This document shows, piece by piece, positions 1 to 64,000 of a DNA stretch of 64,000 nucleotides (position 1 is the stretch's first letter; the number at the start of each line of letters is the position of its first letter). This DNA is from Lignipirellula cremea (lineage in GTDB: Bacteria; Planctomycetota; Planctomycetia; Pirellulales; Pirellulaceae), in the NCBI RefSeq assembly GCF_007751035.1, contig NZ_CP036433.1:7669001-7733000 (forward strand), in the 5' to 3' direction. The notes under the pieces were generated by a model. That model saw only the letters and a list, made by a program, of their open reading frames with translations. It searched no databases and was not told the DNA's origin. A program made the position numbers and the translations under genes.

Positions 1-955
1 TCAGCTGCACGGTCAGGCCGTTCGCGGCCGGCGGACCGAGCAGCTTCACCCCGGCAAAGGCGACCTCTTCCGTGCCATGCTGCTCGATCGCCAGGGAGAA
101 CTTGCCCGTTTCGCCGTCCGCCACCCGTTCGATCTTCGGCGGCGGCCAGGTCGGACGGGCCAGGTAAGGCGGCCGGGTCAGGTCGATCGGATCCTGCAGA
201 AAGGAAAACGCCAGCTCGCGGTCGGCCGGTTGTTCAAAGTCGACTGGTTCGCCCACCGGCTGCAGCTCGTCCGCCTGGAACGTCGGATAAGGACGTCCCT
301 CGCCGCGGCTGATCAGCTCCACCTGGTCCAGCAGCAACTCTCCCTGGGAACCCTTGCCGACGTACAGGTACATCGGCTCCTGGATCCAGCGGGTGTAATA
401 AATGACCGGCGACGTCCGCCCAAAGCGGGCCCGGCGGAAGTTCCGCTGCAGGTCCTGGTGCAGCGAGAATTCCAGCGTCCGCCAGCCCGATTCGTCGGCG
501 TTTCCCTTCGCGCCGGCAGAGACCGTCTGCAGGGGAGAGCTGACGTCGCTATGGCCAAAGTAAACCGTCGGGCTGCCGACGGTGAGATGGAACTCGCCGC
601 GGAGCACCTTCACCCGCACCCGCACGGCGTCGGCTTCCGGCGGCAGGTAATCGGGCCCCAGGTTCAAGGCGACCAGCTTCCCCTTGGGTCCCCAGGGCAG
701 GTCGGGCGTCACGCTGACGCGGCAACACTGGGAGCCAAAGCTCCGATCGGCGACCACCTCCAAACCGCCGGTGCGGTTCGCATTGGCCACCTGCTCCGGC
801 GTCCAGTTATGGTACACGATCGGCTTCAGCGGCCCGGGCGACTCCCGTTCAAAGTCACGCAGCACGCCCAGCACCTGCGGTTCCGCAGCCAGGCAGGTTT
901 CCGCCAAGGCGGCCAGCAGCAGGATCGCCGGCAGGAGAAAACGGCCGTTTTTCAA
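1..955 (-). CDS. Secreted protein of unknown function, C-terminus cut by window edge
   Basis: Minus-strand reading frame, open from 955 to the left edge (about 318 codons), so the C-terminus lies outside the window. No in-frame ATG was found near the beginning. A TTG at 955 gives a good Sec signal peptide (KNGRFLLPAILLLAALAE, cleavage near CLA-AEP), so I place the start there; a TTG at 967 is an alternative. The mature part reads as beta-rich secreted protein with phrases such as GSPTVYFGHSD and MYLYVGKGSQGELLLDQVEL, which resemble carbohydrate-binding-like beta-sandwich segments, but I recognise no family. The next gene on the same strand ends about 210 bp upstream, so it may be separately transcribed. 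Confidence 0.65.
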   Translation of the reverse strand, partial: MKNGRFLLPAILLLAALAETCLAAEPQVLGVLRDFERESPGPLKPIVYHNWTPEQVANANRTGGLEVVADRSFGSQCCRVSVTPDLPWGPKGKLVALNLGPDYLPPEADAVRVRVKVLRGEFHLTVGSPTVYFGHSDVSSPLQTVSAGAKGNADESGWRTLEFSLHQDLQRNFRRARFGRTSPVIYYTRWIQEPMYLYVGKGSQGELLLDQVELISRGEGRPYPTFQADELQPVGEPVDFEQPADRELAFSFLQDPIDLTRPPYLARPTWPPPKIERVADGETGKFSLAIEQHGTEEVAFAGVKLLGPPAANGLTVQL

Positions 956-1163
956 GATACAGTTCAAAGCAAATGTTCCGTGAAGGTTGATGTCAAAATG
1001 CCGTAGCCGAACTCGCCAGAGTTTGGTCGCTGTTGCCAGTGTGCTCCGTCCCAAGTCCGGCGACTTCGGCCAGGTGCTGGGAAGTATAATAATCAGAGCA
1101 TCTCTCCTCTCCCTCCGCGCCCTCAGCGATGAAGCCCTCTTTCCTGATCGCTTTGGAAAAAGG

Positions 1164-2822
1164 TTATCTTCCCAGAAACGTGCCGCCCGTCCGACGAGCC
1201 AGCGTGCGCAGGAAGGCGGAAAGCTCAGGGGCGTCGTCGCCCAGGCCGATGGTGTTGATCGGAATCCGCCGGTCGCTGGTTTGTTCAACCAGGGCGAAAA
1301 TCGCGGCCACATGCTCGTCGTTATAGGCGGCCGAATCGGCGCTGGAAGGATTGCCGTCGGTAAACAGCAGGATCGAATCCAGGTGTTCGACCGCGTACGC
1401 TTTGTGCAGTGCGGCCAGCGTATTGGTCCAGCCGCCGGGACGCTTGCTGGCGAGCTGATCGATAAGCCATTGGCGATTGACGGGGCCGGAAGGGCCGGCG
1501 ACGCGCAAGGTACCAACGGCCGGGAAGGCGTTCGCCTCGCCGTTGAAAATGATGAGTACGCATTCGTCGACATCGAAGTGCGTCAGCCAGGCGCCAACGA
1601 TCTCCCGCACCATGGCCCAGCGGTCCTGCTGCTGCATGCTGCCCGAGGCGTCGACCAGAATAGCAACCTTTTTCAGCCCGCCGCGAATGCCGACTAGTTC
1701 CTGGTTGATCTTTTTCTCTTGTTCCTTGGTCGCCGCCAGCCGTGTGTTCACGGTGTCGTACGCCTCCTTGTAGGCCAGCAGCCGGTGCTGCAGTTCGGCC
1801 AGTTGCCGCTGCATGGCCAGGTTCCGGGCCAGCAACTGCCCGCGTTCCACGTTGGTGCTTTCCAGCCGGCGGAGCGCATCGTTCAGCTCTTCTTCGGTGG
1901 CGTTGGCTTCGACCCGGGTCTGGGCGAGCGTGGTTCGCAGTTTGTCGAACAAGGCCGCCAGCCCCTCGCGGTTCTTCGCCAGGTCGTCGATCTGTTCGCG
2001 GGACTTGTCGAGGCTGTCAGACGTATCGGTCAGCTTCAGTTCGAGCGCGTCCACGATTGCCTGGAGCGAGTTCCGCGCTGCCTGCAGGTCGGCCAGCTGC
2101 TTCTGGGTGACGGCCATTTCTTCAGCCGCAGCGTTCTGCTGCTTCTGGCTGTCGGCCTTGACCTGGCGGAGCGAGGCATCTAGCTGGTCCCGCTCCTTCT
2201 TCGCCCCCAGCAGTTGCTGGTCGAGGCTGTTCTTTTCGGCCGTCATGGCGGCGAACGCGGCGTTCATTTCCGCCAGCGAGGCGTTCGTCTGGGTCAGTTC
2301 CTGCTCCATCCCGGCGACGCGCTGGGTCAGATCAGCACGGGCCGCCTGGACCCTGGCCAGCGTGCTTTCTGTCTTGGCCAGCGTGCTTTCCGTCGCGGCC
2401 AGCGTGCTTTCTGTCTTGGCCAGCGAGCTTTCCGTCGCGGCCAATACCGACTGCGTCTGGGCGTGGCCTGCCTGCACCTGGTGGAGCTGGCCGTGCAGGT
2501 TGGTGCGGTGGAGCGAGGCCGCGTCCCGTTCCGCCTGGGTGCGGCGCAGCTGCTGATCGCGCTGCTGCAGTTCCGAACGGGTCAATTTGAGTTCGTCGCG
2601 AAGGGTGTCTTTGGACGACTGCAGGTTCTCCTGCACCGTCTGCAGCGTGGCGAGTTCCGCCTGGAGCGTTTTGCCGTGCTCTTCCTCTTCCAGGTAATTG
2701 GACTGCACCAGCAGCAGCATAACCACGCCAATCACAGCCCCCAGCAGGGCGACGTCGTTACTGGAGATCCAGCCAGCGACGCCCGCTTCGTTTGATTCAC
2801 CGTGGGCTCGTTCCAGATCCAT
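1164..2822 (-). CDS. Membrane-anchored coiled-coil protein with C-terminal VWA domain
   Basis: 552 aa. Start chosen at ATG 2822, with a GAGG motif about 8 nt upstream; a TTG at 2849 would add nine residues. Near the N-terminus is one membrane segment (VALLGAVIGVVMLLLV, about residues 22-37), followed by some 330 residues of Gln/Glu/Leu-rich coiled coil and a C-terminal von Willebrand A domain starting at KKVAILVDASGSM. DASGS fits the MIDAS metal-binding motif DxSxS. The topology suggests a long coiled-coil stalk with the VWA domain at its far end. The role is unknown. VWA domains commonly mediate metal-dependent protein interaction, so an assembly or scaffolding role is inference. The coiled coil contains an in-frame 21-bp repeat (2355-2438). 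Confidence 0.85.
   Translation of the reverse strand: MDLERAHGESNEAGVAGWISSNDVALLGAVIGVVMLLLVQSNYLEEEEHGKTLQAELATLQTVQENLQSSKDTLRDELKLTRSELQQRDQQLRRTQAERDAASLHRTNLHGQLHQVQAGHAQTQSVLAATESSLAKTESTLAATESTLAKTESTLARVQAARADLTQRVAGMEQELTQTNASLAEMNAAFAAMTAEKNSLDQQLLGAKKERDQLDASLRQVKADSQKQQNAAAEEMAVTQKQLADLQAARNSLQAIVDALELKLTDTSDSLDKSREQIDDLAKNREGLAALFDKLRTTLAQTRVEANATEEELNDALRRLESTNVERGQLLARNLAMQRQLAELQHRLLAYKEAYDTVNTRLAATKEQEKKINQELVGIRGGLKKVAILVDASGSMQQQDRWAMVREIVGAWLTHFDVDECVLIIFNGEANAFPAVGTLRVAGPSGPVNRQWLIDQLASKRPGGWTNTLAALHKAYAVEHLDSILLFTDGNPSSADSAAYNDEHVAAIFALVEQTSDRRIPINTIGLGDDAPELSAFLRTLARRTGGTFLGR
2355..2438 (-). repeat. Four 21-bp in-frame tandem repeats in coiled coil
   Basis: Four 21-bp units alternate between two variants, so the true period is 42 bp twice over. 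They encode the heptads LAKTEST and LAATEST of the coiled coil. Seven residues per unit keeps the heptad register, so unit gain or loss would change the stalk length by whole heptads without disturbing the frame. Confidence 0.85.
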
Positions 2823-3076
2823 CGGGGGGCCTCGCAACCGACGCCGCAACAGGCCGCCGGAATGGGAAGTGTACGCTGGGTAATGAGCGTGCTATTCTAG
2901 CAAAATCCTCTCTCGGCGCGGGGAAATTCTGTCCACGGGCGGGAGAGGAAGCTGGCAAACGCAATCCAGCGGAAAACTCGGTGCAGCACCGGCGACAGTA
3001 AACAAAGTGCGACGGGATATGACCGCCGCTTCCCCGCGAGGGAACAGGCGGACTCCAACAGAGCGTGGATTCACCA

Positions 3077-3808
3077 ATGGCAATTGAATATCGGTGCGGC
3101 AACTGCAACAAGATTCTGCGTACGCCCGATGACAACGGCGGAAAAAAGGGACGCTGTCCGCACTGCCAGGCGATTATGGATATTCCGGTGCGTTCGACCG
3201 TGCTGGGCGAGTCGCCGCTGGATCCGCCGGCGGGACGCCCGCCGTTTGGCCAGGCGCCTTTGGGTTCGCCGGAACGTCCCACTGGCCCCACGGTTCCGGT
3301 CAGCCGGCCGACGCCCTTGCACGATCCGCACCTGGACTCGCCGGCTCCGCGTGATCCGTTCATGGGCTCGCCGGCTCCCCGCGATCCGTACACGGGCTCC
3401 GCATCGGGCGGGTCTCCACCGGCCAATCCGTTTGGGGATTTGCCGACGCCGCAATCGTCGGGCTCCTCGAACCCCTACTCCAGTCCCCGCGGCAGTTCGC
3501 AGCCCTGGGGAGGCAGTCCGCGAACGGGCGGCATGCCCCATCGAGGCGGCATGATTCTGACCCTGGGCATCCTGGGAATCGTGGCGATGGGCACCACCTG
3601 CGCGCCGGTCGGGCTCGGGCTGGGGATCGCCGCCTGGACGATGGGAAATACCGATCTGGCCGCGATTCAGGCGGGACGGATGGATATCACCGGAGAGAAC
3701 CTCACCCGGGCCGGGAAGGTGCTGGGGGTGATCGCCGTGGTCGTCAATGCGCTGGGGATGCTGGGTTGCGGCTGCCTGATTTTCATTTCCATCCTTGCCG
3801 ACAAGTGA
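3077..3808 (+). CDS. Zinc-ribbon, Pro-rich linker, two-helix membrane protein (DUF4190-like)
   Basis: 243 aa from ATG 3077 (a GTG at 3065 would add four residues). The N-terminus has a zinc ribbon with two CxxC knuckles (CGNC and CPHC, about residues 8-30). A long Pro/Gly/Ser linker follows with a repeated unit (SPAPRDPF, SPAPRDPY) at about residues 90-110. The C-terminus has two hydrophobic helices (ILTLGILGIVAMG and VLGVIAVVVNALGML) around an AxxQAGRMD loop typical of DUF4190-like membrane proteins. Such zinc-ribbon membrane proteins are common in planctomycetes with no known function. rarA starts 9 nt after its stop, so the two are probably cotranscribed. Confidence 0.85.
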   Translation: MAIEYRCGNCNKILRTPDDNGGKKGRCPHCQAIMDIPVRSTVLGESPLDPPAGRPPFGQAPLGSPERPTGPTVPVSRPTPLHDPHLDSPAPRDPFMGSPAPRDPYTGSASGGSPPANPFGDLPTPQSSGSSNPYSSPRGSSQPWGGSPRTGGMPHRGGMILTLGILGIVAMGTTCAPVGLGLGIAAWTMGNTDLAAIQAGRMDITGENLTRAGKVLGVIAVVVNALGMLGCGCLIFISILADK

Positions 3809-3817
3809 ACCTCTCCC

Positions 3818-5134
3818 ATGTCGCTGTTTGAACAAGCGGAGGCCGAGAACTTTCGGCGGGCCCAGCCCCTGGCCGCCCGCATGCGCCCGGCGTCGCTGGA
3901 CGAGTTTGTCGGCCAGCAGCACTTCCTGGGCGAAGGGAAACTGTTGCGGCGGTTACTCCAGGCGGATCGTCTGGGCTCGGTCCTGTTTTATGGTCCGCCC
4001 GGCACGGGGAAGACCACGCTGGCCCGCCTGCTGGCGGTCGCCGGTAAACGGCGTTTCCGGCAGTTGAACGCGGTGACCTCCGGCGTGAAAGAGCTGCGGG
4101 AAGTCCTGCACGAAGCGCAAACCGAAGTCGCCACCGGCGGCTCGAAAACGCTGCTGTTCGTGGACGAAATCCATCGCTTCAACAAGTCCCAGCAGGACGC
4201 CCTGCTGCCCGACGTCGAAGACGGCGTGGTCACGCTGGTCGGCGCCACCACCGCCAACCCGTTCTTTGCGATCAATAGCGCGCTCGTCAGCCGCAGCCAG
4301 ATTTTCGAATTCCAGGCGCTGGCGAACGAAGAGATCAAGACGCTGCTGCGGCGGGCGCTGGAAGACAAGTATCGCGGTCTCGGCCGGCACCAGGTAACGA
4401 TCGACGAAGAGGCCCTGGACTACCTGGCCGATGTTTCCGACGGCGACGCCCGACGGGCCCTGTCCGCCCTCGAAATCGGCGTGCTCTCTAGTCCCGAGCG
4501 CCCGCTGCACTTTACCCGACAGCTGGCCCAGGAGTCGGTGCAGAAAAAAGCGATCGAATACGACGCTTCCGGGGATTCGCATTACGACGCCGCCAGCGCC
4601 CTGATCAAAAGCCTCCGCGGCAGCGATCCCGACGCAGGCATGTACTGGCTGGCCCGCATGCTGGAAGCGGGCGAAGATGTCCGCTTTCTCTGCCGCCGCC
4701 TGGTGATCCTGGCCAGCGAAGATATCGGCAACGCCGATCCGCAGGCGCTCACGGTGGCGGTCGCCGCCATGCAGGCTTGCGAGTTTGTCGGTCTTCCCGA
4801 GTGCCAGTATCCGCTGGCCCAGGCGGTGACGTACCTGGCGTGCGCTCCCAAATCGAACGCTTCCACCATCGCCATCGGTGAGGCCCGCGCCGATATCCGC
4901 GAAGGCCGCCTGCTGCCCGTTCCCCGGCATCTGCGCGACTCCCATTATCAGGGCGCCAAAGAACTGGGGCACGGCGCCGGTTACCAGTACGCTCATAACG
5001 CCCCCGGCGGCGTCGCCGAACAGGATTACCTGGGCGTCGATAAAGAGTACTACCGCCCTGTCGATCGCGGCTTTGAAGCCGAGCTGGCCGCCCGCCTGGC
5101 GGTGATCCGCCAGCAGCTCAAAGGGACGCAGTAG
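3818..5134 (+). CDS. rarA: Replication-associated recombination protein A (RarA/MgsA AAA+ ATPase)
   Basis: 438 aa, the usual family length. AAA+ ATPase acting at stalled or damaged replication forks. Walker A is GPPGTGKT (residues 59-66), Walker B with the family-typical LFVDEIHRFNKSQQDALL follows at about 113-130, then the sensor-1 region GATTANPFF. The C-terminal MgsA-type tetramerisation part is recognisable by SGDSHYDAASALIKSLRGSDPDA and WLARMLEAGEDVRFLCRRL. ATG 3818 directly follows the zinc-ribbon gene. No RecA or other replication gene is nearby. Confidence 0.97.
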   Translation: MSLFEQAEAENFRRAQPLAARMRPASLDEFVGQQHFLGEGKLLRRLLQADRLGSVLFYGPPGTGKTTLARLLAVAGKRRFRQLNAVTSGVKELREVLHEAQTEVATGGSKTLLFVDEIHRFNKSQQDALLPDVEDGVVTLVGATTANPFFAINSALVSRSQIFEFQALANEEIKTLLRRALEDKYRGLGRHQVTIDEEALDYLADVSDGDARRALSALEIGVLSSPERPLHFTRQLAQESVQKKAIEYDASGDSHYDAASALIKSLRGSDPDAGMYWLARMLEAGEDVRFLCRRLVILASEDIGNADPQALTVAVAAMQACEFVGLPECQYPLAQAVTYLACAPKSNASTIAIGEARADIREGRLLPVPRHLRDSHYQGAKELGHGAGYQYAHNAPGGVAEQDYLGVDKEYYRPVDRGFEAELAARLAVIRQQLKGTQ

Positions 5135-5589
5135 CCGCCTCAGGGCAGGCTGATTCCGTTGACGGTCGCACGCTTCTTCGCCGCGACCTGCATCTTTTGA
5201 AGTACGCCTCTTCCCAGGGCGGCAGGCGTGCTGCGCTGCGAGTTCCCGCCAGCAGAGGCGGTCGTAGCACGCACGACGGCGTGAACCCGGAATCACGGCG
5301 TCTCTGAAAAATCGGCTACCAGCGGCAGCACCGGCGCCGTTTAACGCCGCGAAACCATCTCACGGGTTCCACTGGCGACGCCTTCGTTGATTAGTCCAGA
5401 TACGCGGCCCTTTGATGGGTGGACTCGTTCCGCTGCGCGAAGATCGGCCGGAAAGTCCTGTGAAACGACGCGAGGAAACAATCCTTCTTCTCGCCCTGGA
5501 TAAAGACGATTTCACCACAGCAGGAGGTTGTCGCGATCATCGCGCTCCTGCTGCTTTCTTTGAAGCGTAACTCAAGAAAGGAGTCGCTC
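5135..5589. other. Intergenic region upstream of barrel protein gene
   Basis: No credible coding frame on either strand. It should contain the rarA terminator and the promoter of the barrel gene at 5590, but I cannot name a convincing -35/-10 pair or U-tailed hairpin. The last 20 bases hold the AAGGAG ribosome-binding site that fixes the TTG start of the next gene. Confidence 0.5.
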
Positions 5590-6606
5590 TTGACTAATCG
5601 GAAACTACTGAGTTCCTGTATCGCACTGTTGGCGCTGGCGGGCATTGCCCAGGCCGAAGCGCCGCATGACCACTTTATTGAACAGCCGGCGCCGCCGGGG
5701 GAAATCGACCCCAGCTACGGCCCATCGGCGCCAATCGACATTGGCTGTTCTACGGGCTGTACTTCCGGTTGTTCAACCGGTTGTTGTTCCCAGACCTGCT
5801 GCTGTGCGCCAGACTGCTGGCAGGTTTACGCTGGGGCGATGTTTCTGTCGCGAGACTACGACAACGCCCCCATTTTTACCGATGCTGGCGGAAATACGAT
5901 CGTCGGAGCCGATGACCTCGACAGTGGTCTTTCGCCAGGCTTCGAATTGAGCGCCCGGCGAAACAACTGGGAAGTGCGGTACTTCCAGGTTGATAGCATG
6001 TCGGCCACAACCGAAATGGAAGGCGTCGGGAACTTCCTGGGGGGCGGCTTCGCGGGCGTTGCTGGCTTGAGCTACGACACCGAGATCTACAACGCAGAGG
6101 TGAACTACTTCTATAATCCGCCATCGGACATGCTCCGCGCTTTCGCGGGCTTCCGATACATCGGATTGGATGAAGAGCTGGGCTTCCAGCTCAACGGCGC
6201 CAATCTGGACAGGCTGACTACAGACAATGATCTGTATGGCTTCCAGGTGGGCGTCGATGGGGCGCTGTGGCGAAAGTGCAATTCGCGCTTTTATGTCAAC
6301 GGCGTTGCCAAAGCCGGGGTGTACTATGCCGATACCGAAGTCCACAACACGGTGCTGGACACCAATCAGCAGTTGGATGACAACTCGGACCGGGTGGCCT
6401 TTGTCGGCGAGATCGGCGTGACGGCCGGTTACGAAGTCACCAACTGGCTGGCCCTGGAAGCCGGGTACCAGTTCCTCTGGCTCGATGGGGTGGCCTTGGC
6501 GGGCGAACAAGCGTCGTCCGTCAATCCTTTCACCCAGACGGCCAGCATTAACCATGGGGACGCGATCTACCATGGCTTAAGACTGGGGGCGACTGCCCGC
6601 TGGTAG
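5590..6606 (+). CDS. Outer-membrane beta-barrel protein, BBP7/Lpg1974-like, with Cys-rich N-terminus
   Basis: 338 aa. The start is a TTG at 5590 because AAGGAG lies 6 nt upstream; an earlier TTG at 5560 has no such site. Signal peptide NRKLLSSCIALLALAGIAQA. The mature N-terminus carries a striking cysteine run (GCSTGCTSGCSTGCCSQTCC, then CAPDC), followed by alternating amphipathic strands (WEVRYFQVDSM, AEVNYFYNP, LRAFAGFRYIGLDEE, FYVNGVAKAGVYY) and an aromatic C-terminal residue (ATARW), as in outer-membrane barrels. This layout fits the planctomycete BBP7 or Lpg1974-type porin-like proteins. It should sit in the outer membrane; the Cys run could form disulfides or bind metal, which is inference. 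Confidence 0.85.
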   Translation: MTNRKLLSSCIALLALAGIAQAEAPHDHFIEQPAPPGEIDPSYGPSAPIDIGCSTGCTSGCSTGCCSQTCCCAPDCWQVYAGAMFLSRDYDNAPIFTDAGGNTIVGADDLDSGLSPGFELSARRNNWEVRYFQVDSMSATTEMEGVGNFLGGGFAGVAGLSYDTEIYNAEVNYFYNPPSDMLRAFAGFRYIGLDEELGFQLNGANLDRLTTDNDLYGFQVGVDGALWRKCNSRFYVNGVAKAGVYYADTEVHNTVLDTNQQLDDNSDRVAFVGEIGVTAGYEVTNWLALEAGYQFLWLDGVALAGEQASSVNPFTQTASINHGDAIYHGLRLGATARW

Positions 6607-7050
6607 CGAAACGGGCTCCTGGAAAATGCACCCTGGATTGACTGCCTTGTTATTGAATTCCGCACCCTGATTCCGCATCGCCCGTTCTGGACGCCGCAAC
6701 CCGCGCGAAGATTCTGCACCGAAGAAGCGAGAAGCCGCCACGAGAGACAAGACCCTGCATCCCGCGCGTTGATGCTGCAGCACCTGGTTTGAAAAAAATT
6801 GGTTTGATTCAAAATCTAGAGTTTTGAACCTGCGTCGTTGAAAGCAATGACCGGTTCCGGCAGAACTCCTCAACTGTCGGAACCGGTCGGCAGGAAATAC
6901 GGCAAGCCTCGCTGGAGGCTTGCCGCGGCCCGCCGGCCGCCTTCTTCGCCCCCGCTGGGCCCGCCCATCCCCATGCCGTCGCCCTTATGCGATGATCTTC
7001 TACCGGCGAACGTCCCGTGATCCGCTCTCTCGGCAAGGCTCGCTTCGCCT
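6607..7050. other. Convergent intergenic region, no gene seen
   Basis: Lies between the 3' ends of the barrel gene and the cyclase gene. The open frames here are short and lack family features. The only structure seen is the hairpin at 6901-6924. Confidence 0.5.
6901..6924. terminator. Perfect 10-bp hairpin between convergent genes
   Basis: GGCAAGCCTC, loop GCTG, GAGGCTTGCC. There is no T-tract on either side, so it is a candidate bidirectional terminator or mRNA-stabilising hairpin rather than a classic intrinsic terminator. Confidence 0.45.
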
Positions 7051-7815
7051 TTACTCGTGCAGCAACGCCACCACCCGGGCCGGGCCGGCGGAGCCGTTCT
7101 TTACTTTGAGCGGAAAAGCGCAAACAGTGAAGCCGGTCGGCGGGAGCTGGTCCAGATGGGCCAGGCGTTCGATCTGGCAGTAGTCGCGATCCACCCCGAC
7201 GAAGTGCGCTTCCCAGAACACGGTCGCGCTGCCGGTGCGTTTGGCTTCCGCGGCTTGCGAGCGGAGCGGCCGGTCCCAGCCCCAGGCATCGATGCCCATC
7301 ACTTTTATCCCCTGGTCAATCAGCCAGCGGGTCGCTTCGCCGCTGACACCTGGCCCGGTGTGGAAGTATTCGGGATTGCCCAGCAGGGAATCGTTCCCCG
7401 TTTGGATCAGCACGATCTGCCCCGGAGACAGCGTATGGTCGATTTTGGCAAGCGCCGCCTGCAGGTCGGCCGTGCTGGCGGCCTGGTCGGGCCGCAGGTG
7501 GCGCAGATCAAGCACAACGCCCGGGGCATAGAAACGCTCCAGCGGCAGTTCGTCGATCGTGGGCGCTTTCTTCCCCTCGCAGGTCGGGGCGTAATGCCAG
7601 GGAGCATCCACGTGCGTGGTCGAGTGCGTCGAGAGGGTGAGAATTTCGTTCGCCCAGCCAAGTCCCGTCCGCAAATGCTTTCGAGCAACGCCAAAAACCA
7701 GCCAGATCGCCCAGGCGCCGAAGGCGTGATCCTGGTATTTGACGCGTGTGCGGGCCCACCAGGGCGCCCAGGAGCGATCGTTCTCCAGGGTCGTGCTCAG
7801 GTCGATGATTTTCAT
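7051..7815 (-). CDS. Cyclase-family protein (kynurenine-formamidase-like metal hydrolase)
   Basis: 254 aa from ATG 7815 (MKIIDLSTTLENDRSW); the frame is open further upstream but that part has no family features. The cyclase-family (PF04199) metal-binding motif HxxxHxDxPxH appears as STHSTTHVDAPWHY at residues 62-75. Downstream conserved parts include GQIVLIQTGND and the C-terminal AFPLKVKNGSAGPARVVALL. The family includes kynurenine formamidases and other amide or lactone hydrolases with divalent metals. No tryptophan-degradation gene is near, so the substrate is unknown. Its start faces the tRNA-Gly gene about 100 bp away, transcribed in the opposite direction. Confidence 0.88.
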   Translation of the reverse strand: MKIIDLSTTLENDRSWAPWWARTRVKYQDHAFGAWAIWLVFGVARKHLRTGLGWANEILTLSTHSTTHVDAPWHYAPTCEGKKAPTIDELPLERFYAPGVVLDLRHLRPDQAASTADLQAALAKIDHTLSPGQIVLIQTGNDSLLGNPEYFHTGPGVSGEATRWLIDQGIKVMGIDAWGWDRPLRSQAAEAKRTGSATVFWEAHFVGVDRDYCQIERLAHLDQLPPTGFTVCAFPLKVKNGSAGPARVVALLHE

Positions 7816-7913
7816 CTGGGCGGGGGGAGAAAAGGAGAAGCGGAAGCTGGCCCGTTGCAAAGCGGGCCGGAGGCAGCCAGAATACAACCAGGCCAATGCT
7901 TCGCCCTGTCCTG

Positions 7914-7984
7914 GCGCCTATAGTGTAGCGGTAACACGGGAGCTTCCCAAGCTCCAATCATGGGTTCGATCCCCATTAGGCGCT
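7914..7984 (+). tRNA. tRNA-Gly (anticodon CCC)
   Basis: 71 nt cloverleaf: acceptor GCGCCTA pairs with TAGGCGC, anticodon stem GGAGC/GCTCC closes loop TTCCCAA with anticodon CCC at 7946-7948, T-arm ATGGG-TTCGATC-CCCAT. Discriminator T; CCA is not encoded. It reads GGG glycine codons. Confidence 0.97.
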
Positions 7985-8051
7985 CTCTCCGCTGGACCAT
8001 GCTCCCTGGGACGCCTGGCCCGGCCCCGCTTCCCAGCAAGTTAGAGCTTCC

Positions 8052-9131
8052 ATGCGAGAACTGATCCAGGAACTGCTGTCGGCTTTGGAGCAAAATCGTG
8101 CGGTCGCCTATTGCCGTCTGGTCGAAACGCGAGGCTCCACGCCGCAAAAAGCAGGCGCCGCCATGCTGGTCTATGCCGACGGCGGACAGGCCGGCACCCT
8201 GGGCGGCGGCTGCGTCGAAGCCGAAGTCAAACGCCGCGCCATGGGCGCCCTGGCCAGTGGAGAGCGGCAGGTGCATCAGTTCCAGCTGGATCATGATTAC
8301 GGCTGGGACGACGGCCTGATCTGCGGCGGACGCATGCAGGCGGCCGTGTTGCCTTTGGCGCCAGGCGATCCGCTGGACTACTTCCACCGTCTGGCCGGGA
8401 TTGCCCAGGAAGGACGCGGCTGCACCGAAGTCATCGTCTTCGATGAAGAGCGGGCCGGCCTGCCCGCGCCCACCTGCTGGCTGTTTGATGACCACGACCA
8501 GTGCATCGCCTCGCTGCCCGGCGACCAGAGCGAACCGCCTGCCGCGGTGCGGGAGCATTTTCGTCCGCTCAAAGAACGACCGTTGCCGTATGCGGCCGCT
8601 GGCGTGGCTTTCCTGCCGCTGCTGTCGCGTTGCCGGCTGCTGATTGTCGGCGGCGGGCATGTTGGCCAGGCCGTCGCCCAGCTGGCGGGAACGCTCGACT
8701 TCGATGTCTGGGTGGTCGACGATCGCGAGGCGGTCGTTTCGCAGGAACGTTTTCCGACCGCCGCCCGGCGCATCGCCGGTCCGATCGAGCAGGTGCTGCC
8801 CGAGGTGGACATCACGCCCGACACCTACTGCCTGATTGTGACCCGCGGCCACAACCACGACGAACGGGCCCTGTTTTATCTGGCCGAGCGCGGCGCCTGC
8901 TATGTGGGGCTGATCGGCAGTCGCCGAAAGATTCGCATGATTTATGAAGACCTGCTGGCCGAAGGCATCTCCGCCGAAGCGTTGCAGCGGGTGAGCGCGC
9001 CGGTCGGGATCGATATCGGCTCCCGCACCGTGCCGGAGATTGCGGTCAGCATTGCGGCCGAACTGATCGCCCATCGCAACCTGGCGGGACGCATCCCGGG
9101 AAGGCCCGACTCGGTGCCGGTCAACGCATGA
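8052..9131 (+). CDS. XdhC/CoxI-family molybdoenzyme maturation protein
   Basis: 359 aa. The N-terminal XdhC/CoxI domain has VETRGSTPQKAGAAMLV and the Gly-rich TLGGGCVEAEV (about residues 24-60); the C-terminal Rossmann-type domain begins at LLIVGGGHVGQAVAQL (about residue 197) and contains YVGLIGSRRK. XdhC-type proteins bind the molybdenum cofactor and help load sulfurated cofactor into xanthine-dehydrogenase or CO-dehydrogenase-type enzymes. It overlaps the next gene by ATGA, showing translational coupling with a MocA-like cytidylyltransferase, which fits a shared role in cofactor supply. No molybdenum hydroxylase subunit lies in the window. Confidence 0.92.
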   Translation: MRELIQELLSALEQNRAVAYCRLVETRGSTPQKAGAAMLVYADGGQAGTLGGGCVEAEVKRRAMGALASGERQVHQFQLDHDYGWDDGLICGGRMQAAVLPLAPGDPLDYFHRLAGIAQEGRGCTEVIVFDEERAGLPAPTCWLFDDHDQCIASLPGDQSEPPAAVREHFRPLKERPLPYAAAGVAFLPLLSRCRLLIVGGGHVGQAVAQLAGTLDFDVWVVDDREAVVSQERFPTAARRIAGPIEQVLPEVDITPDTYCLIVTRGHNHDERALFYLAERGACYVGLIGSRRKIRMIYEDLLAEGISAEALQRVSAPVGIDIGSRTVPEIAVSIAAELIAHRNLAGRIPGRPDSVPVNA

Positions 9132-9742
9132 GCGGGCCGCGCTACTTCGCCGTGATTCCCGCCGCCGGTCGATCCGTCCGGATGGGCTCGCCGAAGCTGC
9201 TGCTGCCCTGGCAAGGGAAGCGAGTCATCGACCATCTCCTGGCCCACTACCAGGCCAGCCGGGTAGAGCACGTCGTGCTGGTCGCACACCCCGACGATCA
9301 CGAGCTGATCGCCGCCGCGGAAGCGGGCGGGGCGCAAGTCATCGCGCATTCTCCACCGCCGGTCGACATGAAAGAGTCCGTCCAGCGCGGGTTAAGGGCG
9401 ATCGAGTCGCGGTGTTCGCCCGGCCCGCTCGATGGGTGGCTGCTGGCGCCGGCCGACATGCCGCTGCTATCCGCCGCCGTGATCGACGCCGTGATTGCCG
9501 CCGATACGCCAACGACCGAAGTGCTGCTGCCCGTGCGGGGCGAGCAGCGCGGGCACCCGGTGCTGTTCCGCTGGCCTTTGCATCAGGCCGTCTTCGACCT
9601 GCCGGCCAACCGGGGCGTCAACGCCTTGCTCCGCGACCGCCAGCCGCACACGGTGGAAATCGCCGACGAAGGAGCCTACCAGGACATCGACACCTTCGAC
9701 GTTTATTCGCGACTGAAGCAGGACGCAGAAACGAACGACTAA
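9128..9742 (+). CDS. MobA-like NTP transferase (molybdenum cofactor cytidylyltransferase-like)
   Basis: 204 aa, ATG overlapping the stop of the XdhC-like gene. The nucleotidyltransferase signature AVIPAAGRSVRMGSPKLLLP is at residues 8-27, with LLAPADMPLL (metal-binding Asp) at about 103 and RGEQRGHPVLF downstream, as in MocA/MobA-like enzymes that attach CMP or GMP to the molybdenum cofactor. Context with XdhC favours MCD-type cofactor (CMP), since XdhC/CoxI targets are xanthine-dehydrogenase-family enzymes. The exact nucleotide cannot be read from sequence alone. Confidence 0.88.
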   Translation: MSGPRYFAVIPAAGRSVRMGSPKLLLPWQGKRVIDHLLAHYQASRVEHVVLVAHPDDHELIAAAEAGGAQVIAHSPPPVDMKESVQRGLRAIESRCSPGPLDGWLLAPADMPLLSAAVIDAVIAADTPTTEVLLPVRGEQRGHPVLFRWPLHQAVFDLPANRGVNALLRDRQPHTVEIADEGAYQDIDTFDVYSRLKQDAETND

Positions 9743-9783
9743 GTAGAATCACCGTTTGACGGAGATATCCAGGAAGCCTGCAG

Positions 9784-9805
9784 GATCGGGCACTCCTGCC
9801 CGTCC
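9784..9805. terminator. Hairpin between convergent mocA-like and dehydrogenase genes
   Basis: Core stem CGGGCA/TGCCCG with loop CTCC, extended by GG/CC outside a mismatch. It lies 41 bp after the mocA-like stop. No clear T-tract, so only a candidate. Confidence 0.35.
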
Positions 9806-9885
9806 AGGATTTCCGGTCGTCCTGCCAAGCCGGCGTCGAACTTGAACCGCCGGGAGCGGCCATTCTACAGGAAGACGATGTTCAT

Positions 9886-10944
9886 CTATTCCTGCAGGCG
9901 ACGGATCACTTCGGTCCCCATTTGTTCCGTGGTGAGGGAGCCGCCGAGGTCGGGCGTCTGGGCGCCGTCGCTCAGGGTGCGGGCGACGGCAGTGCGGATC
10001 CGTTCGGCGTCGGCTGCTTCGCCCAGGTGATCGAGCATCAGGGCGGCGCTTAAGATCGCGGCGATCGGGTTGGCGATCCCTTGCCCGGCGATATCCGGCG
10101 CGGAACCGTGCACCGGTTCAAACATGGAAGGATACGTCCGTTCCGGGTTGGTGTTGGTGCTGGGCGCCAGGCCCAGGCCGCCGGAGATGATGCCGCCCAG
10201 GTCGGTCAGCAGGTCGCCAAACAGGTTGGAGGCGACGACCACGTCGAAGTGCTCGGGCCGCCGCACGAAGTTCATCACGGCCGCATCGCAGTGCTGCCGG
10301 TCGGTTTCCACATCGGCGTATTGCGGGGCCAGCTCGTCGAGGATGTCGTCCCACAGCACATAGCTGTACCGCATGGCGTTGCTCTTGGTGATCATCGTCA
10401 GCCGATGCCGGCGCCGGCGAGCCAGCTCAAAGCCGTAACGCATGATCCGTTCCACGCCGCGGCGGGTATGCACGGCGGTCTGCAGGGCGACTTCGTCCGG
10501 CTGTCCCTGTTTGAAACGGCCGCCGTTGTTGACGTACTCCCCTTCGGAGTTCTCGCGAACCACGACCAGATCGATGTCTTCGGGCCCTTTCCCGGCCAGC
10601 ACGCTTTTTACACCGGGGAACAGCCGCGCGGGACGCACGCAGGCGTACTGGTCGAAAGCCTGGCGAATCCGCACCAGCGGCTCCAGCGTGACATGGTCGG
10701 GCAGCGTTTCCGGCCAGCCGACCGCACCCAGCAGGATGGCGTCGACCGGGCGGAGGACCTCCAGAAAATCGCTCGGGGCCACCTGGCCCGTTTGCCGATG
10801 ATGCTCGGCCCCCCAGGGCAGATAGTTCCAGGCCCAGGAGTAGGCTGCGTGCTGCTCGAGTTCTTCCAGCACGCGCACGGCCTGCTCGGTAACTTCAATG
10901 CCGATGCCGTCGCCGGGGAAAATAGCAATCTGGTAGGTCGTCAT
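9886..10944 (-). CDS. Tartrate/D-malate dehydrogenase-like decarboxylating dehydrogenase
   Basis: 352 aa from ATG 10944 (MTTYQIAIFPGDGIGIEV). Belongs to the isocitrate/isopropylmalate dehydrogenase superfamily: N-terminal GDGIG, substrate Arg region VRPARLFPGVKS, VVRENSEGEY, the catalytic Lys in TKSNAMRYSYVLWDD, metal-binding Asp residues in FDVVVASNLFGDLLTDLGG, and the nucleotide-binding end HGSAPDIAGQGIANPIA. The wording VRENSEGEY and the missing leuB context point to the tartrate dehydrogenase/D-malate dehydrogenase branch rather than 3-isopropylmalate dehydrogenase. It would oxidise and decarboxylate a 2-hydroxy-dicarboxylate with NAD. It lies downstream of the peptide transporter on the same strand, 69 bp after it, so read-through is possible. 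Confidence 0.85.
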   Translation of the reverse strand: MTTYQIAIFPGDGIGIEVTEQAVRVLEELEQHAAYSWAWNYLPWGAEHHRQTGQVAPSDFLEVLRPVDAILLGAVGWPETLPDHVTLEPLVRIRQAFDQYACVRPARLFPGVKSVLAGKGPEDIDLVVVRENSEGEYVNNGGRFKQGQPDEVALQTAVHTRRGVERIMRYGFELARRRRHRLTMITKSNAMRYSYVLWDDILDELAPQYADVETDRQHCDAAVMNFVRRPEHFDVVVASNLFGDLLTDLGGIISGGLGLAPSTNTNPERTYPSMFEPVHGSAPDIAGQGIANPIAAILSAALMLDHLGEAADAERIRTAVARTLSDGAQTPDLGGSLTTEQMGTEVIRRLQE

Positions 10945-11013
10945 AATGACGGGGCTCCGTGAACAGTGCGTCAGGCGGGGAGAATCCAAACGGAGCACGC
11001 AGTCTGGTCGAGT

Positions 11014-12900
11014 TTATCGTGAACCGGTCGCCTTTTTCAGGCTGTCGTGTTCGCGTTTCTTTCGAGCCTCAAGTCGACGTTCCTTCAGCATGCGGATGTG
11101 GTCGAGGCTGTCCTTCGGCGTGGCTTCGATCAGTTTCCGCGTATATGCCTGTTTGGGCAAGGCGTAGATCGTTTCCGAAGGGCCGAATTCGACAATTTTT
11201 CCCGCGTTCATCACGGCCATCATGTCGGCCATGAATTTGACCACACTGAGATCGTGGCTGATGAAAATGTAGGTCAGCCCCCGGCGGGTCTGCAGGTCGT
11301 TGAGCAGGTTGAGCACTTGCGCCTGGACGGACACATCGAGAGCGGAGACGGACTCGTCGCAAATGATGAAGTCGGGTTCCACCGTCAGCGCTCTGGCGAT
11401 ACAGATACGCTGCCGCTGGCCGCCGGAAAATTCGTGCGGGTACCGCCGCAGATGTTCGGCCGCCATGCCGACTTCTTCCAGCAGGGCGACGGCCCGGTCC
11501 CGGCGATCCTGGCGACTGGAGCCGATGCGGTGGATCGACATCGGTTCGATCAAAGCAGATTCGATCGTCATGCGGGGGTTCATGGAGCCGTACGGATCCT
11601 GGAAGATGATCTGCATCTGCCGCCGCAGGTCGCGGAGTTCCCGGCGACTTTTCTTTGCCAGGTCTTCGCCCTGGTAGAAGACGTCGCCCTCGGTAATATC
11701 GACCAGTCGCAGAATGGCCCGCCCGGTGGTCGTTTTGCCGCAGCCCGACTCGCCGACCAGTCCCAGCGTTTGCCCTTTGTAGACTTTGAAGCTGATATCG
11801 TCGACCGCTTTGACATCGCCCACTTTGCGGAGGAGAAGCCCTTTCCGCACGGGGAAGTAAACCTTCAGGTTCTTCACTTCCAGCAGCGGCTGTTCCCCTT
11901 CGGCGACGGTCGTGGCGTCGGAAGCGTGGCCGTCTTCTTCCCAGGGGTGGCCCATCGCGGCCAGTTCAGACTTGGGGTGCAGATAGCGTCCGCGTCCGTC
12001 GTGGAGGAACTTTTGCATTTGTTCCTCGCCGATCGTTTTTTCAATGACCTCGATCTGGCCGTTTTCTTTCCGGGTCTTCATGTAGTCGGCGACGGTCGGC
12101 AGTCGCTTGAATTTGGTATCCAGCCGCGGCCGGCAGGCCAGCAGCCCCTTCGTATACGGGTGCTGCGGTTTGCTGAAAATATCCAGGACGTCGCCGTACT
12201 CGACGATCTTCCCTTTGAACATGACCGCCACATGGTCGGCGATTTCGGCGATTACGCCCAGGTCGTGGGTGATGAACAGGACCGACATGCCGCGCTGGTC
12301 GCGCAGTTCGCGCAGGATGTCGAGGATCTGCGCCTGGATGGTGACATCGAGCGCGGTCGTCGGTTCGTCGGCGATGAGCAGTTTGGGATTGCACGACAGG
12401 GCCATGGCGATCATGACGCGCTGTTTCTGGCCGCCCGACATTTGATGCGGGTAATAGTTGACGCGCAGTTCCGGTTCCGGCAGGCCGACTTCGCGGAAGA
12501 GTTCAATGGTGCGCTGCCGGGCTTCTTCCTTCGTGGCCTTCTGGTGCAGGCGAATCGCTTCCATCACCTGGGCGCCGACGGTGAAGACCGGGTTGAGCGA
12601 GGTCATCGGCTCCTGGAAGATCATGCTGATCTCTTTGCCGCGAATCTTCCGCATGTCGGGTTCGGGCAGGTGGACGAGATCTTTCCCCAGGAAGACGATC
12701 TTGCCGGATTCAATCTGCCCGGTGTTGGCCAGCAGCCGCATGACCGACAGCGAGGTGACGCTTTTGCCCGATCCCGATTCGCCGACGATGCCCAGCGTGG
12801 AGCCTTCTTCAACGGCGAAGGAGATATCGTCGACCGCCTTGACCACTGCGTCTTCGGTGTGGAAGTAGGTGCACAGGTTGTCGATGTCGAGCAGTGTCAT
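11014..12900 (-). CDS. Fused double ATPase of oligopeptide ABC transporter (DppD-DppF type)
   Basis: 628 aa with two complete nucleotide-binding domains. Domain 1: Walker A GESGSGKS (40-47), signature MSGGQKQR (154-161), Walker [13 protein letters not shown]. Domain 2: Walker A GESGCGKT (about 385), signature FSGGQRQR, Walker [13 protein letters not shown]. Between them lies the C-terminal oligopeptide-type region of domain 1 and a charged linker of about 60 residues. It energises uptake through the two permeases encoded upstream. The 239-bp gap to the upstream permease gene is unusual for this operon and carries two hairpins. Confidence 0.95.
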
Positions 12901-13027
12901 GGCGTGTCACCAGCGAAAGAAAACAGGGTGCGGCGGTCTGGCCTGGGGCGGGCCTGCTTGAACGCGAGGGCAATTACTGTTCGATTCTGTTTCGTCGTCT
13001 TGCGTGAAAGCAGGCGCAGCAAGTCGA

Positions 13028-13069
13028 CTTTCGCTCTGCGAAAGTACGCGTTCTTTCACGGAGTGAAAG
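13028..13069. repeat. Pair of CTTTCGC/GCGAAAG-type hairpins in operon gap
   Basis: Two adjacent 17-nt palindromes with 7-bp stems: CTTTCGC-TCT-GCGAAAG at 13028-13044 and CTTTCAC-GGA-GTGAAAG at 13053-13069. The second has compensating changes on both arms. The same hairpin recurs in the cassette clusters at 39-41, 49-50 and 55-58 kb. Here they sit in the gap between the second permease gene and the ATPase gene. Confidence 0.7.
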
Positions 13070-13139
13070 ACGACTGTCCGGCGTCGGTACTTCCTTGAAA
13101 CGGTTAATCAATCTCTGTCAGTCATTTGTCGCACGCTCC

Positions 13140-14747
13140 TTAAACGCGCAGTCGGGGATCCATCGCGTCGCGGAGGCCGCTGCCGACCAGGTTGAACACC
13201 GTGACCGTGACAAAGATCGCCAGCGATGGGAACACAATCATCCACCACAGGCTGTAATCCTTGCTGGCGGCATTCAGGATGGAGCCCCAGCTGGGAGCCG
13301 GCGGGCGGAGTCCAAAGCCCAGCAGGCTCAGGCCCGATTCCGTCACAATGGCGCCGGCAATTCCGAACGGAGCGGATACCAGTGCGGGCGACAGCGCGTT
13401 GGGCAGGATATGACGGAACAGGATCCGCCAGTGCGAGGCGCCCAGGGCGCGGCTGGCGGCGGTGTAATCAATCTCCCGCTGTTTAAGCACTTCGCCGCGG
13501 GTGAGTCGGGCGATATGCGGCCAACCAGTGATGCCGATCACCGACATGATCACATAAATGTTCGGACCAATCAGGGCGACCAGCGTGAGGATCAAAAAGA
13601 AGGCGGGGAACACCATCATCACTTCGATCAGTCGGGAGATCAAAATGTCGACCCAGCCGCCGAAGTAACCGGCGATCGCCCCGACGATCACGCCGATTGT
13701 CAGATACAAGGAGACAGCCACAAAGCCAACGGTCAACGCCACCCGTGTGCCGTACAGCATGCGGGTCATGACGTCGGCTCCCACCGGGTCGGTCCCCAGC
13801 AGGTGCACGGCCGTGTCGTTGCTGTCGCGGGCCTCGTCCGCCGGCTTGGAATAGCCGGGCGGTTTCCGCCGGGACAGTGTGTCGTCGTCGTTAATGGGAT
13901 TGAAGGGAATCAGCACATACACGCCGTGCTGCAGCGGGTCTTTAAAGTCCTCGTTGACGAACGTACGCGTCTTGTAAGCGTTGTGCGGCGCCGCGCCGGG
14001 AATGGCGAACACCAGGCAGAGCAGAACGATCAGCACTGCGTAGGCTCCCAGCGACTGCAGAATGGTGTTCCGGGTCGAGGCGCGCCTTTGGCGTTGCCGC
14101 CAGCCCCAGACCAGCGATCCCAGCAGCCAGGGAAAGAAGCCGATCATCGCCATGTTGAAGAAGTAGTCGACCGTTTCCGGCGGGTTGAAGATCGCATGCC
14201 ACCAGGGGTAAATGGTGGTCCCAACCGGTTCCTGGTACGGCTTGTCGTCGATGGTGACGGACAGCTGCAGCGGTTGGATTTCTACTTTCTGGAGCGACTG
14301 GATCAGCTTTGCATCGCTGGAGAAGTAGATGGCGTTGTCGCTGTTTTCGCCTGACGCCCGGCGCAGGACGTACTTGTCATCGGCGCTGGTGATGACGGCT
14401 TCCTCGCCAGTAGTCTGTTTGCTGGTCAGGCCGTTCACTCTCAGGCGGATGCGAGGTTCGCCCTGGGAGTCCTCGAGCGTCCAGACGGCGCGCCAGTTGC
14501 GGGACAACTCGCTCAGGTGGCCGTCGTAGTAAATGATCGGATGCCAGGAGGCGATGGCCGGGGCGAAAATGGCAATCAGGAACAGCGATGGCAGAATGTA
14601 CAGCGAGATCAGCGCCGGTTTGTTCCGGCGGAACTGGCGCCACACGATATCCAGGTACGCCTCGCCCGGCGGGGGAGCATCGACAGGCGAAACCGTCGGA
14701 GCGGTTTTGGTATCGACCGCTTGCGGAGTAAGCTCGGAGTGCGACAT
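13140..14747 (-). CDS. Oligopeptide ABC transporter permease (DppC-like) with large insert
   Basis: 535 aa, against about 300 for ordinary DppC proteins. The N-terminal membrane segment (LISLYILPSLFLIAIFAPAI, about residues 40-59) is followed by about 250 residues not found in ordinary DppC, including further membrane segments (WLLGSLVWGW and LGAYAVLIVLLCLVF). The permease core starts near GTRVALTVGFVAVS and has the EAA-type loop YTAASRALGASHWRILFRHI before LPNALSP. It ends with GLRDAMDPRLRV as in the family. The start ATG shares its A with the upstream stop (TAATG), so translation is coupled to the preceding permease. Confidence 0.92.
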   Translation of the reverse strand: MSHSELTPQAVDTKTAPTVSPVDAPPPGEAYLDIVWRQFRRNKPALISLYILPSLFLIAIFAPAIASWHPIIYYDGHLSELSRNWRAVWTLEDSQGEPRIRLRVNGLTSKQTTGEEAVITSADDKYVLRRASGENSDNAIYFSSDAKLIQSLQKVEIQPLQLSVTIDDKPYQEPVGTTIYPWWHAIFNPPETVDYFFNMAMIGFFPWLLGSLVWGWRQRQRRASTRNTILQSLGAYAVLIVLLCLVFAIPGAAPHNAYKTRTFVNEDFKDPLQHGVYVLIPFNPINDDDTLSRRKPPGYSKPADEARDSNDTAVHLLGTDPVGADVMTRMLYGTRVALTVGFVAVSLYLTIGVIVGAIAGYFGGWVDILISRLIEVMMVFPAFFLILTLVALIGPNIYVIMSVIGITGWPHIARLTRGEVLKQREIDYTAASRALGASHWRILFRHILPNALSPALVSAPFGIAGAIVTESGLSLLGFGLRPPAPSWGSILNAASKDYSLWWMIVFPSLAIFVTVTVFNLVGSGLRDAMDPRLRV

Positions 14748-16561
14748 TACTTTCCTCGCGAGCCAAAGCTGATGCGCGGGTCGGCCACCACATACAGGAG
14801 GTCGGTCAACAAAATAGAAAACAGCACGACGATCGCTTGGACATAGACCAGCGCCATCATCGTGGGATAATCCTTGTTGTCGATCGATTCCCAGACCAAA
14901 CGACCCATGCCGGGCACGCTAAACAGGTACTCGATGAGCACGCTCCCGCCGAGCATGGCAGGCAGAATGCTGGAAAATAAAGTAAGAATCGGAATCAACG
15001 AATTCCGAAAGGCATGCACATACACCACTTTGAAACTGGAGACCCCCTTGGCCCGGGCGGTGCGGATAAAATCTTGACCCAGCACATCCAGCAGGCTGGT
15101 GCGGGCGTACATGGCGATGCCGGCCATACTGAACATCGACAGGCACGCCACCGGCAGCGTAGCGTGCCACAGGTAGTCCAGAAAATAGGCCCAATAGCCC
15201 AGGTTCTCGGCGCCCTGGCTATGCAGCCGTTCCATGGGAAAAATGTTCAGAAAGACGTTGTAGCAGAAGAACAGCAGGAACATCATGCCGGCCACATACG
15301 GCGGCACGGAGTAGAGCAAAAACAGGGTCAGCGAGATGCCGCGATCCACCATGTTATCTCGATTAACGGCGCAGGTAACGCCCAGCGGCACGGCGATCAG
15401 ATAGATCACCAGTTGCGAAGCGAGCATCAACGGAGCCGAGACCAGGAACGCCTTCCAGATTTTTTCGCTGACCGGTTCTCGCGTTTTCAAAGCGCTGCGG
15501 CCGAAGCGGAAAGTGACCAGGCGCCACAGCATGTGGGCATACTGCGTGTCGCCCACGATGGCGATCGCGCTGGCGAAGGCGGACGGGTTATAGCGGTCGG
15601 ATTCGCTTTGGTAGTAAGCGGCCCAGTTGGCTTCGACTTCGTCGAGCGTGGTTGCATCGGCGCCGTTGCGGACCGTAAATTGTAGCGGTTGCGGCGAGAG
15701 CAGCTTGAGGACTTTGGCCGCGGCGACTTTCTCGGCCAGGGTGGTGTCTGCCGACTCCAGCTTCCCGTAAAAGAAGGGGATGTCGGTTTTTTTGATGCCA
15801 CGATAAAGTTTGAGCTGATTGGCGCCGGCCGGCGGATCGAGAATGGCGGCCCACTTTTGTTCCAGCACGGACTGCCGATTGTCATCGAGAGGAGGGAAGT
15901 TCGCCTCTTCGCGACTCCACCACAAGCGCCAGATCCGCTGCACCGACGGAGTTTCTTCGTCCAGCGGAGGCGAGGAATAGGTCGCCTTGTTGGCTTCGAC
16001 GACCAGCATGTTCAGCGTTTTGATCAGCCCGATCTGCAGCCGCGGAGTGAGTTCGTCGGACTGCAGTAACTCCATCGCCTGGGACACGGCGTAGGAGCCC
16101 TGCTTTTCGAGGTAAGACTGGGCGTAGTCGGAAATCTTCCGCCCGAGCGAGGCCCTTTCGTCTTCGTTCTCCAGACTGCGGTCCAGATTTTTGACCTGCA
16201 GGCCGCGAACGAATTTCAAGAAAGCGGCGTTCTCGGGCTTGTCAGGGTGTTCCGCCACATCGGTCAGAAACGGTTGCCAGTCGCCTGGTTCGCGACTGAA
16301 AATGAAGGCGGCCTGCCGCAGTTCGTCGGTGTAGTTGTAGTAGTGGCGAAAGTTCAGCAGCTGCGGTTTATCAAGTTTCAGGTCGCGCATCTGCAGCACG
16401 TACGACTCGCGCGTTTGCCCCTGGCCGCTGGCGCCTTGCTGCTCATAGTTCTGCAGCATCGGATCGCCCGGCGCCAGTTGCATGACGCTGAACGTAACGA
16501 TCGTAATCCCGAAGAGCGTCGGGATCATGAGCAGCAGTCGGCGAACAATGTAAGTCCACAC
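14747..16561 (-). CDS. Oligopeptide ABC transporter permease (DppB-like) with large periplasmic insert
   Basis: 604 aa from a GTG at 16561, chosen because AAGGAAG lies about 9 nt upstream and the product then begins with the family-typical WTYIVRRLLLMIPTLFGIT; an ATG at 16651 would add 30 residues. Ordinary DppB is about 310-340 aa. Here about 290 mostly hydrophilic residues are inserted after the first helix and the MQLAPGDP motif, before the core resumes at about LVSAPLMLASQLVIYLIAV. The EAA loop is FIRTARAKGVSSFKVVYVHA. The insert should face the periplasm, as the loop after helix 1 does in the family. Coupled by TAATG to the DppC-like gene. Confidence 0.9.
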   Translation of the reverse strand: MWTYIVRRLLLMIPTLFGITIVTFSVMQLAPGDPMLQNYEQQGASGQGQTRESYVLQMRDLKLDKPQLLNFRHYYNYTDELRQAAFIFSREPGDWQPFLTDVAEHPDKPENAAFLKFVRGLQVKNLDRSLENEDERASLGRKISDYAQSYLEKQGSYAVSQAMELLQSDELTPRLQIGLIKTLNMLVVEANKATYSSPPLDEETPSVQRIWRLWWSREEANFPPLDDNRQSVLEQKWAAILDPPAGANQLKLYRGIKKTDIPFFYGKLESADTTLAEKVAAAKVLKLLSPQPLQFTVRNGADATTLDEVEANWAAYYQSESDRYNPSAFASAIAIVGDTQYAHMLWRLVTFRFGRSALKTREPVSEKIWKAFLVSAPLMLASQLVIYLIAVPLGVTCAVNRDNMVDRGISLTLFLLYSVPPYVAGMMFLLFFCYNVFLNIFPMERLHSQGAENLGYWAYFLDYLWHATLPVACLSMFSMAGIAMYARTSLLDVLGQDFIRTARAKGVSSFKVVYVHAFRNSLIPILTLFSSILPAMLGGSVLIEYLFSVPGMGRLVWESIDNKDYPTMMALVYVQAIVVLFSILLTDLLYVVADPRISFGSRGK

Positions 16562-16760
16562 GGGGTCAGATCTTCCTTGGGGCCAGGGCCAGCGAGAGGA
16601 GTCGATCCGCGCCAAAAACGTCGCTTCGCTTCCGGTGTTGTCGCCGGCCATGTGCGACGCGACCGTTTGCCAGTGGCGCGGTTCGCCCTGTGTTTTCCCA
16701 TGCCCCGCGCAGTATCGCGGGACGGGGGAGCGTTACGTTTGTTCTCTTGCTCGCGCGATT

Positions 16761-18671
16761 TTACTCGCCCGTGCTAAGTCGAGGTTGGCTGCTGCGCCAC
16801 TCGGACATGTCGATAAACGGCCGCAAGCCTTCGTAAGTGCGGACGTCTTCCAGGCGACCGTCATAGGCGGCCAGGCCGTCGTCCGAGTACAGGAAGGTGT
16901 ACGGTTGATCCTCGTAAATCAGCTGGTGGATCTGTTGATAAAGTTCGATCTGTTTCTTTTCATTGACCGTCACCTGCAGCTCTTCAATCAGCTTGTCCAC
17001 CTTGGGGTTACGATAGCCGATGTTGTTGGAACTTTTCTCTACATCGGCCTGGCTGCCATGCCAGATCTGGTAAGGGTCGCTGCGCCAGTTTGCGGCCCAG
17101 CCGAGAATGGTGGCGTCGAATTCCTTGGCGTTGAGTTTCTCCAGCATCAGCGCCCATTTGGCGGGAGTGATTTGCACCTTGATGCCGATCTTACGGAACT
17201 CGGACTGGATCAGCTGGCCGATGCTGGCGTACGTCTGGCTGTCGGCGAAGATCATCAGGTCGAATTCAAATTCCACCCGTTTGCCATTGATCTCTTTATC
17301 GACAACGCCGTTTGCATTGGTGTCTTCCCAGCCGGCTTCGCGCATCAGCTGTTTGGCTTTTTCAATATTGAATTCGACCGGCTGCAGGCTCTTGTCGTAA
17401 AACGGGCTGGAAGGAGCGAAGGGACCAGTGACGCGCTGGGCGTAGCCCTGGTAAATGTCGCGAATGATCTGGTCGACCGGCGTGGCGTGGCTCATCGCCC
17501 AGCGGACTTTTTTATCGCGGAAGATTTCCCGCTCCTGGTTGTACCCCATGAAACGGTAACCGGTGGTTGGGTAGTCGACCAGCTTGACCTTGCCGTCCTT
17601 GACGTTGGGATGCTCCTTAGCCGCCACATAGTGATCGACCTGGCGGAAGCTGGTCCAGTCGAGTTTCCCCTGCAGGCCTTTTTGACGGAGCGTTTCTTCA
17701 TTGGTGATGTACTGATAAACGACTTCGGAGAAGGGGAACTCGTCGCCCCAGTACTGGTCGTTACGGCGCAACGTGACCTGCTCGCCCTTGTCCCACGTTC
17801 CAAAGATCAACGGCCCGGTGCCGCACATGGTGAGGTTGGCCCAGTGCTGGTTAAAGGCGTCGCCGAATTCCTTGGAAGTGAAATCGAGCGAGATCAGCTG
17901 CCGTCCCTCATCCAGCGAGTAAACATGCTGGGGCAGAATGGGCAGACTGCCCAGGGTGAATTCGTCGGCCATCATGTACGGCTTGGCCCACTTCACCTTG
18001 ACGGTGTAGTCGTCGACGACCGTCATGGTGATGCGCGGAATCTGCTCGCCCGTTTCCGGGTCGGGATCCGTGTAGTAGCTGCGCAGCGGGGCCGCCTCGA
18101 CGAATTTGTTCATCAGGCAGTCGAACGAGAACTCTACGTCGGCGGCGGTGAACTCGACATCCTTGACGACCGTGCCATCGGGATAGGTAATCGGATGCCA
18201 GAGCACGCCCTTGCGCAGATGAAAAGTGTACTCCAGGTTCTCCTCGTCAAACTCCCAGCTTTCCGCCAGCCGCGGCTCCCAGACTTTAGGATCCGACATA
18301 TCCTGCGTGGCGAACGTTTCGTAGACGAAACGCTGGAACGCGGTGCTGACGCTATCATTGGAAGTGAGCAGGTTGATCGTGTTGGGGTCGTCGGGATACG
18401 ACAACAGCAGCACGTCGGTTTCGTGGATCTTGTACTTGGATTCGGGAGGCGCTTCGGCCGTAGTGTCAGAAGTCGCGGCGCCAGTGCTGGTCTCTGTGCC
18501 AGCGGGAGTGTCCGTTCCGCTGCTGGAGGATGCGGTGCTTCCGCCGGGAGTGGGAGTCGTGCTGCCGGTACCGGAGCCGGAATTTCCTCCGCAACCGATG
18601 CCTGTGATTAGCATCGTCGCGGCGGCCAGGACGGCGAACGTCCGGGCGACTAACGTCATGCGGCTGAACAT
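16761..18671 (-). CDS. Peptide ABC transporter substrate-binding lipoprotein (SBP family 5)
   Basis: 636 aa. Signal peptide with a lipobox ending in ITGIGC, then a Ser/Thr/Gly/Pro-rich linker of about 50 residues. The family-5 binding fold follows, with the typical entry DPNTINLLTSNDSVS, AESWEFDEENLEYTFHLRKGVLWHP and ADVEFSFDCL. A GGTGGTGAG motif precedes ATG 18671. First gene of the operon for the two permeases and the fused ATPase. The ligand is probably a peptide; family members also bind sugars or metal chelates. Confidence 0.94.
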   Translation of the reverse strand: MFSRMTLVARTFAVLAAATMLITGIGCGGNSGSGTGSTTPTPGGSTASSSSGTDTPAGTETSTGAATSDTTAEAPPESKYKIHETDVLLLSYPDDPNTINLLTSNDSVSTAFQRFVYETFATQDMSDPKVWEPRLAESWEFDEENLEYTFHLRKGVLWHPITYPDGTVVKDVEFTAADVEFSFDCLMNKFVEAAPLRSYYTDPDPETGEQIPRITMTVVDDYTVKVKWAKPYMMADEFTLGSLPILPQHVYSLDEGRQLISLDFTSKEFGDAFNQHWANLTMCGTGPLIFGTWDKGEQVTLRRNDQYWGDEFPFSEVVYQYITNEETLRQKGLQGKLDWTSFRQVDHYVAAKEHPNVKDGKVKLVDYPTTGYRFMGYNQEREIFRDKKVRWAMSHATPVDQIIRDIYQGYAQRVTGPFAPSSPFYDKSLQPVEFNIEKAKQLMREAGWEDTNANGVVDKEINGKRVEFEFDLMIFADSQTYASIGQLIQSEFRKIGIKVQITPAKWALMLEKLNAKEFDATILGWAANWRSDPYQIWHGSQADVEKSSNNIGYRNPKVDKLIEELQVTVNEKKQIELYQQIHQLIYEDQPYTFLYSDDGLAAYDGRLEDVRTYEGLRPFIDMSEWRSSQPRLSTGE

Positions 18672-18933
18672 CTAACTCACCACCTTTCAGAGAACTCTGG
18701 GTTTCTGGGGGGATTCGTTGGGGAAGGAATCACGTGCGGTTTTCGGTCCTGCGAGCGATTCCCAACCGACATGTTTCCGGTTCCGAACCGTCGCATCTGG
18801 CGAAGCCTGTTGCTGCTGGTTGTTCCCTCCGTGCACGACGACACGCCATGCAGAACCGCAAGCGCCAGGTCGGCGGCCGCGGGGAAGCGGCCGACTGCAG
18901 GCAGTTTGGGGTCAACCAGATTGCAGCAAAGGG

Positions 18934-18962
18934 ATACTATACAATGGTTTGCGCAGGGTCAA
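18934..18962 (-). promoter_or_regulatory. Candidate sigma-70-type promoter of the transporter operon
   Basis: On the minus strand, TTGACC (18962-18957), a 17-nt spacer and TAGTAT (18939-18934). It lies about 260 nt upstream of the binding-protein start codon and points toward it. Confidence 0.45.
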
Positions 18963-19050
18963 CAACACCAGTATCAGGGCGAAACGGTTGAAACCGGCCG
19001 ATTGGTTCGCAATCGCCCCGGGCCCGTTTCTCTGCAAGGCTGCGGGAAGT

Positions 19051-19074
19051 CGCCTGGGCGGCGCAGCCCAGGCG
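19051..19074 (-). terminator. 9-bp GC hairpin downstream of ABC ATPase gene
   Basis: CGCCTGGGC, six-base loop, GCCCAGGCG, located 40 nt past the ATPase stop codon. No U-tract follows, so it is a candidate only. Confidence 0.4.
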
Positions 19075-19113
19075 GCGTCTACTTCGATTGCGAGCGACAT
19101 TTTGGCAGTCGGA

Positions 19114-20040
19114 TCAGCTGACCAGCCCTTTGGTGACCATCATGAAGACATCTTCCAGGGTGGGGTCTTTCTCGGCGAAACTGCGAATGCCGACCTGCTG
19201 GTGCATTAACTGCTGCAGCAGCTGGGCCACGCCGGCGTCGTCGGTTTCCAGTTCGACCAGCGCCCGGTTCTGCTCGACTTGCATGTCGCGATAGGCGGGC
19301 GAGCTGCGTACAATCGACAGGCCGGCGTCCATGCTGGCGGTGAATTTGATCTCAATCATCCGGTTCCCGCGGATGCGGCGGTAGACGTCGTCGATCGGTC
19401 CGTGCATCAGCAGCTGGCCCCGTTCGATAATCCCGATCGATGTGCAACAATCGGCCAGCTCCGTCAGGATATGGCTGGAAATCAGAATCGTTTTCCCCAT
19501 CCGACGCAGCTCTTTCAGCAGCGCTTTGACCTCGACCCGGGCCCGCGGATCCAGGCCGCTGGCCGGTTCATCGAGGATCAGCACAGGCGGATCGTGCACC
19601 AGCGTTTTGGCCAGGCAGAGCCGCTGCTTCATCCCGCGGGACAGGCCGTTGACGAAGTCGTCTCTTTTGTGGGTCAGGTCGAGCAGCTCCAGTACGTCGC
19701 CAATGACCTGCTTCCGCTGGGCCTTGCCAATCTGGTACGCCACGGCGAAGAAATCGAGGAACTCCCAGACCTTCATGCCGTCATACACGCCGAAGTTATC
19801 CGGCATGTAGCCGACGCTGCGGCGGACGTTCATCGGGTCGGTGGTGACGGAGAAACCGTTGACTTTCCCTTCTCCGCGGGTCGCTTTGAGCAGGGTGGCC
19901 AGGAAGCGGATACTGGTGCTTTTACCGGCGCCGTTGGGGCCGATAAAGCCAAACACCTCGCCGGCGCCAATGGTCAGGTTCAGGCATTCGACCGCGGTGA
20001 ATTCGCCGTAGTCCTTGCCAAAGTCGATCAATTCGATCAT
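19114..20040 (-). CDS. ABC-2-type transporter ATP-binding protein
   Basis: 308 aa. Walker A GPNGAGKS (about residues 34-41), Q-loop region VGYMPDNFGVYDGMKVWEFL, signature LSRGMKQRL, Walker B PVLILDEPASGLDPRARVE, H-loop SSHILTEL. The C-terminal 90 residues match the domain of DrrA/NatA-like ATPases that pair with ABC-2 permeases. No permease gene adjoins it in the window: the next gene downstream on this strand is the peptide-binding lipoprotein. Its partner must therefore be encoded elsewhere. Confidence 0.93.
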   Translation of the reverse strand: MIELIDFGKDYGEFTAVECLNLTIGAGEVFGFIGPNGAGKSTSIRFLATLLKATRGEGKVNGFSVTTDPMNVRRSVGYMPDNFGVYDGMKVWEFLDFFAVAYQIGKAQRKQVIGDVLELLDLTHKRDDFVNGLSRGMKQRLCLAKTLVHDPPVLILDEPASGLDPRARVEVKALLKELRRMGKTILISSHILTELADCCTSIGIIERGQLLMHGPIDDVYRRIRGNRMIEIKFTASMDAGLSIVRSSPAYRDMQVEQNRALVELETDDAGVAQLLQQLMHQQVGIRSFAEKDPTLEDVFMMVTKGLVS

Positions 20041-20418
20041 GCGAGAAATTACCGATCCGCCAGAGAAACGTCAGCAGGCATCGGTGCAATTTTCCCCGCT
20101 GGAAGCCCGCCTGACAAGCAGCCTGTTTCCCGACAAGCGCCAGCGGGAAGAATGACGGCCGGGGCGGGACGATTTCCGTCCGCAGCAGCCCGACCGGCCG
20201 CCGGCGCGCACCGGAGGCCGTACTATGGCTAAAGAGCGGGGAAAAGAGGGGACAAGCCAGGGTCCCGTGGCGATAGAAGGCAGCGTCAAAAGTCGCTGCG
20301 ACGTTTCCCTGTGGAAGGCTGCCCGTGGGAAACTGCCAGGCAGAAGTCGCCCGCCGGGCGATCCAGGGCAGGGAGGCTGGTTCCCTGCGTGTCGCGGCGG
20401 GCGGAAGCTCGACGGACG
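20041..20418. other. Intergenic region between csrA and ABC ATPase gene
   Basis: No credible gene on either strand; overlapping open frames are low-complexity shadows. It should hold the promoter for the ATPase gene. Confidence 0.45.
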
Positions 20419-20742
20419 TTACATGGCAGCCTGGGTCGCGGGCAAACGACGGCCCAGCGGAGCCGTGCGGCGCCATGCGGGAGCGTCGCCTTCGTTCTCT
20501 TCTTCGTCCAGGCCCAGGTCGGACAGATTCAGCTCAAATTCCAGCACATGGGCCGTTTCTTCGCTCTCGGTTTCCGATGCGGCCGTTTCCTCGTGCAACG
20601 GCAGTTCGCCCCGCACCACACGGACTTCGCGGGGGGCGTCGATGCCGACGCGAACGGTGTTGCCTTTGATTCGCAGGATGGTCAGGGTGATGTCGGAGCC
20701 GATGACAATTTTTTCCTGCAGCTTGCGGGTGAGTACCAACAT
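20419..20742 (-). CDS. csrA: Carbon storage regulator CsrA with acidic C-terminal extension
   Basis: 107 aa from ATG 20742, preceded by AAGGAA 8 nt upstream; the frame is open further upstream but CsrA begins here (MLVLTRKLQEKIVIG). The core covers residues 1-60: KIVIGSDITLTILRIKGNTVRVGIDAP and REVRVVRGEL. Ordinary CsrA is 60-75 aa; this one adds about 45 residues rich in Glu/Ser/Thr (ETAASETESEETAHVLEFEL) then a basic tail. CsrA dimers bind GGA motifs in mRNA leaders and control translation. Its own start lies behind AAGGAA, a possible autoregulation site. Confidence 0.93.
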   Translation of the reverse strand: MLVLTRKLQEKIVIGSDITLTILRIKGNTVRVGIDAPREVRVVRGELPLHEETAASETESEETAHVLEFELNLSDLGLDEEENEGDAPAWRRTAPLGRRLPATQAAM

Positions 20743-21196
20743 GATTGAATTCCTTGTCGCGGTTTTGAAGAGAAGCCGTTCTCGCGTCGTTGGCAACCTG
20801 ACGCGTTTGCGTTTGATGGAAGGATTAAAAAGCAAACGCCGGGCCAAACCGTTCCGCAATACCCGCATATTTTCTTAACTGCCGAATCCAACGTGACTTA
20901 AGAAAAATCAAGAAATTGGCATTGGCGGCAGGAAGGAAAGAATTTACATTCCACGCTGAAACAGTTTCCCTTGGACTTTGCAAGAACTGCAGAAAACAGG
21001 GGAAATTCCCGGCCCTCTCTGTCGCCGGATTGGCCGACTCTAACGGCCGTCGCCCAGGACGAACGCTTTTTCTCCTGGGTCGCATCCCCGAGTTGTCCCG
21101 CGCGGTCCTCCACCACTTGGTGGGCAGGGCAATGAACCTCGCCACTGCGGCGTGTTGCTCTTGCCGCTATCTGGGGGAACTGCTATCGACCGTCTT
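20743..21196. other. Divergent intergenic region between csrA and small lipoprotein gene
   Basis: No convincing gene. In the csrA leader an 8-bp inverted repeat (GCGTTTGC at 20803-20810, GCAAACGC at 20832-20839) could form a hairpin with a 21-nt loop that includes a run of T on the minus strand, placed about 60-100 nt before the csrA start. It may be a leader regulatory structure. Confidence 0.4.
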
Positions 21197-21367
21197 ATGA
21201 AACTTGCCGCCCTGATTGCCGCTGTTCTGGTCGCTTCCCTGTTAGCAGGCTGCGCCAATGTCATGCCCCAGGGCGCCGGCGAGGAGCGGGAATTGCAGCA
21301 GCAGCTGCGACAGACGGATGCGGAAAGATTGCCCTATCCGCGCGGCGTGCACGGCGGCATTCTTTGA
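21197..21367 (+). CDS. Small lipoprotein, 56 aa
   Basis: Starts at ATG 21197. A compact lipoprotein signal (KLAALIAAVLVASLLAGC) with lipobox LLAGC is followed by 37 polar residues (MPQGAGEERELQQQLRQTDA) and ends HGGIL. No family recognised. The strong lipobox is the main reason to call it real despite its length. Confidence 0.6.
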   Translation: MKLAALIAAVLVASLLAGCANVMPQGAGEERELQQQLRQTDAERLPYPRGVHGGIL

Positions 21368-21462
21368 GACGGCTTGCACCGGGGCATGCTCAAACAGAAC
21401 GACCTGCCAGCAAGCAACAGCGGCAGGGCAGGGCGGATGGCAGGTAAACGGCCGCGACCCGG

Positions 21463-21843
21463 CTACGGAGTTGCACAGGCGGCTGCTTCGCCGCAGCAAG
21501 CGTCGACCGTTCCGTTCTGGATCGCTTCCAGTTGCTCGCGGCAATGCGCACAAAAAGCCAGGTGCTCGTCGATCCGCTGCGACATGGCCGGAGTCAGCTT
21601 TTGCTGATGATACTCACCAAGCAGCGGCTGCACTTCGAAACAGGCCAGCCCGGCTGCATTGGCCGACGGCGTTGAAAACTGCAGGTACAGCAGCGACAAG
21701 CAGGAAGTCAGCACCAGCACGCCCACAATCGTGAACGAGGTCGTCTGGCTCTTCCGCCGCACCGACTGGGCGCGCTGCACCATGCCGGTGAGCTCTCCCG
21801 AAGGACACGGTTCCCAGGAGTCAGTAAAGGCGTTCGGGGCCAT
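21463..21843 (-). CDS. Membrane protein with C-terminal zinc-finger anti-sigma-like motif
   Basis: 126 aa. One membrane helix (SFTIVGVLVLTSCLSLLYLQF, about residues 36-56). The C-terminal half contains RIDEHLAFCAHCREQLE, an HxxxCxxC zinc-binding motif as in putative zinc-finger (zf-HC2) anti-sigma factors, plus an extra CC pair near the end. In known anti-sigma factors the zinc finger is N-terminal and cytoplasmic; here it follows the helix, so the orientation is unusual and the anti-sigma role is uncertain. No sigma-factor gene adjoins it. Confidence 0.7.
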   Translation of the reverse strand: MAPNAFTDSWEPCPSGELTGMVQRAQSVRRKSQTTSFTIVGVLVLTSCLSLLYLQFSTPSANAAGLACFEVQPLLGEYHQQKLTPAMSQRIDEHLAFCAHCREQLEAIQNGTVDACCGEAAACATP

Positions 21844-22114
21844 TGGCTTACCAAAATTCGCTTGCGGGATATCGTTCCGGCCTGATTCAACAACACGATT
21901 AGTGCGACGTTTTTTAATACGCCCGTTGGCACTGCTTCAGGCCGCACCCGGCAGCCAGATCGGCGGCTTTCGCACGGTCTTGTGACACAGCCTGTTGCTA
22001 CACCCAACGGAAAAGACGGCGTGGCGACGAATGTCGCCAGAGAACCGCCTGCCTGCTTGTTCATTCTATCTTAATCCAATCCCTCCGACTGTGAGCGCGA
22101 TCACAATCAAAAGA

Positions 22115-22867
22115 TCAGCTTTCCGGAGCGGCGGCCGAACGGACCGACGGCGGCGACGCGCCCGCAGGTTCCGGGCGACCGACCGCCTGGGCCAGTCGCT
22201 TCAGGTCGAGCAGTTCGATCTGACGTCGTCCGATGGCGATGAGTTTCTCGGCCTGCATTTCTCCCAGCACCACGGTGACCGACTCTCGCGTGCTGCCAAT
22301 CACATTCGCCAGTTCCTGGTGCGAAAGTTTGATCCCCAGGGCCACGGCTCCTGGTCCGGCGGACGAGGGCTTGCCGTACTGCTGGGCCAGATCCAGCAGC
22401 AAGTGGGTTAGCCGGTCTCGATTGGACAGGAACAGCAGGTTTTTCAAACGCTGTTCGATCCGCTTGCGGCGCAATCCAATCAGTTTGGTAACGCCCAGGG
22501 CAAGCTGGGGCTGCGATTCCATCAGCCGGTTCATGGCGTCGGCGGGGATCATAACAACCAGCGATTCCTCGACTGCTTCGGCGTATTCGTCGCGCGCGCC
22601 CTGATCAAACAGCGACAGTTCGCCAAACAGCTCGCCCGGCTCAATGAAGGAGAGGATCGACTGCTTCCCTTCGCTGGTAACATGGCAGATTTTGGCCCGA
22701 CCCGAACTCAGCAGGAAAACCGCGTCGCCCTGATCGGCCGGCAGATAAATGGGGGCCCGGCGACGAAAGGTGCGCGCACGACTGCACCGCTCTAATTCCT
22801 GTAGCGCGTCGGTGCTTATACGTTCAAACAGATCGCAACAGCGAAGTTGCCAGTATTGTTCAGCCAT
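22115..22867 (-). CDS. Crp/Fnr-family transcriptional regulator
   Basis: 250 aa from ATG 22867 (MAEQYWQLRCCDLF). N-terminal cyclic-nucleotide-binding-type beta-barrel (about residues 15-130: GDAVFLLSSGRAKICHVTSEGK, FIEPGELFGELSLFDQG) and a C-terminal winged helix (about 150-225) with the Crp recognition helix in LSHQELANVIGSTRESVTVVL. The four-Cys iron-sulfur set of Fnr is absent. The barrel lacks the full cAMP phosphate cassette RxS (it has ARDEY after GELSLFDQG), so the effector is unknown. A Pro/Ser tail follows the DNA-binding domain. Confidence 0.93.
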   Translation of the reverse strand: MAEQYWQLRCCDLFERISTDALQELERCSRARTFRRRAPIYLPADQGDAVFLLSSGRAKICHVTSEGKQSILSFIEPGELFGELSLFDQGARDEYAEAVEESLVVMIPADAMNRLMESQPQLALGVTKLIGLRRKRIEQRLKNLLFLSNRDRLTHLLLDLAQQYGKPSSAGPGAVALGIKLSHQELANVIGSTRESVTVVLGEMQAEKLIAIGRRQIELLDLKRLAQAVGRPEPAGASPPSVRSAAAPES

Positions 22868-23361
22868 CAACCTGGTGCGAAGTAGGAGATTGCCCGAGGA
22901 ATCCACCCTATTATAGACCGACCTCCCGGCCAAACCCAAACAGAAACCGGGCCACTTTCGCAGAAAACGACACGCGCTGTTGAAACCAGGCTTTCAAACC
23001 AGGCAACTCTGGCAAACGGGGAGAACAGGACCGGTTCACTACGGCCACAGGAGGCTATTCCCTGCAGGAAAGCATAACCCCGGGCGCAACGAAAAACGCC
23101 GATGATTCGTACGCTTTCCGTGTGGTGACATCGGCGGGGCGCGAAGCGGCGCAAGCCAGGCAGGAAAACCGCTCCGATTTCGGTTTTGACAGAAACCAGA
23201 AGGGTCGCTATTCTGCCCGCCAAGAGAGACTGCCCCACAAGGATGTGGGGGCGTCTGTACAGCCAGTCCGCCCTGATTGCCGGATCGTTTTCTCCTTTTT
23301 CCTGGGAAAAAGGAACGGACCGCCGCGAGGGGAGACAGGCTCATGATCATGGAGGATCGCC
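22868..23361. other. Divergent promoter region between Crp-family and receiver genes
   Basis: No gene seen. It contains a perfect dyad TCCTTTTTCC-TG-GGAAAAAGGA at 23293-23314, about 50 bp before the receiver gene, which could act as an operator or transcript hairpin. I found no clear Crp half-site pair. Confidence 0.45.
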
Positions 23362-23760
23362 TTGATTTCCGCAATGAATTCCCCGCGGCGAAGCGTGCTG
23401 ATCGTCGACGAGTCGGAAGACTCGCGCGAAGTGCTGCGGACTGCGCTCCAGCAACGCGGCCTGGAAATATTTGAGGCCAGCGAGGCTCGCTCCGGGCTGG
23501 AACTGGCCCGTCTGCACCACCCCCAGTTGATCGTCATCGACCTCGAAGTCGATTCCGCCAGCGACCCGCAAGTTTGCGACAGCTATGGCCAGCAATCGAC
23601 CGACGACCAGAGCCAGCTGCTGCTGCTGGGATCGCTCCGCAGGGGCCGTTGCTACCCGCTGACCGAACAGGTCGTCTCCAAGCCCTATCATTACGCTCCC
23701 CTGATCCGTAAAATCGAAGAGTTGTTGGAGAATTCAATCGTCGCAGAACCGACCTCCTAG
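23362..23760 (+). CDS. Stand-alone response-regulator receiver protein
   Basis: 132 aa. TTG start at 23362 chosen because GGAGG lies 6 nt upstream; an ATG at 23374 would drop four residues. Receiver fold: acidic pocket in VLIVDESEDSREVL (about residues 12-25), phospho-acceptor Asp in LIVIDLE (about 54-60), conserved Lys in VVSKPY near residue 106. No output domain. It is followed 49 bp later by a histidine kinase, its likely phosphodonor. Confidence 0.85.
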   Translation: MISAMNSPRRSVLIVDESEDSREVLRTALQQRGLEIFEASEARSGLELARLHHPQLIVIDLEVDSASDPQVCDSYGQQSTDDQSQLLLLGSLRRGRCYPLTEQVVSKPYHYAPLIRKIEELLENSIVAEPTS

Positions 23761-23809
23761 CACTGGCGAACCAAAGCTGGGCCGGCCGGTTGGCGCCGGA
23801 GGCCCTGTT

Positions 23810-25513
23810 GTGGCAACGCTGTTCGTAATCAAAGGTCGTGACCAGGGTCAAAAATTTGACCTGCCCCGCGCTATCACCACCATTGGCCGGGAAACGACGA
23901 ACGATATTCAACTGAACGACGCCGAAGTCTCAAGGCGCCATGCGGAAATCGTCTTTGACCAGAACCACTTCGCGCTGCGCGATCTGAACAGCGCCAATGG
24001 CGCCTTTGTGAACGCCGAACGGATCGACGCCCGTCGCCTCAAAACGGGCGACCAGGTACAGCTGGGCGGGTCGATCATGATCTTCACCGCCGCGGAAGAG
24101 CAGTCCTCCGATATTTCCGAAGTGGTCGATATCGTCTCGCTCACCGGCGGCGGCTCCGAATCCCGCATTCTCAAATCGATCAGCCAGGAAGAAGGCAGCC
24201 GCCTGCTCGATGGCCGCACCGGCGTAGGCGGCGAAAGTCCCTGGCTGGCCCGCGCCCGGGGCAACCTGCAGATTATGTACCGCACCGCCCTGGCGGTTAG
24301 CCACACGCTGGATATCGACCAGCTGCTACACCGCATTATGGAGCTGATCTTTGAGTGGGTCGAATGCGACCGCGGCTGCATCATGCTCTGCCACCAGGAA
24401 ACCGAAGAGCTGATCCCCAAAGTCAGCCGCACCCGCCGCACCCTGCCCGAAGGCCAGCGCATCCTGATCAGCCGCACCATTCTGGATTACGTGCTGAAAA
24501 AGAAAGAAGGCGTCCACACCAGCGACGCCAAAGACGACAACCGCTGGGATCCCGGCGGCAGCATCGTCAAACTGGGCGTGACCGAAGCCGTCTGCGTCCC
24601 CATGCAAGGCCGCTACGGCGTGGTCGGCGTGATCTATATCGACACCTTCACCCCGCCCGGCCAGTCGCTGAACGCCCAGAACAAATTCTCGTCGGAACAC
24701 CTGAAGCTGATGGTGGCGATCGGCCACCAGGCCGCGCTCGCCGTCGAAGACACCTCGTACTATTCGGCCATGGTCCAGGCCGAACGCCTGGCCGCCGTCG
24801 GCCAGACCATCGCCACGCTGTCCCACCATATCAAAAACATCCTGCAGGGCATCCGCGGCGGCAGCTACCTGATCGAAGAAGGCCTCAAGTCGCAGGACTC
24901 CAACGTGGTCCGCCGCGGCTGGAATATTGTCGACAAGAACCAGGAGAAAATCTCCAACCTGGTCATGGACATGCTGACTTTCAGCAAAGAGCGGGAACCC
25001 GAACTTACCCCCGCCAGCCTGAACGAGGTCGTCGGCGACGTGGTCGAACTGATGCAGACGCGCGCCCTGGAATCCGAAGTCGAATTGGTCGTGAAGCTGG
25101 AAGAAAACATCCCGCTCATGACGTTCGACCCCGACGGACTGCATCGGGCGATCCTCAACATTCTGACCAACGGCATCGATGCCTGCCGCAAGATCGACAA
25201 CGCCCGCATCGAAGTTTCCACCGAGTTTGACCAGACTGCAAACTCGCTCCGCGTGCTGGTGCGCGACAACGGCGAAGGCATCGCCCCCGAAGATATCGAA
25301 CGGATCTTCACCGTATTCGAATCCAACAAAGGCAGTCGCGGCACCGGCCTGGGCTTGCCCGTCAGCCGGAAGATCCTGCGGGAGCACGGCGGCGATATCA
25401 CCGTCGACAGCAAGCCCGGCGAGGGCAGCACCTTCCTGCTGCAGTTCCCCGCCGTTGTCCCCAGCGACGACGAAGAAGACTTCGAGCCGTACGATACGTC
25501 GATGTTCGAATAA
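23810..25513 (+). CDS. FHA-GAF sensor histidine kinase
   Basis: 567 aa, GTG start with GGAGG 7 nt upstream. Order: FHA domain (residues 1-95; ITTIGRETTNDIQLNDAEVS, RRHAEI, NSANGAFVN), GAF domain (about 150-320; CDRGCIMLCHQE, VCVPMQGRYGVVGVIYID), dimerisation region with phosphoacceptor His in TLSHHIKNILQGIRGG (about 338-353), and HATPase domain with N-box ILNILTNGIDACR, G1 VRDNGEGI and G2 GSRGTGLGLPVS. No membrane segment, so it is soluble. The FHA domain suggests that its input includes binding a phosphothreonine protein, perhaps a product of the Ser/Thr kinases common in this phylum. Forms a two-gene unit with the receiver upstream. Confidence 0.95.
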   Translation: MATLFVIKGRDQGQKFDLPRAITTIGRETTNDIQLNDAEVSRRHAEIVFDQNHFALRDLNSANGAFVNAERIDARRLKTGDQVQLGGSIMIFTAAEEQSSDISEVVDIVSLTGGGSESRILKSISQEEGSRLLDGRTGVGGESPWLARARGNLQIMYRTALAVSHTLDIDQLLHRIMELIFEWVECDRGCIMLCHQETEELIPKVSRTRRTLPEGQRILISRTILDYVLKKKEGVHTSDAKDDNRWDPGGSIVKLGVTEAVCVPMQGRYGVVGVIYIDTFTPPGQSLNAQNKFSSEHLKLMVAIGHQAALAVEDTSYYSAMVQAERLAAVGQTIATLSHHIKNILQGIRGGSYLIEEGLKSQDSNVVRRGWNIVDKNQEKISNLVMDMLTFSKEREPELTPASLNEVVGDVVELMQTRALESEVELVVKLEENIPLMTFDPDGLHRAILNILTNGIDACRKIDNARIEVSTEFDQTANSLRVLVRDNGEGIAPEDIERIFTVFESNKGSRGTGLGLPVSRKILREHGGDITVDSKPGEGSTFLLQFPAVVPSDDEEDFEPYDTSMFE

Positions 25514-25613
25514 GACGACCGAACAAATCGCCGTCTCTTCCTTCTCCTCCGCATACCTCCGCCACCCCTGCGGTGAATCCTTTCTTTCGCTGGCTTCCCT
25601 TCCACCGCAACCA

Positions 25614-26342
25614 TCAATCGTAATCAGGTCGCAGGTCGCGCATCCGGCTTTGCAATGCGGCCGCGATCCGTTCCGCGTCTTCGGCCGGGTCGCTGGCGAC
25701 GGGAACCTGACGAGCGTAGAACGGCCGTCCAAACCGCACTGTCATCGGCTGCAGCACGTGCGGGAAACGATTCCCCGGCGGCATGGCGGCGTACGGTCCG
25801 TCCAGGTCGACCGGCAAGGCCGGCACGTTGAATCGGCGGAGCAGATATCCGATCCCCGGCTTGAGTTCCTGCAGCTGACCGTCGTGGGAACGCGTGCCTT
25901 CGGGGAACCAGATCAGGTTCTCTCCCTGATCCAGCACGGCCGCTCCCATCGCCACGGCCGAAGCCCCGCCGACTGGCAACATCCGGCACGCTCTGGCGAC
26001 AAACTCCCGCACCGGATTCCCCTGCACTACTCCCCGCCGGGCGGCCCAGCGAGTGTTAGACAGGAAACGATAACCGAGCGCCGCGGCCAGTGTCGGCGGA
26101 TCGAGCGTACTGGAATGGTTGGGCGTCAGAATCACGGGTCCCGGCGTCTGCAGATACTTGCGGCCTTCCACCCGAAAACGATAAAGCGTGCGCATGGCGA
26201 CCACCGCGACCGCGCAGCACGCAGCGCCCAGCGGCACGCTCGCCCCGCGCGGAGGCGGCAGCCAGGCCTGCTGGTCGTTGTTCAGCACTGCTTCTGGATC
26301 GGCTAAACCATCTTCCACAGTATGGCAAGCAGTATCGGTCAT
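25614..26342 (-). CDS. 1-acyl-sn-glycerol-3-phosphate acyltransferase family protein (PlsC-like)
   Basis: 242 aa. The acyltransferase catalytic motif HX4D is NHSSTLD (about residues 75-81); the phosphate-binding motif FPEGTRS lies about 70 residues further. A hydrophobic segment (AACCAVAVVAMRTLY) precedes the catalytic domain. The enzyme would transfer an acyl chain in phospholipid synthesis at the cytoplasmic face of the membrane. Gene stands alone, convergent with the histidine kinase. Confidence 0.9.
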   Translation of the reverse strand: MTDTACHTVEDGLADPEAVLNNDQQAWLPPPRGASVPLGAACCAVAVVAMRTLYRFRVEGRKYLQTPGPVILTPNHSSTLDPPTLAAALGYRFLSNTRWAARRGVVQGNPVREFVARACRMLPVGGASAVAMGAAVLDQGENLIWFPEGTRSHDGQLQELKPGIGYLLRRFNVPALPVDLDGPYAAMPPGNRFPHVLQPMTVRFGRPFYARQVPVASDPAEDAERIAAALQSRMRDLRPDYD

Positions 26343-26521
26343 CGAACGTCCTCACAACGGCAGGAAAGGGTCAAGACGCAGATGCGCAAGTCCCCCACAG
26401 GATGCGTTCGTTCGTCAGGCGAATAACGATAATCCCCTGAAACGGAAGCGACGCGGCAGATCCCGCATAGCGCCTGTTGCCCGCTACAGGCATCAAATTC
26501 CGTGCCAGAAAAAAACGTCCG

Positions 26522-29404
26522 CTATTTGACCGTCGCCTGCCTCATGTTGAAAAGCACGTTCGCCACCACGGTCCAGGCGGCCCATTCGCTGGCAGTCGAG
26601 GGAGCGTCGGCGGACGACTCGCCGACCGCAAGCAACGCTTGCGCCGCGGCCGGATCCTCCTGGTAACGGGACAGTTCAGCCGTGTAGAGCTGCAGCAGCA
26701 CGTCTGCTTCGGCGGAGGTCGGCGGTCGGGCCAGCAAGCGACGAAAGCCGCTCTCCAGAATTTCCGCCGGCGCCGGGGGCGGGCCTTGGTCATGCTTTTT
26801 TTCGGGCGACGCCTGCGCTGTTTCGCGCAGCATGCGGCCGGCGAGGCAGCGGGCCGCTTCGACATAGGTCGGATCGTTCAGCAGCACGAGGGCCGTTTGC
26901 ACCGTGTTGGGACGGGTTCTTGTCACGGTGCATGTTTCTCGGTTGGGGGCGCCAAACGCCGACATCGCCGGCGGCGGCATCGACCGCTTCCAGAAGGTGT
27001 ATATGCTTCGCCGGAACAGATCAGCCCCATCCCCCTGCTGATACACCTGGGCCGTGTAGTCGCGGGGGTTGAAGGAAACCTCGCGCCACAGACCGGGCGG
27101 CTGATAGGGGAACACGCTTCGCCCGCCAATTTCGCCGACGAGCAGACCGCTGGTGAATAACGCGCCGTCGCGGATCATTTCCACCGGCAAGCGATGACCG
27201 GGCCCGCGCGCCAGCAGACGATTTTGCGGATCGGCCGCATACGCGGCCGCCGGAGCCTGGGCCGTCTGACGATAGGCGGCCGACAACACCAGCGAGCGGA
27301 GCAGCCCTTTCACATCCCAGCCCGAGTCGACAAATTCCCTGGCCAGATGATCGAGCAGGGCAGGGTGGCTCGGTCGTTCGCCCCGACTGCCAAAGTCTTC
27401 CGCCGTCGCGACCAGCCCTTCGCCAAACATCATCCGCCAATAACGATTCACGGCGACCCGGGCCGTGAGCGGGTGCGCCGGATCGGTCAGCCACAACGCC
27501 AGCCCCAGCCGGTTCCGCGGCCAATCGCTGCGCCATGGCGGCAAACTGGCGGGCGTGCCGGGCGAAGCCTCATCGGTCGGAAACCGGTAGTTGCCGCCTT
27601 CCAGGACAAAGGTCTTCCGCGGTTCCGCCAGCTCTTGCATGACCATCACCGTCGGCGCTTCCCGTTCGATTTTCTCCAGTCCTCGCACCACCTCCGCCAG
27701 TCGACGGGCGTCCGCCGAGTAGACCGGATCGACCTGTTCCAGATAGTAACGCTGCAAGGCAGCCTGCTGGTCGGCAGTGCGTGCGTCTGACGGAATCGCC
27801 AGCAACTCGCCAATCGGATCGCCGCCAGCCAGGATCCCGGCCGCGGTCGCATCGAGCACGCGAGCATACAGCCGCACTTCATCAAGCAGCCCGCGGAAGC
27901 CGGCTTCTTCCCCCCGGCGTCCCACTTCCAGCACGCCATCGCCGGCGGTCGAACCGGCCAGCGCGTCAAGCTCCACTTTGCTCGGCTGGAGCTGCCCGTT
28001 GAGATACAACCGCCAGCCCGACGCCTTGCCGGAACCATCGTAGACGGCCGTTACATGGCTCCACTGGTTGATCGGCAAGGCGGCCGTGGTCGCTGTAGCC
28101 AGGCCGTTATCGGGCGACGTCCTCCAGAGTCCGGCGAACAGATGGCCTTCCCGCAAGCCGACTTCAAAACCACGACCCGTTTTCTCTTCGCGACGCGCCA
28201 CGATCGCCATGGCGTCGGTCGTCGTCGGATGCACCCAGGCCGCGATAGAAAAAGGCTTGTCGCTCGCCAGCGGCAGCTCCCCCAGGCCTATGCTCACGTC
28301 GCCGCCCAGCAGAAAGGCGTCGCCGAACTTTCCTTCCAGCAGATACGGTTCCCCTTGCACCTTCGCCGTACGGTCGGGCGCAGCACGGTCGGCCGTTTGG
28401 CCCTCGGCCAGGTTATCCAGCGGCAGATACGCCAGCATGTCGCCCGGCGGTTCCGCCTGGGCGGCGGCGCCAGCTTTTTCCCAGGCGGCCTGGTCCGCCC
28501 GGGCGGCCAGCGCACGGGCCTGCAGCAGGCGGGTGAGTTCGGCCCGACGCAGCTCCAGGGCGGCTTCTTTTTTCTGCTGCTCCCGCGTGGGAGCGGCCAG
28601 CACGGGCGGTGCGTTCCCATAGCGGCCGTCGACGCCATTCTCGGGCACGTTATTGAAGAAGGCGTACAGGTCGTAAAATTCCCGCTGCGTGAACGGGTCG
28701 TACTTGTGGTCGTGGCACTGGGCGCAAGCGATTGTTTGCCCCAACCAGACGGTCGCCACCTGGTTCACCCGATCGACGACGTACTCATTGCGGAACTCGT
28801 CCGCGATCACGCCGTCTTCAAAGTTGATCATGTGGTTCCGTAGAAAGCCGGTCGCGATCCTTTGCTCCCGCGTCGCCTGCGGCAGCAGATCTCCGGCCAG
28901 TTGCTGGATCGTGAACTGGTCGTACGGCAGGTTCCGGTTAAACGCTTCGATCACCCAGTCCCGCCACCGCCACATATCGCGATGGCTGTCCGTGTGGTAG
29001 CCGTGCGTATCGGCGTAGTGCGCCAGATCGAGCCAGTCGACCGCCATCCGTTCGCCAAAGCGAGGCGAAGCCAGCAGCCGATCCACCACCCGTTCTTCAG
29101 CGCCAGGGCGAGCATCGTCGAGGAACGCCTGGACCTCTTCCGGCGTCGGCGGCAGACCGGTCAGATCGTAAGTGACCCGGCGGATCCAAGCCGGACGCTC
29201 AGCGGCCGGCGACGGCTGCAGACCGGCGGCCTCAAGCTTCGCCAGCAGATACGCGTCAATCGCTGTACGCGGCCAGTCCTGCTGCTGGACGACCGGCAAA
29301 CGAGTCCGCCGCGGCGTCTGGTACGCCCAATGCGTCTCCTCCGCCAGCGACAAACGGCCGGCCAGGCAGACGAGCATCAGCAGCAGCAGACGGCGAAAAA
29401 TCAT
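26522..29404 (-). CDS. PSCyt2 (DUF1549) - LamG-like - PSD1 (DUF1553) secreted protein
   Basis: 960 aa from ATG 29404, with signal peptide FRRLLLLMLVCLAGRLSLA. PSCyt2 region at about residues 40-260, with RVTYDLTGLPPTPEEVQAFL, HYADTHGYH and the haem-type CxxCH in CAQCHDHKYDPF. A LamG/concanavalin-like domain follows (about 370-530; FSIAAWVHPTTTDA, WRLYLNGQLQPSK, LDEVRLYARVLDATAAG). The C-terminal PSD1 region (about 630-930) has RVAVNRYWRMMFGEGLVATAEDFG and TRPNTVQTALVLLND. This architecture is a planctomycete hallmark, usually next to a DUF1501 gene, but none adjoins it here. A role in polysaccharide breakdown is often proposed; the biochemical function is not established. Confidence 0.95.
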   Translation of the reverse strand: MIFRRLLLLMLVCLAGRLSLAEETHWAYQTPRRTRLPVVQQQDWPRTAIDAYLLAKLEAAGLQPSPAAERPAWIRRVTYDLTGLPPTPEEVQAFLDDARPGAEERVVDRLLASPRFGERMAVDWLDLAHYADTHGYHTDSHRDMWRWRDWVIEAFNRNLPYDQFTIQQLAGDLLPQATREQRIATGFLRNHMINFEDGVIADEFRNEYVVDRVNQVATVWLGQTIACAQCHDHKYDPFTQREFYDLYAFFNNVPENGVDGRYGNAPPVLAAPTREQQKKEAALELRRAELTRLLQARALAARADQAAWEKAGAAAQAEPPGDMLAYLPLDNLAEGQTADRAAPDRTAKVQGEPYLLEGKFGDAFLLGGDVSIGLGELPLASDKPFSIAAWVHPTTTDAMAIVARREEKTGRGFEVGLREGHLFAGLWRTSPDNGLATATTAALPINQWSHVTAVYDGSGKASGWRLYLNGQLQPSKVELDALAGSTAGDGVLEVGRRGEEAGFRGLLDEVRLYARVLDATAAGILAGGDPIGELLAIPSDARTADQQAALQRYYLEQVDPVYSADARRLAEVVRGLEKIEREAPTVMVMQELAEPRKTFVLEGGNYRFPTDEASPGTPASLPPWRSDWPRNRLGLALWLTDPAHPLTARVAVNRYWRMMFGEGLVATAEDFGSRGERPSHPALLDHLAREFVDSGWDVKGLLRSLVLSAAYRQTAQAPAAAYAADPQNRLLARGPGHRLPVEMIRDGALFTSGLLVGEIGGRSVFPYQPPGLWREVSFNPRDYTAQVYQQGDGADLFRRSIYTFWKRSMPPPAMSAFGAPNRETCTVTRTRPNTVQTALVLLNDPTYVEAARCLAGRMLRETAQASPEKKHDQGPPPAPAEILESGFRRLLARPPTSAEADVLLQLYTAELSRYQEDPAAAQALLAVGESSADAPSTASEWAAWTVVANVLFNMRQATVK

Positions 29405-29693
29405 GGTCAGGGAATCGTATTGGGGGGCAGGTTTCCGCAATCGAGCAGCGGCCGTTTCCTGTTAGTTTCTTGTTACCAGCGGTGCGTCAATCCACAGAAT
29501 CAGGGTTTTCCCAATCAGCCGCCGGGCGCTAGCCCACGATTCTTTGGGCGGCCCAGCATCACGGCCGACATCGCCCGCTCTAAAATTGAAGATTGACGTA
29601 TTACTAGTTTAGCTGCGGGAGAAGCATCCGGTCGGGCGGCAGTCGCGGCGAGGGCCGGATTCCGGCGCGGCGGGCGGTTGTTCGTTACGACCG

Positions 29694-30245
29694 TTACGAG
29701 CGGCCTTCATCGCGGAGCTTGTCGGCGAAAACTTCGCGTACTTTCTCGACTTTGGGCCGCACAACAAAGGTGCAGTAGGGATGCCCGTTGTTCTGCGCAA
29801 AGAAGTCCTGGTGGTAATCCTCGGCCGGATAAAAGACATCAGCCGCAGTGATTTCCGTCACCACATCGACGCCTGCGTCGCGGAGCTTCTGCTTGAACGT
29901 TTCCGCCAGCTGCCGCTGCTGGTCGCTGTGATAGAAGACGGCCGAGCGGTACTGCGTCCCCTTGTCGTTCCCCTGGCGGTTGAGCGTGGTGGGGTCGTGC
30001 GTCTTCCAGAAGACCTCAAGCAGCTCCTCAAACCGGATCTGTTCCGGGTCAAACGTGACCTGGGCGACCTCCGCATGACCGGTCTGGCCGGTGCAGATTT
30101 GCTCATAGGTAGGATTCTTCAGCGGGCCGCCCATATAGCCGGAGACGACGGATCGGACCCCTTTGAGTTCGTTGAAGACGGCCTCCACGCACCAGAAACA
30201 ACCGGCGCCAAAGGTCGCCACTTCCACCGAGGGATCCGCATCCAT
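29694..30245 (-). CDS. msrA: Peptide methionine-S-sulfoxide reductase MsrA
   Basis: 183 aa from ATG 30245. Catalytic motif GCFWC near the N-terminus (about residues 14-18), followed by VVSGYMGGPLKNPTYEQIC, TGHAEVAQVTFDP, FWKTHDPTTLNRQGNDKGTQ and YRSAVFYHS, all typical. Reduces methionine-S-sulfoxide in proteins, with thioredoxin as usual reductant (trxA lies 3.5 kb away). The catalytic residue is an ordinary Cys codon, not UGA, although a selenocysteine tRNA lies 170 bp upstream. Confidence 0.97.
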   Translation of the reverse strand: MDADPSVEVATFGAGCFWCVEAVFNELKGVRSVVSGYMGGPLKNPTYEQICTGQTGHAEVAQVTFDPEQIRFEELLEVFWKTHDPTTLNRQGNDKGTQYRSAVFYHSDQQRQLAETFKQKLRDAGVDVVTEITAADVFYPAEDYHQDFFAQNNGHPYCTFVVRPKVEKVREVFADKLRDEGRS

Positions 30246-30415
30246 GATATTCCGTCTTTCGTCCCGCAATCCAGAAAACCGGCGCACCCAGCGGCGCCAT
30301 CCTCTCTATTATTGCGAACCCCGCACGAAAGTCGAACGCCCGTTCTCCGACAAGCCGCAAAAAGAAGGCCCGGCACAGAGACCGGCAGACCCGTCGGACG
30401 GCCTGCATCAACAAG

Positions 30416-30512
30416 CGGAAGCGCATGGGAATCGAACCCACCGGACCCACGTTTGACGCACGTCCCAACGGTTTTGAAGACCGCGGCCGCCACCAGGCAA
30501 GCAAGCGCTTCC
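30416..30512 (-). tRNA. selC: tRNA-Sec (selenocysteine, anticodon TCA)
   Basis: 97 nt on the minus strand. Features of tRNA-Sec: 8-bp acceptor stem (GGAAGCGC with GCGCTTCC), anticodon stem around loop with TCA (anticodon at 30475-30477), a long variable arm (GTTGGGACGTGCG, loop, CGTGGGTCC), and T-arm ATGGG/CCCAT variant around GGTTCGATTCC. Discriminator is G; CCA is not encoded. It reads UGA as selenocysteine in mRNAs with a SECIS element. No selA, selB or selD gene lies in the window. Confidence 0.9.
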
Positions 30513-30601
30513 GAACTCAATAGAAATTAACAGAGGTCAGGCAGTACAACACCGGCTTCTCCACGGGGGAAAACGACGAAGCGACCGCGTCGGCTGGGCT
30601 G

Positions 30602-30832
30602 CTACTCGGCCCAGTTGAGGCCGGTGACGCCCTGCAGGCGGTGGACGTAGTCGCCGAGCAGGCCGCCGATCACGTCCCATTGATCGGGACGACGGATTTC
30701 GATGTCGCCCTGTTCGTTGATCCGCAGCAGCGTGTCGTCTTTTACGCCGGCCTTGGTCAGTGCGGCCATTTGCTCTTTGTCGTCATGCAACAGGACGCCT
30801 AAAGTTTTGCCGGTCAGTTCGATAAATTGCAT
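30602..30832 (-). CDS. Small conserved-looking protein of unknown function, 76 aa
   Basis: Start placed at ATG 30832 because GGAG lies 9 nt upstream; an ATG at 30856 would add eight residues. The protein (MQFIELTGKTLGVLLHDDKE, then LLRINEQGDIEIRRPDQWDV and a C-terminal GLNWAE) is soluble with a balanced, normal composition and no signal peptide, so it looks like a genuine small cytoplasmic protein. No family recognised. Confidence 0.7.
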   Translation of the reverse strand: MQFIELTGKTLGVLLHDDKEQMAALTKAGVKDDTLLRINEQGDIEIRRPDQWDVIGGLLGDYVHRLQGVTGLNWAE

Positions 30833-30930
30833 GCTCAAAGACTCCCTGTCATCCACTCAAGAATCGCCATGAAGATGGGGGATATCGTACCAGATCGCCC
30901 CGGCAGCGGGGAGCAGAGCGGGGCCGCCCG

Positions 30931-32415
30931 TTATTCCCATTTTTCGGCCGGGTTGATCGGCGTGCCTTCCCACAACCAGACGCTCCCTTTTTTCTCCAGC
31001 AGCCGGTGCCGGCTGCCGACCACGGCGGGGGTGTTCACCTGGGGCAGGAACTTTGCGTGCTGCGCAATGATGGGGGCGTACTTTTTCTCGCCGGCCAGGT
31101 TGGTCCACTCGTTGGGATCGGTGCGCAGGTCGTACAGCTCTTCCGATCCGTCCGCGTAACGGATGTACCGCCAGTGCTCGGAACGGACGCCGTGGTTGTT
31201 CTGGTTGTGCGTGGTGATCGCCGGCCAGGGCCGGGGCGTGGAGGCGTCTTTCAATTGCGGCGCCAGGCTGTGTCCCTCCAGACCCGGCTGGGGCGGCAGA
31301 CCGCACAGGTCGATCAGGGTGGGATAAATATCCAGCAGCTCGGCTGGCTGCGTGCAACGGGCGCCGGCCGTTACGCCGGGTCCCGCGAAAATCAGCGGCA
31401 CATGGGTGGAGCGTTCCCAAAGCGTGTTCTTGCCGGAGATGTCTTTCTCGCCCAGGTGATAGCCGTGATCGGACCAGAGAACGATGATCGTGTTATCGGC
31501 GGCGCCGCTTTTTTCCAGCGCGTCCAGCACCCGGCCGACCTGGGCGTCGACAAAGCTGATGCTGGCCAGATACGACCGCACCAGCGGCTTCCACTGATGC
31601 TCCTGCTGCAGCCACGACAGTCGCGGCTCCGGCAGATGCCAGTGCAGATACCAGGAGAACTCCGGCGTGTCGTCGCGATCGCCTGTCTGGTACGGGGGCA
31701 GCTGGGTTTCGCCTTCGGGATACAGGTCGAACCACTCCTGCGTGGCGAAGCAGGGGACATGCGGCAGGAAGAAACCGACTGCCATAAAGAACGGCTCTTG
31801 CGGTTTGGCTTCCAGCTGTTCGACCGCCCAGCTGGCGACCTTATAGTCGCCTTTGTCTTCGTCGCGATGGGGGAAGGTTCCCCAGTCCATCAGCGTGTGG
31901 TTCCCGCCGGGCGTGGGCGGAATGAGCTTCTTCGGCGGCGTGGCGCCGACGCTGGCGTTCGGCCCCCAGTGATCGGTCTCGGCGTCCCGGGCATCGCGGG
32001 GCGGATAACCGCCGTGCCAGATCTTCCCCGTGCTGAAGGTGTTGTAGCCGTTCGCTTTGAAATGCTGCGGGAGACTGACCCGATCCTGCAACGAATCGAC
32101 CGTGCGGAACCAGGGCGCCAGAGCATACACGCCGGTCGTGGAAGGACGCAGGCCGGTCAGCAGACTGGTCCGCGACGAGTTACACAGGGGAGCCTGGCAA
32201 TGGGCGTTGGCAAACAGCGTGCCTCGCGCCGCCAGTCGATCCAGATGCGGCGTTTTGACCTGCGGATGTCCCTTCAAGGGGCCCACCCAGTCGTTCAAAT
32301 CGTCGATCGCCAGAAACAGCACATTCGGGCGTTCCGGTTCGGCGGCAGACAACGAACCAGCCAGCAGCAGCAGGCCGCAAACCGGCGCCAGCCAGCGTAA
32401 AAGCACGAGCATCAT
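30931..32415 (-). CDS. Secreted sulfatase (iduronate-2-sulfatase-like)
   Basis: 494 aa from ATG 32415, with signal peptide ending LLLLAGSLSAA. Metal-binding NVLFLAIDDLND at the start of the mature part; the formylglycine-forming signature is CNSSRTSLLTG (Cys78, matching CxSxR), so it needs a formylglycine-generating enzyme. Later motifs: GKIWHGGYPPRD, FFLPHVPC, LWSDHGYHLGEKDISGKNTLWE. The overall pattern matches iduronate-2-sulfatase-like family S1 members used by planctomycetes on sulfated algal polysaccharides. The natural substrate cannot be deduced. Confidence 0.95.
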   Translation of the reverse strand: MMLVLLRWLAPVCGLLLLAGSLSAAEPERPNVLFLAIDDLNDWVGPLKGHPQVKTPHLDRLAARGTLFANAHCQAPLCNSSRTSLLTGLRPSTTGVYALAPWFRTVDSLQDRVSLPQHFKANGYNTFSTGKIWHGGYPPRDARDAETDHWGPNASVGATPPKKLIPPTPGGNHTLMDWGTFPHRDEDKGDYKVASWAVEQLEAKPQEPFFMAVGFFLPHVPCFATQEWFDLYPEGETQLPPYQTGDRDDTPEFSWYLHWHLPEPRLSWLQQEHQWKPLVRSYLASISFVDAQVGRVLDALEKSGAADNTIIVLWSDHGYHLGEKDISGKNTLWERSTHVPLIFAGPGVTAGARCTQPAELLDIYPTLIDLCGLPPQPGLEGHSLAPQLKDASTPRPWPAITTHNQNNHGVRSEHWRYIRYADGSEELYDLRTDPNEWTNLAGEKKYAPIIAQHAKFLPQVNTPAVVGSRHRLLEKKGSVWLWEGTPINPAEKWE

Positions 32416-32588
32416 GATCCCATCTTCCGCAAAAGGAGCGTAAACATTGGCCCCATGGTAACAAGCGACGACCGCGCCGGGCAATCATTCCCTGCGCGAG
32501 TGGGGAAGACGGCCGGTCTCCGCAGAAAGCACCCGCCCGACTTCCGGGAGACGTAATGCTTCCATCCTTGCAAAAGAATCGGGCGAAC

Positions 32589-33323
32589 CTAACGTGGCCG
32601 GGGCGCTGCTGCATCGGAACGGACCCATTTCCCCTTAACCAGCAGTTCGTGCGGCTGATAGCGGGACTTGTACGACATGTGCGGCGACTCGGCAATGTAC
32701 AGCCCCAGGTACAGGTACTGCGCGCCCCACAAACGGCACTGTTCGATCTGTTTCATCACCGAGTACACGCCCAGGCTCAGGCGGCTGTAGTCGGGATCAT
32801 AATAGCAATAAACGGCCGAGATACTTTCCTGCCCGTGATCGCAGATAGCGACGCCGACGAGTTCCTCGTCGAGGTAATAGGCCATTTCGATCGTATCGCA
32901 ACAGGTTTCGGTGAGGAACATTTCGTACCCCAGCGCATCGACGGCAGGCTGTTCATGACTGAGCCCGCGACCTGTGCGATGTTTATTGAACAGGTCGATG
33001 CGCTGCTGGTCGACCGTCGGTTCAGAAATGACCGTGCGCAGCAGGCGATCGCCTTGGCGTTTAACCCTTCGCATGGTGGCGCCAGGGGCAAAGTCAGCGA
33101 CCGGCAAACGAATCGGAATGCACGAACTGCAGCTGGGACACTCGGTGTGGTACAGATACACGCCGCTGCGGCGATCGCCGCTGGCCAGACGTTCGTCAAA
33201 CTGCTCGCCCGATAGTTCCTGATTCGGCAAGCGCAAAGGCAGCCTGGCAATCCGGTTGGGAAGATAGGGGCACTTCTCGCAACCATCGTACACAATCAAT
33301 TCATTACTAAAGTTTTTTTTCAT
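32589..33323 (-). CDS. bpt: Aspartate/glutamate leucyltransferase (Bpt, ATE family)
   Basis: 244 aa. N-terminal Cys-rich motif CEKCPYLPNRIARLPLRLP and YHTECPSCSSCIPIR, as in the ATE/Bpt N-end-rule aminoacyl-tRNA-protein transferases; the C-terminal domain contains LGVYSVMKQIEQCRLWGAQY and YIAESPHMSYKSRYQPHELL, typical of the bacterial branch. It would add Leu to proteins with N-terminal Asp or Glu, marking them for ClpAP/ClpS degradation. Divergently oriented from trxA across 455 bp. Confidence 0.93.
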   Translation of the reverse strand: MKKNFSNELIVYDGCEKCPYLPNRIARLPLRLPNQELSGEQFDERLASGDRRSGVYLYHTECPSCSSCIPIRLPVADFAPGATMRRVKRQGDRLLRTVISEPTVDQQRIDLFNKHRTGRGLSHEQPAVDALGYEMFLTETCCDTIEMAYYLDEELVGVAICDHGQESISAVYCYYDPDYSRLSLGVYSVMKQIEQCRLWGAQYLYLGLYIAESPHMSYKSRYQPHELLVKGKWVRSDAAAPRPR

Positions 33324-33778
33324 GCCCGATGCACTTTAGAATGGCGCAACCGCCCTCGCCTTGGCGATTGATTTTTGAAGAGACCCGTATCCGGATATTA
33401 ACACGAAGGCAACAAAACTCCTAGCAATTGCTGATAACTTCTCGAAAGTTTTGCCCCCGGAAATGAGTCATATTCCCTACAAAATTGCGATTTACCCCCG
33501 TACCTGGGAGTGTCCCTGAACGCTTCTCGAAGGGGACCCCGCCAGCAAACCCCTCTTCCGAGCAATTAAAGCAGCCCACAGAGCCTATTGCCGGGAATGC
33601 CGAGCCGTTCTCTCCACAGCACTGGTCGGAACCTCCTTGAAACGGAAAAAGGTGTCCGTCCCTCGAATCCCTGCGTTTTTGCGGTTCATTGACACTATCG
33701 GCCTGCCGGCTACAATTCGCAGCAACCCTTAGAAAACAAAAAAAACGCCCAATCGGCACAACTTCATGGAGAACAATG
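33324..33778. other. Divergent intergenic region between bpt and trxA
   Basis: No gene seen; an overlapping minus-strand frame is Ser-rich and runs into trxA as a shadow. It contains the trxA promoter at 33689-33716. Confidence 0.5.
33689..33716 (+). promoter_or_regulatory. Sigma-70-type promoter of trxA
   Basis: TTGACA (33689-33694), 16-nt spacer, TACAAT (33711-33716). Close to consensus; located 63 bp before the trxA ATG and pointing toward it. Confidence 0.75.
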
Positions 33779-34102
33779 ATGGCAAATTTGACTGAATTCA
33801 CCGTGGCCAATTTTGAAGACGAAGTGCTGAAATCGTCAGAGCCCGTCCTCGTCGATTTCTGGGCGACCTGGTGCGGTCCTTGCCGCATGCTGGCCCCGCT
33901 GCTGGAAGAACTGGCCGGCGAGAACACGGGCGTCACGATCGGCAAGCTCGATATCGATCAGAACCAGGCGCTGGCGATGAAGTACAACGTCACCAATATT
34001 CCGACGATCCTCATCTTCAAAAATGGCGAAGTCGTGGAGAGAATCCAGGGCGGCCAGGCAAAACACCGCCTGCAGGAGTCGATCGACGCCGCCAAAGGCT
34101 AA
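33779..34102 (+). CDS. trxA: Thioredoxin
   Basis: 107 aa, normal length. Start at ATG 33779 with GGAG 7 nt upstream (a second ATG immediately before at 33776 is too close to it). Active site WCGPC (Cys32 and Cys35) in FWATWCGPCRMLAPLLEELA; cis-Pro in VTNIPTILIF. Cytoplasmic disulfide reductase; electron donor to MsrA among others. Own promoter upstream and hairpin downstream. Confidence 0.97.
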   Translation: MANLTEFTVANFEDEVLKSSEPVLVDFWATWCGPCRMLAPLLEELAGENTGVTIGKLDIDQNQALAMKYNVTNIPTILIFKNGEVVERIQGGQAKHRLQESIDAAKG

Positions 34103-34125
34103 CCCGGCCTGCGGCAAGATTCTTT

Positions 34126-34150
34126 CGCCTGGCAGCCAGCCTGCCAGGCG
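34126..34150 (+). terminator. Perfect 10-bp hairpin downstream of trxA
   Basis: CGCCTGGCAG, loop CCAGC, CTGCCAGGCG, starting 24 nt after the trxA stop. No T-tract follows, so termination is inferred from position and stem strength. Confidence 0.5.
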
Positions 34151-34228
34151 GCCGGCGGCGCAGCTATCGGCCGCATTGCCGTATCCTCTTCTTAACGCCT
34201 TCGCTCCTTTTCGCCGATCGTTTCGCTC

Positions 34229-35221
34229 ATGATCGCCCTGATCACTGGAGCCGGGGGTTTCCTGGGCGAATATCTTACCGAACTGCTGGTCGCACAAGGC
34301 GTTACCGTGCGGTCCTATGCCCGCGGCGACTATCCCCGTCTGCGGGCGATGGGCGTACAAATGGTGCAAGGCGATCTCCGCGATGCGGCCGCTGTGCAGG
34401 AAGCCTGCCGGGGCGTGGACATCGTTTATCATACGGCCGGCGTCGCTGGCATCTGGGGCCCGTGGTCCCACTACCATGGCATCAACACCCTGGGAACCGA
34501 GCATATCCTGGCCGGCTGTCGGGCGCATGGCGTCCCGCGGCTCGTTTATACAAGCAGCCCCAGCGTGACGTTCGACGGCGGCTCCCAGCAGAATGTGGAT
34601 GAGTCAGCCCCCTACCCGCAACACTGGTTGTGCCATTACCCGCACAGCAAGGCGCTGGCGGAACAGGCCGTGCTGGCGGCCAATGATCCGCCGCGGTTGA
34701 TGACCTGTTCCTTGCGGCCGCATTTGATCTGGGGGCCGCGTGACCAGCATCTGATCCCCCGCCTGATCCAGCGAGCCCAGGCCGGCGCCTTGCGGCAAGT
34801 CGGCGACGGCTCCAATCGGGTCGATATGATCTATGTCGAGAACGCGGCGACGGCCCATCTGCAGGCGGCCGCCGCCCTGCAGCCCGGCTCACCCGTCTGC
34901 GGGCAAGCGTACTTTCTCAGCCAGGACGCGCCGGTCAACTGCTGGGACTGGATCAACGAGATCCTGCAGCTGGCGGGTGTCGCTCCTGTATCCAAAAGGA
35001 TCTCCTTCAAAGCGGCCTGGCGGATCGGAGCCGCCATGGAAACCGCCTGGCGCCTGTTCGGGATCACCAGCGAACCGCGGATGACTCGCTTTCTGGCCGC
35101 ACAGCTGGCGACCGATCACTACTTTGACATCCGCCGGGCGAAGCAGGATTTCGGGTATCGGCCCGTCATCTCCACCGACGAAGGGATGCGCCGCCTGGCC
35201 GCCGCCATGCAGACGTCGTAA
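34229..35221 (+). CDS. NAD-dependent epimerase/3-beta-HSD-like SDR protein
   Basis: 330 aa extended short-chain dehydrogenase. NAD-binding ITGAGGFLGEYLTELL at residues 5-20; structural motif VYHTAGVAGIWG; catalytic YPHSK with upstream Ser in YTSSPSVTFDG. The pattern GTEHILAGCRAHGVPRLVYTSSPSV and the NVDESAPYP segment match 3-beta-hydroxysteroid dehydrogenase/NSDHL-like bacterial proteins. Such enzymes act on sterols, hopanoids or nucleotide sugars. No sterol or hopanoid gene is near, so the substrate is open. Confidence 0.88.
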   Translation: MIALITGAGGFLGEYLTELLVAQGVTVRSYARGDYPRLRAMGVQMVQGDLRDAAAVQEACRGVDIVYHTAGVAGIWGPWSHYHGINTLGTEHILAGCRAHGVPRLVYTSSPSVTFDGGSQQNVDESAPYPQHWLCHYPHSKALAEQAVLAANDPPRLMTCSLRPHLIWGPRDQHLIPRLIQRAQAGALRQVGDGSNRVDMIYVENAATAHLQAAAALQPGSPVCGQAYFLSQDAPVNCWDWINEILQLAGVAPVSKRISFKAAWRIGAAMETAWRLFGITSEPRMTRFLAAQLATDHYFDIRRAKQDFGYRPVISTDEGMRRLAAAMQTS

Positions 35222-35417
35222 CGCAACACGGCAGCCAAACCATGCGAGCAGGGCAGGGGAGCAAGGCGGTTTGCTAACGCCGTTTCTCTTTGACGTTAAC
35301 CAGCAACACGCATCCCGCCAGCCAGACGGGACGACCGTCGCTCCACTTTCTGCGAGCGACGTCGCGGCCTGCTATACTACCCAGGAGTATGGTTTCCTGG
35401 TGAGGGAGGGGTCCGTG

Positions 35418-36308
35418 ATGAATGCAAAAGTGCGAACGCGTTTCTCAGGCGGCGGCCTGCTGGCGATCAGCTTGCTGCTGGCCGCCACAGGCAGGGCGGA
35501 CGAAGCCCCGGTCCGTGCCGACGCAGCGCGTGCCGGCGGCTTGCGGTCGCACACGCTGACATCGCCGTTCCAGGCAGAGCCCGTCACGGTTCGCGTAATG
35601 CTCCCGGAGCCATACGATCCGGACGTGCGACTGCCCGTGATCTATCTGTTGCCTGTCGAACCGGGCGAAGAAAGCCGCTATGGTGATCCGCTCCAGGCAA
35701 TCAGGAGTGCAAACCTGCAGCAGCGTTACCAGGCGATTTTTGCAGCCCCATCGTTCTCCACCTGGCCGTGGTATGCCGATCACCCGACCGACAAAACGCT
35801 GCAGCAAGAGTCTTACTTTCTGCAGGCCGTGCTGCCGCTGATCGAACAAGAGTACAAGGTCCAGGCGAACCCTGCCGGACGCTTGCTGCTGGGTTTCAGC
35901 AAATCGGGCTGGGGAGCCTGGAGTCTGCTGTTGCGGCATCCCGATATGTTCCACAAGGCCGTCGCCTGGGACGCCCCGCTGATGATGAAAGAGGTCGGCA
36001 GCTTTGGCAACCGCCCGGTCTTCGGCACGCAGGAGAACTTTGATAAATACCGCATGGACCGACTGTTACCGGTCGCCGCCGACAAGCTGGGCGACGAGGA
36101 GCGTCTGCTGCTGATCGGCTACGGCAACTTCCGCACGCACCACCAGCAGGCTCACGCCCTGCTGCAGGAACTGGGCGTGCCCCACGCGTACCGCGATGGT
36201 CCGGCGCTGAAGCATCACTGGGAAAGCGGCTGGGTGGCGCCAGCGGTCGGCTTGCTCCTGGATCCGCCGTCCGCCCCGCGGGCAAGCAGCGAACCATCCC
36301 CGCCCTGA
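35418..36308 (+). CDS. Secreted esterase-like alpha/beta hydrolase
   Basis: 296 aa from ATG 35418; GGAGG lies 8 nt upstream, and a signal peptide follows (GGLLAISLLLAATGRADEA). The frame is open further upstream into the previous gene, but that part is not protein-like. Putative-esterase fold: VRVMLPEPYDPDVRLPVIYL, nucleophile elbow GFSKSG (about residue 160), Asp in AVAWDAPL, and probable catalytic His in ALKHHWESGW. Resembles the esterase-D/feruloyl esterase group. It would act outside the cytoplasm on an unknown ester. Confidence 0.82.
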   Translation: MNAKVRTRFSGGGLLAISLLLAATGRADEAPVRADAARAGGLRSHTLTSPFQAEPVTVRVMLPEPYDPDVRLPVIYLLPVEPGEESRYGDPLQAIRSANLQQRYQAIFAAPSFSTWPWYADHPTDKTLQQESYFLQAVLPLIEQEYKVQANPAGRLLLGFSKSGWGAWSLLLRHPDMFHKAVAWDAPLMMKEVGSFGNRPVFGTQENFDKYRMDRLLPVAADKLGDEERLLLIGYGNFRTHHQQAHALLQELGVPHAYRDGPALKHHWESGWVAPAVGLLLDPPSAPRASSEPSPP

Positions 36309-36407
36309 TCGTTCTTGCGCGCGGCTCGCAGAAGACGGCTGCGGATTGGCGGAGTGCGTCCTTTTGCACTATGCTGTCGAAAAACTATTTGGCTGCGGAT
36401 GCTCGCC

Positions 36408-38234
36408 ATGTCAGACCCTTCCACCAACGACCTGACCACCCAGCGGCTGCTGCGTCGTTACATTGATTTGTGCGATGAATTTGGCCCGCCCGACGTGCTC
36501 ATGTTCCTGGCGGACGAACCTGACCTGAGCTTCCGCCAGCGGGCCGATGTGGTGCTGATTGATCAAAGCTGTCGCTGGATGAGCGGCGCCGGCGTGGCCG
36601 TAGAAGAATACATCGAGTACCTGCCCGACCTGCTGGCCGACGATCGGTTCCGGCTGGAAATGGTGCTGTCGGAATATCGGCTGCTGGAAGAAATGGGACG
36701 CAGTCCGCGGTCGGAAGATTTCCAGCACCGCTTTCCTGACCTGGCGGATTCGTTGCTCGCTTTGCTGGACGACGCCCGCAAGGAACCGCTATTCCTGTCG
36801 CGGGCCCGGCTCATCCGCGATGTCATGGCCCGCGTAGAACTTGGCTCCACGCTATCGTCGACGCAGATGGAACCGGTTGAACCCGACCTGACGCTTCCCT
36901 TTGCGGAAAAGGCCGAAGAGCGCGGCTCCAGCGGCACGGCCGCGCTCCGCTGCGAGTTCTTTTCCACCCTGCCGCAGCATGTGGTCCACCTGCTGGAAAC
37001 CTACATGCACGACGCTGACTTCGCCGCGGGCGAATACCTGATGCGCCAGGGCGATGAAGGCGACGCCCTGATGGTGCTGCACCAGGGAACCGTCGAAGTC
37101 AGCACCGTCAACGAACAGGGGGAACGGAATCTGATCACCCGCACCAGCCGCGTCCAGGTGCTGGGAGAAATGGCCCTCCTCACGCGGGAACGCCGCAGCG
37201 CCGATGTGGTTGCCGTGACCCCGGTCAAGGTGCTGGTTCTGCCGGCCCAGCGTTTTCACGAAGTGGCCGCCGAGCATCCCATTCTGTGCGAAGTGCTGAC
37301 CATGCTGGTCGCCACCCGGCTGGGTCGCCCCGACCGGGAGGATGTTCTCTCTGGCAAGAAACTGGATCGCTATGTGATCCGGCGACGGCTGGGCCGCGGC
37401 GGCATGTCGGTGGTCTACGCCGCTTGCGATGCGGAAACCAACCACAACATCGCCCTCAAAATGATGAGCCATCGCCTGGTGTACGACGCCTCGGCGCTGG
37501 CCCAGTTCCAGCGGGAAGCAGATATTGTCGAAGCGTTTGAGCATCCCAATCTGCTCCGCACGTACGGTCGCTTTGAGGCGTTCCATACGTTTTTTATCGT
37601 GATGGATTATTGCGACGGCGAAACGCTCGCCCAGCTGCTTCGCCGTGTTGGTCCGCTGCCGGAAAAAGAGTTCCGACAGATCCTGGGACAAACGGCCGAC
37701 GCCCTGGCCTACGCTCATCGGGCCGGCGTGGTGCACCAGGATATCAAGCCCTCCAACATCATGATCGGTCGCGACGGGGTGGTGAAACTGATGGACTTTG
37801 GCCTGGCCCGCCCGCTGGCCGACCCGCACGAAGCCAACTACGACGCCATTGTCGGTACGCCGCGTTACATGGCGCCCGAGCAGTCCCATTGCGGGCCGAT
37901 CACTCCGCAAACCGACTACTTCTCCCTGGGCTGCGTTGCGTATGAAATGATGACGGGCCAGCCGCTGTTCCAGAACAACACGATCGCCGGACTGATTGAA
38001 AGGGTGCGGGTCTGGAACCCCAGCGACACGCGGCCGCTGCGACCTGACTATGCCGACGACATCCACACGTTTCTCGATCACGCCCTGCAGAACAGCCCGC
38101 TCCGGCGATACCTCCGCCTGGACGCACTGGCCCAGCACGCCCAGCCGCTGTCGCCAGATTTCCTCGTCTCTTCGACCGATCCCGACGAACCGCCGCCCGA
38201 CATTCTGACCCAGCGTGAACGGATGACCGACTAG
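36408..38234 (+). CDS. Serine/threonine protein kinase fused to cyclic-nucleotide-binding domain
   Basis: 608 aa from ATG 36408 (MSDPSTND); ATG 36399 is an alternative. N-terminal 165 residues are helical and typical of planctomycete kinases. A cyclic-nucleotide-binding-type barrel follows (about 185-300; YMHDADFAAGEYLMRQGDEG, VLGEMALLTRERRSADVVA). The kinase domain starts at about 318: P-loop LGRGGMSVVY, catalytic Lys in IALKMM, HQDIKPSN (HQD instead of HRD, about 442), DFG in VKLMDFGLA, APE in GTPRYMAPEQ. No membrane helix is seen, so it should be cytoplasmic. The barrel before the kinase suggests nucleotide-gated activity, as in eukaryotic PKG; this is inference. Confidence 0.93.
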   Translation: MSDPSTNDLTTQRLLRRYIDLCDEFGPPDVLMFLADEPDLSFRQRADVVLIDQSCRWMSGAGVAVEEYIEYLPDLLADDRFRLEMVLSEYRLLEEMGRSPRSEDFQHRFPDLADSLLALLDDARKEPLFLSRARLIRDVMARVELGSTLSSTQMEPVEPDLTLPFAEKAEERGSSGTAALRCEFFSTLPQHVVHLLETYMHDADFAAGEYLMRQGDEGDALMVLHQGTVEVSTVNEQGERNLITRTSRVQVLGEMALLTRERRSADVVAVTPVKVLVLPAQRFHEVAAEHPILCEVLTMLVATRLGRPDREDVLSGKKLDRYVIRRRLGRGGMSVVYAACDAETNHNIALKMMSHRLVYDASALAQFQREADIVEAFEHPNLLRTYGRFEAFHTFFIVMDYCDGETLAQLLRRVGPLPEKEFRQILGQTADALAYAHRAGVVHQDIKPSNIMIGRDGVVKLMDFGLARPLADPHEANYDAIVGTPRYMAPEQSHCGPITPQTDYFSLGCVAYEMMTGQPLFQNNTIAGLIERVRVWNPSDTRPLRPDYADDIHTFLDHALQNSPLRRYLRLDALAQHAQPLSPDFLVSSTDPDEPPPDILTQRERMTD

Positions 38235-38373
38235 CCGCAGTGCAATCCGTTCCCCAGAGGACTGATCAGATCGGCCGGGCGGGTAACAATACGTGTCCTT
38301 CGCGCCGGCGAAAAGCCGCGTCCGCGTCATCCGTTCGATCTGCTCATGTTGCTCTTCCGCAAGGCCGCCTGCG

Positions 38374-39345
38374 ATGCCTCCTGACGAACAACCACCGCTG
38401 CCGCGTGTTGGCGTTTCCGCCTGCCTGCTGGGACAAAAAGTCCGTTACGACGGCCAGCACACGCGGGACTCTTTCATCGTCGAAACGCTCAGCCCGTTTG
38501 TCGAATACGTGCCCGTCTGCCCGGAGGTCGAGATCGGCCTGGGCACGCCGCGGCCGGCCATCCATCTGCAGGCGTCAAACGACCAGATCCGCCTGCAGGT
38601 AATCTCCACCGGTGAAGATCTGACTGAGCAAATGCAAACCTACGCCGCCGACAGAACGGCCCGCCTGCGGCAGTTGGGCCTGTCGGGCTATCTGCTCAAA
38701 TCACGCTCGCCCAGCTGCGGCATGGAACGCGTCAAAGTGCGGCAGGATCGGGGGTTCCCGGTGCGCAACGGCCGCGGACTGTTTGCCGCCGCCCTGCTGG
38801 ACGGCTGGCCCGAACTTCCGGTCGAAGAGGAGGGACGCCTGCGCGACACGGGTCTGCGAACGAACTTCTGCGAGCGTCTGTTCGCGTACCATCGGCTCAG
38901 CACCCTGTTCCGTTCCGACTGGACTCGGCGCCAGGTTGTGGAACTGCACAGCCGGGAGAAATTCCTGCTGCTGGCCCATCACGAGACCAGCTACCGGCGG
39001 CTGGGTCGCCTGGTCGCCGCCGTCAAACAGACGCCGCGGGAAAAGTTCGCCCAGGAGTACCTGTCGCAGTTCATGTCGGGCCTGGTCCAGCCAGCCAGTT
39101 TCCGCCGGCACTTCAACGTGCTGGAACACCTGCTGGGCTTCTTTCGCGAACGCCTGGACCCGCGCCAGCGAGGCGAGATCCACGACCGGATTGAAGACTA
39201 CCGCCGCCGCGTCGCGCCGCTGATTGTGCCGCTGACGTTGATCCGTCATTACGCGGAAATTCTGGACATCGACTATCTGCGCAACCAAACCTACCTGCGT
39301 CCGTACCCCGCGGAATTGCTCCTGCCGCCAGGCTCCACCGCCTGA
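38374..39345 (+). CDS. DUF523-DUF1722 fusion protein
   Basis: 323 aa from ATG 38374. N-terminal DUF523 (VGVSACLLGQKVRYDGQH, VCPEVEIGLGTPRPAIHL, LLKSRSPSCG with conserved Cys residues); C-terminal DUF1722/YbgA (FCERLFAYHRLSTLFRSDW, LHSREKFLLLAHHE, YRRLGRLVA). The fusion is known in proteobacteria, where DUF1722 members are often beside photolyase genes. Conserved Cys in DUF523 (ACLLG, VCPE, SCG) suggests metal or iron-sulfur binding; role unknown. Last gene before cassette cluster 1, whose homology begins 21 bp after its stop. Confidence 0.9.
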   Translation: MPPDEQPPLPRVGVSACLLGQKVRYDGQHTRDSFIVETLSPFVEYVPVCPEVEIGLGTPRPAIHLQASNDQIRLQVISTGEDLTEQMQTYAADRTARLRQLGLSGYLLKSRSPSCGMERVKVRQDRGFPVRNGRGLFAAALLDGWPELPVEEEGRLRDTGLRTNFCERLFAYHRLSTLFRSDWTRRQVVELHSREKFLLLAHHETSYRRLGRLVAAVKQTPREKFAQEYLSQFMSGLVQPASFRRHFNVLEHLLGFFRERLDPRQRGEIHDRIEDYRRRVAPLIVPLTLIRHYAEILDIDYLRNQTYLRPYPAELLLPPGSTA

Positions 39346-39410
39346 CGAACCAGTGCAGCGCCAAAAAAGAAAATCAGGAACTTCTACCGCCGGCTGTCCG
39401 GTGGGATCAC

Positions 39411-39518
39411 GTTTGAGGGATGAAGTAGTAACGGCAGTGACAAATCACACGCCGCAAACGACTTGAAACGGCGATGATCGCCGCAACATCTACTCTCAAA
39501 CGTACGAAAGTGAATCCC
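39411..39518 (+). promoter_or_regulatory. A-type cassette leader (representative)
   Basis: Conserved 108-110 bp before each A-type start codon. It contains AGTAACGGCAGTGACAAA, CACGCCGCAAACGACTTGAAA and a small hairpin CGGCGA-TGA-TCGCCG, then the start context GAAAGTGAATCCC-ATG. The other A leaders are 40053-40160 (+), 50206-50315, 50835-50942, 56859-56966, 57485-57594 and 58113-58222 (all -). Conservation outside the coding region implies promoter and 5'-UTR elements; TTGAAA could be a -35 box, but no good -10 could be assigned. Confidence 0.6.
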
Positions 39519-39860
39519 ATGAACGCTTGCAAAAAGATCCTCCTGTCGGTCGCAATCCTCGGTCTCCTCGGCATGGTCAGCGAAGCGAAAGCCCAGTTCA
39601 GTAGCGGTTCCAGCTCGAGCTGGAGCAGCAGCTCGTCCAGCAGCTGGGGTTATGGTCCCGGCGGTTCTTACAACAACAACACCAGCAACTCCTCTTCGCA
39701 GCAGTCCCGCTGGGGCAGCGGACCGGGCGGCGGGTACTCGCAGAGCAGCGGCCGCAGCCAGTCGAACCAGTGGGGCTCGAGCTTCAACGGCAACGGCTAC
39801 AACCGCTACAACAACCAGCAGAACAGCGGCTTCAACAACTTCCGCCGCTACTACCCGTAA
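39519..39860 (+). CDS. Secreted Ser/Asn/Gly/aromatic-rich low-complexity protein, A-type (copy 1)
   Basis: 113 aa. Start at ATG 39519; a GTG three codons upstream and longer open frames are part of the conserved leader. Signal peptide (NACKKILLSVAILGLLG, cleavage after SEAKA) leaves 88 residues of low complexity: Ser runs (SSSSW), GYGPGGSYNNNTSN, RWGSGPGG, GRSQSNQWG, NGNGYNRYNNQQ and the C-terminus NNFRRYYP. In A-type copies about one third of the mature chain is Ser; Trp, Tyr and Phe total 14 and Arg 5, with no Asp, Glu, Lys, Cys, Val or Ile. It is predicted to be exported, disordered and basic only through Arg. Copy 1 has MVSEAKA, GGGYSQ and GSSFNG. No known family recognised; an extracellular matrix or adhesive role is conjecture. 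Confidence 0.85.
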   Translation: MNACKKILLSVAILGLLGMVSEAKAQFSSGSSSSWSSSSSSSWGYGPGGSYNNNTSNSSSQQSRWGSGPGGGYSQSSGRSQSNQWGSSFNGNGYNRYNNQQNSGFNNFRRYYP

Positions 39861-39889
39861 GACGAAAGAACGCAGACAAAAGAACGCTA

Positions 39890-39962
39890 CTTTCGCGGAG
39901 CGAAAGGCGACATTCAAGAAACAAAGCCGGCCCAGGCGTGAACCACGCAGGCCGGCTTTTTT
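39890..39962 (+). terminator. Hairpin plus intrinsic terminator of copy 1
   Basis: The CTTTCGC-GGA-GCGAAAG hairpin (39890-39906), then a strong terminator at 39923-39962: outer stem AAAGCCGGCC/GGCCGGCTTT, inner stem GCGTG/CACGC, followed by TTT. Confidence 0.85.
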
Positions 39963-40160
39963 CGTTGCGTCGTGGAGGAACGACGCGAGACGACTTGAGC
40001 CCATCTCCAAGAAAATCAGGAACTTCTGCGGCCGACTGTCCGCTCGGACGGCGTTTGAGGGATGAAGGTGTAACGGCAGTGACAAAGCACACGCCGCAAA
40101 CGACTTGAAACGGCGATGATCGCCGCAACATCTACTCTCAAACGTACGAAAGTGAATCCC

Positions 40161-40502
40161 ATGAACGCTTGCAAAAAGATCCTCCTGTCGGTCGCAATCC
40201 TCGGTCTCCTCGGCATGGCCAGCGAAGCGAAAGCCCAGTTCAGCAGCGGTTCCAGCTCGAGTTGGAGCAGCAGCTCGTCCAGCAGCTGGGGTTATGGTCC
40301 CGGCGGTTCTTACAACAACAACACCAGCAACTCCTCTTCGCAGCAGTCCCGCTGGGGCAGCGGACCGGGCGGCAGCTACTCGCAGAGCAGCGGCCGCAGC
40401 CAGTCGAACCAGTGGGGATCGAGCTTAAACGGCAACGGCTACAACCGCTACAACAACCAGCAGAACAGCGGCTTCAACAACTTCCGCCGCTACTACCCGT
40501 AA
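40161..40502 (+). CDS. Secreted low-complexity protein, A-type (copy 2)
   Basis: 113 aa, same architecture as copy 1; differs by MASEAKA in the signal peptide, GGSYSQ instead of GGGYSQ, and GSSLNG instead of GSSFNG. This exact protein is also encoded by the copies starting at 50205 and 56858. Middle gene of the cluster. Its downstream hairpin is interrupted by the MITE-like element at 40528. Confidence 0.85.
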   Translation: MNACKKILLSVAILGLLGMASEAKAQFSSGSSSSWSSSSSSSWGYGPGGSYNNNTSNSSSQQSRWGSGPGGSYSQSSGRSQSNQWGSSLNGNGYNRYNNQQNSGFNNFRRYYP

Positions 40503-40527
40503 GACAAAGAACGCTACTTTCGCGGAG

Positions 40528-40686
40528 AGGCTGTGAATTTATTCCGAAATTCAAGGGATGTTAACTTAGGATGCTTCAAAAACGAGCCATTTTCATCTCA
40601 GAGGCGAGGTTTGAGATCAAAACAGGGTCGTTTTTGAGAGCCATTTGCTAGAAGAACCCCTCCTCTGGTTAATAAATTCACAGCCT
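40528..40686. mobile_element. 159-bp MITE-like element with 16-bp terminal inverted repeats
   Basis: Ends are perfect inverted repeats AGGCTGTGAATTTATT / AATAAATTCACAGCCT. It is flanked by a 5-bp direct repeat CGGAG (40523-40527 and 40687-40691); uninterrupted cassettes have one CGGAG inside the hairpin TTTCG-CGGAG-CGAAAG, so this is a true target duplication. Inside are nested inverted segments (TCAAAAACGA with TCGTTTTTGA, ATCTCA with TGAGAT), so transcripts could fold into a long hairpin. Too short to code for a transposase. It is AT-rich against a GC-rich background. Second copy at 56333-56491. Confidence 0.9.
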
Positions 40687-40713
40687 CGGAGCGAAAGGCG
40701 ACATTCAAGAAAC

Positions 40714-40753
40714 AAAGCCGGCCCAGGCGTGAACCACGCAGGCCGGCTTTTTT
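40714..40753 (+). terminator. Intrinsic terminator of copy 2
   Basis: Same AAAGCCGGCC/GGCCGGCTTT hairpin with inner GCGTG/CACGC stem and T-tract as after copy 1, displaced downstream by the MITE-like insertion. Confidence 0.85.
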
Positions 40754-40843
40754 CGTTGCGTCGTGGAGGAACGACGCGAGACGACTTGAGCCCATCTCCT
40801 AGAAAATCAGGAACTTTCGCCCGCGGCTGTCCGCTCGGACGGC

Positions 40844-40953
40844 GTTTGAGGGATGGAGTAGTAACGGCAGTGACAAGTCACACGCCGCCAACAACTTGAA
40901 AAGGCGTTGAAAGCCGATCCTTCCTCTCCCCTCAATTTGTGAAAGTGAATCCC
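40844..40953 (+). promoter_or_regulatory. B-type cassette leader (representative)
   Basis: Shares the first 65 bp with A leaders (TTTGAGGGATGGAGTAGTAA, CTTGAAAAGGCG) but the second half diverges: GTTGAAAGCCGATCC and a C/T-rich stretch (TTCCTCTCCCCTCAATTTGT) replace the hairpin and ACATCTACTCTC of A leaders. The start context GAAAGTGAATCCC is common to both, except one base in copy 7. Other B leaders: 49572-49681 and 56066-56175 (-). Confidence 0.55.
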
Positions 40954-41295
40954 ATGAACGCTTGCAAAAAAATCCTCCTGTCGGTCGCCGTCCTTGGTCT
41001 TCTCGGTCTGGTCAGCGAAGCGAACGCCCAGGTCTTCAGCGGTTCCAGCTCCAGCTGGAGCAGCAGCTGGTCCAGCAACTGGGGTTCGGGTCCGAACGGT
41101 TCCTATAACAACAACACCAGCAACTTCTCCTCGCAGCAGTCCCGCTGGGGCGGCGGCCCGGGCGGCAGCTACATCCAGAACAGCGGCCGCAGCCAGTCGA
41201 ACCAGTGGGGCTCGAGCTTCAACGGCAACGGCTACAACCGCTACAACAACCAGCAGAACAGCGGCTTCAATAACTTCCGCCGCTACTACCCGTAA
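40954..41295 (+). CDS. Secreted low-complexity protein, B-type (copy 3)
   Basis: 113 aa. B-type differs from A-type across the first half: AVLGLLGLVSEANA in the signal peptide, then FSGSSSSWSSSWSSNWG, GSGPNGSYNNNTSNFSS, RWGGGPGGSY and QNSGRSQ; the C-terminal third is the same as A-type. This copy has AQVFSG and SYIQN, against AQGFSG and SYVQN in the other two B copies. Last gene in its cluster. Likewise no acidic residue or Lys in the mature chain. Confidence 0.85.
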   Translation: MNACKKILLSVAVLGLLGLVSEANAQVFSGSSSSWSSSWSSNWGSGPNGSYNNNTSNFSSQQSRWGGGPGGSYIQNSGRSQSNQWGSSFNGNGYNRYNNQQNSGFNNFRRYYP

Positions 41296-41309
41296 GACAA
41301 AGAACGCTA

Positions 41310-41425
41310 CTTTCGCGGAGCGAAAGGCGACCTACCAGGAGAAGATAACGCTACTTTCGCGGAGCGAAAGGCGACATACCAGCAGCAAAGCCGGCCAGGC
41401 GTGAACTACGCAGGCCGGCTTTTTT
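41310..41425 (+). terminator. Two hairpins plus intrinsic terminator of copy 3
   Basis: The CTTTCGC/GCGAAAG hairpin occurs twice (41310-41326, 41354-41370) after a 44-bp tandem duplication, then a terminator at 41387-41425 (AAAGCCGGCC ... GGCCGGCTTTTTT). Confidence 0.85.
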
Positions 41426-41473
41426 GTTGCGTCGGCGGCAAGCGGCTTCAGGCGGGCGCTCGCGGAACGTTTC

Positions 41474-43165
41474 TCAATCGCAGAGCGTTTTCCCGTAGTG
41501 CTGCAGCAGTCGGGACTGGGCGCCGGCGATCGCGGCTGTCTTTTCTGTGGGATCCAGGCGTCCGGCATCGATCAGGATGTCGGCCAGTTCGCCGAGCATG
41601 GTGGATGAAAGCAACGGCGAATAGAGCAGCATCAGTCTTCGCTCGATCAGGTCGCTCAGAGTAGTTGCCCATTCGCGATCCACCACCCGGCGGATGAAGC
41701 CGCGGGGGAAAGAACTGCCGGCAAGCGGCTCCTGATCGGCTGGCGAAAGGTCTTCCAGGTACGACCGGGTTTGCATACCGCACAGGTCCCAGACGGCGGC
41801 GATCGCGGCTGCCGGCAACCGCAGCTGGTCGACAAAGGTCGCCTGGGTGCGGGCCACAGCGTCGTTGTCGGACGGATATTGTTCTCCGCCAGGCAGCGGG
41901 CGTTCGCGCGTGTTGGCTTGCGGTTTCTCGCCCCAGCTTTTTAGCAGGTCGGCGACCACTTCTTCCGCCAGGGCGCGGCAGGTGGTGAGCTTGCCGCCGA
42001 TCACGGAAACGATCGGAACTTCGGCCGCGTGGTGCTGCAGCCAGTGTCCGCGGGGTATGGCGGCCGTTTTGCCGCCGGCAGCAGGAGACGGCGCGCGGGG
42101 CAAGGGCCGCACTCCGCTGTAATGCTGGGCCACATCGGAGCGTGTGAGCTGGACCTGCGGCAAGACGCGTTCGACGGCTGACAGCAGGTAGTCGATCTCC
42201 TGCTCGGTGGCGACCGCGCTACCTGGGTCGTCTTCGAACGGCAGATCGGTCGTGCCGATCAGCACGCCGCCGACAAACGGCAGCAGGAACACGGGACGAC
42301 CGTCGTCGGCCTCGGCGTAAATTCCCTGGTCGCCGAGGGCTTTTCGCAGCCCCGGATGAAAGCTCAACAGGTGCGTCCCTTTGGTCGGCCCCATTAACCG
42401 AGGGCTGTCAACCGCCAGCCTGGCCAGTGTGCTATCGACCCAGGCGCCGGTGGCGTTGATGATCACCTCGGGATCAAACTCCCGCACGTCCGCCCCGGAT
42501 GCGTCGTCGAGCGGGCGGACCTGCACGCTTTTTCCGTGGCGCTCGGCGGTGTGGTAAGGCAGCACCTCGAACGTGGTCTGCTGCTGCTGGCACAGGCGGC
42601 GGGCGTCTTCCAGCTGGGCGATCACGAAGCGCTCCGGGTAGCGGATCTGGGCGTCGCTGTACGCGCAAAGCCAGCGGTAACGCTCCTGCGAAACGGGCGC
42701 CGCTCCGGGCGTTCCGACTTTCTGCACCGATCTTTTCGGCAAGGTTGAACTGCGGGACAACTGGTCGTACAGCCACAAGCCGGCCTGGACCAGATGCACC
42801 CCGCGCGACGCGGCTGGGCCGCTTCCGCCCCATTTGAAGAACCGGCGCACCGACTGTCGCAAGCCGCCAAAGCGGTTCTCGACCGGAATCTGCAGACGCA
42901 GCGGATGCACCAGATGCGGCGCCAGCTTCAGCAGCCGGGAGCGTTCCTCCAACGACTCGCGGACCAGCGCCACGTCGCCATATTCCAGGTAACGCAAACC
43001 GCCGTGGATCAGGCGGGACGAATACGCCGTGGCGCCGCCGGCCAGATCACCCTGGTCGACCAGCGTGACCGACAACCCGTTCAGTGCGCACTCGCGGGCG
43101 ATGGCGGCGCCGTTGATGCCGCCGCCGAGGATGAGGACAGATCGCGAAGGTGCAGAAGAGGCCAT
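41474..43165 (-). CDS. glpD: Glycerol-3-phosphate dehydrogenase (FAD-dependent, GlpD)
   Basis: 563 aa from ATG 43165. FAD-binding VLILGGGINGAAIARECALN at the N-terminus; GGATAYSSRLIHGGLRYLEYGDVALVRESL is highly characteristic of GlpD. Later GPTKGTHLLSFHPGLR, GTTDLPFEDDPG, and VSVIGGKLTTCRALAEEVV. Oxidises sn-glycerol-3-phosphate to dihydroxyacetone phosphate, passing electrons to quinone at the membrane. No glpK or glpF gene adjoins it. Convergent with cassette cluster 1, whose terminator ends 49 bp from its stop. Confidence 0.95.
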   Translation of the reverse strand: MASSAPSRSVLILGGGINGAAIARECALNGLSVTLVDQGDLAGGATAYSSRLIHGGLRYLEYGDVALVRESLEERSRLLKLAPHLVHPLRLQIPVENRFGGLRQSVRRFFKWGGSGPAASRGVHLVQAGLWLYDQLSRSSTLPKRSVQKVGTPGAAPVSQERYRWLCAYSDAQIRYPERFVIAQLEDARRLCQQQQTTFEVLPYHTAERHGKSVQVRPLDDASGADVREFDPEVIINATGAWVDSTLARLAVDSPRLMGPTKGTHLLSFHPGLRKALGDQGIYAEADDGRPVFLLPFVGGVLIGTTDLPFEDDPGSAVATEQEIDYLLSAVERVLPQVQLTRSDVAQHYSGVRPLPRAPSPAAGGKTAAIPRGHWLQHHAAEVPIVSVIGGKLTTCRALAEEVVADLLKSWGEKPQANTRERPLPGGEQYPSDNDAVARTQATFVDQLRLPAAAIAAVWDLCGMQTRSYLEDLSPADQEPLAGSSFPRGFIRRVVDREWATTLSDLIERRLMLLYSPLLSSTMLGELADILIDAGRLDPTEKTAAIAGAQSRLLQHYGKTLCD

Positions 43166-43368
43166 ACCGACTCGCCGGGAAAGAACGTCACACACTGATT
43201 GACGCCATTATCGGCCAGTTCGCCCGGCAGGCAATGCGGGCGCCGGAACAGAAGCAGCCCCGGGAGGAGAACCCGGGGCAAGGGAATCGTCGACTTCTGA
43301 TCCGCAAAGAAGAGATGCTTTTCTCGGAGCGAGAACCGCCTTTGGGCGGCGGCTGTCTCGCGGTTTCT

Positions 43369-44031
43369 CTATCGTTCCTCCAGCGTGCGACGCAGGTACT
43401 CCACCTGGGCCCGGACGCCTTCCAGATCCGGGTTGAGATGCAACGCGCGGCGGAAATTGTCGAGCGCGGCGATGGCGTCGTTCATTTCCAGGTAGCAATG
43501 GGCCATGCCGATGGCGGCCGGAAAATGGTACGGATTGACCTCAAGCGTTTGATGGCAGTCGTTGGCCGAATCTTCGAACATGCCCAGGTGAAAGCGGGCG
43601 ACAGCACGTTGATTCCAGGCCTCGGCAATCCAGGGGGCTTCGTCGATCAGCAGATCGGAGCGGACGATCGCTTCTTCATACTGGCGGGAAGCGTTCAACC
43701 GCATGATGATGGAAAGCTCGGAACGCTGGGAATCGTCGCCCGATCGGCGCCAGACTTCGCGAATGCCGTTCTCTGCCAGCAGGCGAACACCGCGGTCGCT
43801 ATCATGCAGGGCGCGGCCCAGCACGGAATTGGATCCGTAGTCGCCCAGGAAACTCAGTGCAAGCACACCAGCGCGGCGGCTGATGCGACTGCCCATTTCC
43901 GACAGTCTTTCCAGGCTGGACGTCGTATAATGGCGGGATACCGACACAATGAACCGAGCGGAGGATTCATCATGCAGGTATTGGCGGTAGAAGCGGTGAA
44001 TCACCGGTTCGCGAATGTCTTCGATTTCCAC
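43369..44031 (-). CDS. TPR-repeat protein with N-terminal helical region
   Basis: 220 aa; GTG start at 44031 (no in-frame ATG nearby). Residues 1-100 are helical, possibly HEAT-like (LGDYGSNSVLGRALHDSDRG, VRLLAENGIREVW). The C-terminal half has tetratricopeptide repeats (AWNQRAVARFHLGMFEDSAN, then NPYHFPAAIGMAHCYLEMND, then NFRRALHLNPDLEGV). No signal peptide. A scaffold role is likely; partner unknown. A palindrome TTCTCG-GAG-CGAGAA in the gap downstream (43320-43334) resembles the cassette hairpin. Confidence 0.8.
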   Translation of the reverse strand: MEIEDIREPVIHRFYRQYLHDESSARFIVSVSRHYTTSSLERLSEMGSRISRRAGVLALSFLGDYGSNSVLGRALHDSDRGVRLLAENGIREVWRRSGDDSQRSELSIIMRLNASRQYEEAIVRSDLLIDEAPWIAEAWNQRAVARFHLGMFEDSANDCHQTLEVNPYHFPAAIGMAHCYLEMNDAIAALDNFRRALHLNPDLEGVRAQVEYLRRTLEER

Positions 44032-44287
44032 GGCGCGTGCTTTCGCCTCAGGGGCTGTTAGTCGGGCTGCGGGCGGGTCCAGATTACGATCGGCAGCGGC
44101 CGGGTCCTGGAGATCCGTGTCGAGCTGTCTCGGACACGGGAAGCAGGATCTCCCGGCTGCAAACCTTAGTCGAGTTTAGTTACGAGGCCGCAGGGCTACA
44201 ATGTCCGACGTTGCGGAAACGCAACGTTTTCTCCGGTATAAATCAGCTAGCAGGAACCAGGATGTGAAAGTGCAACGATCGGCGAAA

Positions 44288-45436
44288 ATGAACCATCCCC
44301 GCGGAGCCCTGCGGCAGCGTTCGCCCCAAAATTTTCGGGCAATTCTAGCGGTCGCTATGCTCGCGCTGCTAGCTCGCTCCGCGTCGGCCCAGTCCGCCTC
44401 GCCCGCCGAAGCGGCTGACTTTCCCGCCCGAATGCAGGCGGTGGTCGGCTTTGTCTGGGCCGAGAACCCGTTGCGTTCCGGCCTCTATCGGTTGTCGGCG
44501 ACGCAGGACGTGGCGATCTGGCTGGATCGACGGGTCGACCCGGATCAGCACGTGGACTTCGCCGTGCGCGATCTGCCGCTGGAAGAGGCCCTGCGGCGTC
44601 TGGCGGGCGAGCTGCAGCTGGGAGTTTGCCAGGTGGGGCCGGTCGTTTATCTGGGCCCGCCGGAAACGGCCGCTAAACTGGCGACCGTTTCGGCCCTGCG
44701 CGAACAGGAAGCGGCGGCGCTGCCGGCCGCCGCCCGCGCCAGCCTTGGTCGCCGCCGCAGCAGCACGTGGAAAGATTTAGCCACGCCGCAGGGACTGCTC
44801 CAGCAGTTGTCCCGCGATTCGAACGTGCGAATCGTCGGCCTGGAAACGCTGCCGCACGATCTGTGGCCAGGTAACCGCCTGCCCGGCTGCACATTTGTGG
44901 AGCGACTGACGCTGATCGCGGCCGGGTTTGATCTGACGTTTGAGTTCTCGCCCGACGGCAAGGCGGTGCGGTTTCAGCGGCTTCCGGAAACGGCCGTCCT
45001 GGAGCGGACGTACGATCTCAACGGACCCAGCGACCCCCGCGTCAAGGACCTGCAGCGGCGGTTTCCGGCAGCCCATCTGCGCGTCAGCGGCAGCAAACTG
45101 CTGGTGGCGGCCGGAGCGCAAGACCAGGACGCCATCGGTCGTCTGCTCCGCGGCGAAGCGGCCGAACGTCCCCCGGTCAAACCGGCAGCAGGCGGCATCA
45201 AGGTTTATTCGGTGAAGTTTGAAAACCAGCCCGCCGGGGTGGTCGCCAGCACGGTCGCCAAACAGCTGGGACTGACGCTGAAGGCCTCGCCCGAGGTGCG
45301 TGAACGGCTGCAGATGCTGGTATCCGTCGATGTGAAAGAGGTCAGCCTTGACGAACTTCTGAAAAAAGCCCTGGCGCCAACCGGCCTGTCCTACCGCCGG
45401 GACGCCGAGGTCCTGGAGATCCTGCCAGGAGAATAA
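44288..45436 (+). CDS. Secreted protein with STN/secretin-like repeat domains
   Basis: 382 aa from ATG 44288, which gives an N-region and signal peptide (FRAILAVAMLALLARSASA); ATG 44201 has a better AGGG site and is an alternative. Two blocks look like STN (secretin/TonB short N-terminal) modules: DVAIWLDRRVDPDQHVDFAV-x-DLPLEEALRRLAGEL near the N-terminus and VASTVAKQLGLTLKASPEVR with VSVDVKEVSLDELLKKALAP near the C-terminus. In planctomycetes such proteins are common and uncharacterised. Followed by a plus-strand row of genes for membrane, lipoprotein and pilin-like products. Confidence 0.8.
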   Translation: MNHPRGALRQRSPQNFRAILAVAMLALLARSASAQSASPAEAADFPARMQAVVGFVWAENPLRSGLYRLSATQDVAIWLDRRVDPDQHVDFAVRDLPLEEALRRLAGELQLGVCQVGPVVYLGPPETAAKLATVSALREQEAAALPAAARASLGRRRSSTWKDLATPQGLLQQLSRDSNVRIVGLETLPHDLWPGNRLPGCTFVERLTLIAAGFDLTFEFSPDGKAVRFQRLPETAVLERTYDLNGPSDPRVKDLQRRFPAAHLRVSGSKLLVAAGAQDQDAIGRLLRGEAAERPPVKPAAGGIKVYSVKFENQPAGVVASTVAKQLGLTLKASPEVRERLQMLVSVDVKEVSLDELLKKALAPTGLSYRRDAEVLEILPGE

Positions 45437-45589
45437 GCTCCCGCCGTCAGCTTCCCACTCCCAACCGCCAACAACGAAGAACAAAGATCAAACATCCGGA
45501 CCTCGCCGTGCGGGGCGACCTGCTCTAAAATAGAAATTCGCCTTGCAGGCCTGCAGGGTGATCGCTATTCTCGCGCTTGAGGCCCCTTC

Positions 45590-46066
45590 GTGGAAGAACT
45601 ATCGGACGAACCATCGGCCATAACGGGACCGGTTCCTCGCCCTTCGCTCGCATTACCCTGGTGGTTGCGGGCGATGTTGCTGGGTCCGGGTCTGGTGTTG
45701 ATCGGCTTGTTAATCACGGCTCGCACGCTGGAGCCTTCGCCTGATGGGTTTGGCACCCACCGAGGACTCGGTTTGCCGAGCTGCTCCATGATTGCATGGT
45801 TCGGCATTCGGTGTCCTTCGTGCGGGATGACGACCAGCTGGGCGTACGCCACGCGAGGGGATGTTTTGGCCTCGCTCAATGCAAACATCGGCGGCTTTTT
45901 GCTGGCGCTGGGAGCGGCCGGACTGGGACCTTATTTAACGATCTCCTCCCTGTCGGGGAAATGGTTTTTGGCTCCGCCGAACGAATTGTACTTCGCCCTG
46001 GCGGGCATCAGCATCATTTTGATCACGCTCATCGATTGGGTGACGCGTCATATGTATATCACGTAG
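45590..46066 (+). CDS. DUF2752 membrane protein
   Basis: 158 aa; GTG start at 45590 with GAGG upstream. The DUF2752 signature is CPSCGMTTSWAYATRGDVLA (about residues 75-94), with membrane helices before it (AMLLGPGLVLIGLLITA) and after it (GGFLLALGAAGLGPYL, LYFALAGISIILITLIDWV). Function unknown in the family; the conserved CPxCGxT motif suggests metal or disulfide chemistry at the membrane. Confidence 0.9.
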   Translation: MEELSDEPSAITGPVPRPSLALPWWLRAMLLGPGLVLIGLLITARTLEPSPDGFGTHRGLGLPSCSMIAWFGIRCPSCGMTTSWAYATRGDVLASLNANIGGFLLALGAAGLGPYLTISSLSGKWFLAPPNELYFALAGISIILITLIDWVTRHMYIT

Positions 46067-46119
46067 CGAGTCGCGGCTCCGCTATGCCGTTTGGTCCGCA
46101 CCTGGAGCAAGGAGGCCCC

Positions 46120-46779
46120 ATGCGATTCCCAAAGCGTTGGTCGATTTTGTGTTGGATGTTGCTGTTCAGCACGATGATTCTCGGCTCGAACACCGGTTGC
46201 GTGGGGCTTGCCGCCCATGCGATGTACTTTATGTACGGAAATACCGTACCGGCGGAATTCGATGGCCTTGAGGGCCGTCGGGTGGCCGTCCTGTGCGTGG
46301 CGGATTCTTCGCCAGCGGGCGCCGGCACTGCTTCGGACTTGCTGGCTCGGCGGGTGGAACTGCTGCTGGGCAAGTACGTGAAAGATATCGATGTGATTCC
46401 CCATTCGGAAGTCGCCAACTGGCGGGACCAGAACGGCGATCCGATCGACTATCGGGAAATCGGCAAAGGCGTGGAAGCCGAATCGCTGGTAGTGATCGAG
46501 CTGACTGCTTACAGCCTGCAGCCCAGCGGCACGCTTTACCAGGGCCGGGCGACCGTGAACCTGACCGTGTACGACATGAACAAAAAAGGGAACATCGTCT
46601 GGGAGGATCTCAACCGAGACTTCGCCTTCCCCATTCATGGCGGCGTGCACACCAGCGAACTTAGCCGTAACGCATTCCAGCAGCGGGTGCTGATGGCCTT
46701 GTCGCAAGACATTGTCAAGCATTTTTACGACTACGATTTTGAAGACGACTTCGGCAGCGACTACAGGTCGCTGCATTAA
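46120..46779 (+). CDS. Probable lipoprotein of unknown function
   Basis: 219 aa; ATG 46120 with GGAGG just 4 nt upstream. N-terminal signal (WSILCWMLLFSTMILGSNTGC) ends in an imperfect lipobox (NTGC). The mature part has VAVLCVADSSPAGAGTASDL, SLVVIELTAYSLQPSGTLYQ and ATVNLTVYDMNKKGNIVWED, typical of a GNA1162/LpoB-like periplasmic fold that binds or assembles envelope complexes; this fold match is tentative. The tail is Asp/Tyr-rich (YDYDFEDDFGSDY). Confidence 0.75.
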   Translation: MRFPKRWSILCWMLLFSTMILGSNTGCVGLAAHAMYFMYGNTVPAEFDGLEGRRVAVLCVADSSPAGAGTASDLLARRVELLLGKYVKDIDVIPHSEVANWRDQNGDPIDYREIGKGVEAESLVVIELTAYSLQPSGTLYQGRATVNLTVYDMNKKGNIVWEDLNRDFAFPIHGGVHTSELSRNAFQQRVLMALSQDIVKHFYDYDFEDDFGSDYRSLH

Positions 46780-46905
46780 TCGCCGCAGGATGGTACATTC
46801 TGCAGGAAGCGCGGGCCGCATCTGGTGACAGGCCTGCGCTCCCGCAGTGGCGCGCGTCGGCCTGACCGGCCTGCCGCGCCGTGTCTCCCAGGGAGAGTAC
46901 CAGCG

Positions 46906-47907
46906 ATGAATAACCGACGCATCGGCAGGGCGTTGCCGCGAGCTTTTACGCTTGTGGAATTGTTAGTCGTGATCGCCATTATCGGCGTGCTGGTGGCTCT
47001 GCTGCTACCGGCGGTCCAGGCCGCACGGGAATCGGCCCGGCGCGCCGACTGCAGTCACCATCTCACGCAGCTCGCGCTGGCGGTGCAAAACTACGAAGTG
47101 GCCTATCGCGTGTTCCCTTCCGGAACGCTCGCCGCTACGGGGCCCGTCTCCAATGCTCCCACCGGCTACCACCATAACTGGATCGTGCAAATTCTGCCCC
47201 AGCTGGAACAGCGGAATGCCTTTGCCCATGTCGATTTTAATGTGGGAGTCTACGCCAAGGCGAATCAGCCGGTTTACCAATTGCACATCCAACTGCTGAA
47301 GTGTGGTTCGGATACTGCACGAGGGAATATCACCAACTATGCGGGCGTGCATCACGACGTCGAAGCGCCGATTGATGTCAACAATCACGGGGTCTTCTTT
47401 CTCAACAGCGCCGTGCGGTATGACGATCTCCGCGATGGCTCCGCCCAGACGCTGATGCTGGGCGAAAAAGTCGGCGAAGCGAACAGCCTGGGCTGGATGT
47501 CGGGCACCCGGGAAACGCTCCGCAATACGGGCACGCCGATCAACCAGACCGGCATCGTGGGAGCCAATGGCCAGCGTTTCTCCCGGGGGGATGCAATCGT
47601 CGTGCCCCAGGCCGGCGACGAACAGCTGGAGCCGAATCCGCAGTTTTACTTCCCGCCGGAAAAAGATCCCGAAGACGAATTCGAAGATGAAGCGGAAGAA
47701 AATCCTTCCGATAAGGACCCACCCAAAGCGAAGAAGATTGCGGTCGGACCGCTGACTGTCGGCGGTTTCTCCAGTCGCCATTCGGGCGGCGCCAACTTCG
47801 CCCTGGGCGACGCCAGCGTGCGGTTTCTAAGCCAATCCATCAACAGCCAGGTCTACCAGCAGCTGGGCCATCGGGCCGACGGAAAGCTCCTCGACCAGGA
47901 CTACTAA
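46906..47907 (+). CDS. DUF1559 pilin-like secreted protein
   Basis: 333 aa; ATG 46906 with GGGAGAG upstream. Type IV pilin-like N-terminus AFTLVELLVVIAIIGVLVALLLPAV with prepilin cleavage before Phe and Glu at position +5. DUF1559 (PF07596) features: AARESARRADCSHHLTQLAL, NWIVQILPQLEQ, and the C-terminal SSRHSGGANFALGDASVRFL. An acidic insert (DPEDEFEDEAEENPSDKDP) lies before the C-terminal motif. The family is strongly expanded in planctomycetes; probably pseudopilin-like and exported, exact function unknown. Confidence 0.95.
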   Translation: MNNRRIGRALPRAFTLVELLVVIAIIGVLVALLLPAVQAARESARRADCSHHLTQLALAVQNYEVAYRVFPSGTLAATGPVSNAPTGYHHNWIVQILPQLEQRNAFAHVDFNVGVYAKANQPVYQLHIQLLKCGSDTARGNITNYAGVHHDVEAPIDVNNHGVFFLNSAVRYDDLRDGSAQTLMLGEKVGEANSLGWMSGTRETLRNTGTPINQTGIVGANGQRFSRGDAIVVPQAGDEQLEPNPQFYFPPEKDPEDEFEDEAEENPSDKDPPKAKKIAVGPLTVGGFSSRHSGGANFALGDASVRFLSQSINSQVYQQLGHRADGKLLDQDY

Positions 47908-47988
47908 CCGCAGTGCGTCGCCAACAGCCGCTGCGGCCGCAGGTTTCTTGCCGCCTTTTTCTTCCCTCTTTTTCTGGATCATCCGCCG

Positions 47989-49176
47989 TTGCCTGCTCGC
48001 GAAAAATCGTTCTGCGAATTCTTTGCAGGGATCGGACTGGTGCATGAAGCGTTGCGGAGCGGTGACTGGGATTGCGTCTACGCCAACGATATCGACCCCA
48101 AAAAAGCGGCCATGCATGCGGCCCACTTTGGCCCCACGCCGTACCACGTGGGCGACGTCTGGCAGGCCGATGCCGTGCTGGAGAAAATTCCCGGCCGGCC
48201 TTTCCTGGCAACCGCTTCCTTCCCTTGCACGGATATGTCGCTGGCGGGCCGGATGCAAGGTTTCCAGGGCGGCGAGTCCTCGGCTTTTTTCGGCTTCTGC
48301 AATGTGCTCGAAGCGCTGGGCGAACGCCAGCCAGAGATGGTGCTGCTGGAGAACGTGACCGGGTTTTTGACTTCCCGCGGCGGCGACGACTTCCGTACGG
48401 CCGCCTCCACCCTGGCCGGGCTGGGATACTTTCTCGACGCATGGGTGTTGACGGCCCAGGCGTTTACGCCCCAGAGTCGTCCGCGATCGTTCGTGTTGGG
48501 GGTGAAGGAAAGTGCTTTATCGCCTGCCTGGTTCCGGCGGAATACGGAGTCGCCCTTTGATCCCTGGCGGGAAGCCGTGCTGGCGACGCCGGGTTTGCGT
48601 TCGTCGCGCCTGCTCGCCCTGATGGAGAGCACCCCCTTGGCGACCGGCTGGGTGACCAGGCGCCTGACCGATCCGCCGCAGGTTGACTATGACCTGCTCG
48701 CCTGGCTGGATACCGACAACGATCAGCCCTGGTGGGACCAGTCCCAGGTGGACCGCCATTACGCCATGATGAGCGACGCCCACCGCGGCCGGGTCGAGGC
48801 CTGGCTGGAGCAGGGAGGCCGCCATGTGGCGACCGTTTTTCGGAGGATGCGCAAAGGCGAACAACGGGCCGAGGTGCGTTTCGACGGGGCGGCCGGCTGC
48901 CTGCGCACCCCGCGGGGCGGCAGCGCGCGGCAGATCGTGCTGGCGGCGATCGACGGCCGGCTTCGCATGCGCTGGATGACGCCGCGCGAGTGCGCCCGAC
49001 TGCAGGGGGCTCCCAACTTTGTGATCGACGTTCCCGACAGCCAAGCGCTGTTCGGGTTTGGCGACGCGGTTTGCGTGCCCGTCATCGAGTGGATCGACCA
49101 GCACCTTCTCACTCCGACCTTTCAGGAATGGCAGGCAGCGCACGAAAAAAGCCGGCCTGCGCGGGTGTCGCGTTAG
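47989..49176 (+). CDS. C5-cytosine DNA methyltransferase, apparently orphan
   Basis: 395 aa from TTG 47989 (no closer ATG). Motif I FCEFFAGIGLVHEAL, motif IV with catalytic Cys ASFPCTDMSLAGRM, motif VI LLENVTGFLTSRGGDDF, motif VIII QSRPRSFVLGV, motif IX RWMTPRECARLQGAP, motif X GFGDAVCVPVIEWI. Methylates cytosine at C5; target sequence not deducible. No restriction endonuclease gene adjoins it. The last eleven codons (HEKSRPARVSR) are read from DNA homologous to the terminator of cassette cluster 2. Confidence 0.92.
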   Translation: MPAREKSFCEFFAGIGLVHEALRSGDWDCVYANDIDPKKAAMHAAHFGPTPYHVGDVWQADAVLEKIPGRPFLATASFPCTDMSLAGRMQGFQGGESSAFFGFCNVLEALGERQPEMVLLENVTGFLTSRGGDDFRTAASTLAGLGYFLDAWVLTAQAFTPQSRPRSFVLGVKESALSPAWFRRNTESPFDPWREAVLATPGLRSSRLLALMESTPLATGWVTRRLTDPPQVDYDLLAWLDTDNDQPWWDQSQVDRHYAMMSDAHRGRVEAWLEQGGRHVATVFRRMRKGEQRAEVRFDGAAGCLRTPRGGSARQIVLAAIDGRLRMRWMTPRECARLQGAPNFVIDVPDSQALFGFGDAVCVPVIEWIDQHLLTPTFQEWQAAHEKSRPARVSR

Positions 49177-49183
49177 CCGGCCT
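49145..49183 (-). terminator. Diverged terminator of B-type copy 4, overlapping methyltransferase 3' end
   Basis: On the minus strand GCCGGC ... GCCGGC with inner CGCG/CGCG stem, ending in TTTTTT. It is a degenerate form of the cassette terminator and encodes the last residues and stop of the convergent methyltransferase on the other strand. Confidence 0.7.
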
Positions 49184-49229
49184 GGATGGGGGTTTGTCGT
49201 CTTTCACTGCTGGAAAGTCGACCGATGTC

Positions 49230-49571
49230 TTACGGGTAGTAGCGGCGGAAGTTGTTGAAGCCGCTGTTCTGCTGGTTGTTGTAGCGGTTGTAGCCGTTGC
49301 CGTTTAAGCTCGATCCCCACTGGTTGGACTGGCTGCGGCCGCTGTTCTGGACGTAGCTGCCGCCGGGGCCGCCGCCCCAGCGGGACTGTTGCGAGGAGAA
49401 GTTGCTGGTGTTGTTGTTATAGGAACCGTTCGGACCCGAACCCCAGTTGCTGGACCAGCTGCTGCTCCAGCTGGAGCTGGAACCGCTGAAGCCCTGGGCG
49501 TTCGCTTCGCTGACCAGACCGAGAAGACCAAGGACGGCGACCGACAGGAGGATTTTTTTGCAAGCGTTCAT
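49230..49571 (-). CDS. Secreted low-complexity protein, B-type (copy 4)
   Basis: 113 aa B-type protein with AQGFSG, SYVQN and GSSLNG. Last gene of cluster 2, convergent with the methyltransferase gene 53 bp away. The long interval to its terminator found in other copies is shortened, and the CTTTCGC hairpin is missing. Confidence 0.85.
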   Translation of the reverse strand: MNACKKILLSVAVLGLLGLVSEANAQGFSGSSSSWSSSWSSNWGSGPNGSYNNNTSNFSSQQSRWGGGPGGSYVQNSGRSQSNQWGSSLNGNGYNRYNNQQNSGFNNFRRYYP

Positions 49572-49775
49572 GGGATTCACTTTCACAAATTGAGGGGAGA
49601 GGAAGGATCGGCTTTCAACGCCTTTTCAAGTTGTTGGCGGCGTGTGACTTGTCACTGCCGTTACTACTTCATCCCTCAAACCCCGTCCCAGCGGACAGCC
49701 GGCTGCAGAAGTTCCCGATTTTCTTGGAGATGGGCTCAAGTCGTCTGGCTGGGGCTCCCTTGCCGCTGACGCACG

Positions 49776-49848
49776 AAAAAAGCCGGCCTGCGTGGTTCAC
49801 GCCTGGGCCGGCTTTGTTTCTTGAATGTCGCCTTTCGCTCCGCGAAAG
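49776..49848 (-). terminator. Hairpin plus intrinsic terminator of copy 5
   Basis: Hairpin CTTTCGC/GCGAAAG at 49832-49848 and terminator at 49776-49815 (reads GGCCGGCTTTTTT on the minus strand). Confidence 0.85.
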
Positions 49849-49863
49849 TAGCGTTCTTTCGTC

Positions 49864-50205
49864 TTACGGGTAGTAGCGGCGGAAGTTGTTGAAGCCGCTG
49901 TTCTGCTGGTTGTTGTAGCGGTTGTAGCCGTTGCCGTTTAAGCTCGATCCCCACTGGTTCGACTGGCTGCGGCCGCTGCTCTGCGAGTAGCTGCCGCCCG
50001 GTCCGCTGCCCCAGCGGGACTGCTGCGAAGAGGAGTTGCTGGTGTTGTTGTTGTAAGAACCGCCGGGACCATAACCCCAGCTGCTGGACGAGCTGCTGCT
50101 CCAACTCGAGCTGGAACCGCTGCTGAACTGGGCTTTCGCTTCGCTGGCCATGCCGAGGAGACCGAGGATTGCGACCGACAGGAGGATCTTTTTGCAAGCG
50201 TTCAT
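49864..50205 (-). CDS. Secreted low-complexity protein, A-type (copy 5)
   Basis: 113 aa, amino-acid identical to copy 2 (MASEAKA, GGSYSQ, GSSLNG). Middle gene of cluster 2, as copy 2 is in cluster 1. Its upstream block carries the CGCGGTTGTCC variant shared with copies 9 and 10, so protein and leader have different relationships. Confidence 0.85.
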   Translation of the reverse strand: MNACKKILLSVAILGLLGMASEAKAQFSSGSSSSWSSSSSSSWGYGPGGSYNNNTSNSSSQQSRWGSGPGGSYSQSSGRSQSNQWGSSLNGNGYNRYNNQQNSGFNNFRRYYP

Positions 50206-50405
50206 GGGATTCACTTTCGTACGTTTGAGAGTAGATGTTTCGCGGCGATGATCGCCGTTTCAAGTCGTTTGCGGCGTGTGATTTGTCACTGCCGTTACTA
50301 CTTCATCCCTCAAACGCCGTCCTGCCGGACAACCGCGGGCGAAAGTTCCTGATTTTCTAGGAGATGGGCTCAAGTCGTCTCGCGTCGTTCCTCCGCGACG
50401 CAACG

Positions 50406-50478
50406 AAAAAAGCCGGCCTGCGTGGTGAACGCCTGGGCCGGCTTTGTTTCGGGAATGTCGCCTTTCGCTCCGCGAAAG
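50406..50478 (-). terminator. Hairpin plus intrinsic terminator of copy 6
   Basis: Hairpin at 50462-50478 and terminator at 50406-50445 with T-tract on the minus strand. The inner loop has GTGAAC in place of GTTCAC. Confidence 0.85.
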
Positions 50479-50492
50479 TAGCGTTCTTTATC

Positions 50493-50834
50493 TTACGGGT
50501 AGTAGCGGCGGAAGTTATTGAAGCCGCTGTTCTGCTGGTTGTTGTAGCGGTTGTAGCCGTTGCCGTTTAAGCTCGATCCCCACTGGTTCGACTGGCTGCG
50601 GCCGCTGCTCTGCGAGTAGCTTCCGCCCGGTCCGCTGCCCCAGCGGGACTGCTGCGAAGAGGAGTTGCTGGTGTTGTTGTTATAAGAGCCGCCGGGACCA
50701 TAACCCCAGCTGCTGGACGAGCTGCTGCTCCAGCTCGAGCTGGAGCCGCTACTGAACTGGGCTTTCGCTTCGCTGACCATGCCGAGGAGACCGAGGATTG
50801 CGACCGACAGAAGGATCTTTTTGCAAGCGTTCAT
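50493..50834 (-). CDS. Secreted low-complexity protein, A-type (copy 6)
   Basis: 113 aa, V-type signal (MVSEAKA) with GGSYSQ and GSSLNG. First gene of cluster 2; its leader matches that of copy 1 (GGTGGGATCACGTTTGAGG). Confidence 0.85.
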   Translation of the reverse strand: MNACKKILLSVAILGLLGMVSEAKAQFSSGSSSSWSSSSSSSWGYGPGGSYNNNTSNSSSQQSRWGSGPGGSYSQSSGRSQSNQWGSSLNGNGYNRYNNQQNSGFNNFRRYYP

Positions 50835-50996
50835 GGGATTCACTTTCGTACGTTTGAGAGTAGATGTTGCGGCGATGATCGCCGTTTCAAGTCGTTTGCG
50901 GCGGGTGATTTGTCACTGCCGTTACTACTTCATCCCTCAAACGTGATCCCACCGGACAGCCGGCGGAGAAAGTTCTCTTTTATTTTTGAGACGGGC

Positions 50997-51620
50997 TCAA
51001 GTCGTCCCACTGCGTTTTCCCTGATCTTCGTTGGCCGTCCTCTGGCTGGCCTCGACGGCTTTTTCGAAGCGGCGATCGGGCAGGAACCAGATCCCGGCGA
51101 CCAGCAGGTACAGGACCAGCGCGATCCACGGCTGCACAAACGCCAGACCGATGCCGAGCCCATACAGACCAATCGAGAACAACCCTTTCAAGTCGCTGCC
51201 GAGCGCCGCCTGCAAGCGAACGTTTCGATGGGGCCTCGCCACCAGAGCGGCCTGCAGCATCTTCCAGGCAATGGCGGAAAACAGCAGCACTACGCCGTAG
51301 AGCGCCGTGGGCAACGGGGCGAACTGGTTCTGCCCCATCCAGCCCGTCACAAAGGGAATCAGCGACAGCCAGAACAGCAGATGCAGGTTGGCCCATAGCG
51401 CCAGCCCGCCCAGGCGTTCCGTCAACTGGAACAGGTGATGGTGGTTGTTCCAGTAGATGCCGACATACACAAAGCTAAGGGCGTACGTGGCGAAGACCGG
51501 CAGCATCGGAGCAAGGGCGTTCCCGTCGGTCCCCTGGGGGACCTTCATCTCCAGCACCATGATCGTAATGATAATCGCCAGCACGCCGTCGCTGAACGCT
51601 TCCAGACGGGAACTCTTCAT
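50997..51620 (-). CDS. TMEM175-family potassium channel-like protein
   Basis: 207 aa. The N-terminal signature RLEAFSDGVLAIIITIMVLE matches the bacterial TMEM175 (DUF1211) motif RxxxFSDGVxAI, followed by further helices (VFATYALSFVYVGIYW, HHHLFQL, LLFWLSLIPFVTGW, ALYGVVLLFSAIAW, LYGLGIGLAFVQPWIALVLY) giving about six membrane segments. Bacterial members form tetrameric potassium-leak channels. The stop codon lies inside the conserved upstream block of cassette cluster 2. Last of four minus-strand genes. Confidence 0.9.
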   Translation of the reverse strand: MKSSRLEAFSDGVLAIIITIMVLEMKVPQGTDGNALAPMLPVFATYALSFVYVGIYWNNHHHLFQLTERLGGLALWANLHLLFWLSLIPFVTGWMGQNQFAPLPTALYGVVLLFSAIAWKMLQAALVARPHRNVRLQAALGSDLKGLFSIGLYGLGIGLAFVQPWIALVLYLLVAGIWFLPDRRFEKAVEASQRTANEDQGKRSGTT

Positions 51621-51668
51621 GCGGCGCCTGGGGCAAACGAAGAAGGAGGAAGCGGCGTCTGGGCTGCG

Positions 51669-52988
51669 TTATTTTTTCTCGATACGATAGAGCGCTTTGT
51701 CCGTGCGGATGTAGAGTGCCTGATCGACGGCGGCGAGCGAGGCCATGATCTGCCCGTCGAGCTTGTTGACGGCCAGCTCCTGGTAAGTGCGGCCCGGCTG
51801 GATGACCGTGGTGACGCCTTCGCGGCTGGAGAAGTAAATCTTGCCGTCGGCGAACAGGGGCGAGGCCGAGTAGTTGCCGCCCAGTCGTTGCGACCAGAGC
51901 ACCTCGCCCGTTTTGGCGTCGAGACAGGTCGCCACGCCGCGGTCGCCGGCCAGGTAGAGTTCGTCTCCCACCAGCAGCGGCGACGGTTGCTGCGGCGCCT
52001 GGCGATTGAACCGCCAGGCGATCTTCGGCTCCGCCACGTCAGCGTACTGCACCGCCAGCAGCTCGGATTTCATAAAGCTGGTGCACATGTAGATCATGCC
52101 GTGTCCGGTGACGGGACGCGGAACAATCGAGAAGCCCAGCACGCCATAGTTCAGCTTCCACAGTTCGCGGCCCGACTTCAGGTCGTAGGAATACAGCCAG
52201 TCGGAACCGGGGGAGATCAACTGCTCCTGGCCGTCGATGGCGACCACCAAAGGCGTGCCGTACGCTTTTTTCAGCTGCGGGTTTTCATCCATTTTGCCGC
52301 TGCGGTCCGTCTTCCACACGACTTCGCCGGTCCGTTTGTCGAGCGCGACCACGTACTGCTGGTCGCTGCCGTCGAAGTGGATGTAAAGCAGGTCGCCATG
52401 CAGCACGGGCGAGCTGCCCGGGCCGTTCTCGTGGTTGATCTGCAGCTCGCGATTGGTCCACACCACTTCCAGCGACTGGGTATCCAGGCAGGCGGTGCCG
52501 TTGGTTCCAAAGTGGCAATAAAGGCGGCCGTTTTCGATCACCGGGGTCGGCGAAGCGAAGCTGTTAAGCGTATGCACGGGGTCCGGTTCGCCCTGGGTCA
52601 TCAGCGGGGCGTCGTGGAGGATCTTGCCGGTGGTGCGATCGACACAGACGGCCCGCATCCGCAACTCCTTCGCGACCAGCAGCGGCTGGTTCCCCGTGTT
52701 GCTGGCCAGACGCTGCTTCTTTTCTTCTTCGGTGGCCAGGATGGGAGTGGCGGCCGTCATCCAGATCTCGTTCCCCTCAATCACCGGGGAGGACCACCCC
52801 TGCGCTTCCAGCGGCGTTTTCCAGACCACGTTCTCTGTTTCGCTCCAGGTCAGCGGCAGGTTCGTCGCTTCCGCACGGCCCTGACCGTCCGGTCCGCGAA
52901 ACTGCGGCCAGGCCGCGTCGTCGGCAAAAGCAAGCGAAGGGGCGAAAGCAGCAAGTAACAGAACCAAACGTGCAAGCAGGTTATTCAT
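51669..52988 (-). CDS. Secreted PQQ-like beta-propeller protein
   Basis: 439 aa from ATG 52988, with signal peptide LARLVLLLAAFAPSLAFA. Repeated propeller blades: WPQFRGPDGQGRA, ENVVWKTPLEAQGWSSPVIE, RLYCHFGTNGTACLDTQSLE, QQYVVALDKRTGEVVWKTDR, GDRGVATCLDAKTGEVLWSQ. This outer-membrane-assembly/PQQ-like repeat family is abundant in planctomycetes; it lacks clear PQQ-enzyme catalytic residues. It is probably periplasmic; function unknown. Confidence 0.92.
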   Translation of the reverse strand: MNNLLARLVLLLAAFAPSLAFADDAAWPQFRGPDGQGRAEATNLPLTWSETENVVWKTPLEAQGWSSPVIEGNEIWMTAATPILATEEEKKQRLASNTGNQPLLVAKELRMRAVCVDRTTGKILHDAPLMTQGEPDPVHTLNSFASPTPVIENGRLYCHFGTNGTACLDTQSLEVVWTNRELQINHENGPGSSPVLHGDLLYIHFDGSDQQYVVALDKRTGEVVWKTDRSGKMDENPQLKKAYGTPLVVAIDGQEQLISPGSDWLYSYDLKSGRELWKLNYGVLGFSIVPRPVTGHGMIYMCTSFMKSELLAVQYADVAEPKIAWRFNRQAPQQPSPLLVGDELYLAGDRGVATCLDAKTGEVLWSQRLGGNYSASPLFADGKIYFSSREGVTTVIQPGRTYQELAVNKLDGQIMASLAAVDQALYIRTDKALYRIEKK

Positions 52989-53146
52989 GGCAATCAGGTC
53001 GGGAGGGAGAGTTGGCGGGGCGGACGAAAAACCGGCGCCGGAAGGATGCGACCTTTCCACAGGCAGGCCACGCCACGAAGGCGCCAGATGACGTGAACTT
53101 TCCCCACCAGTTTACCCTGACTGCCGGTCCTGCGGGAGTGTTCGCG

Positions 53147-54286
53147 TTAGTCGCCGGAGGAAAATCGCAGGTCGGCCGACATGCCCGGACGCAGCTGCTC
53201 CAGGCCTTCTTCCAGCGTGACTTTGATGCGAAAGACCTGCTTTGAACGTTCCTCGGGCGTTTGTACATTACTGGGGGTGAACTCGGCCTGGCGGGCGATA
53301 AAACTGATCCGCCCGCGAAACTGCTTGTCCGGATAACTGTCGACCCGCACCCAGACCGGCTGGTTCAAGGAAATGTCTAAATGATTCTCAGGGACGAACG
53401 CCCTGACCCAGAGATTACTCAGATCGATCAGGCTGATAACGGGCGAACTAGCCGCCGCCAGATCGCCGGGCTGCAGGTCGTTTGCTTCGATCACGCCGTT
53501 AACTGGCGCTTTGATTTCCAGCTCCCGCAGTTGGGCGTCGATGACCTGGATCTCGGCCTGGGCGCCTTCCACGGCGGCGGCCGCGGCGTCGATCTCTTCC
53601 TGCCGATAGCCTCGACGCAGCAGGGTTTCTGCTTCGACCGCTTCTTTCAACTCGGCTTCTCCCTGTTCGATTTCTTCTTTCCGGGCGCCTTTGATCAGTT
53701 GCTGCAGCTCTTCGCGACGCACCTGCCGCATCGCTTCGGCCACTTTGAGATCTTCGGTCGCCGCGTCCATCTGCTCCCGAGTGACGGAGCCGCGTTCCAT
53801 GGCGAACAGGTCACGAATCATGTCGTAATGCGACTGGGCCCGGGCGAGTTGCGCTTCGGACAGGGTTAAACGGGCTTCGGACGCCCGGCGTTCTTCATCG
53901 CGGGGCGGAGCAACCAGTAACGCCAGCTTAGCGCGGATCCGGGCGGTGCGGGCCGCCGCCTGGGCGATCTCTTCGGCCCGATAACCGTTCTGCCGCTGGG
54001 AGAGTTCGACCTGTCGCATTTTATGCTGGGCGACCGCCTGGGCGCGGCGTTCGGCGAGGTCGAAGTCCTGCAGACGGACGAGCAGTTCGCCCGCCTGCAC
54101 GCTCGCCCCTTCGACTGCTTTCGGCGCGACGAACTCCACCCGCCCGCCGACCCGCGAGCCCAGACGGATCTCATCCGCTTCGATAAAGCCCGACACCTGG
54201 AACGGCTCCTGCCGAATCTGGCTGTACGCCAGCAGGCTGAGCAGCAGCAGGACCACGACCGCTCCCAGGGCGACTTTCTTCAGCAT
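53147..54286 (-). CDS. HlyD-family periplasmic adaptor (membrane fusion protein)
   Basis: 379 aa from ATG 54286. One N-terminal membrane helix (VALGAVVVLLLLSLLAYS), the lipoyl-like halves (VSGFIEADEIRLGSRVGGRV and LEIKAPVNGVIEANDLQPGD), a long coiled-coil hairpin (about residues 80-245), and a beta-barrel with WVRAFVPENHLDISLNQPV. It would link an inner-membrane transporter to an outer-membrane channel. No ABC or RND pump gene adjoins it in the window; the transporter partner must be elsewhere. Confidence 0.93.
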   Translation of the reverse strand: MLKKVALGAVVVLLLLSLLAYSQIRQEPFQVSGFIEADEIRLGSRVGGRVEFVAPKAVEGASVQAGELLVRLQDFDLAERRAQAVAQHKMRQVELSQRQNGYRAEEIAQAAARTARIRAKLALLVAPPRDEERRASEARLTLSEAQLARAQSHYDMIRDLFAMERGSVTREQMDAATEDLKVAEAMRQVRREELQQLIKGARKEEIEQGEAELKEAVEAETLLRRGYRQEEIDAAAAAVEGAQAEIQVIDAQLRELEIKAPVNGVIEANDLQPGDLAAASSPVISLIDLSNLWVRAFVPENHLDISLNQPVWVRVDSYPDKQFRGRISFIARQAEFTPSNVQTPEERSKQVFRIKVTLEEGLEQLRPGMSADLRFSSGD

Positions 54287-54343
54287 GTCAGGCAATCACA
54301 ACGAGGGAAGAAGAGAAAGGCCGCGTGAGAGAATTGGGGGGGA

Positions 54344-55447
54344 CTATTCCAGCGCTTTGCTGTAATGGGGATCGTCCGACACGCCCTGCTCCTGAAGGAC
54401 ATCCAGCAGCACTTCGCGACCGAACGCTCGTTTCCACTCCTTGAGCCAGGCGAGCGTTGCGGGCGAGATCTCGTCGATCTCGCGCACGCCGGAGACCAGG
54501 CGGTAACCGGCCGACTGGGCCATGAGATTGCTGTTAAGATTATTCAGGATTTGATTCAGCGTTTCCTGCTGCTGCTGGCGATCCGCCCATAACATCCAGG
54601 CGATCAAATGGCGGGACAGCGCTCGCGCGTGCTGGCGGTTCGGCTCCGCGTTCCATACCAGGCCAGGCAAAAACAGCGGGCCGCCGGCCCAGGGGACTTC
54701 TTTCGCCTGGGGATCAAACTTCAGCGCGTTCGCCACGGCTTCGGCCACCTCGTGGTTGCCTTGCAGTTCCATCGTGCCCAGCAAAGCGGCTGCCTGCTGG
54801 CGGACGTTCCGATTCTCCCGGGCCTGCAGCATGATCTGCGTTAGCGGTGCGGGACCCTGCTGCAGGATGATCGGAACAGCGATGCTCGTCAGGTGCGAAT
54901 TGCGAGTCGTGATTGCGACGAGCTTTTCCAGCGGGACTTCCTGGTCAGGCTGTTGCAGAAATTCCTGGAAACGCGCCATGAAGGGACGGTCCAGCGGATC
55001 ACGCCGACCCGTACCCGACGTCGGGGCCAACCCGAGCAGTTCGTCCAGGTTCTTCGCCCGGGCGATCAGGGCGGCTGCAGTCCAAGTGCGCACGAGTTCC
55101 GAGTCGCTTTCCTGGCGAAGTTTCTCCAGCACGGCGTCGACATTGTCGCCCGGCATCGCTTTCAAAGCGACGATCATCCAGCCGCGACGAATCAGGGGAG
55201 CGTCGCCCTGGACTTCCTTGATCAGCACAGGACGGGACTCGTCCGCGCGGGCGATCAACTTCTCCACTGCGGCCGCCGCCTTGTCGGGCTTGTCAAGATC
55301 CAGCAGCAGGTCGGAAACGGGGTGGAAGACCTGCTGCAGAACGCTCGTGTCTCCGCCGAACTGAGCCATTGCGACAGACGAAACGATAGAAGACGAAACG
55401 AACCCAGTCGCCAGCAAGGTGAGCCCTGCGATAAGAATTCTAAACAT
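54344..55447 (-). CDS. Secreted HEAT-like repeat protein
   Basis: 367 aa from ATG 55447, with signal peptide FRILIAGLTLLATGFVSSSI and cleavage near AMA-QFGG. Alpha-helical repeats (APLIRRGWMIVALKAMPGDN, LVRTWTAAALIARAKNLDEL, RQQAAALLGTMELQGNHEVA) fit HEAT repeats. No catalytic motif. Upstream of the HlyD gene by 57 bp, same strand, so they may share a transcript. Confidence 0.8.
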   Translation of the reverse strand: MFRILIAGLTLLATGFVSSSIVSSVAMAQFGGDTSVLQQVFHPVSDLLLDLDKPDKAAAAVEKLIARADESRPVLIKEVQGDAPLIRRGWMIVALKAMPGDNVDAVLEKLRQESDSELVRTWTAAALIARAKNLDELLGLAPTSGTGRRDPLDRPFMARFQEFLQQPDQEVPLEKLVAITTRNSHLTSIAVPIILQQGPAPLTQIMLQARENRNVRQQAAALLGTMELQGNHEVAEAVANALKFDPQAKEVPWAGGPLFLPGLVWNAEPNRQHARALSRHLIAWMLWADRQQQQETLNQILNNLNSNLMAQSAGYRLVSGVREIDEISPATLAWLKEWKRAFGREVLLDVLQEQGVSDDPHYSKALE

Positions 55448-55593
55448 GATCAATTTCCGGTCATCGGTAAGCGCCCCTCGACTGACCCGACATTTCTCCT
55501 GCCATTATGAACAACCGCTCGCCCCGCCGCCACCAGCAACCGCAGAAACCAGGCGAACGATGCGCGCCCGGCGCGGTGACGGCAGGACGCACG

Positions 55594-55709
55594 AAAAAAG
55601 CCGGCCTGCGTAGTTCACGCCTGGCCGGCTTTGCTGCTGGTATGTCGCCTTTCGCTCCGCGAAAGTAGCGTTATCTTCTCCTGGTAGGTCGCCTTTCGCT
55701 CCGCGAAAG
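55594..55709 (-). terminator. Two hairpins plus intrinsic terminator of copy 7
   Basis: Hairpin twice (55693-55709, 55649-55665) and terminator at 55594-55632, the same doubled arrangement as after copy 3. Confidence 0.85.
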
Positions 55710-55723
55710 TAGCGTTCTTTGTC

Positions 55724-56065
55724 TTACGGGTAGTAGCGGCGGAAGTTGTTGTAACCGCTGTTCTGCTGGTTGTTGTAGCGGTTGTAGCCGTTGCCGTTGA
55801 AGCTCGATCCCCACTGGTTCGACTGGCTGCGGCCGCTGTTCTGGACGTAGCTGCCGCCGGGGCCGCCGCCCCAGCGGGACTGCTGCGAGGAGAAGTTGCT
55901 GGTGTTGTTGTTATAGGAACCGTTCGGACCCGAACCCCAGTTGCTGGACCAGCTGCTGCTCCAGCTGGAGCTGGAACCGCTGAAGCCCTGGGCGTTCGCT
56001 TCGCTGACCAGACCGAGAAGACCAAGGACGGCGACCGACAGGAGGATTTTTTTGCAAGCGTTCAT
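55724..56065 (-). CDS. Secreted low-complexity protein, B-type (copy 7)
   Basis: 113 aa B-type protein with AQGFSG, SYVQN, GSSFNG and NSGYNNFRRYYP (Tyr where the other copies have Phe). Last gene of cluster 3. Confidence 0.85.
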   Translation of the reverse strand: MNACKKILLSVAVLGLLGLVSEANAQGFSGSSSSWSSSWSSNWGSGPNGSYNNNTSNFSSQQSRWGGGPGGSYVQNSGRSQSNQWGSSFNGNGYNRYNNQQNSGYNNFRRYYP

Positions 56066-56265
56066 GAGATTCACTTTCACAAATTGAGGGGAGAGGAAGG
56101 ATCGGCTTTCAACGCCTTTTCAAGTTGTTGGCGGCGTGTGACTTGTCACTGCCGTTACTACTTCATCCCTCAAACGCCGTCCGAGCGGACAGTCGGCCGC
56201 AGAAGTTCCTGATTTTCTTGGAGATGGGCTCAAGTCGTCTCGCGTCGTTCCTCCACGACGCAACG

Positions 56266-56305
56266 AAAAAAGCCGGCCTGCGTGGTTCACGCCTGGGCCG
56301 GCTTT
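56266..56305 (-). terminator. Intrinsic terminator of copy 8
   Basis: Standard cassette terminator, separated from copy 8 by the MITE-like element at 56333. Confidence 0.85.
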
Positions 56306-56332
56306 GTTTCTTGAATGTCGCCTTTCGCTCCG

Positions 56333-56491
56333 AGGCTGTGAATTTATTAACCAGAGGAGGGGTTCTTCTAGCAAATGGCTCTCAAAAACGACCCTGTTTT
56401 GATCTCAAACCTCGCCTCTGAGATGAAAATGGCTCGTTTTTGAAGCATCCTAAGTTAACATCCCTTGAATTTCGGAATAAATTCACAGCCT
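56333..56491. mobile_element. Second copy of the 159-bp MITE-like element
   Basis: Same length, terminal repeats and internal sequence as the element at 40528-40686, in inverted orientation and in the same site: CTCCG duplications (the complement of CGGAG) at 56328-56332 and 56492-56496 within the hairpin after copy 8. Since both copies share the site, one insertion followed by duplication or exchange of the cluster is more likely than two insertions. Confidence 0.9.
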
Positions 56492-56516
56492 CTCCGCGAA
56501 AGTAGCGTTCTTTGTC

Positions 56517-56858
56517 TTACGGGTAGTAGCGGCGGAAGTTGTTGAAGCCGCTGTTCTGCTGGTTGTTGTAGCGGTTGTAGCCGTTGCCGTTTAAGCTCGA
56601 TCCCCACTGGTTCGACTGGCTGCGGCCGCTGCTCTGCGAGTAGCTGCCGCCCGGTCCGCTGCCCCAGCGGGACTGCTGCGAAGAGGAGTTGCTGGTGTTG
56701 TTGTTGTAAGAACCGCCGGGACCATAACCCCAGCTGCTGGACGAGCTGCTGCTCCAACTCGAGCTGGAACCGCTGCTGAACTGGGCTTTCGCTTCGCTGG
56801 CCATGCCGAGGAGACCGAGGATTGCGACCGACAGGAGGATCTTTTTGCAAGCGTTCAT
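56517..56858 (-). CDS. Secreted low-complexity protein, A-type (copy 8)
   Basis: 113 aa, identical in sequence to copies 2 and 5 (MASEAKA, GGSYSQ, GSSLNG). Third gene of cluster 3, directly before the B copy, as in the other clusters. Confidence 0.85.
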   Translation of the reverse strand: MNACKKILLSVAILGLLGMASEAKAQFSSGSSSSWSSSSSSSWGYGPGGSYNNNTSNSSSQQSRWGSGPGGSYSQSSGRSQSNQWGSSLNGNGYNRYNNQQNSGFNNFRRYYP

Positions 56859-57056
56859 GGGATTCACTTTCGTACGTTTGAGAGTAGATGTTGCGGCGAT
56901 CATCGCCGTTTCAAGTCGTTTGCGGCGTGTGCTTTGTCACTGCCGTTACTACTTCATCCCTCAAACGTGATCCCACCGGACAGCCGGCTGTAGAAGTTCC
57001 TGATTTTCTTGGAGATGGGCTCAAGTCGTCTCGCGTCGTTCCTCCACGACGCAACG

Positions 57057-57129
57057 AAAAAAGCCGGCCTGCGTGGTTCACGCCTGGGCCGGCTTTGTTT
57101 CTTGAATGTCGCCTTTCGCTCCGCGAAAG
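57057..57129 (-). terminator. Hairpin plus intrinsic terminator of copy 9
   Basis: Hairpin at 57113-57129 and terminator at 57057-57096. Confidence 0.85.
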
Positions 57130-57142
57130 TAGCGTCTTTGTC

Positions 57143-57484
57143 TTACGGGTAGTAGCGGCGGAAGTTGTTGAAGCCGCTGTTCTGCTGGTTGTTGTAGCGG
57201 TTGTAGCCGTTGCCGTTTAAGCTCGATCCCCACTGGTTCGACTGGCTGCGGCCGCTGCTCTGCGAGTACCCGCCGCCCGGTCCGCTGCCCCAGCGGGACT
57301 GCTGCGAAGAGGAGTTGCTGGTGTTGTTGTTGTAAGAACCGCCGGGACCATAACCCCAGCTGCTGGACGAGCTGCTGCTCCAGCTCGAGCTGGAGCCGCT
57401 GCTGAACTGGGCTTTCGCTTCGCTGACCATGCCGAGGAGACCAAGGATTGCGACCGACAGAAGGATCTTTTTGCAAGCGTTCAT
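57143..57484 (-). CDS. Secreted low-complexity protein, A-type (copy 9)
   Basis: 113 aa, V-type (MVSEAKA) with GGGYSQ and GSSLNG; same protein as copy 10 next to it. Confidence 0.85.
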   Translation of the reverse strand: MNACKKILLSVAILGLLGMVSEAKAQFSSGSSSSWSSSSSSSWGYGPGGSYNNNTSNSSSQQSRWGSGPGGGYSQSSGRSQSNQWGSSLNGNGYNRYNNQQNSGFNNFRRYYP

Positions 57485-57684
57485 GGGATTCACTTTCGTA
57501 CGTTTGAGAGTAGATGTTTCGCGGCGATCATCGCCGTTTCAAGTCGTTTGCGGCGTGTGATTTGTCACTGCCGTTACTACTTCATCCCTCAAACGCCGTC
57601 CTGCCGGACAACCGCGGGCGAAAGTTCCTGATTTTCTAGGAGATGGGCTCAAGTCGTCTCGCGTCGTTCCTCCACGACGCAACG

Positions 57685-57757
57685 AAAAAAGCCGGCCTGC
57701 GTGGTTCACGCCTGGGCCGGCTTTGTTTCTTGAATGTCGCCTTTCGCTCCGCGAAAG
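57685..57757 (-). terminator. Hairpin plus intrinsic terminator of copy 10
   Basis: Hairpin at 57741-57757 and terminator at 57685-57724. Confidence 0.85.
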
Positions 57758-57770
57758 TAGCGTCTTTGTC

Positions 57771-58112
57771 TTACGGGTAGTAGCGGCGGAAGTTGTTGAA
57801 GCCGCTGTTCTGCTGGTTGTTGTAGCGGTTGTAGCCGTTGCCGTTTAAGCTCGATCCCCACTGGTTCGACTGGCTGCGGCCGCTGCTCTGCGAGTACCCG
57901 CCGCCCGGTCCGCTGCCCCAGCGGGACTGCTGCGAAGAGGAGTTGCTGGTGTTGTTGTTGTAAGAACCGCCGGGACCATAACCCCAGCTGCTGGACGAGC
58001 TGCTGCTCCAGCTCGAGCTGGAGCCGCTGCTGAACTGGGCTTTCGCTTCGCTGACCATGCCGAGGAGACCAAGGATTGCGACCGACAGAAGGATCTTTTT
58101 GCAAGCGTTCAT
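57771..58112 (-). CDS. Secreted low-complexity protein, A-type (copy 10)
   Basis: 113 aa, identical to copy 9, with nearly identical flanks. First gene of cluster 3. Its upstream block runs into a terminator that serves the Cys-rich lipoprotein gene. Confidence 0.85.
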   Translation of the reverse strand: MNACKKILLSVAILGLLGMVSEAKAQFSSGSSSSWSSSSSSSWGYGPGGSYNNNTSNSSSQQSRWGSGPGGGYSQSSGRSQSNQWGSSLNGNGYNRYNNQQNSGFNNFRRYYP

Positions 58113-58312
58113 GGGATTCACTTTCGTACGTTTGAGAGTAGATGTTTCGCGGCGATCATCGCCGTTTCAAGTCGTTTGCGGCGTGTGATTTGTCACTGCC
58201 GTTACTACTTCATCCCTCAAACGCCGTCCTGCCGGACAACCGCGGGCGAAAGTTCCTGATTTTCTAGGAGATGGGCTCAAGTCGTCTCGCGTCGTTCCTC
58301 CACGACGCAACG

Positions 58313-58350
58313 AAAAAAGCCGGCCTGCAGGTATCGCAGCGGCCGGCCTT
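58313..58350 (-). terminator. Intrinsic terminator of the Cys-rich lipoprotein gene
   Basis: On the minus strand GGCCGGCCGC ... GGCCGGCTTTTTT. The 3' arm and T-tract match the cassette terminator, but the loop (GATACCTGCA side) differs, as if the cluster edge recombined within a terminator. Confidence 0.75.
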
Positions 58351-58419
58351 GCAGGAGGGGTGGTGATCCGTACGCCCCTTTCCCGCAGCGGGGAAAGGGG
58401 GGTGTCGATCGCGGCGTGG

Positions 58420-58920
58420 TTAATCTTCGGTCTTGGGGGCGTCGGCTGCTTCGTCGGTTGTGGGGGCGTCGGCCTTGGGGGCGGCCGGAGCTTCGCCGAA
58501 CGCGAGCTTCTCTTTTTCCCACTGGGCGACCAGACGCTTCCGCACCACGTCCCAGGCCGTTTCCATCAGCGGCACATCGCAGCCGCCTTTCCCTTTGCAT
58601 TCGTTGAGCCCGGGGTTTTCGCCGCAGCCTCCCTGTCCTTTACACGCATTCTCGCCAGCACAGGAGTGCTTCTCATAGGTGGCGCAGGCGCCCTGGCCGC
58701 GACAAGCGTTTTTGCCGGTGGCTCCCTGGTCTTTGCAGGCATTCAAGCCGCGGCACAGGTGTTTCCCTTTGGCGTCGCCGGCGGCCGGCGTGGCGTCGGC
58801 GGTCTTGGGATCTTTGGCCGGTTCGCTGCTGCAGCCCAGCACGCCGCCGGCTAGCAGTCCGCCCATGGCGGCTGCGGAGAGGCGATTGAACTGGCGACGA
58901 TTCAGATCAGAAGGTGACAA
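58420..58920 (-). CDS. Tat-exported Cys-rich lipoprotein with repeated CxGxNACKxxG motifs
   Basis: 166 aa; TTG start at 58920 is fixed by AAGGAG 8 nt upstream. N-terminus has a twin-arginine motif (NRRQFNRLSAA) and lipobox-like GVLGC. The central part holds about nine cysteines in repeated blocks: LCRGLNACKDQG, NACRGQGACA, SCAGENACKGQGGCG, ECKGKGGCD. The C-terminal 50 residues are Ala/Asp/Pro-rich. Regular Cys spacing suggests metal or iron-sulfur binding in the periplasm; it is reminiscent of Cys-rich bufferin-type metallophores, but the match is not certain. Confidence 0.8.
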   Translation of the reverse strand: MSPSDLNRRQFNRLSAAAMGGLLAGGVLGCSSEPAKDPKTADATPAAGDAKGKHLCRGLNACKDQGATGKNACRGQGACATYEKHSCAGENACKGQGGCGENPGLNECKGKGGCDVPLMETAWDVVRKRLVAQWEKEKLAFGEAPAAPKADAPTTDEAADAPKTED

Positions 58921-59147
58921 AATTCTTACTCCTTTTTCCTGGGAACTTAGCGGGGCAATTCTTTGGGGAATGGCTTATTCGACCAAAGCGGCCTCGCTTT
59001 GGCAACGCGGGCAGTCCTGGTCGGTAGTTGGCATTCTGCACGAGCGTGCCTCATACTAGCGACTTGCGCCTGGGTCCGTATGTATCGCGTAATACAAAGG
59101 GAGCCTGGCCGATATAAGAAATCCCCGTATTCCAGGAGCTGGAACCC

Positions 59148-60476
59148 ATGCCGAGAATAGATCGTCGCCATTTTCTCGCCGCCACATCCGCCGCTGCGGT
59201 GGGCGGGTACTTTTCGCAAACCGCCGCCGCCGAGGATTCGACGTCGCCCAATGAGCGGCTCAATATTGCCGCCGTCGGCGCCACCGGCCGCGCGGGAGCC
59301 GACCTGCGGGGCGTCGCCAGCCAGAACATCATCTGTATCGCCGATGTCGACCAGAACCTGCTGGAGCAAGGCTCCAAACCGTACCCGGACGCCCGTCGCT
59401 ACGAAGACTTCCGCGTGATGCTGGAAAAAGAAGGCGACAAGATCGACGCCGTGGTCATTGGCACGCCCGACCACACGCACGCCCCGGCCGCCGCCATGGC
59501 GATGCGCATGAAGAAGCACGTTTACTGCGAAAAGCCGCTGACCAACACCGTGCGCGAAGCCCGCGTGCTGGCCGAACTGGCCCGCGACAACAAGCTCGTC
59601 ACGCAGATGGGGAACCAGATCCACGCCGGCGACAACTATCGCCGGGTGGTTGAACTGATCCAGTCCGGCGTGATCGGCCCCGTCCGCGAAGCTCATGTCT
59701 GGGTCGGCGTCGATTACGGCGGCGGTCGACTGGGCAAAACGAAGCCCGTTCCGCCGAACTTGAACTGGGACCTGTGGCAGGGTCCCGCCACGGCGCGTCC
59801 TTATTGCGACATCACCATTAAAGGCGAGCCAAAGCCGCTGCATCCGTTTAACTGGCGCTGGTTCTGGGACTACGGTTCCGGCGGCCTGGGCGACTTTGGC
59901 TGCCACTACATGGACCTGGTGCACTGGGCGCTCGACCTGACCGCGCCGACGAAGGTCTCCGCCAGCGGACCGCCCGTGCTGCCCCAGGCGGCCGGAGCCG
60001 GCTTGACGGTCGAATACGAATACCCGGCCCGCGGCGATCTGCCGCCGGTGAAACTCACCTGGAACGACGGCGGCAAGAAGCCGGCCATCGCCCGCACCCT
60101 GAAAGACGCTGACGGCAAGCCGCTGGACTGGTCCGGCGCCCAGCTGTTCGTGGGCGAGAAAGGGATGATCCTGTCGAACTACGGCAAGCACTTGTTGCTG
60201 CCGGTCGACCGGTTTGCCGACTTCACCCCGCCCGAGCCGACCATTCCCAACTCGATCGGCCATCACGCCGAGTGGATCCAGGCGATCAGAACGGGCGGCC
60301 CCACCACCTGTAACTTCACCTACGCCGGCGCTCTGACCGAGGCCGTGCTGCTGGGGGTGGCCGCCTATCGCAGCGGCCAGACCCTGGAATGGGACGCCAA
60401 GAACTTCCAGGTAACGAACGCCCCCGAGGCCCAGCAGTACCTGCATCGCGAGTATCGCAAAGGCTGGACGCTGTAG
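59148..60476 (+). CDS. Tat-exported Gfo/Idh/MocA-family oxidoreductase
   Basis: 442 aa. Twin-arginine leader IDRRHFLAATSAAAVGGYF. NAD(P)-binding NIAAVGATGRAGADLRGVA, VIGTPDHTHAPAAAMAMRM and the family motif HVYCEKPLTNTVREA. The C-terminal part has HPFNWRWFWDYGSGGLGDFG and CHYMDLVHWALDL, characteristic of the planctomycete secreted branch. Probably acts on sugar or inositol derivatives in the periplasm; the cofactor would be bound before Tat export. Confidence 0.94.
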   Translation: MPRIDRRHFLAATSAAAVGGYFSQTAAAEDSTSPNERLNIAAVGATGRAGADLRGVASQNIICIADVDQNLLEQGSKPYPDARRYEDFRVMLEKEGDKIDAVVIGTPDHTHAPAAAMAMRMKKHVYCEKPLTNTVREARVLAELARDNKLVTQMGNQIHAGDNYRRVVELIQSGVIGPVREAHVWVGVDYGGGRLGKTKPVPPNLNWDLWQGPATARPYCDITIKGEPKPLHPFNWRWFWDYGSGGLGDFGCHYMDLVHWALDLTAPTKVSASGPPVLPQAAGAGLTVEYEYPARGDLPPVKLTWNDGGKKPAIARTLKDADGKPLDWSGAQLFVGEKGMILSNYGKHLLLPVDRFADFTPPEPTIPNSIGHHAEWIQAIRTGGPTTCNFTYAGALTEAVLLGVAAYRSGQTLEWDAKNFQVTNAPEAQQYLHREYRKGWTL

Positions 60477-60812
60477 GGGCAGTGGGCCCGTCTGACTCTT
60501 GCTCTTTTTCCTACTGGTGCGTCAAGTTTCAATTTCAGGTTTGGCCATTTTCGCGCGAGCCGCTGTTCCTTTTAGTTAACCGTGGCTATCGCCAAAACGG
60601 CTAATGGGAAGAACCCGAACTCTTTGCCTTGACGCAGCACTACTCTTTTTTCTTAATCTTAATCACCACAGGGCCGGTCCACTTCCGGAACCCGGTCTAC
60701 CGTGGAGTGCGGGAGAGAGGTTGAGTCCGCGATGGCTGCCGGCCGTCGCTCGGGAAGGGATTAAGATTAAGAGGAAGAGGAAGAGGAAGAGGGAGGGTGA
60801 CGAGCCCGGGTG
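60477..60812. other. Convergent intergenic region with inverted repeat and purine tract
   Basis: No gene. Contains a 13-bp perfect inverted repeat CTTAATCTTAATC (60652-60664) / GATTAAGATTAAG (60759-60771) separated by 94 bp, and next to the right arm a tandem GAGGAA purine tract (60770-60795). Confidence 0.6.
60652..60771. repeat. 13-bp inverted repeat with 94-bp interior
   Basis: The arms are perfect and themselves built of tandem CTTAAT/ATTAAG units. Pyrimidine-rich sequence precedes the left arm and the complementary purine-rich tract follows the right arm, extending the complementarity. It could fold as a long transcript hairpin or be the remnant of a small mobile element. Confidence 0.55.
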
Positions 60813-62681
60813 CTACCTCGGCAACACCCGGACGACCGCATACACCAGGAACTCGGGCAGCTCAAAGGAGAGCCCGTCCTGGTCCTGGCGAACGGGGAGT
60901 TCCAACGAGGTCGCGCCGGTGAGCTTCATCTCGGGCGTGACCATTTCGACGCGAACGGGCTGGAAGTCGGCCGGTAGCTTCAGGCGGACCTTGATACCGG
61001 CGACGGGGATCGGCTGCTCTTCGATAATGCCGCGGCCGGGGCTGGGCTTGCCGTCTTTCTGACGCGGTGGTTCGGTCCGGTTGTAGTTGACGAAGTGCAG
61101 CGTCAGCTCCTTTCCATCGGCCGGGCGACTGGCTGACACGCGGACCGTATACGGCGCCTCGAACTGGCTAAGCTCTTCGGCCGGCGGCAGTTGGTCGGGC
61201 TTGTCGGTCGTCACCACATGCGCATAGCGGGCCAGGGCCGCTTCGTCCGCCAGGTCGTCGGGCAGCACGTCGAATAGCACATGCTGCTCCAGCAGTTTCT
61301 GTCCCAGTTCGCGGAACACAGCCACCGGTTCCAGATCGCCGGCGTGCACGCTCTGGCGCGGGTAGAGCAGCAGGACTTCGGCATGGGAGCGGTTCCCTTC
61401 GTACAGCGACTGATACTTTTTCAGGAACTGGTAATAACGGACCAGCTCGGCCCGGGCCAGCGGATCACTATGCCGGGCATAGAAGCCCATCGGGGCGCCG
61501 CCGTTGGCTGCCAGCTCGGCGATGGCGGAGCGAATCCGGGTGTTCTCGTACTTGCCGATTACAAACGGTTTGTCGTTCATGGCGCCGCGGACATAACGGG
61601 CCTGCAGGGTGACGTCGCCCAGTTCGTGCTGTTCCAGATCGGTCGCACTGGCGCTCGCGCCGGCGCTGTACCAGGTGTAGGTTTCGTCGCGTCCCCACAT
61701 TTCAGCCGGCAGCAGGCACCGTTCGTCGCCGCTGATCTGGCTGAAGTCGCCCAGGTGGTTCCACTGGGCCAGCATCAGGTCGGGCTTGAGTGAGCGGCCA
61801 TATTTGACGAAGACCTCGTCGTACGCTTCCTTGTTGGAGATCTGCGACCAGCGCAACATCTCCCGGCGGAGCAGGGTCGATTCCGCCGGCTTGTGCCAGT
61901 AGACGATCTCTTCAAACTGGTGTTTCGCCAGGTCCTGGATTTCAAAACGGTCGGCCAGTTCCTGCGGCGTATACCTCTCGGCCAGGTACGCTTTGAAGCC
62001 GCGCTGGCAATGTTCGCAGTGGCAATCGTGGCGATAGAAATAGTTGATGATCAGCCCATCAACGCCGCGTTCGATCGCCCGTTTGGTCCAGGCTTTGAGC
62101 ACCTGGCGCCAGTGCGGATTGCGGAGACAGGCCCAGTACTCAGGCATGCCGCCGATGCTGTAACTGTGGTTGATGATCGGCTCGCCCTGGGCGTTCTTCT
62201 CCAGCAGGTCGATGGGATCGGCGACCGGTTTCGGCCCCAGTTCTTTTTCATCCCACAGGTCGTGATAGAACTTGAAGAAACCACGGGGACCGTCGAGTCC
62301 GGCAGGCTCGCCGACGAGAAACTCGACATTGAAGTGGCCAATCACTTTCACTTTTTCGGCATGCAACGCCTTGTTCCGCTGGACGAACCAGTCGCCGCAC
62401 TCGTTCAATCCCTGGACCGGAAAATGGGCCGGGTAGCCTTTGTATTGCGGTGTATGCGCCAGGCTCCAGAAGTGGCCGCCGTAGAAGCCAATCTGCGCCG
62501 CCTGGGGCTGGGCTTCGCGGACGAACGCCATGTAGTCTTCGTCGGCGTAGTTGGCCCAGTGGGCGATCAGCCGCTGGAACTCCACCCGCGGCGCCGCGGG
62601 CTCCTCGGCCCTCGCCGGACCAACTGCCAGACAAACAAGCAACCCGAAACCAGGCAGCAACCGGAACAGCCGAGCAGGCAT
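60813..62681 (-). CDS. Large secreted protein, possible glycoside-hydrolase-like fold
   Basis: 622 aa from ATG 62681, with AGGAG 6 nt upstream and signal peptide FRLLPGFGLLVCLAVGPARA. Central segments (AQIGFYGGHFWSLAHTPQY, VIGHFNVEFLVGEP, RGVDGLIINYFYRHDCHCEH, LKPDLMLAQWNHLGDFSQIS) have the rhythm of a TIM barrel, as in beta-galactosidase-like or alpha-L-fucosidase-like proteins; C-terminal 130 residues are beta-rich (YTVRVSASRPADGKELTLHF). A CHCEHC motif could bind metal. I cannot place it in a named family. Confidence 0.75.
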   Translation of the reverse strand: MPARLFRLLPGFGLLVCLAVGPARAEEPAAPRVEFQRLIAHWANYADEDYMAFVREAQPQAAQIGFYGGHFWSLAHTPQYKGYPAHFPVQGLNECGDWFVQRNKALHAEKVKVIGHFNVEFLVGEPAGLDGPRGFFKFYHDLWDEKELGPKPVADPIDLLEKNAQGEPIINHSYSIGGMPEYWACLRNPHWRQVLKAWTKRAIERGVDGLIINYFYRHDCHCEHCQRGFKAYLAERYTPQELADRFEIQDLAKHQFEEIVYWHKPAESTLLRREMLRWSQISNKEAYDEVFVKYGRSLKPDLMLAQWNHLGDFSQISGDERCLLPAEMWGRDETYTWYSAGASASATDLEQHELGDVTLQARYVRGAMNDKPFVIGKYENTRIRSAIAELAANGGAPMGFYARHSDPLARAELVRYYQFLKKYQSLYEGNRSHAEVLLLYPRQSVHAGDLEPVAVFRELGQKLLEQHVLFDVLPDDLADEAALARYAHVVTTDKPDQLPPAEELSQFEAPYTVRVSASRPADGKELTLHFVNYNRTEPPRQKDGKPSPGRGIIEEQPIPVAGIKVRLKLPADFQPVRVEMVTPEMKLTGATSLELPVRQDQDGLSFELPEFLVYAVVRVLPR

Positions 62682-63128
62682 CACATCTCCTGACAACAAC
62701 AGAAGGAAAGGGCAGGGGAGAGGCCACATTGTACCGCCCGCAGGTTTCACTTTGGCGAAGCCTCCACCAAAGAAAAGTTCACAGCCGAGAATCGCAGAGA
62801 AGAGGGAGCTGTTTTTTCGGCTTGCTGTAGCGGAGAAAGTTCCTCTGCTGCTGTTTCATTTTGAAGAGATTGCCATTCCCGGCAACCATTTCCCTGCGTC
62901 CTGCTTTCTCCCATTTCCTCTGCGATCCTCGGCGGTGAATCCTTTTCCCTTTTTGCGTCTCCCTGGTGGTGCGTCAACCTTCGAAATTAGAGCAGGGATC
63001 TTAGACCGCGCGACTTGGGCCGTGCTGCTGTGCCGCCAGGTGAACCATGGACTATCACCCTGCGGCTGAATGGGAGAAGCCTGATCCCAGGGCTTGAAGC
63101 ACCACCAGTGACACTTCTACGTCAACTT
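62682..63128. other. Intergenic region with imperfect inverted repeat
   Basis: No gene. Two arms, TTCACAGCCGAGAATCGCAG (starting 62778) and the complement of CTGCGATCCTCGGCGGTGAA (ending 62939), match with few mismatches, separated by about 120 bp. It should also contain the promoter of the large secreted protein gene. Confidence 0.5.
62773..62946. repeat. MITE-like imperfect inverted repeat
   Basis: Arms at 62773-62801 and 62915-62946 read AAAAG(GA)TTCAC(A/C)GCCGAG(A/G)ATCGCAGAG. No target duplication was recognised. A weaker match to the right arm (GCGGTGAATCCTTTCTTT) occurs at 25570-25587, after the histidine kinase gene. Confidence 0.5.
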
Positions 63129-64000
63129 TCATTCCGACTGGCCGCGTTGGAGCATGGCGTTGGCCAGGGCGTTGGCTTCTTCATCGTGGTTGTCCCACAT
63201 GGTTTTGAAGCCTTGGCGGATGCGGGTGTTGGCGGCGCGGAGATAGTAACGGGCCGTCTGCAGTTCGAACCGGCGGCGTTTCTCGTCGAGTTGCGATTCA
63301 CGCAATAATGCGTCCAGGCGATTGATCACGCAGGCGCAAACATAAATCTCCGTCGCCGCGTCGGCGATCCGGCCCAGCTGATGCTGGCGGTCGACAATCT
63401 CAAGCTGATATGTGGCGAGCGCCCGTTCGACGTTCTGCCCCAGCAGACGCAGCAAGGCGGAAAGCTGCTGGGCGTCGTTCTCCAGCGCTTCGCTGCGCAC
63501 CACGACAGTCGGCCCGGCCAGCAAAGAGCCGAGCTTGCGCCCGGCGAACTGGCCCAGCTGCACCAGGTTGGTCAGCGGTTTTTTGGCCGCCTTGAGCACG
63601 CCTTCTAATTCCATGCCCACGTCGCGCATGCCGACCAGGGCGGTAAAGGCCCGCAGCACGTCGTTGGCGCCTTCGCCGATGGTGTTAATCCGGGCGTCGC
63701 GCATCATCCGTTCGAACGGCTGGTCGGTGAAGTACGCCAGGCCGCCGTACAGCTGGAATGTATCGTTGATGATCCGCCAGAGCACCTCGGTGGAGAACAC
63801 CTTGAGCATGGCCGTTTCCAGCATGAAGTCGCCCACGCCCGAGTCAATCAGCGCGGCCGTTTGATAGGTGCACGACTCCATGGCGTAGACGCCGGCCTGC
63901 ATGTAGGCGAGCTTCTCTTTGACCAGCTCGAACGATCCCAGCGTCTGCTGGAACTGGACCCGGCGGTTAGCGTGCTCAACCGCTTTGGCGACGCAGAATT
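63129..64000 (-). CDS. Acyl-CoA dehydrogenase family protein, N-terminus cut by window edge
   Basis: The frame runs off the right edge; about 290 C-terminal residues are seen, and the internal Met at 63902 is not the start because the frame continues upstream with AVEHANRRVQFQQTLGSFEL and VKEKLAYMQAGVYAMES. The segment FSTEVLWRIINDTFQLYGGL and GEGANDVLRAFTAL matches acyl-CoA dehydrogenases. The additional C-terminal helical domain of about 160 residues resembles the very-long-chain (VLCAD/ACAD9) type. Catalyses alpha,beta-desaturation of acyl-CoA with FAD. Confidence 0.9.
   Translation of the reverse strand, partial: FCVAKAVEHANRRVQFQQTLGSFELVKEKLAYMQAGVYAMESCTYQTAALIDSGVGDFMLETAMLKVFSTEVLWRIINDTFQLYGGLAYFTDQPFERMMRDARINTIGEGANDVLRAFTALVGMRDVGMELEGVLKAAKKPLTNLVQLGQFAGRKLGSLLAGPTVVVRSEALENDAQQLSALLRLLGQNVERALATYQLEIVDRQHQLGRIADAATEIYVCACVINRLDALLRESQLDEKRRRFELQTARYYLRAANTRIRQGFKTMWDNHDEEANALANAMLQRGQSE

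Follow-up and report, generated by a model that had tools for sequence, protein, structure and literature searches.

A canonical tRNA-Sec gene in Lignipirellula cremea and fwdB, with its in-frame UGA, as the probable user of its product

Selenocysteine (Sec) decoding of the E. coli type in bacteria depends on the four genes selA, selB, selC and selD. Bacterial tRNA-Sec has been defined by its 8/5 fold, that is, a 13-bp AT stem (part of PMC5330540), and bacterial SECIS elements have been treated in PMC1088965. Among the planctomycetes, P1, P2, Gemmata obscuriglobus and Isosphaera pallida possess the full Sec machinery according to the relevant passages of PMC4807772, in which the sel genes of P1 are not co-localised and P2 has a Sec-type fmdB in a D-B-A-C operon in addition to a Cys-type copy. 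The same source and PMC13188914 describe, in the parts concerned, FwdB/FmdB as a selenoprotein of several archaea. Planctomycetes are also mentioned in a passage of PMC1794560, and a term search of the main text of PMC5029168 found no mention of Planctomycetes, Pirellula, FMDH or formylmethanofuran. Sec decoding and a selenoprotein fmdB in planctomycetes are thus already in print (PMC4807772, in its planctomycete passages), so the tRNA-Sec described here is a confirmed, ordinary case. Our addition is a named UGA gene, fwdB, with its SECIS element in this genome and nine relatives.

The DNA under study was a stretch of 64,000 nucleotides (the window), positions 7669001-7733000 of the Lignipirellula cremea genome, which was searched as one contig of 9,565,229 bases. 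The tRNA gene and its neighbours, in window coordinates, were as follows:

30417-30512, minus strand: tRNA-Sec gene (selC), anticodon UCA, 8/5 fold, from ARAGORN, Rfam, MFE fold and core pattern; discriminator G at 30416
29694-30287, minus strand: msrA, peptide-methionine (S)-S-oxide reductase, the next gene downstream of tRNA-Sec
30931-32484, minus strand: same-strand sulfatase-like gene lying upstream of tRNA-Sec, simply a neighbour

The initial annotation had proposed a minus-strand tRNA-Sec with an 8-bp acceptor stem, a long variable arm and the anticodon TCA, and ARAGORN, Rfam and the MFE fold all agreed with it. tRNA-SeC(tca) was called by ARAGORN at 30415-30512 (-), and the Rfam model RF01852 was aligned end to end (model positions 1-91 of 91) to 30417-30512 (-) at 71.0 bits (gathering score 47; E=1.6e-12); both structure scans therefore accepted the Sec model. 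The MFE fold was a cloverleaf with an 8-bp acceptor stem, a 5-bp anticodon stem and a 5-bp T-stem, a D-stem of 6 bp with one mismatch inside and a 4-nt loop, and a very long variable arm in two parts (4+5 bp). The acceptor and T-stems thus form the 13-bp AT stem of the bacterial 8/5 type. The fold energy was -43.9 kcal/mol (z=-2.31), with 3 of 200 shuffles equally stable, and the core pattern occurred once in the 64-kb window and in none of 100 shuffles. The length, 96 nt matched plus G73, and plus CCA if added, lies within the expected 90-101 nt. The discriminator G73 is the G at 30416, and the start at 30416 in the initial annotation was right in taking it in; CCA is absent from the encoded 3' end, where GCTT stands. 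The window locus 30417-30512 (-) is a canonical bacterial tRNA-Sec gene.

The tRNA-Sec model gave 20 matches in the whole genome, and the window gene was the best. Among the six best matches, which were named by ARAGORN, only the window gene was a tRNA-Sec; the other five were tRNA-Ser (four) and tRNA-Leu (one) with 49.6 bits or less, and the remaining 14 matches all scored 39.2 bits or less. The sole other tRNA found by ARAGORN in the window was tRNA-Gly(CCC) at 7914-7985. The adjacent msrA is a neighbour of tRNA-Sec and no part of the Sec machinery; the active site of its product, GCFWC, holds Cys rather than Sec, and MsrA was rejected as a selenoprotein. For the sulfatase-like gene, all eight NCBIfam matches were under the curated cut-offs. 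A small frame of about 76 aa with coding-like codon use (MQFIELTGKTLGVLLHDDKEQM..., about 30602-30832, minus strand) lies between this gene and tRNA-Sec. The protein encoded at 26522-29440 has PSCyt2 and PSD1 domains, which we take to be typical of the planctomycete phylum. From about 39421 to 58279 the window contains stretches nearly identical to one another and to other sites of the genome, and these were prominent in the read-through comparison described below. In the relative G031 (L044) an msrA of 62% identity adjoins tRNA-Sec too, on the opposite side. In some other genomes tRNA-Sec adjoins a sel gene, namely that of SelA (L042), SelD (L065, L066) or SelB (L055, L061, L064).

The remaining machinery was located elsewhere on the chromosome, and NCBIfam confirmed all three proteins with models matched nearly end to end (genome coordinates):

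4177465-4178559: SelA, 464.8 bits, cut-off 22.8, no internal stop
1085564-1087474: SelB, 356.1 bits, cut-off 242.25, no internal stop
7789689-7790621, plus strand: SelD, 245.5 bits, cut-off 125, no internal stop

The genome thus has SelA, SelB and SelD together, the set that marks the Sec-decoding trait. The initial annotation had seen none of the three genes in the window, which is correct since they lie at 4.18, 1.09 and 7.79 Mb and the window at 7.669-7.733 Mb; it had left open whether they occur in the full genome, and all three do so above cut-off, including selB and selD, on whose presence it had made the reading depend. The sel genes are unlinked, as in P1 (PMC4807772, passage on sel gene positions): along the linear map, selD is the closest to tRNA-Sec at 90 kb, followed by selA at 3.5 Mb and selB at 6.6 Mb. 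SelD is the C-terminal part of a frame of 743 aa (L002:310-2541), behind an oxidoreductase-like domain. The N-terminus of this frame matched the 'Nterm_to_SelD' oxidoreductase model with 370.6 bits (cut-off 310); the 'fusion_not_SelD' model spanned the whole frame but with 453.7 bits fell short of its cut-off (700), whereas the selD model exceeded its own. SelD has a Cys in LGCGGK, which we take to be the catalytic residue, and with Cys at this place and no internal stop it was rejected as a selenoprotein itself. A 2-selenouridine synthase had no match in the genome, which leaves Sec as the only one of SelD's two classic roles, a possible Se-cofactor use aside. G. obscuriglobus and I. pallida likewise have no such synthase, whereas P1 and P2 possess it (PMC4807772, in the parts on these species).

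A gene with an in-frame UGA was found 3.7 Mb from tRNA-Sec, in a fwdD-fwdB-fwdA-fwdC cluster:

Genome 4001495-4000161 (L105:161-1495), minus strand: fwdB, formylmethanofuran dehydrogenase subunit B, with in-frame UGA, from TIGR03129 and the paralogue comparison
485 nt upstream of fwdB, same strand: FwdD-like gene, 72.1 bits (cut-off 175, not reached); Pfam Molydop_binding match over its cut-off
Starting 110 nt downstream of fwdB, same strand: FwdA, 690.7 bits, cut-off 392.75
Overlapping the end of FwdA by 19 nt, same strand: FwdC, 251.2 bits, cut-off 130.65

When the UGA-read-through peptides of 2.44 Mb were compared all against all, the TGA at 4001150 (-) in fwdB was aligned to a Cys of its paralogue. 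Most matches of this comparison were wrong-frame matches of repeats, and fwdB was the sole convincing one among the matches listed. The read-through product is 444 residues long and carries U at position 116 (TSL-U-HGP); the active-site peptide is TSL-U-HGPTEIAAQLGGK. Residue 116 stands where the active site has its Cys or Sec, which binds the Mo/W centre as a ligand or lies next to it. The product matched TIGR03129 with 482 bits (cut-off 327.8) over profile positions 1-420 of 421, and a separate genome-wide search with the same model gave fwdB 477.7 bits with '1 TGA' inside. The earlier prediction that some UGA codons of this genome are read as Sec is thereby supported on sequence evidence, and fwdB would supply the selenoprotein of the Sec trait. 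A Cys-type paralogue is encoded in the same genome at 7545344-7546582. The enzyme subunit is the same as the archaeal FwdB/FmdB, and PDB chains of the family matched over nearly the whole length. One of them, 9sfi_Q (annotated as molybdopterin oxidoreductase), aligned over FwdB residues 3-420 and shows a non-standard residue (X) at the UGA position. The Sec-type subunit B in D-B-A-C order together with a Cys-type copy was also described for P2 (PMC4807772, passage on P2).

From the 19th nucleotide past the UGA, the fwdB mRNA can pair as GCCGCUC-AGUU-GGGCGGU, in which 7 bp enclose a loop of four nucleotides beginning 25 nt beyond the UGA; the energy was -12.1 kcal/mol for the 34-nt piece and -10.6 kcal/mol for the stem-loop alone. 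The bSECIS rules as set out in the relevant part of PMC13188914 are an apical loop of 3-9 nt on a stem of 4-16 bp, a G among the first two loop nucleotides, a distance of 16-37 nt from the UGA, and an MFE of -7.5 kcal/mol or lower, and the fwdB stem-loop agrees with all four. It lies inside the coding region just past the UGA, whereas archaeal SECIS elements are mostly in the 3'-UTR (PMC13188914, same part). Across genomes, 26 of 30 fwdB loci were folded (10 TGA, 16 TGY); the other four were dropped by a motif filter, and three of them read Cys at the site and one (G045) Ala. The stem GCYGCYC-AGUU-GGGYGGN was present in 10/10 UGA copies and 0/16 folded TGY copies, and 69 of 70 pair cells across the ten were standard, against 28.6-57.1% when slid. 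No stem pair was changed on both sides among the ten, and one shuffle control was uninformative, the observed values being reached in 500/500 shuffles. The Leu codon in the loop was TTG in 10/10 UGA copies; TTG makes up 10.7% of the Leu codons in the training frames of the genome. When codons were resampled synonymously, about 1.4-5% of the draws for each sequence gave AGUU together with no fewer stem pairs than observed. Pairing is favoured by the peptide AAQLGG as such, with all seven pairs in 13% of synonymous draws, and the MFE of the fwdB stretch was unexceptional (z=-1.33; 40% of synonymous resamples folded as well). An Rfam search of this stretch gave three matches, none at the family gathering score.

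The distribution was surveyed in 60 genomes (our own and 59 relatives). In 31 of them the tRNA-Sec model scored at least 62 bits (range 62-73); this threshold was chosen after viewing the list, and hits of 58.9 bits or less were assigned to other tRNAs on the pattern of our own genome. Among 30 tRNA-Sec loci, ARAGORN called tRNA-SeC(tca) in all but L046, which was left out of the tRNA-Sec alignment (29/30 loci). Ten of the 30 fwdB loci carried TGA; they belong to ten genomes (own included) of six families, all ten among the 31 with tRNA-Sec (hypergeometric P=5.9e-4, kinship ignored). In a tree of 31 rows (30 loci and our Cys paralogue, weaker fwdB matches left out), the ten UGA copies, including that of G007, whose TGA is shown by the folded sequences, formed one clade with 100/100 support and so are not independent. 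Nested in this clade was another (100/100), made up of five genomes from four families (f1, f2, f3, f9), with end branches of 0.025-0.094 and an unresolved inner order; this is compatible with horizontal spread and likewise with slow evolution. The other 21 of the 31 tRNA-Sec genomes are without a UGA fwdB; fwdB is therefore no general explanation of the Sec trait, and these genomes presumably use other selenoproteins. The 31-base core of tRNA-Sec was borne by 27 contigs, of which 19 were titled planctomycete (Planctomycetaceae, Planctomycetales, Planctomycetota, Pirellulales, Pirellulaceae, Bythopirellula). The remaining eight were titled Verrucomicrobiales, Rubritalea, KSB1, Calditrichaeota or 'bacterium' (L053, L054, L055, L059, L061, L064, L071, L074), which may reflect conservation, transfer or MAG mis-binning.

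Other users of UGA were sought genome-wide in seven families with stops read through (PF00384, TIGR04167, PF00578, TIGR03129, NF041383, PF00255 and SelD). Formate dehydrogenase was rejected, as PF00384 gave two matches, a Cys-type YdeP-like Mo protein and a NuoG-like protein, without internal stops. A Sec-UGA FdhA was not found in the genome by this search, which also failed to list fwdB; the lack of a UGA hit in such family searches is thus weak evidence of absence. There was no internal stop in any of 25 matches of the AhpC-TSA family, four of GPx, five of the ArsS radical-SAM selenoprotein (none over cut-off) and three of the VPGUxxT thioredoxin type 2 (none over cut-off). The protein encoded beside selB, which we assign to the YyaL/DUF255 family, was also discarded because its thioredoxin motif CHWC has Cys. 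A codon-usage scan for UGA read-through covered 1.24 Mb and then 1.20 Mb (2.44 of 9.57 Mb, 25%). In the first part (threshold 0.05), 10197 TGA stops were examined against 3812 TAA and 2947 TAG, and the passing sites were 19 TGA, 35 TAA and 32 TAG; in the second (threshold 0.0) they were 43, 33 and 33. Since TGA stops are far commoner from the outset, there is no TGA excess among passing sites, and by eye none of those in this quarter of the chromosome resembled a selenoprotein. The scan missed fwdB, whose downstream side loses to another frame. The initial annotation had seen no obvious UGA-interrupted enzyme within the window; there, four TGA sites passed the coding filter and none was selenoprotein-like by eye, but the evidence against selenoproteins in the window is weak, since fwdB escapes this filter as well. 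The genome may contain further selenoproteins, the scan having covered a quarter of the chromosome.

Taken together, the window gene almost certainly makes tRNA-Sec, and SelA, SelB, SelD and the SECIS-bearing UGA fwdB would complete a Sec-decoding system. With the machinery and one UGA enzyme gene elsewhere on the chromosome, this would be an ordinary, probably working system. Serine would first be loaded onto the tRNA, and SelA would then turn the product into Sec-tRNA with selenophosphate supplied by SelD, and SelB would bring the Sec-tRNA to UGA codons that precede a bacterial SECIS hairpin. At least one gene of this genome, fwdB, would use it, at UGA codon 116, and Sec in FwdB would have a catalytic role in C1 chemistry. 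Like the E. coli-type system, the present one has the same four parts, an 8/5 tRNA-Sec and an in-frame UGA with a downstream bSECIS; unlike it, the sel genes are unlinked, SelD has an N-terminal oxidoreductase-like domain, and no formate dehydrogenase selenoprotein was found in the PF00384 search. The fdhA selenoprotein of P1 likewise had no counterpart in that search (PMC4807772, passage on P1).

A decayed or unused relic of tRNA-Sec, or a serine-type tRNA misread as one, would fit the unlinked positions of selA, selB, selC and selD and the lack of an encoded CCA. Unlinked sel genes have already been reported for P1 (PMC4807772, same passage), however, and all arms of the tRNA are intact, its 71.0 bits lying within the 62-73 bits of 30 other genomes and above the 49.6 bits or less of the inspected tRNA-Ser and tRNA-Leu genes. 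As the genome also has SelA, SelB and SelD that cover almost the full length of their models, together with a UGA fwdB and its SECIS, a relic or a misread tRNA is extremely unlikely. It is also very unlikely that the tRNA works for other genes, the real users, and that the UGA of fwdB is a true stop or a pseudogene lesion. The Cys-type paralogue at 7545344 could do the job alone, and 21 of 31 tRNA-Sec genomes manage without a UGA fwdB, but the same TGA, codon and stem-loop are kept in ten genomes of six families, and both halves of fwdB are full length and conserved, which is unexpected for a lesion. A working tRNA-Sec with fwdB among its users is very likely and remains our reading.

In this lineage the Sec trait might be held by FwdB rather than by formate dehydrogenase, with a Sec-FwdB cluster that carries its own SECIS spreading horizontally between families and creating a dependence on selC, selA, selB and selD; we offer this as a speculation that is rather improbable at present. 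In this genome UGA very probably has a double meaning, and an annotation made without Sec would truncate fwdB at residue 115 or split the gene. Moreover, the ten bacterial Sec-FwdB genes with their shared in-frame SECIS would allow a test of how Sec enters this subunit outside the archaea.
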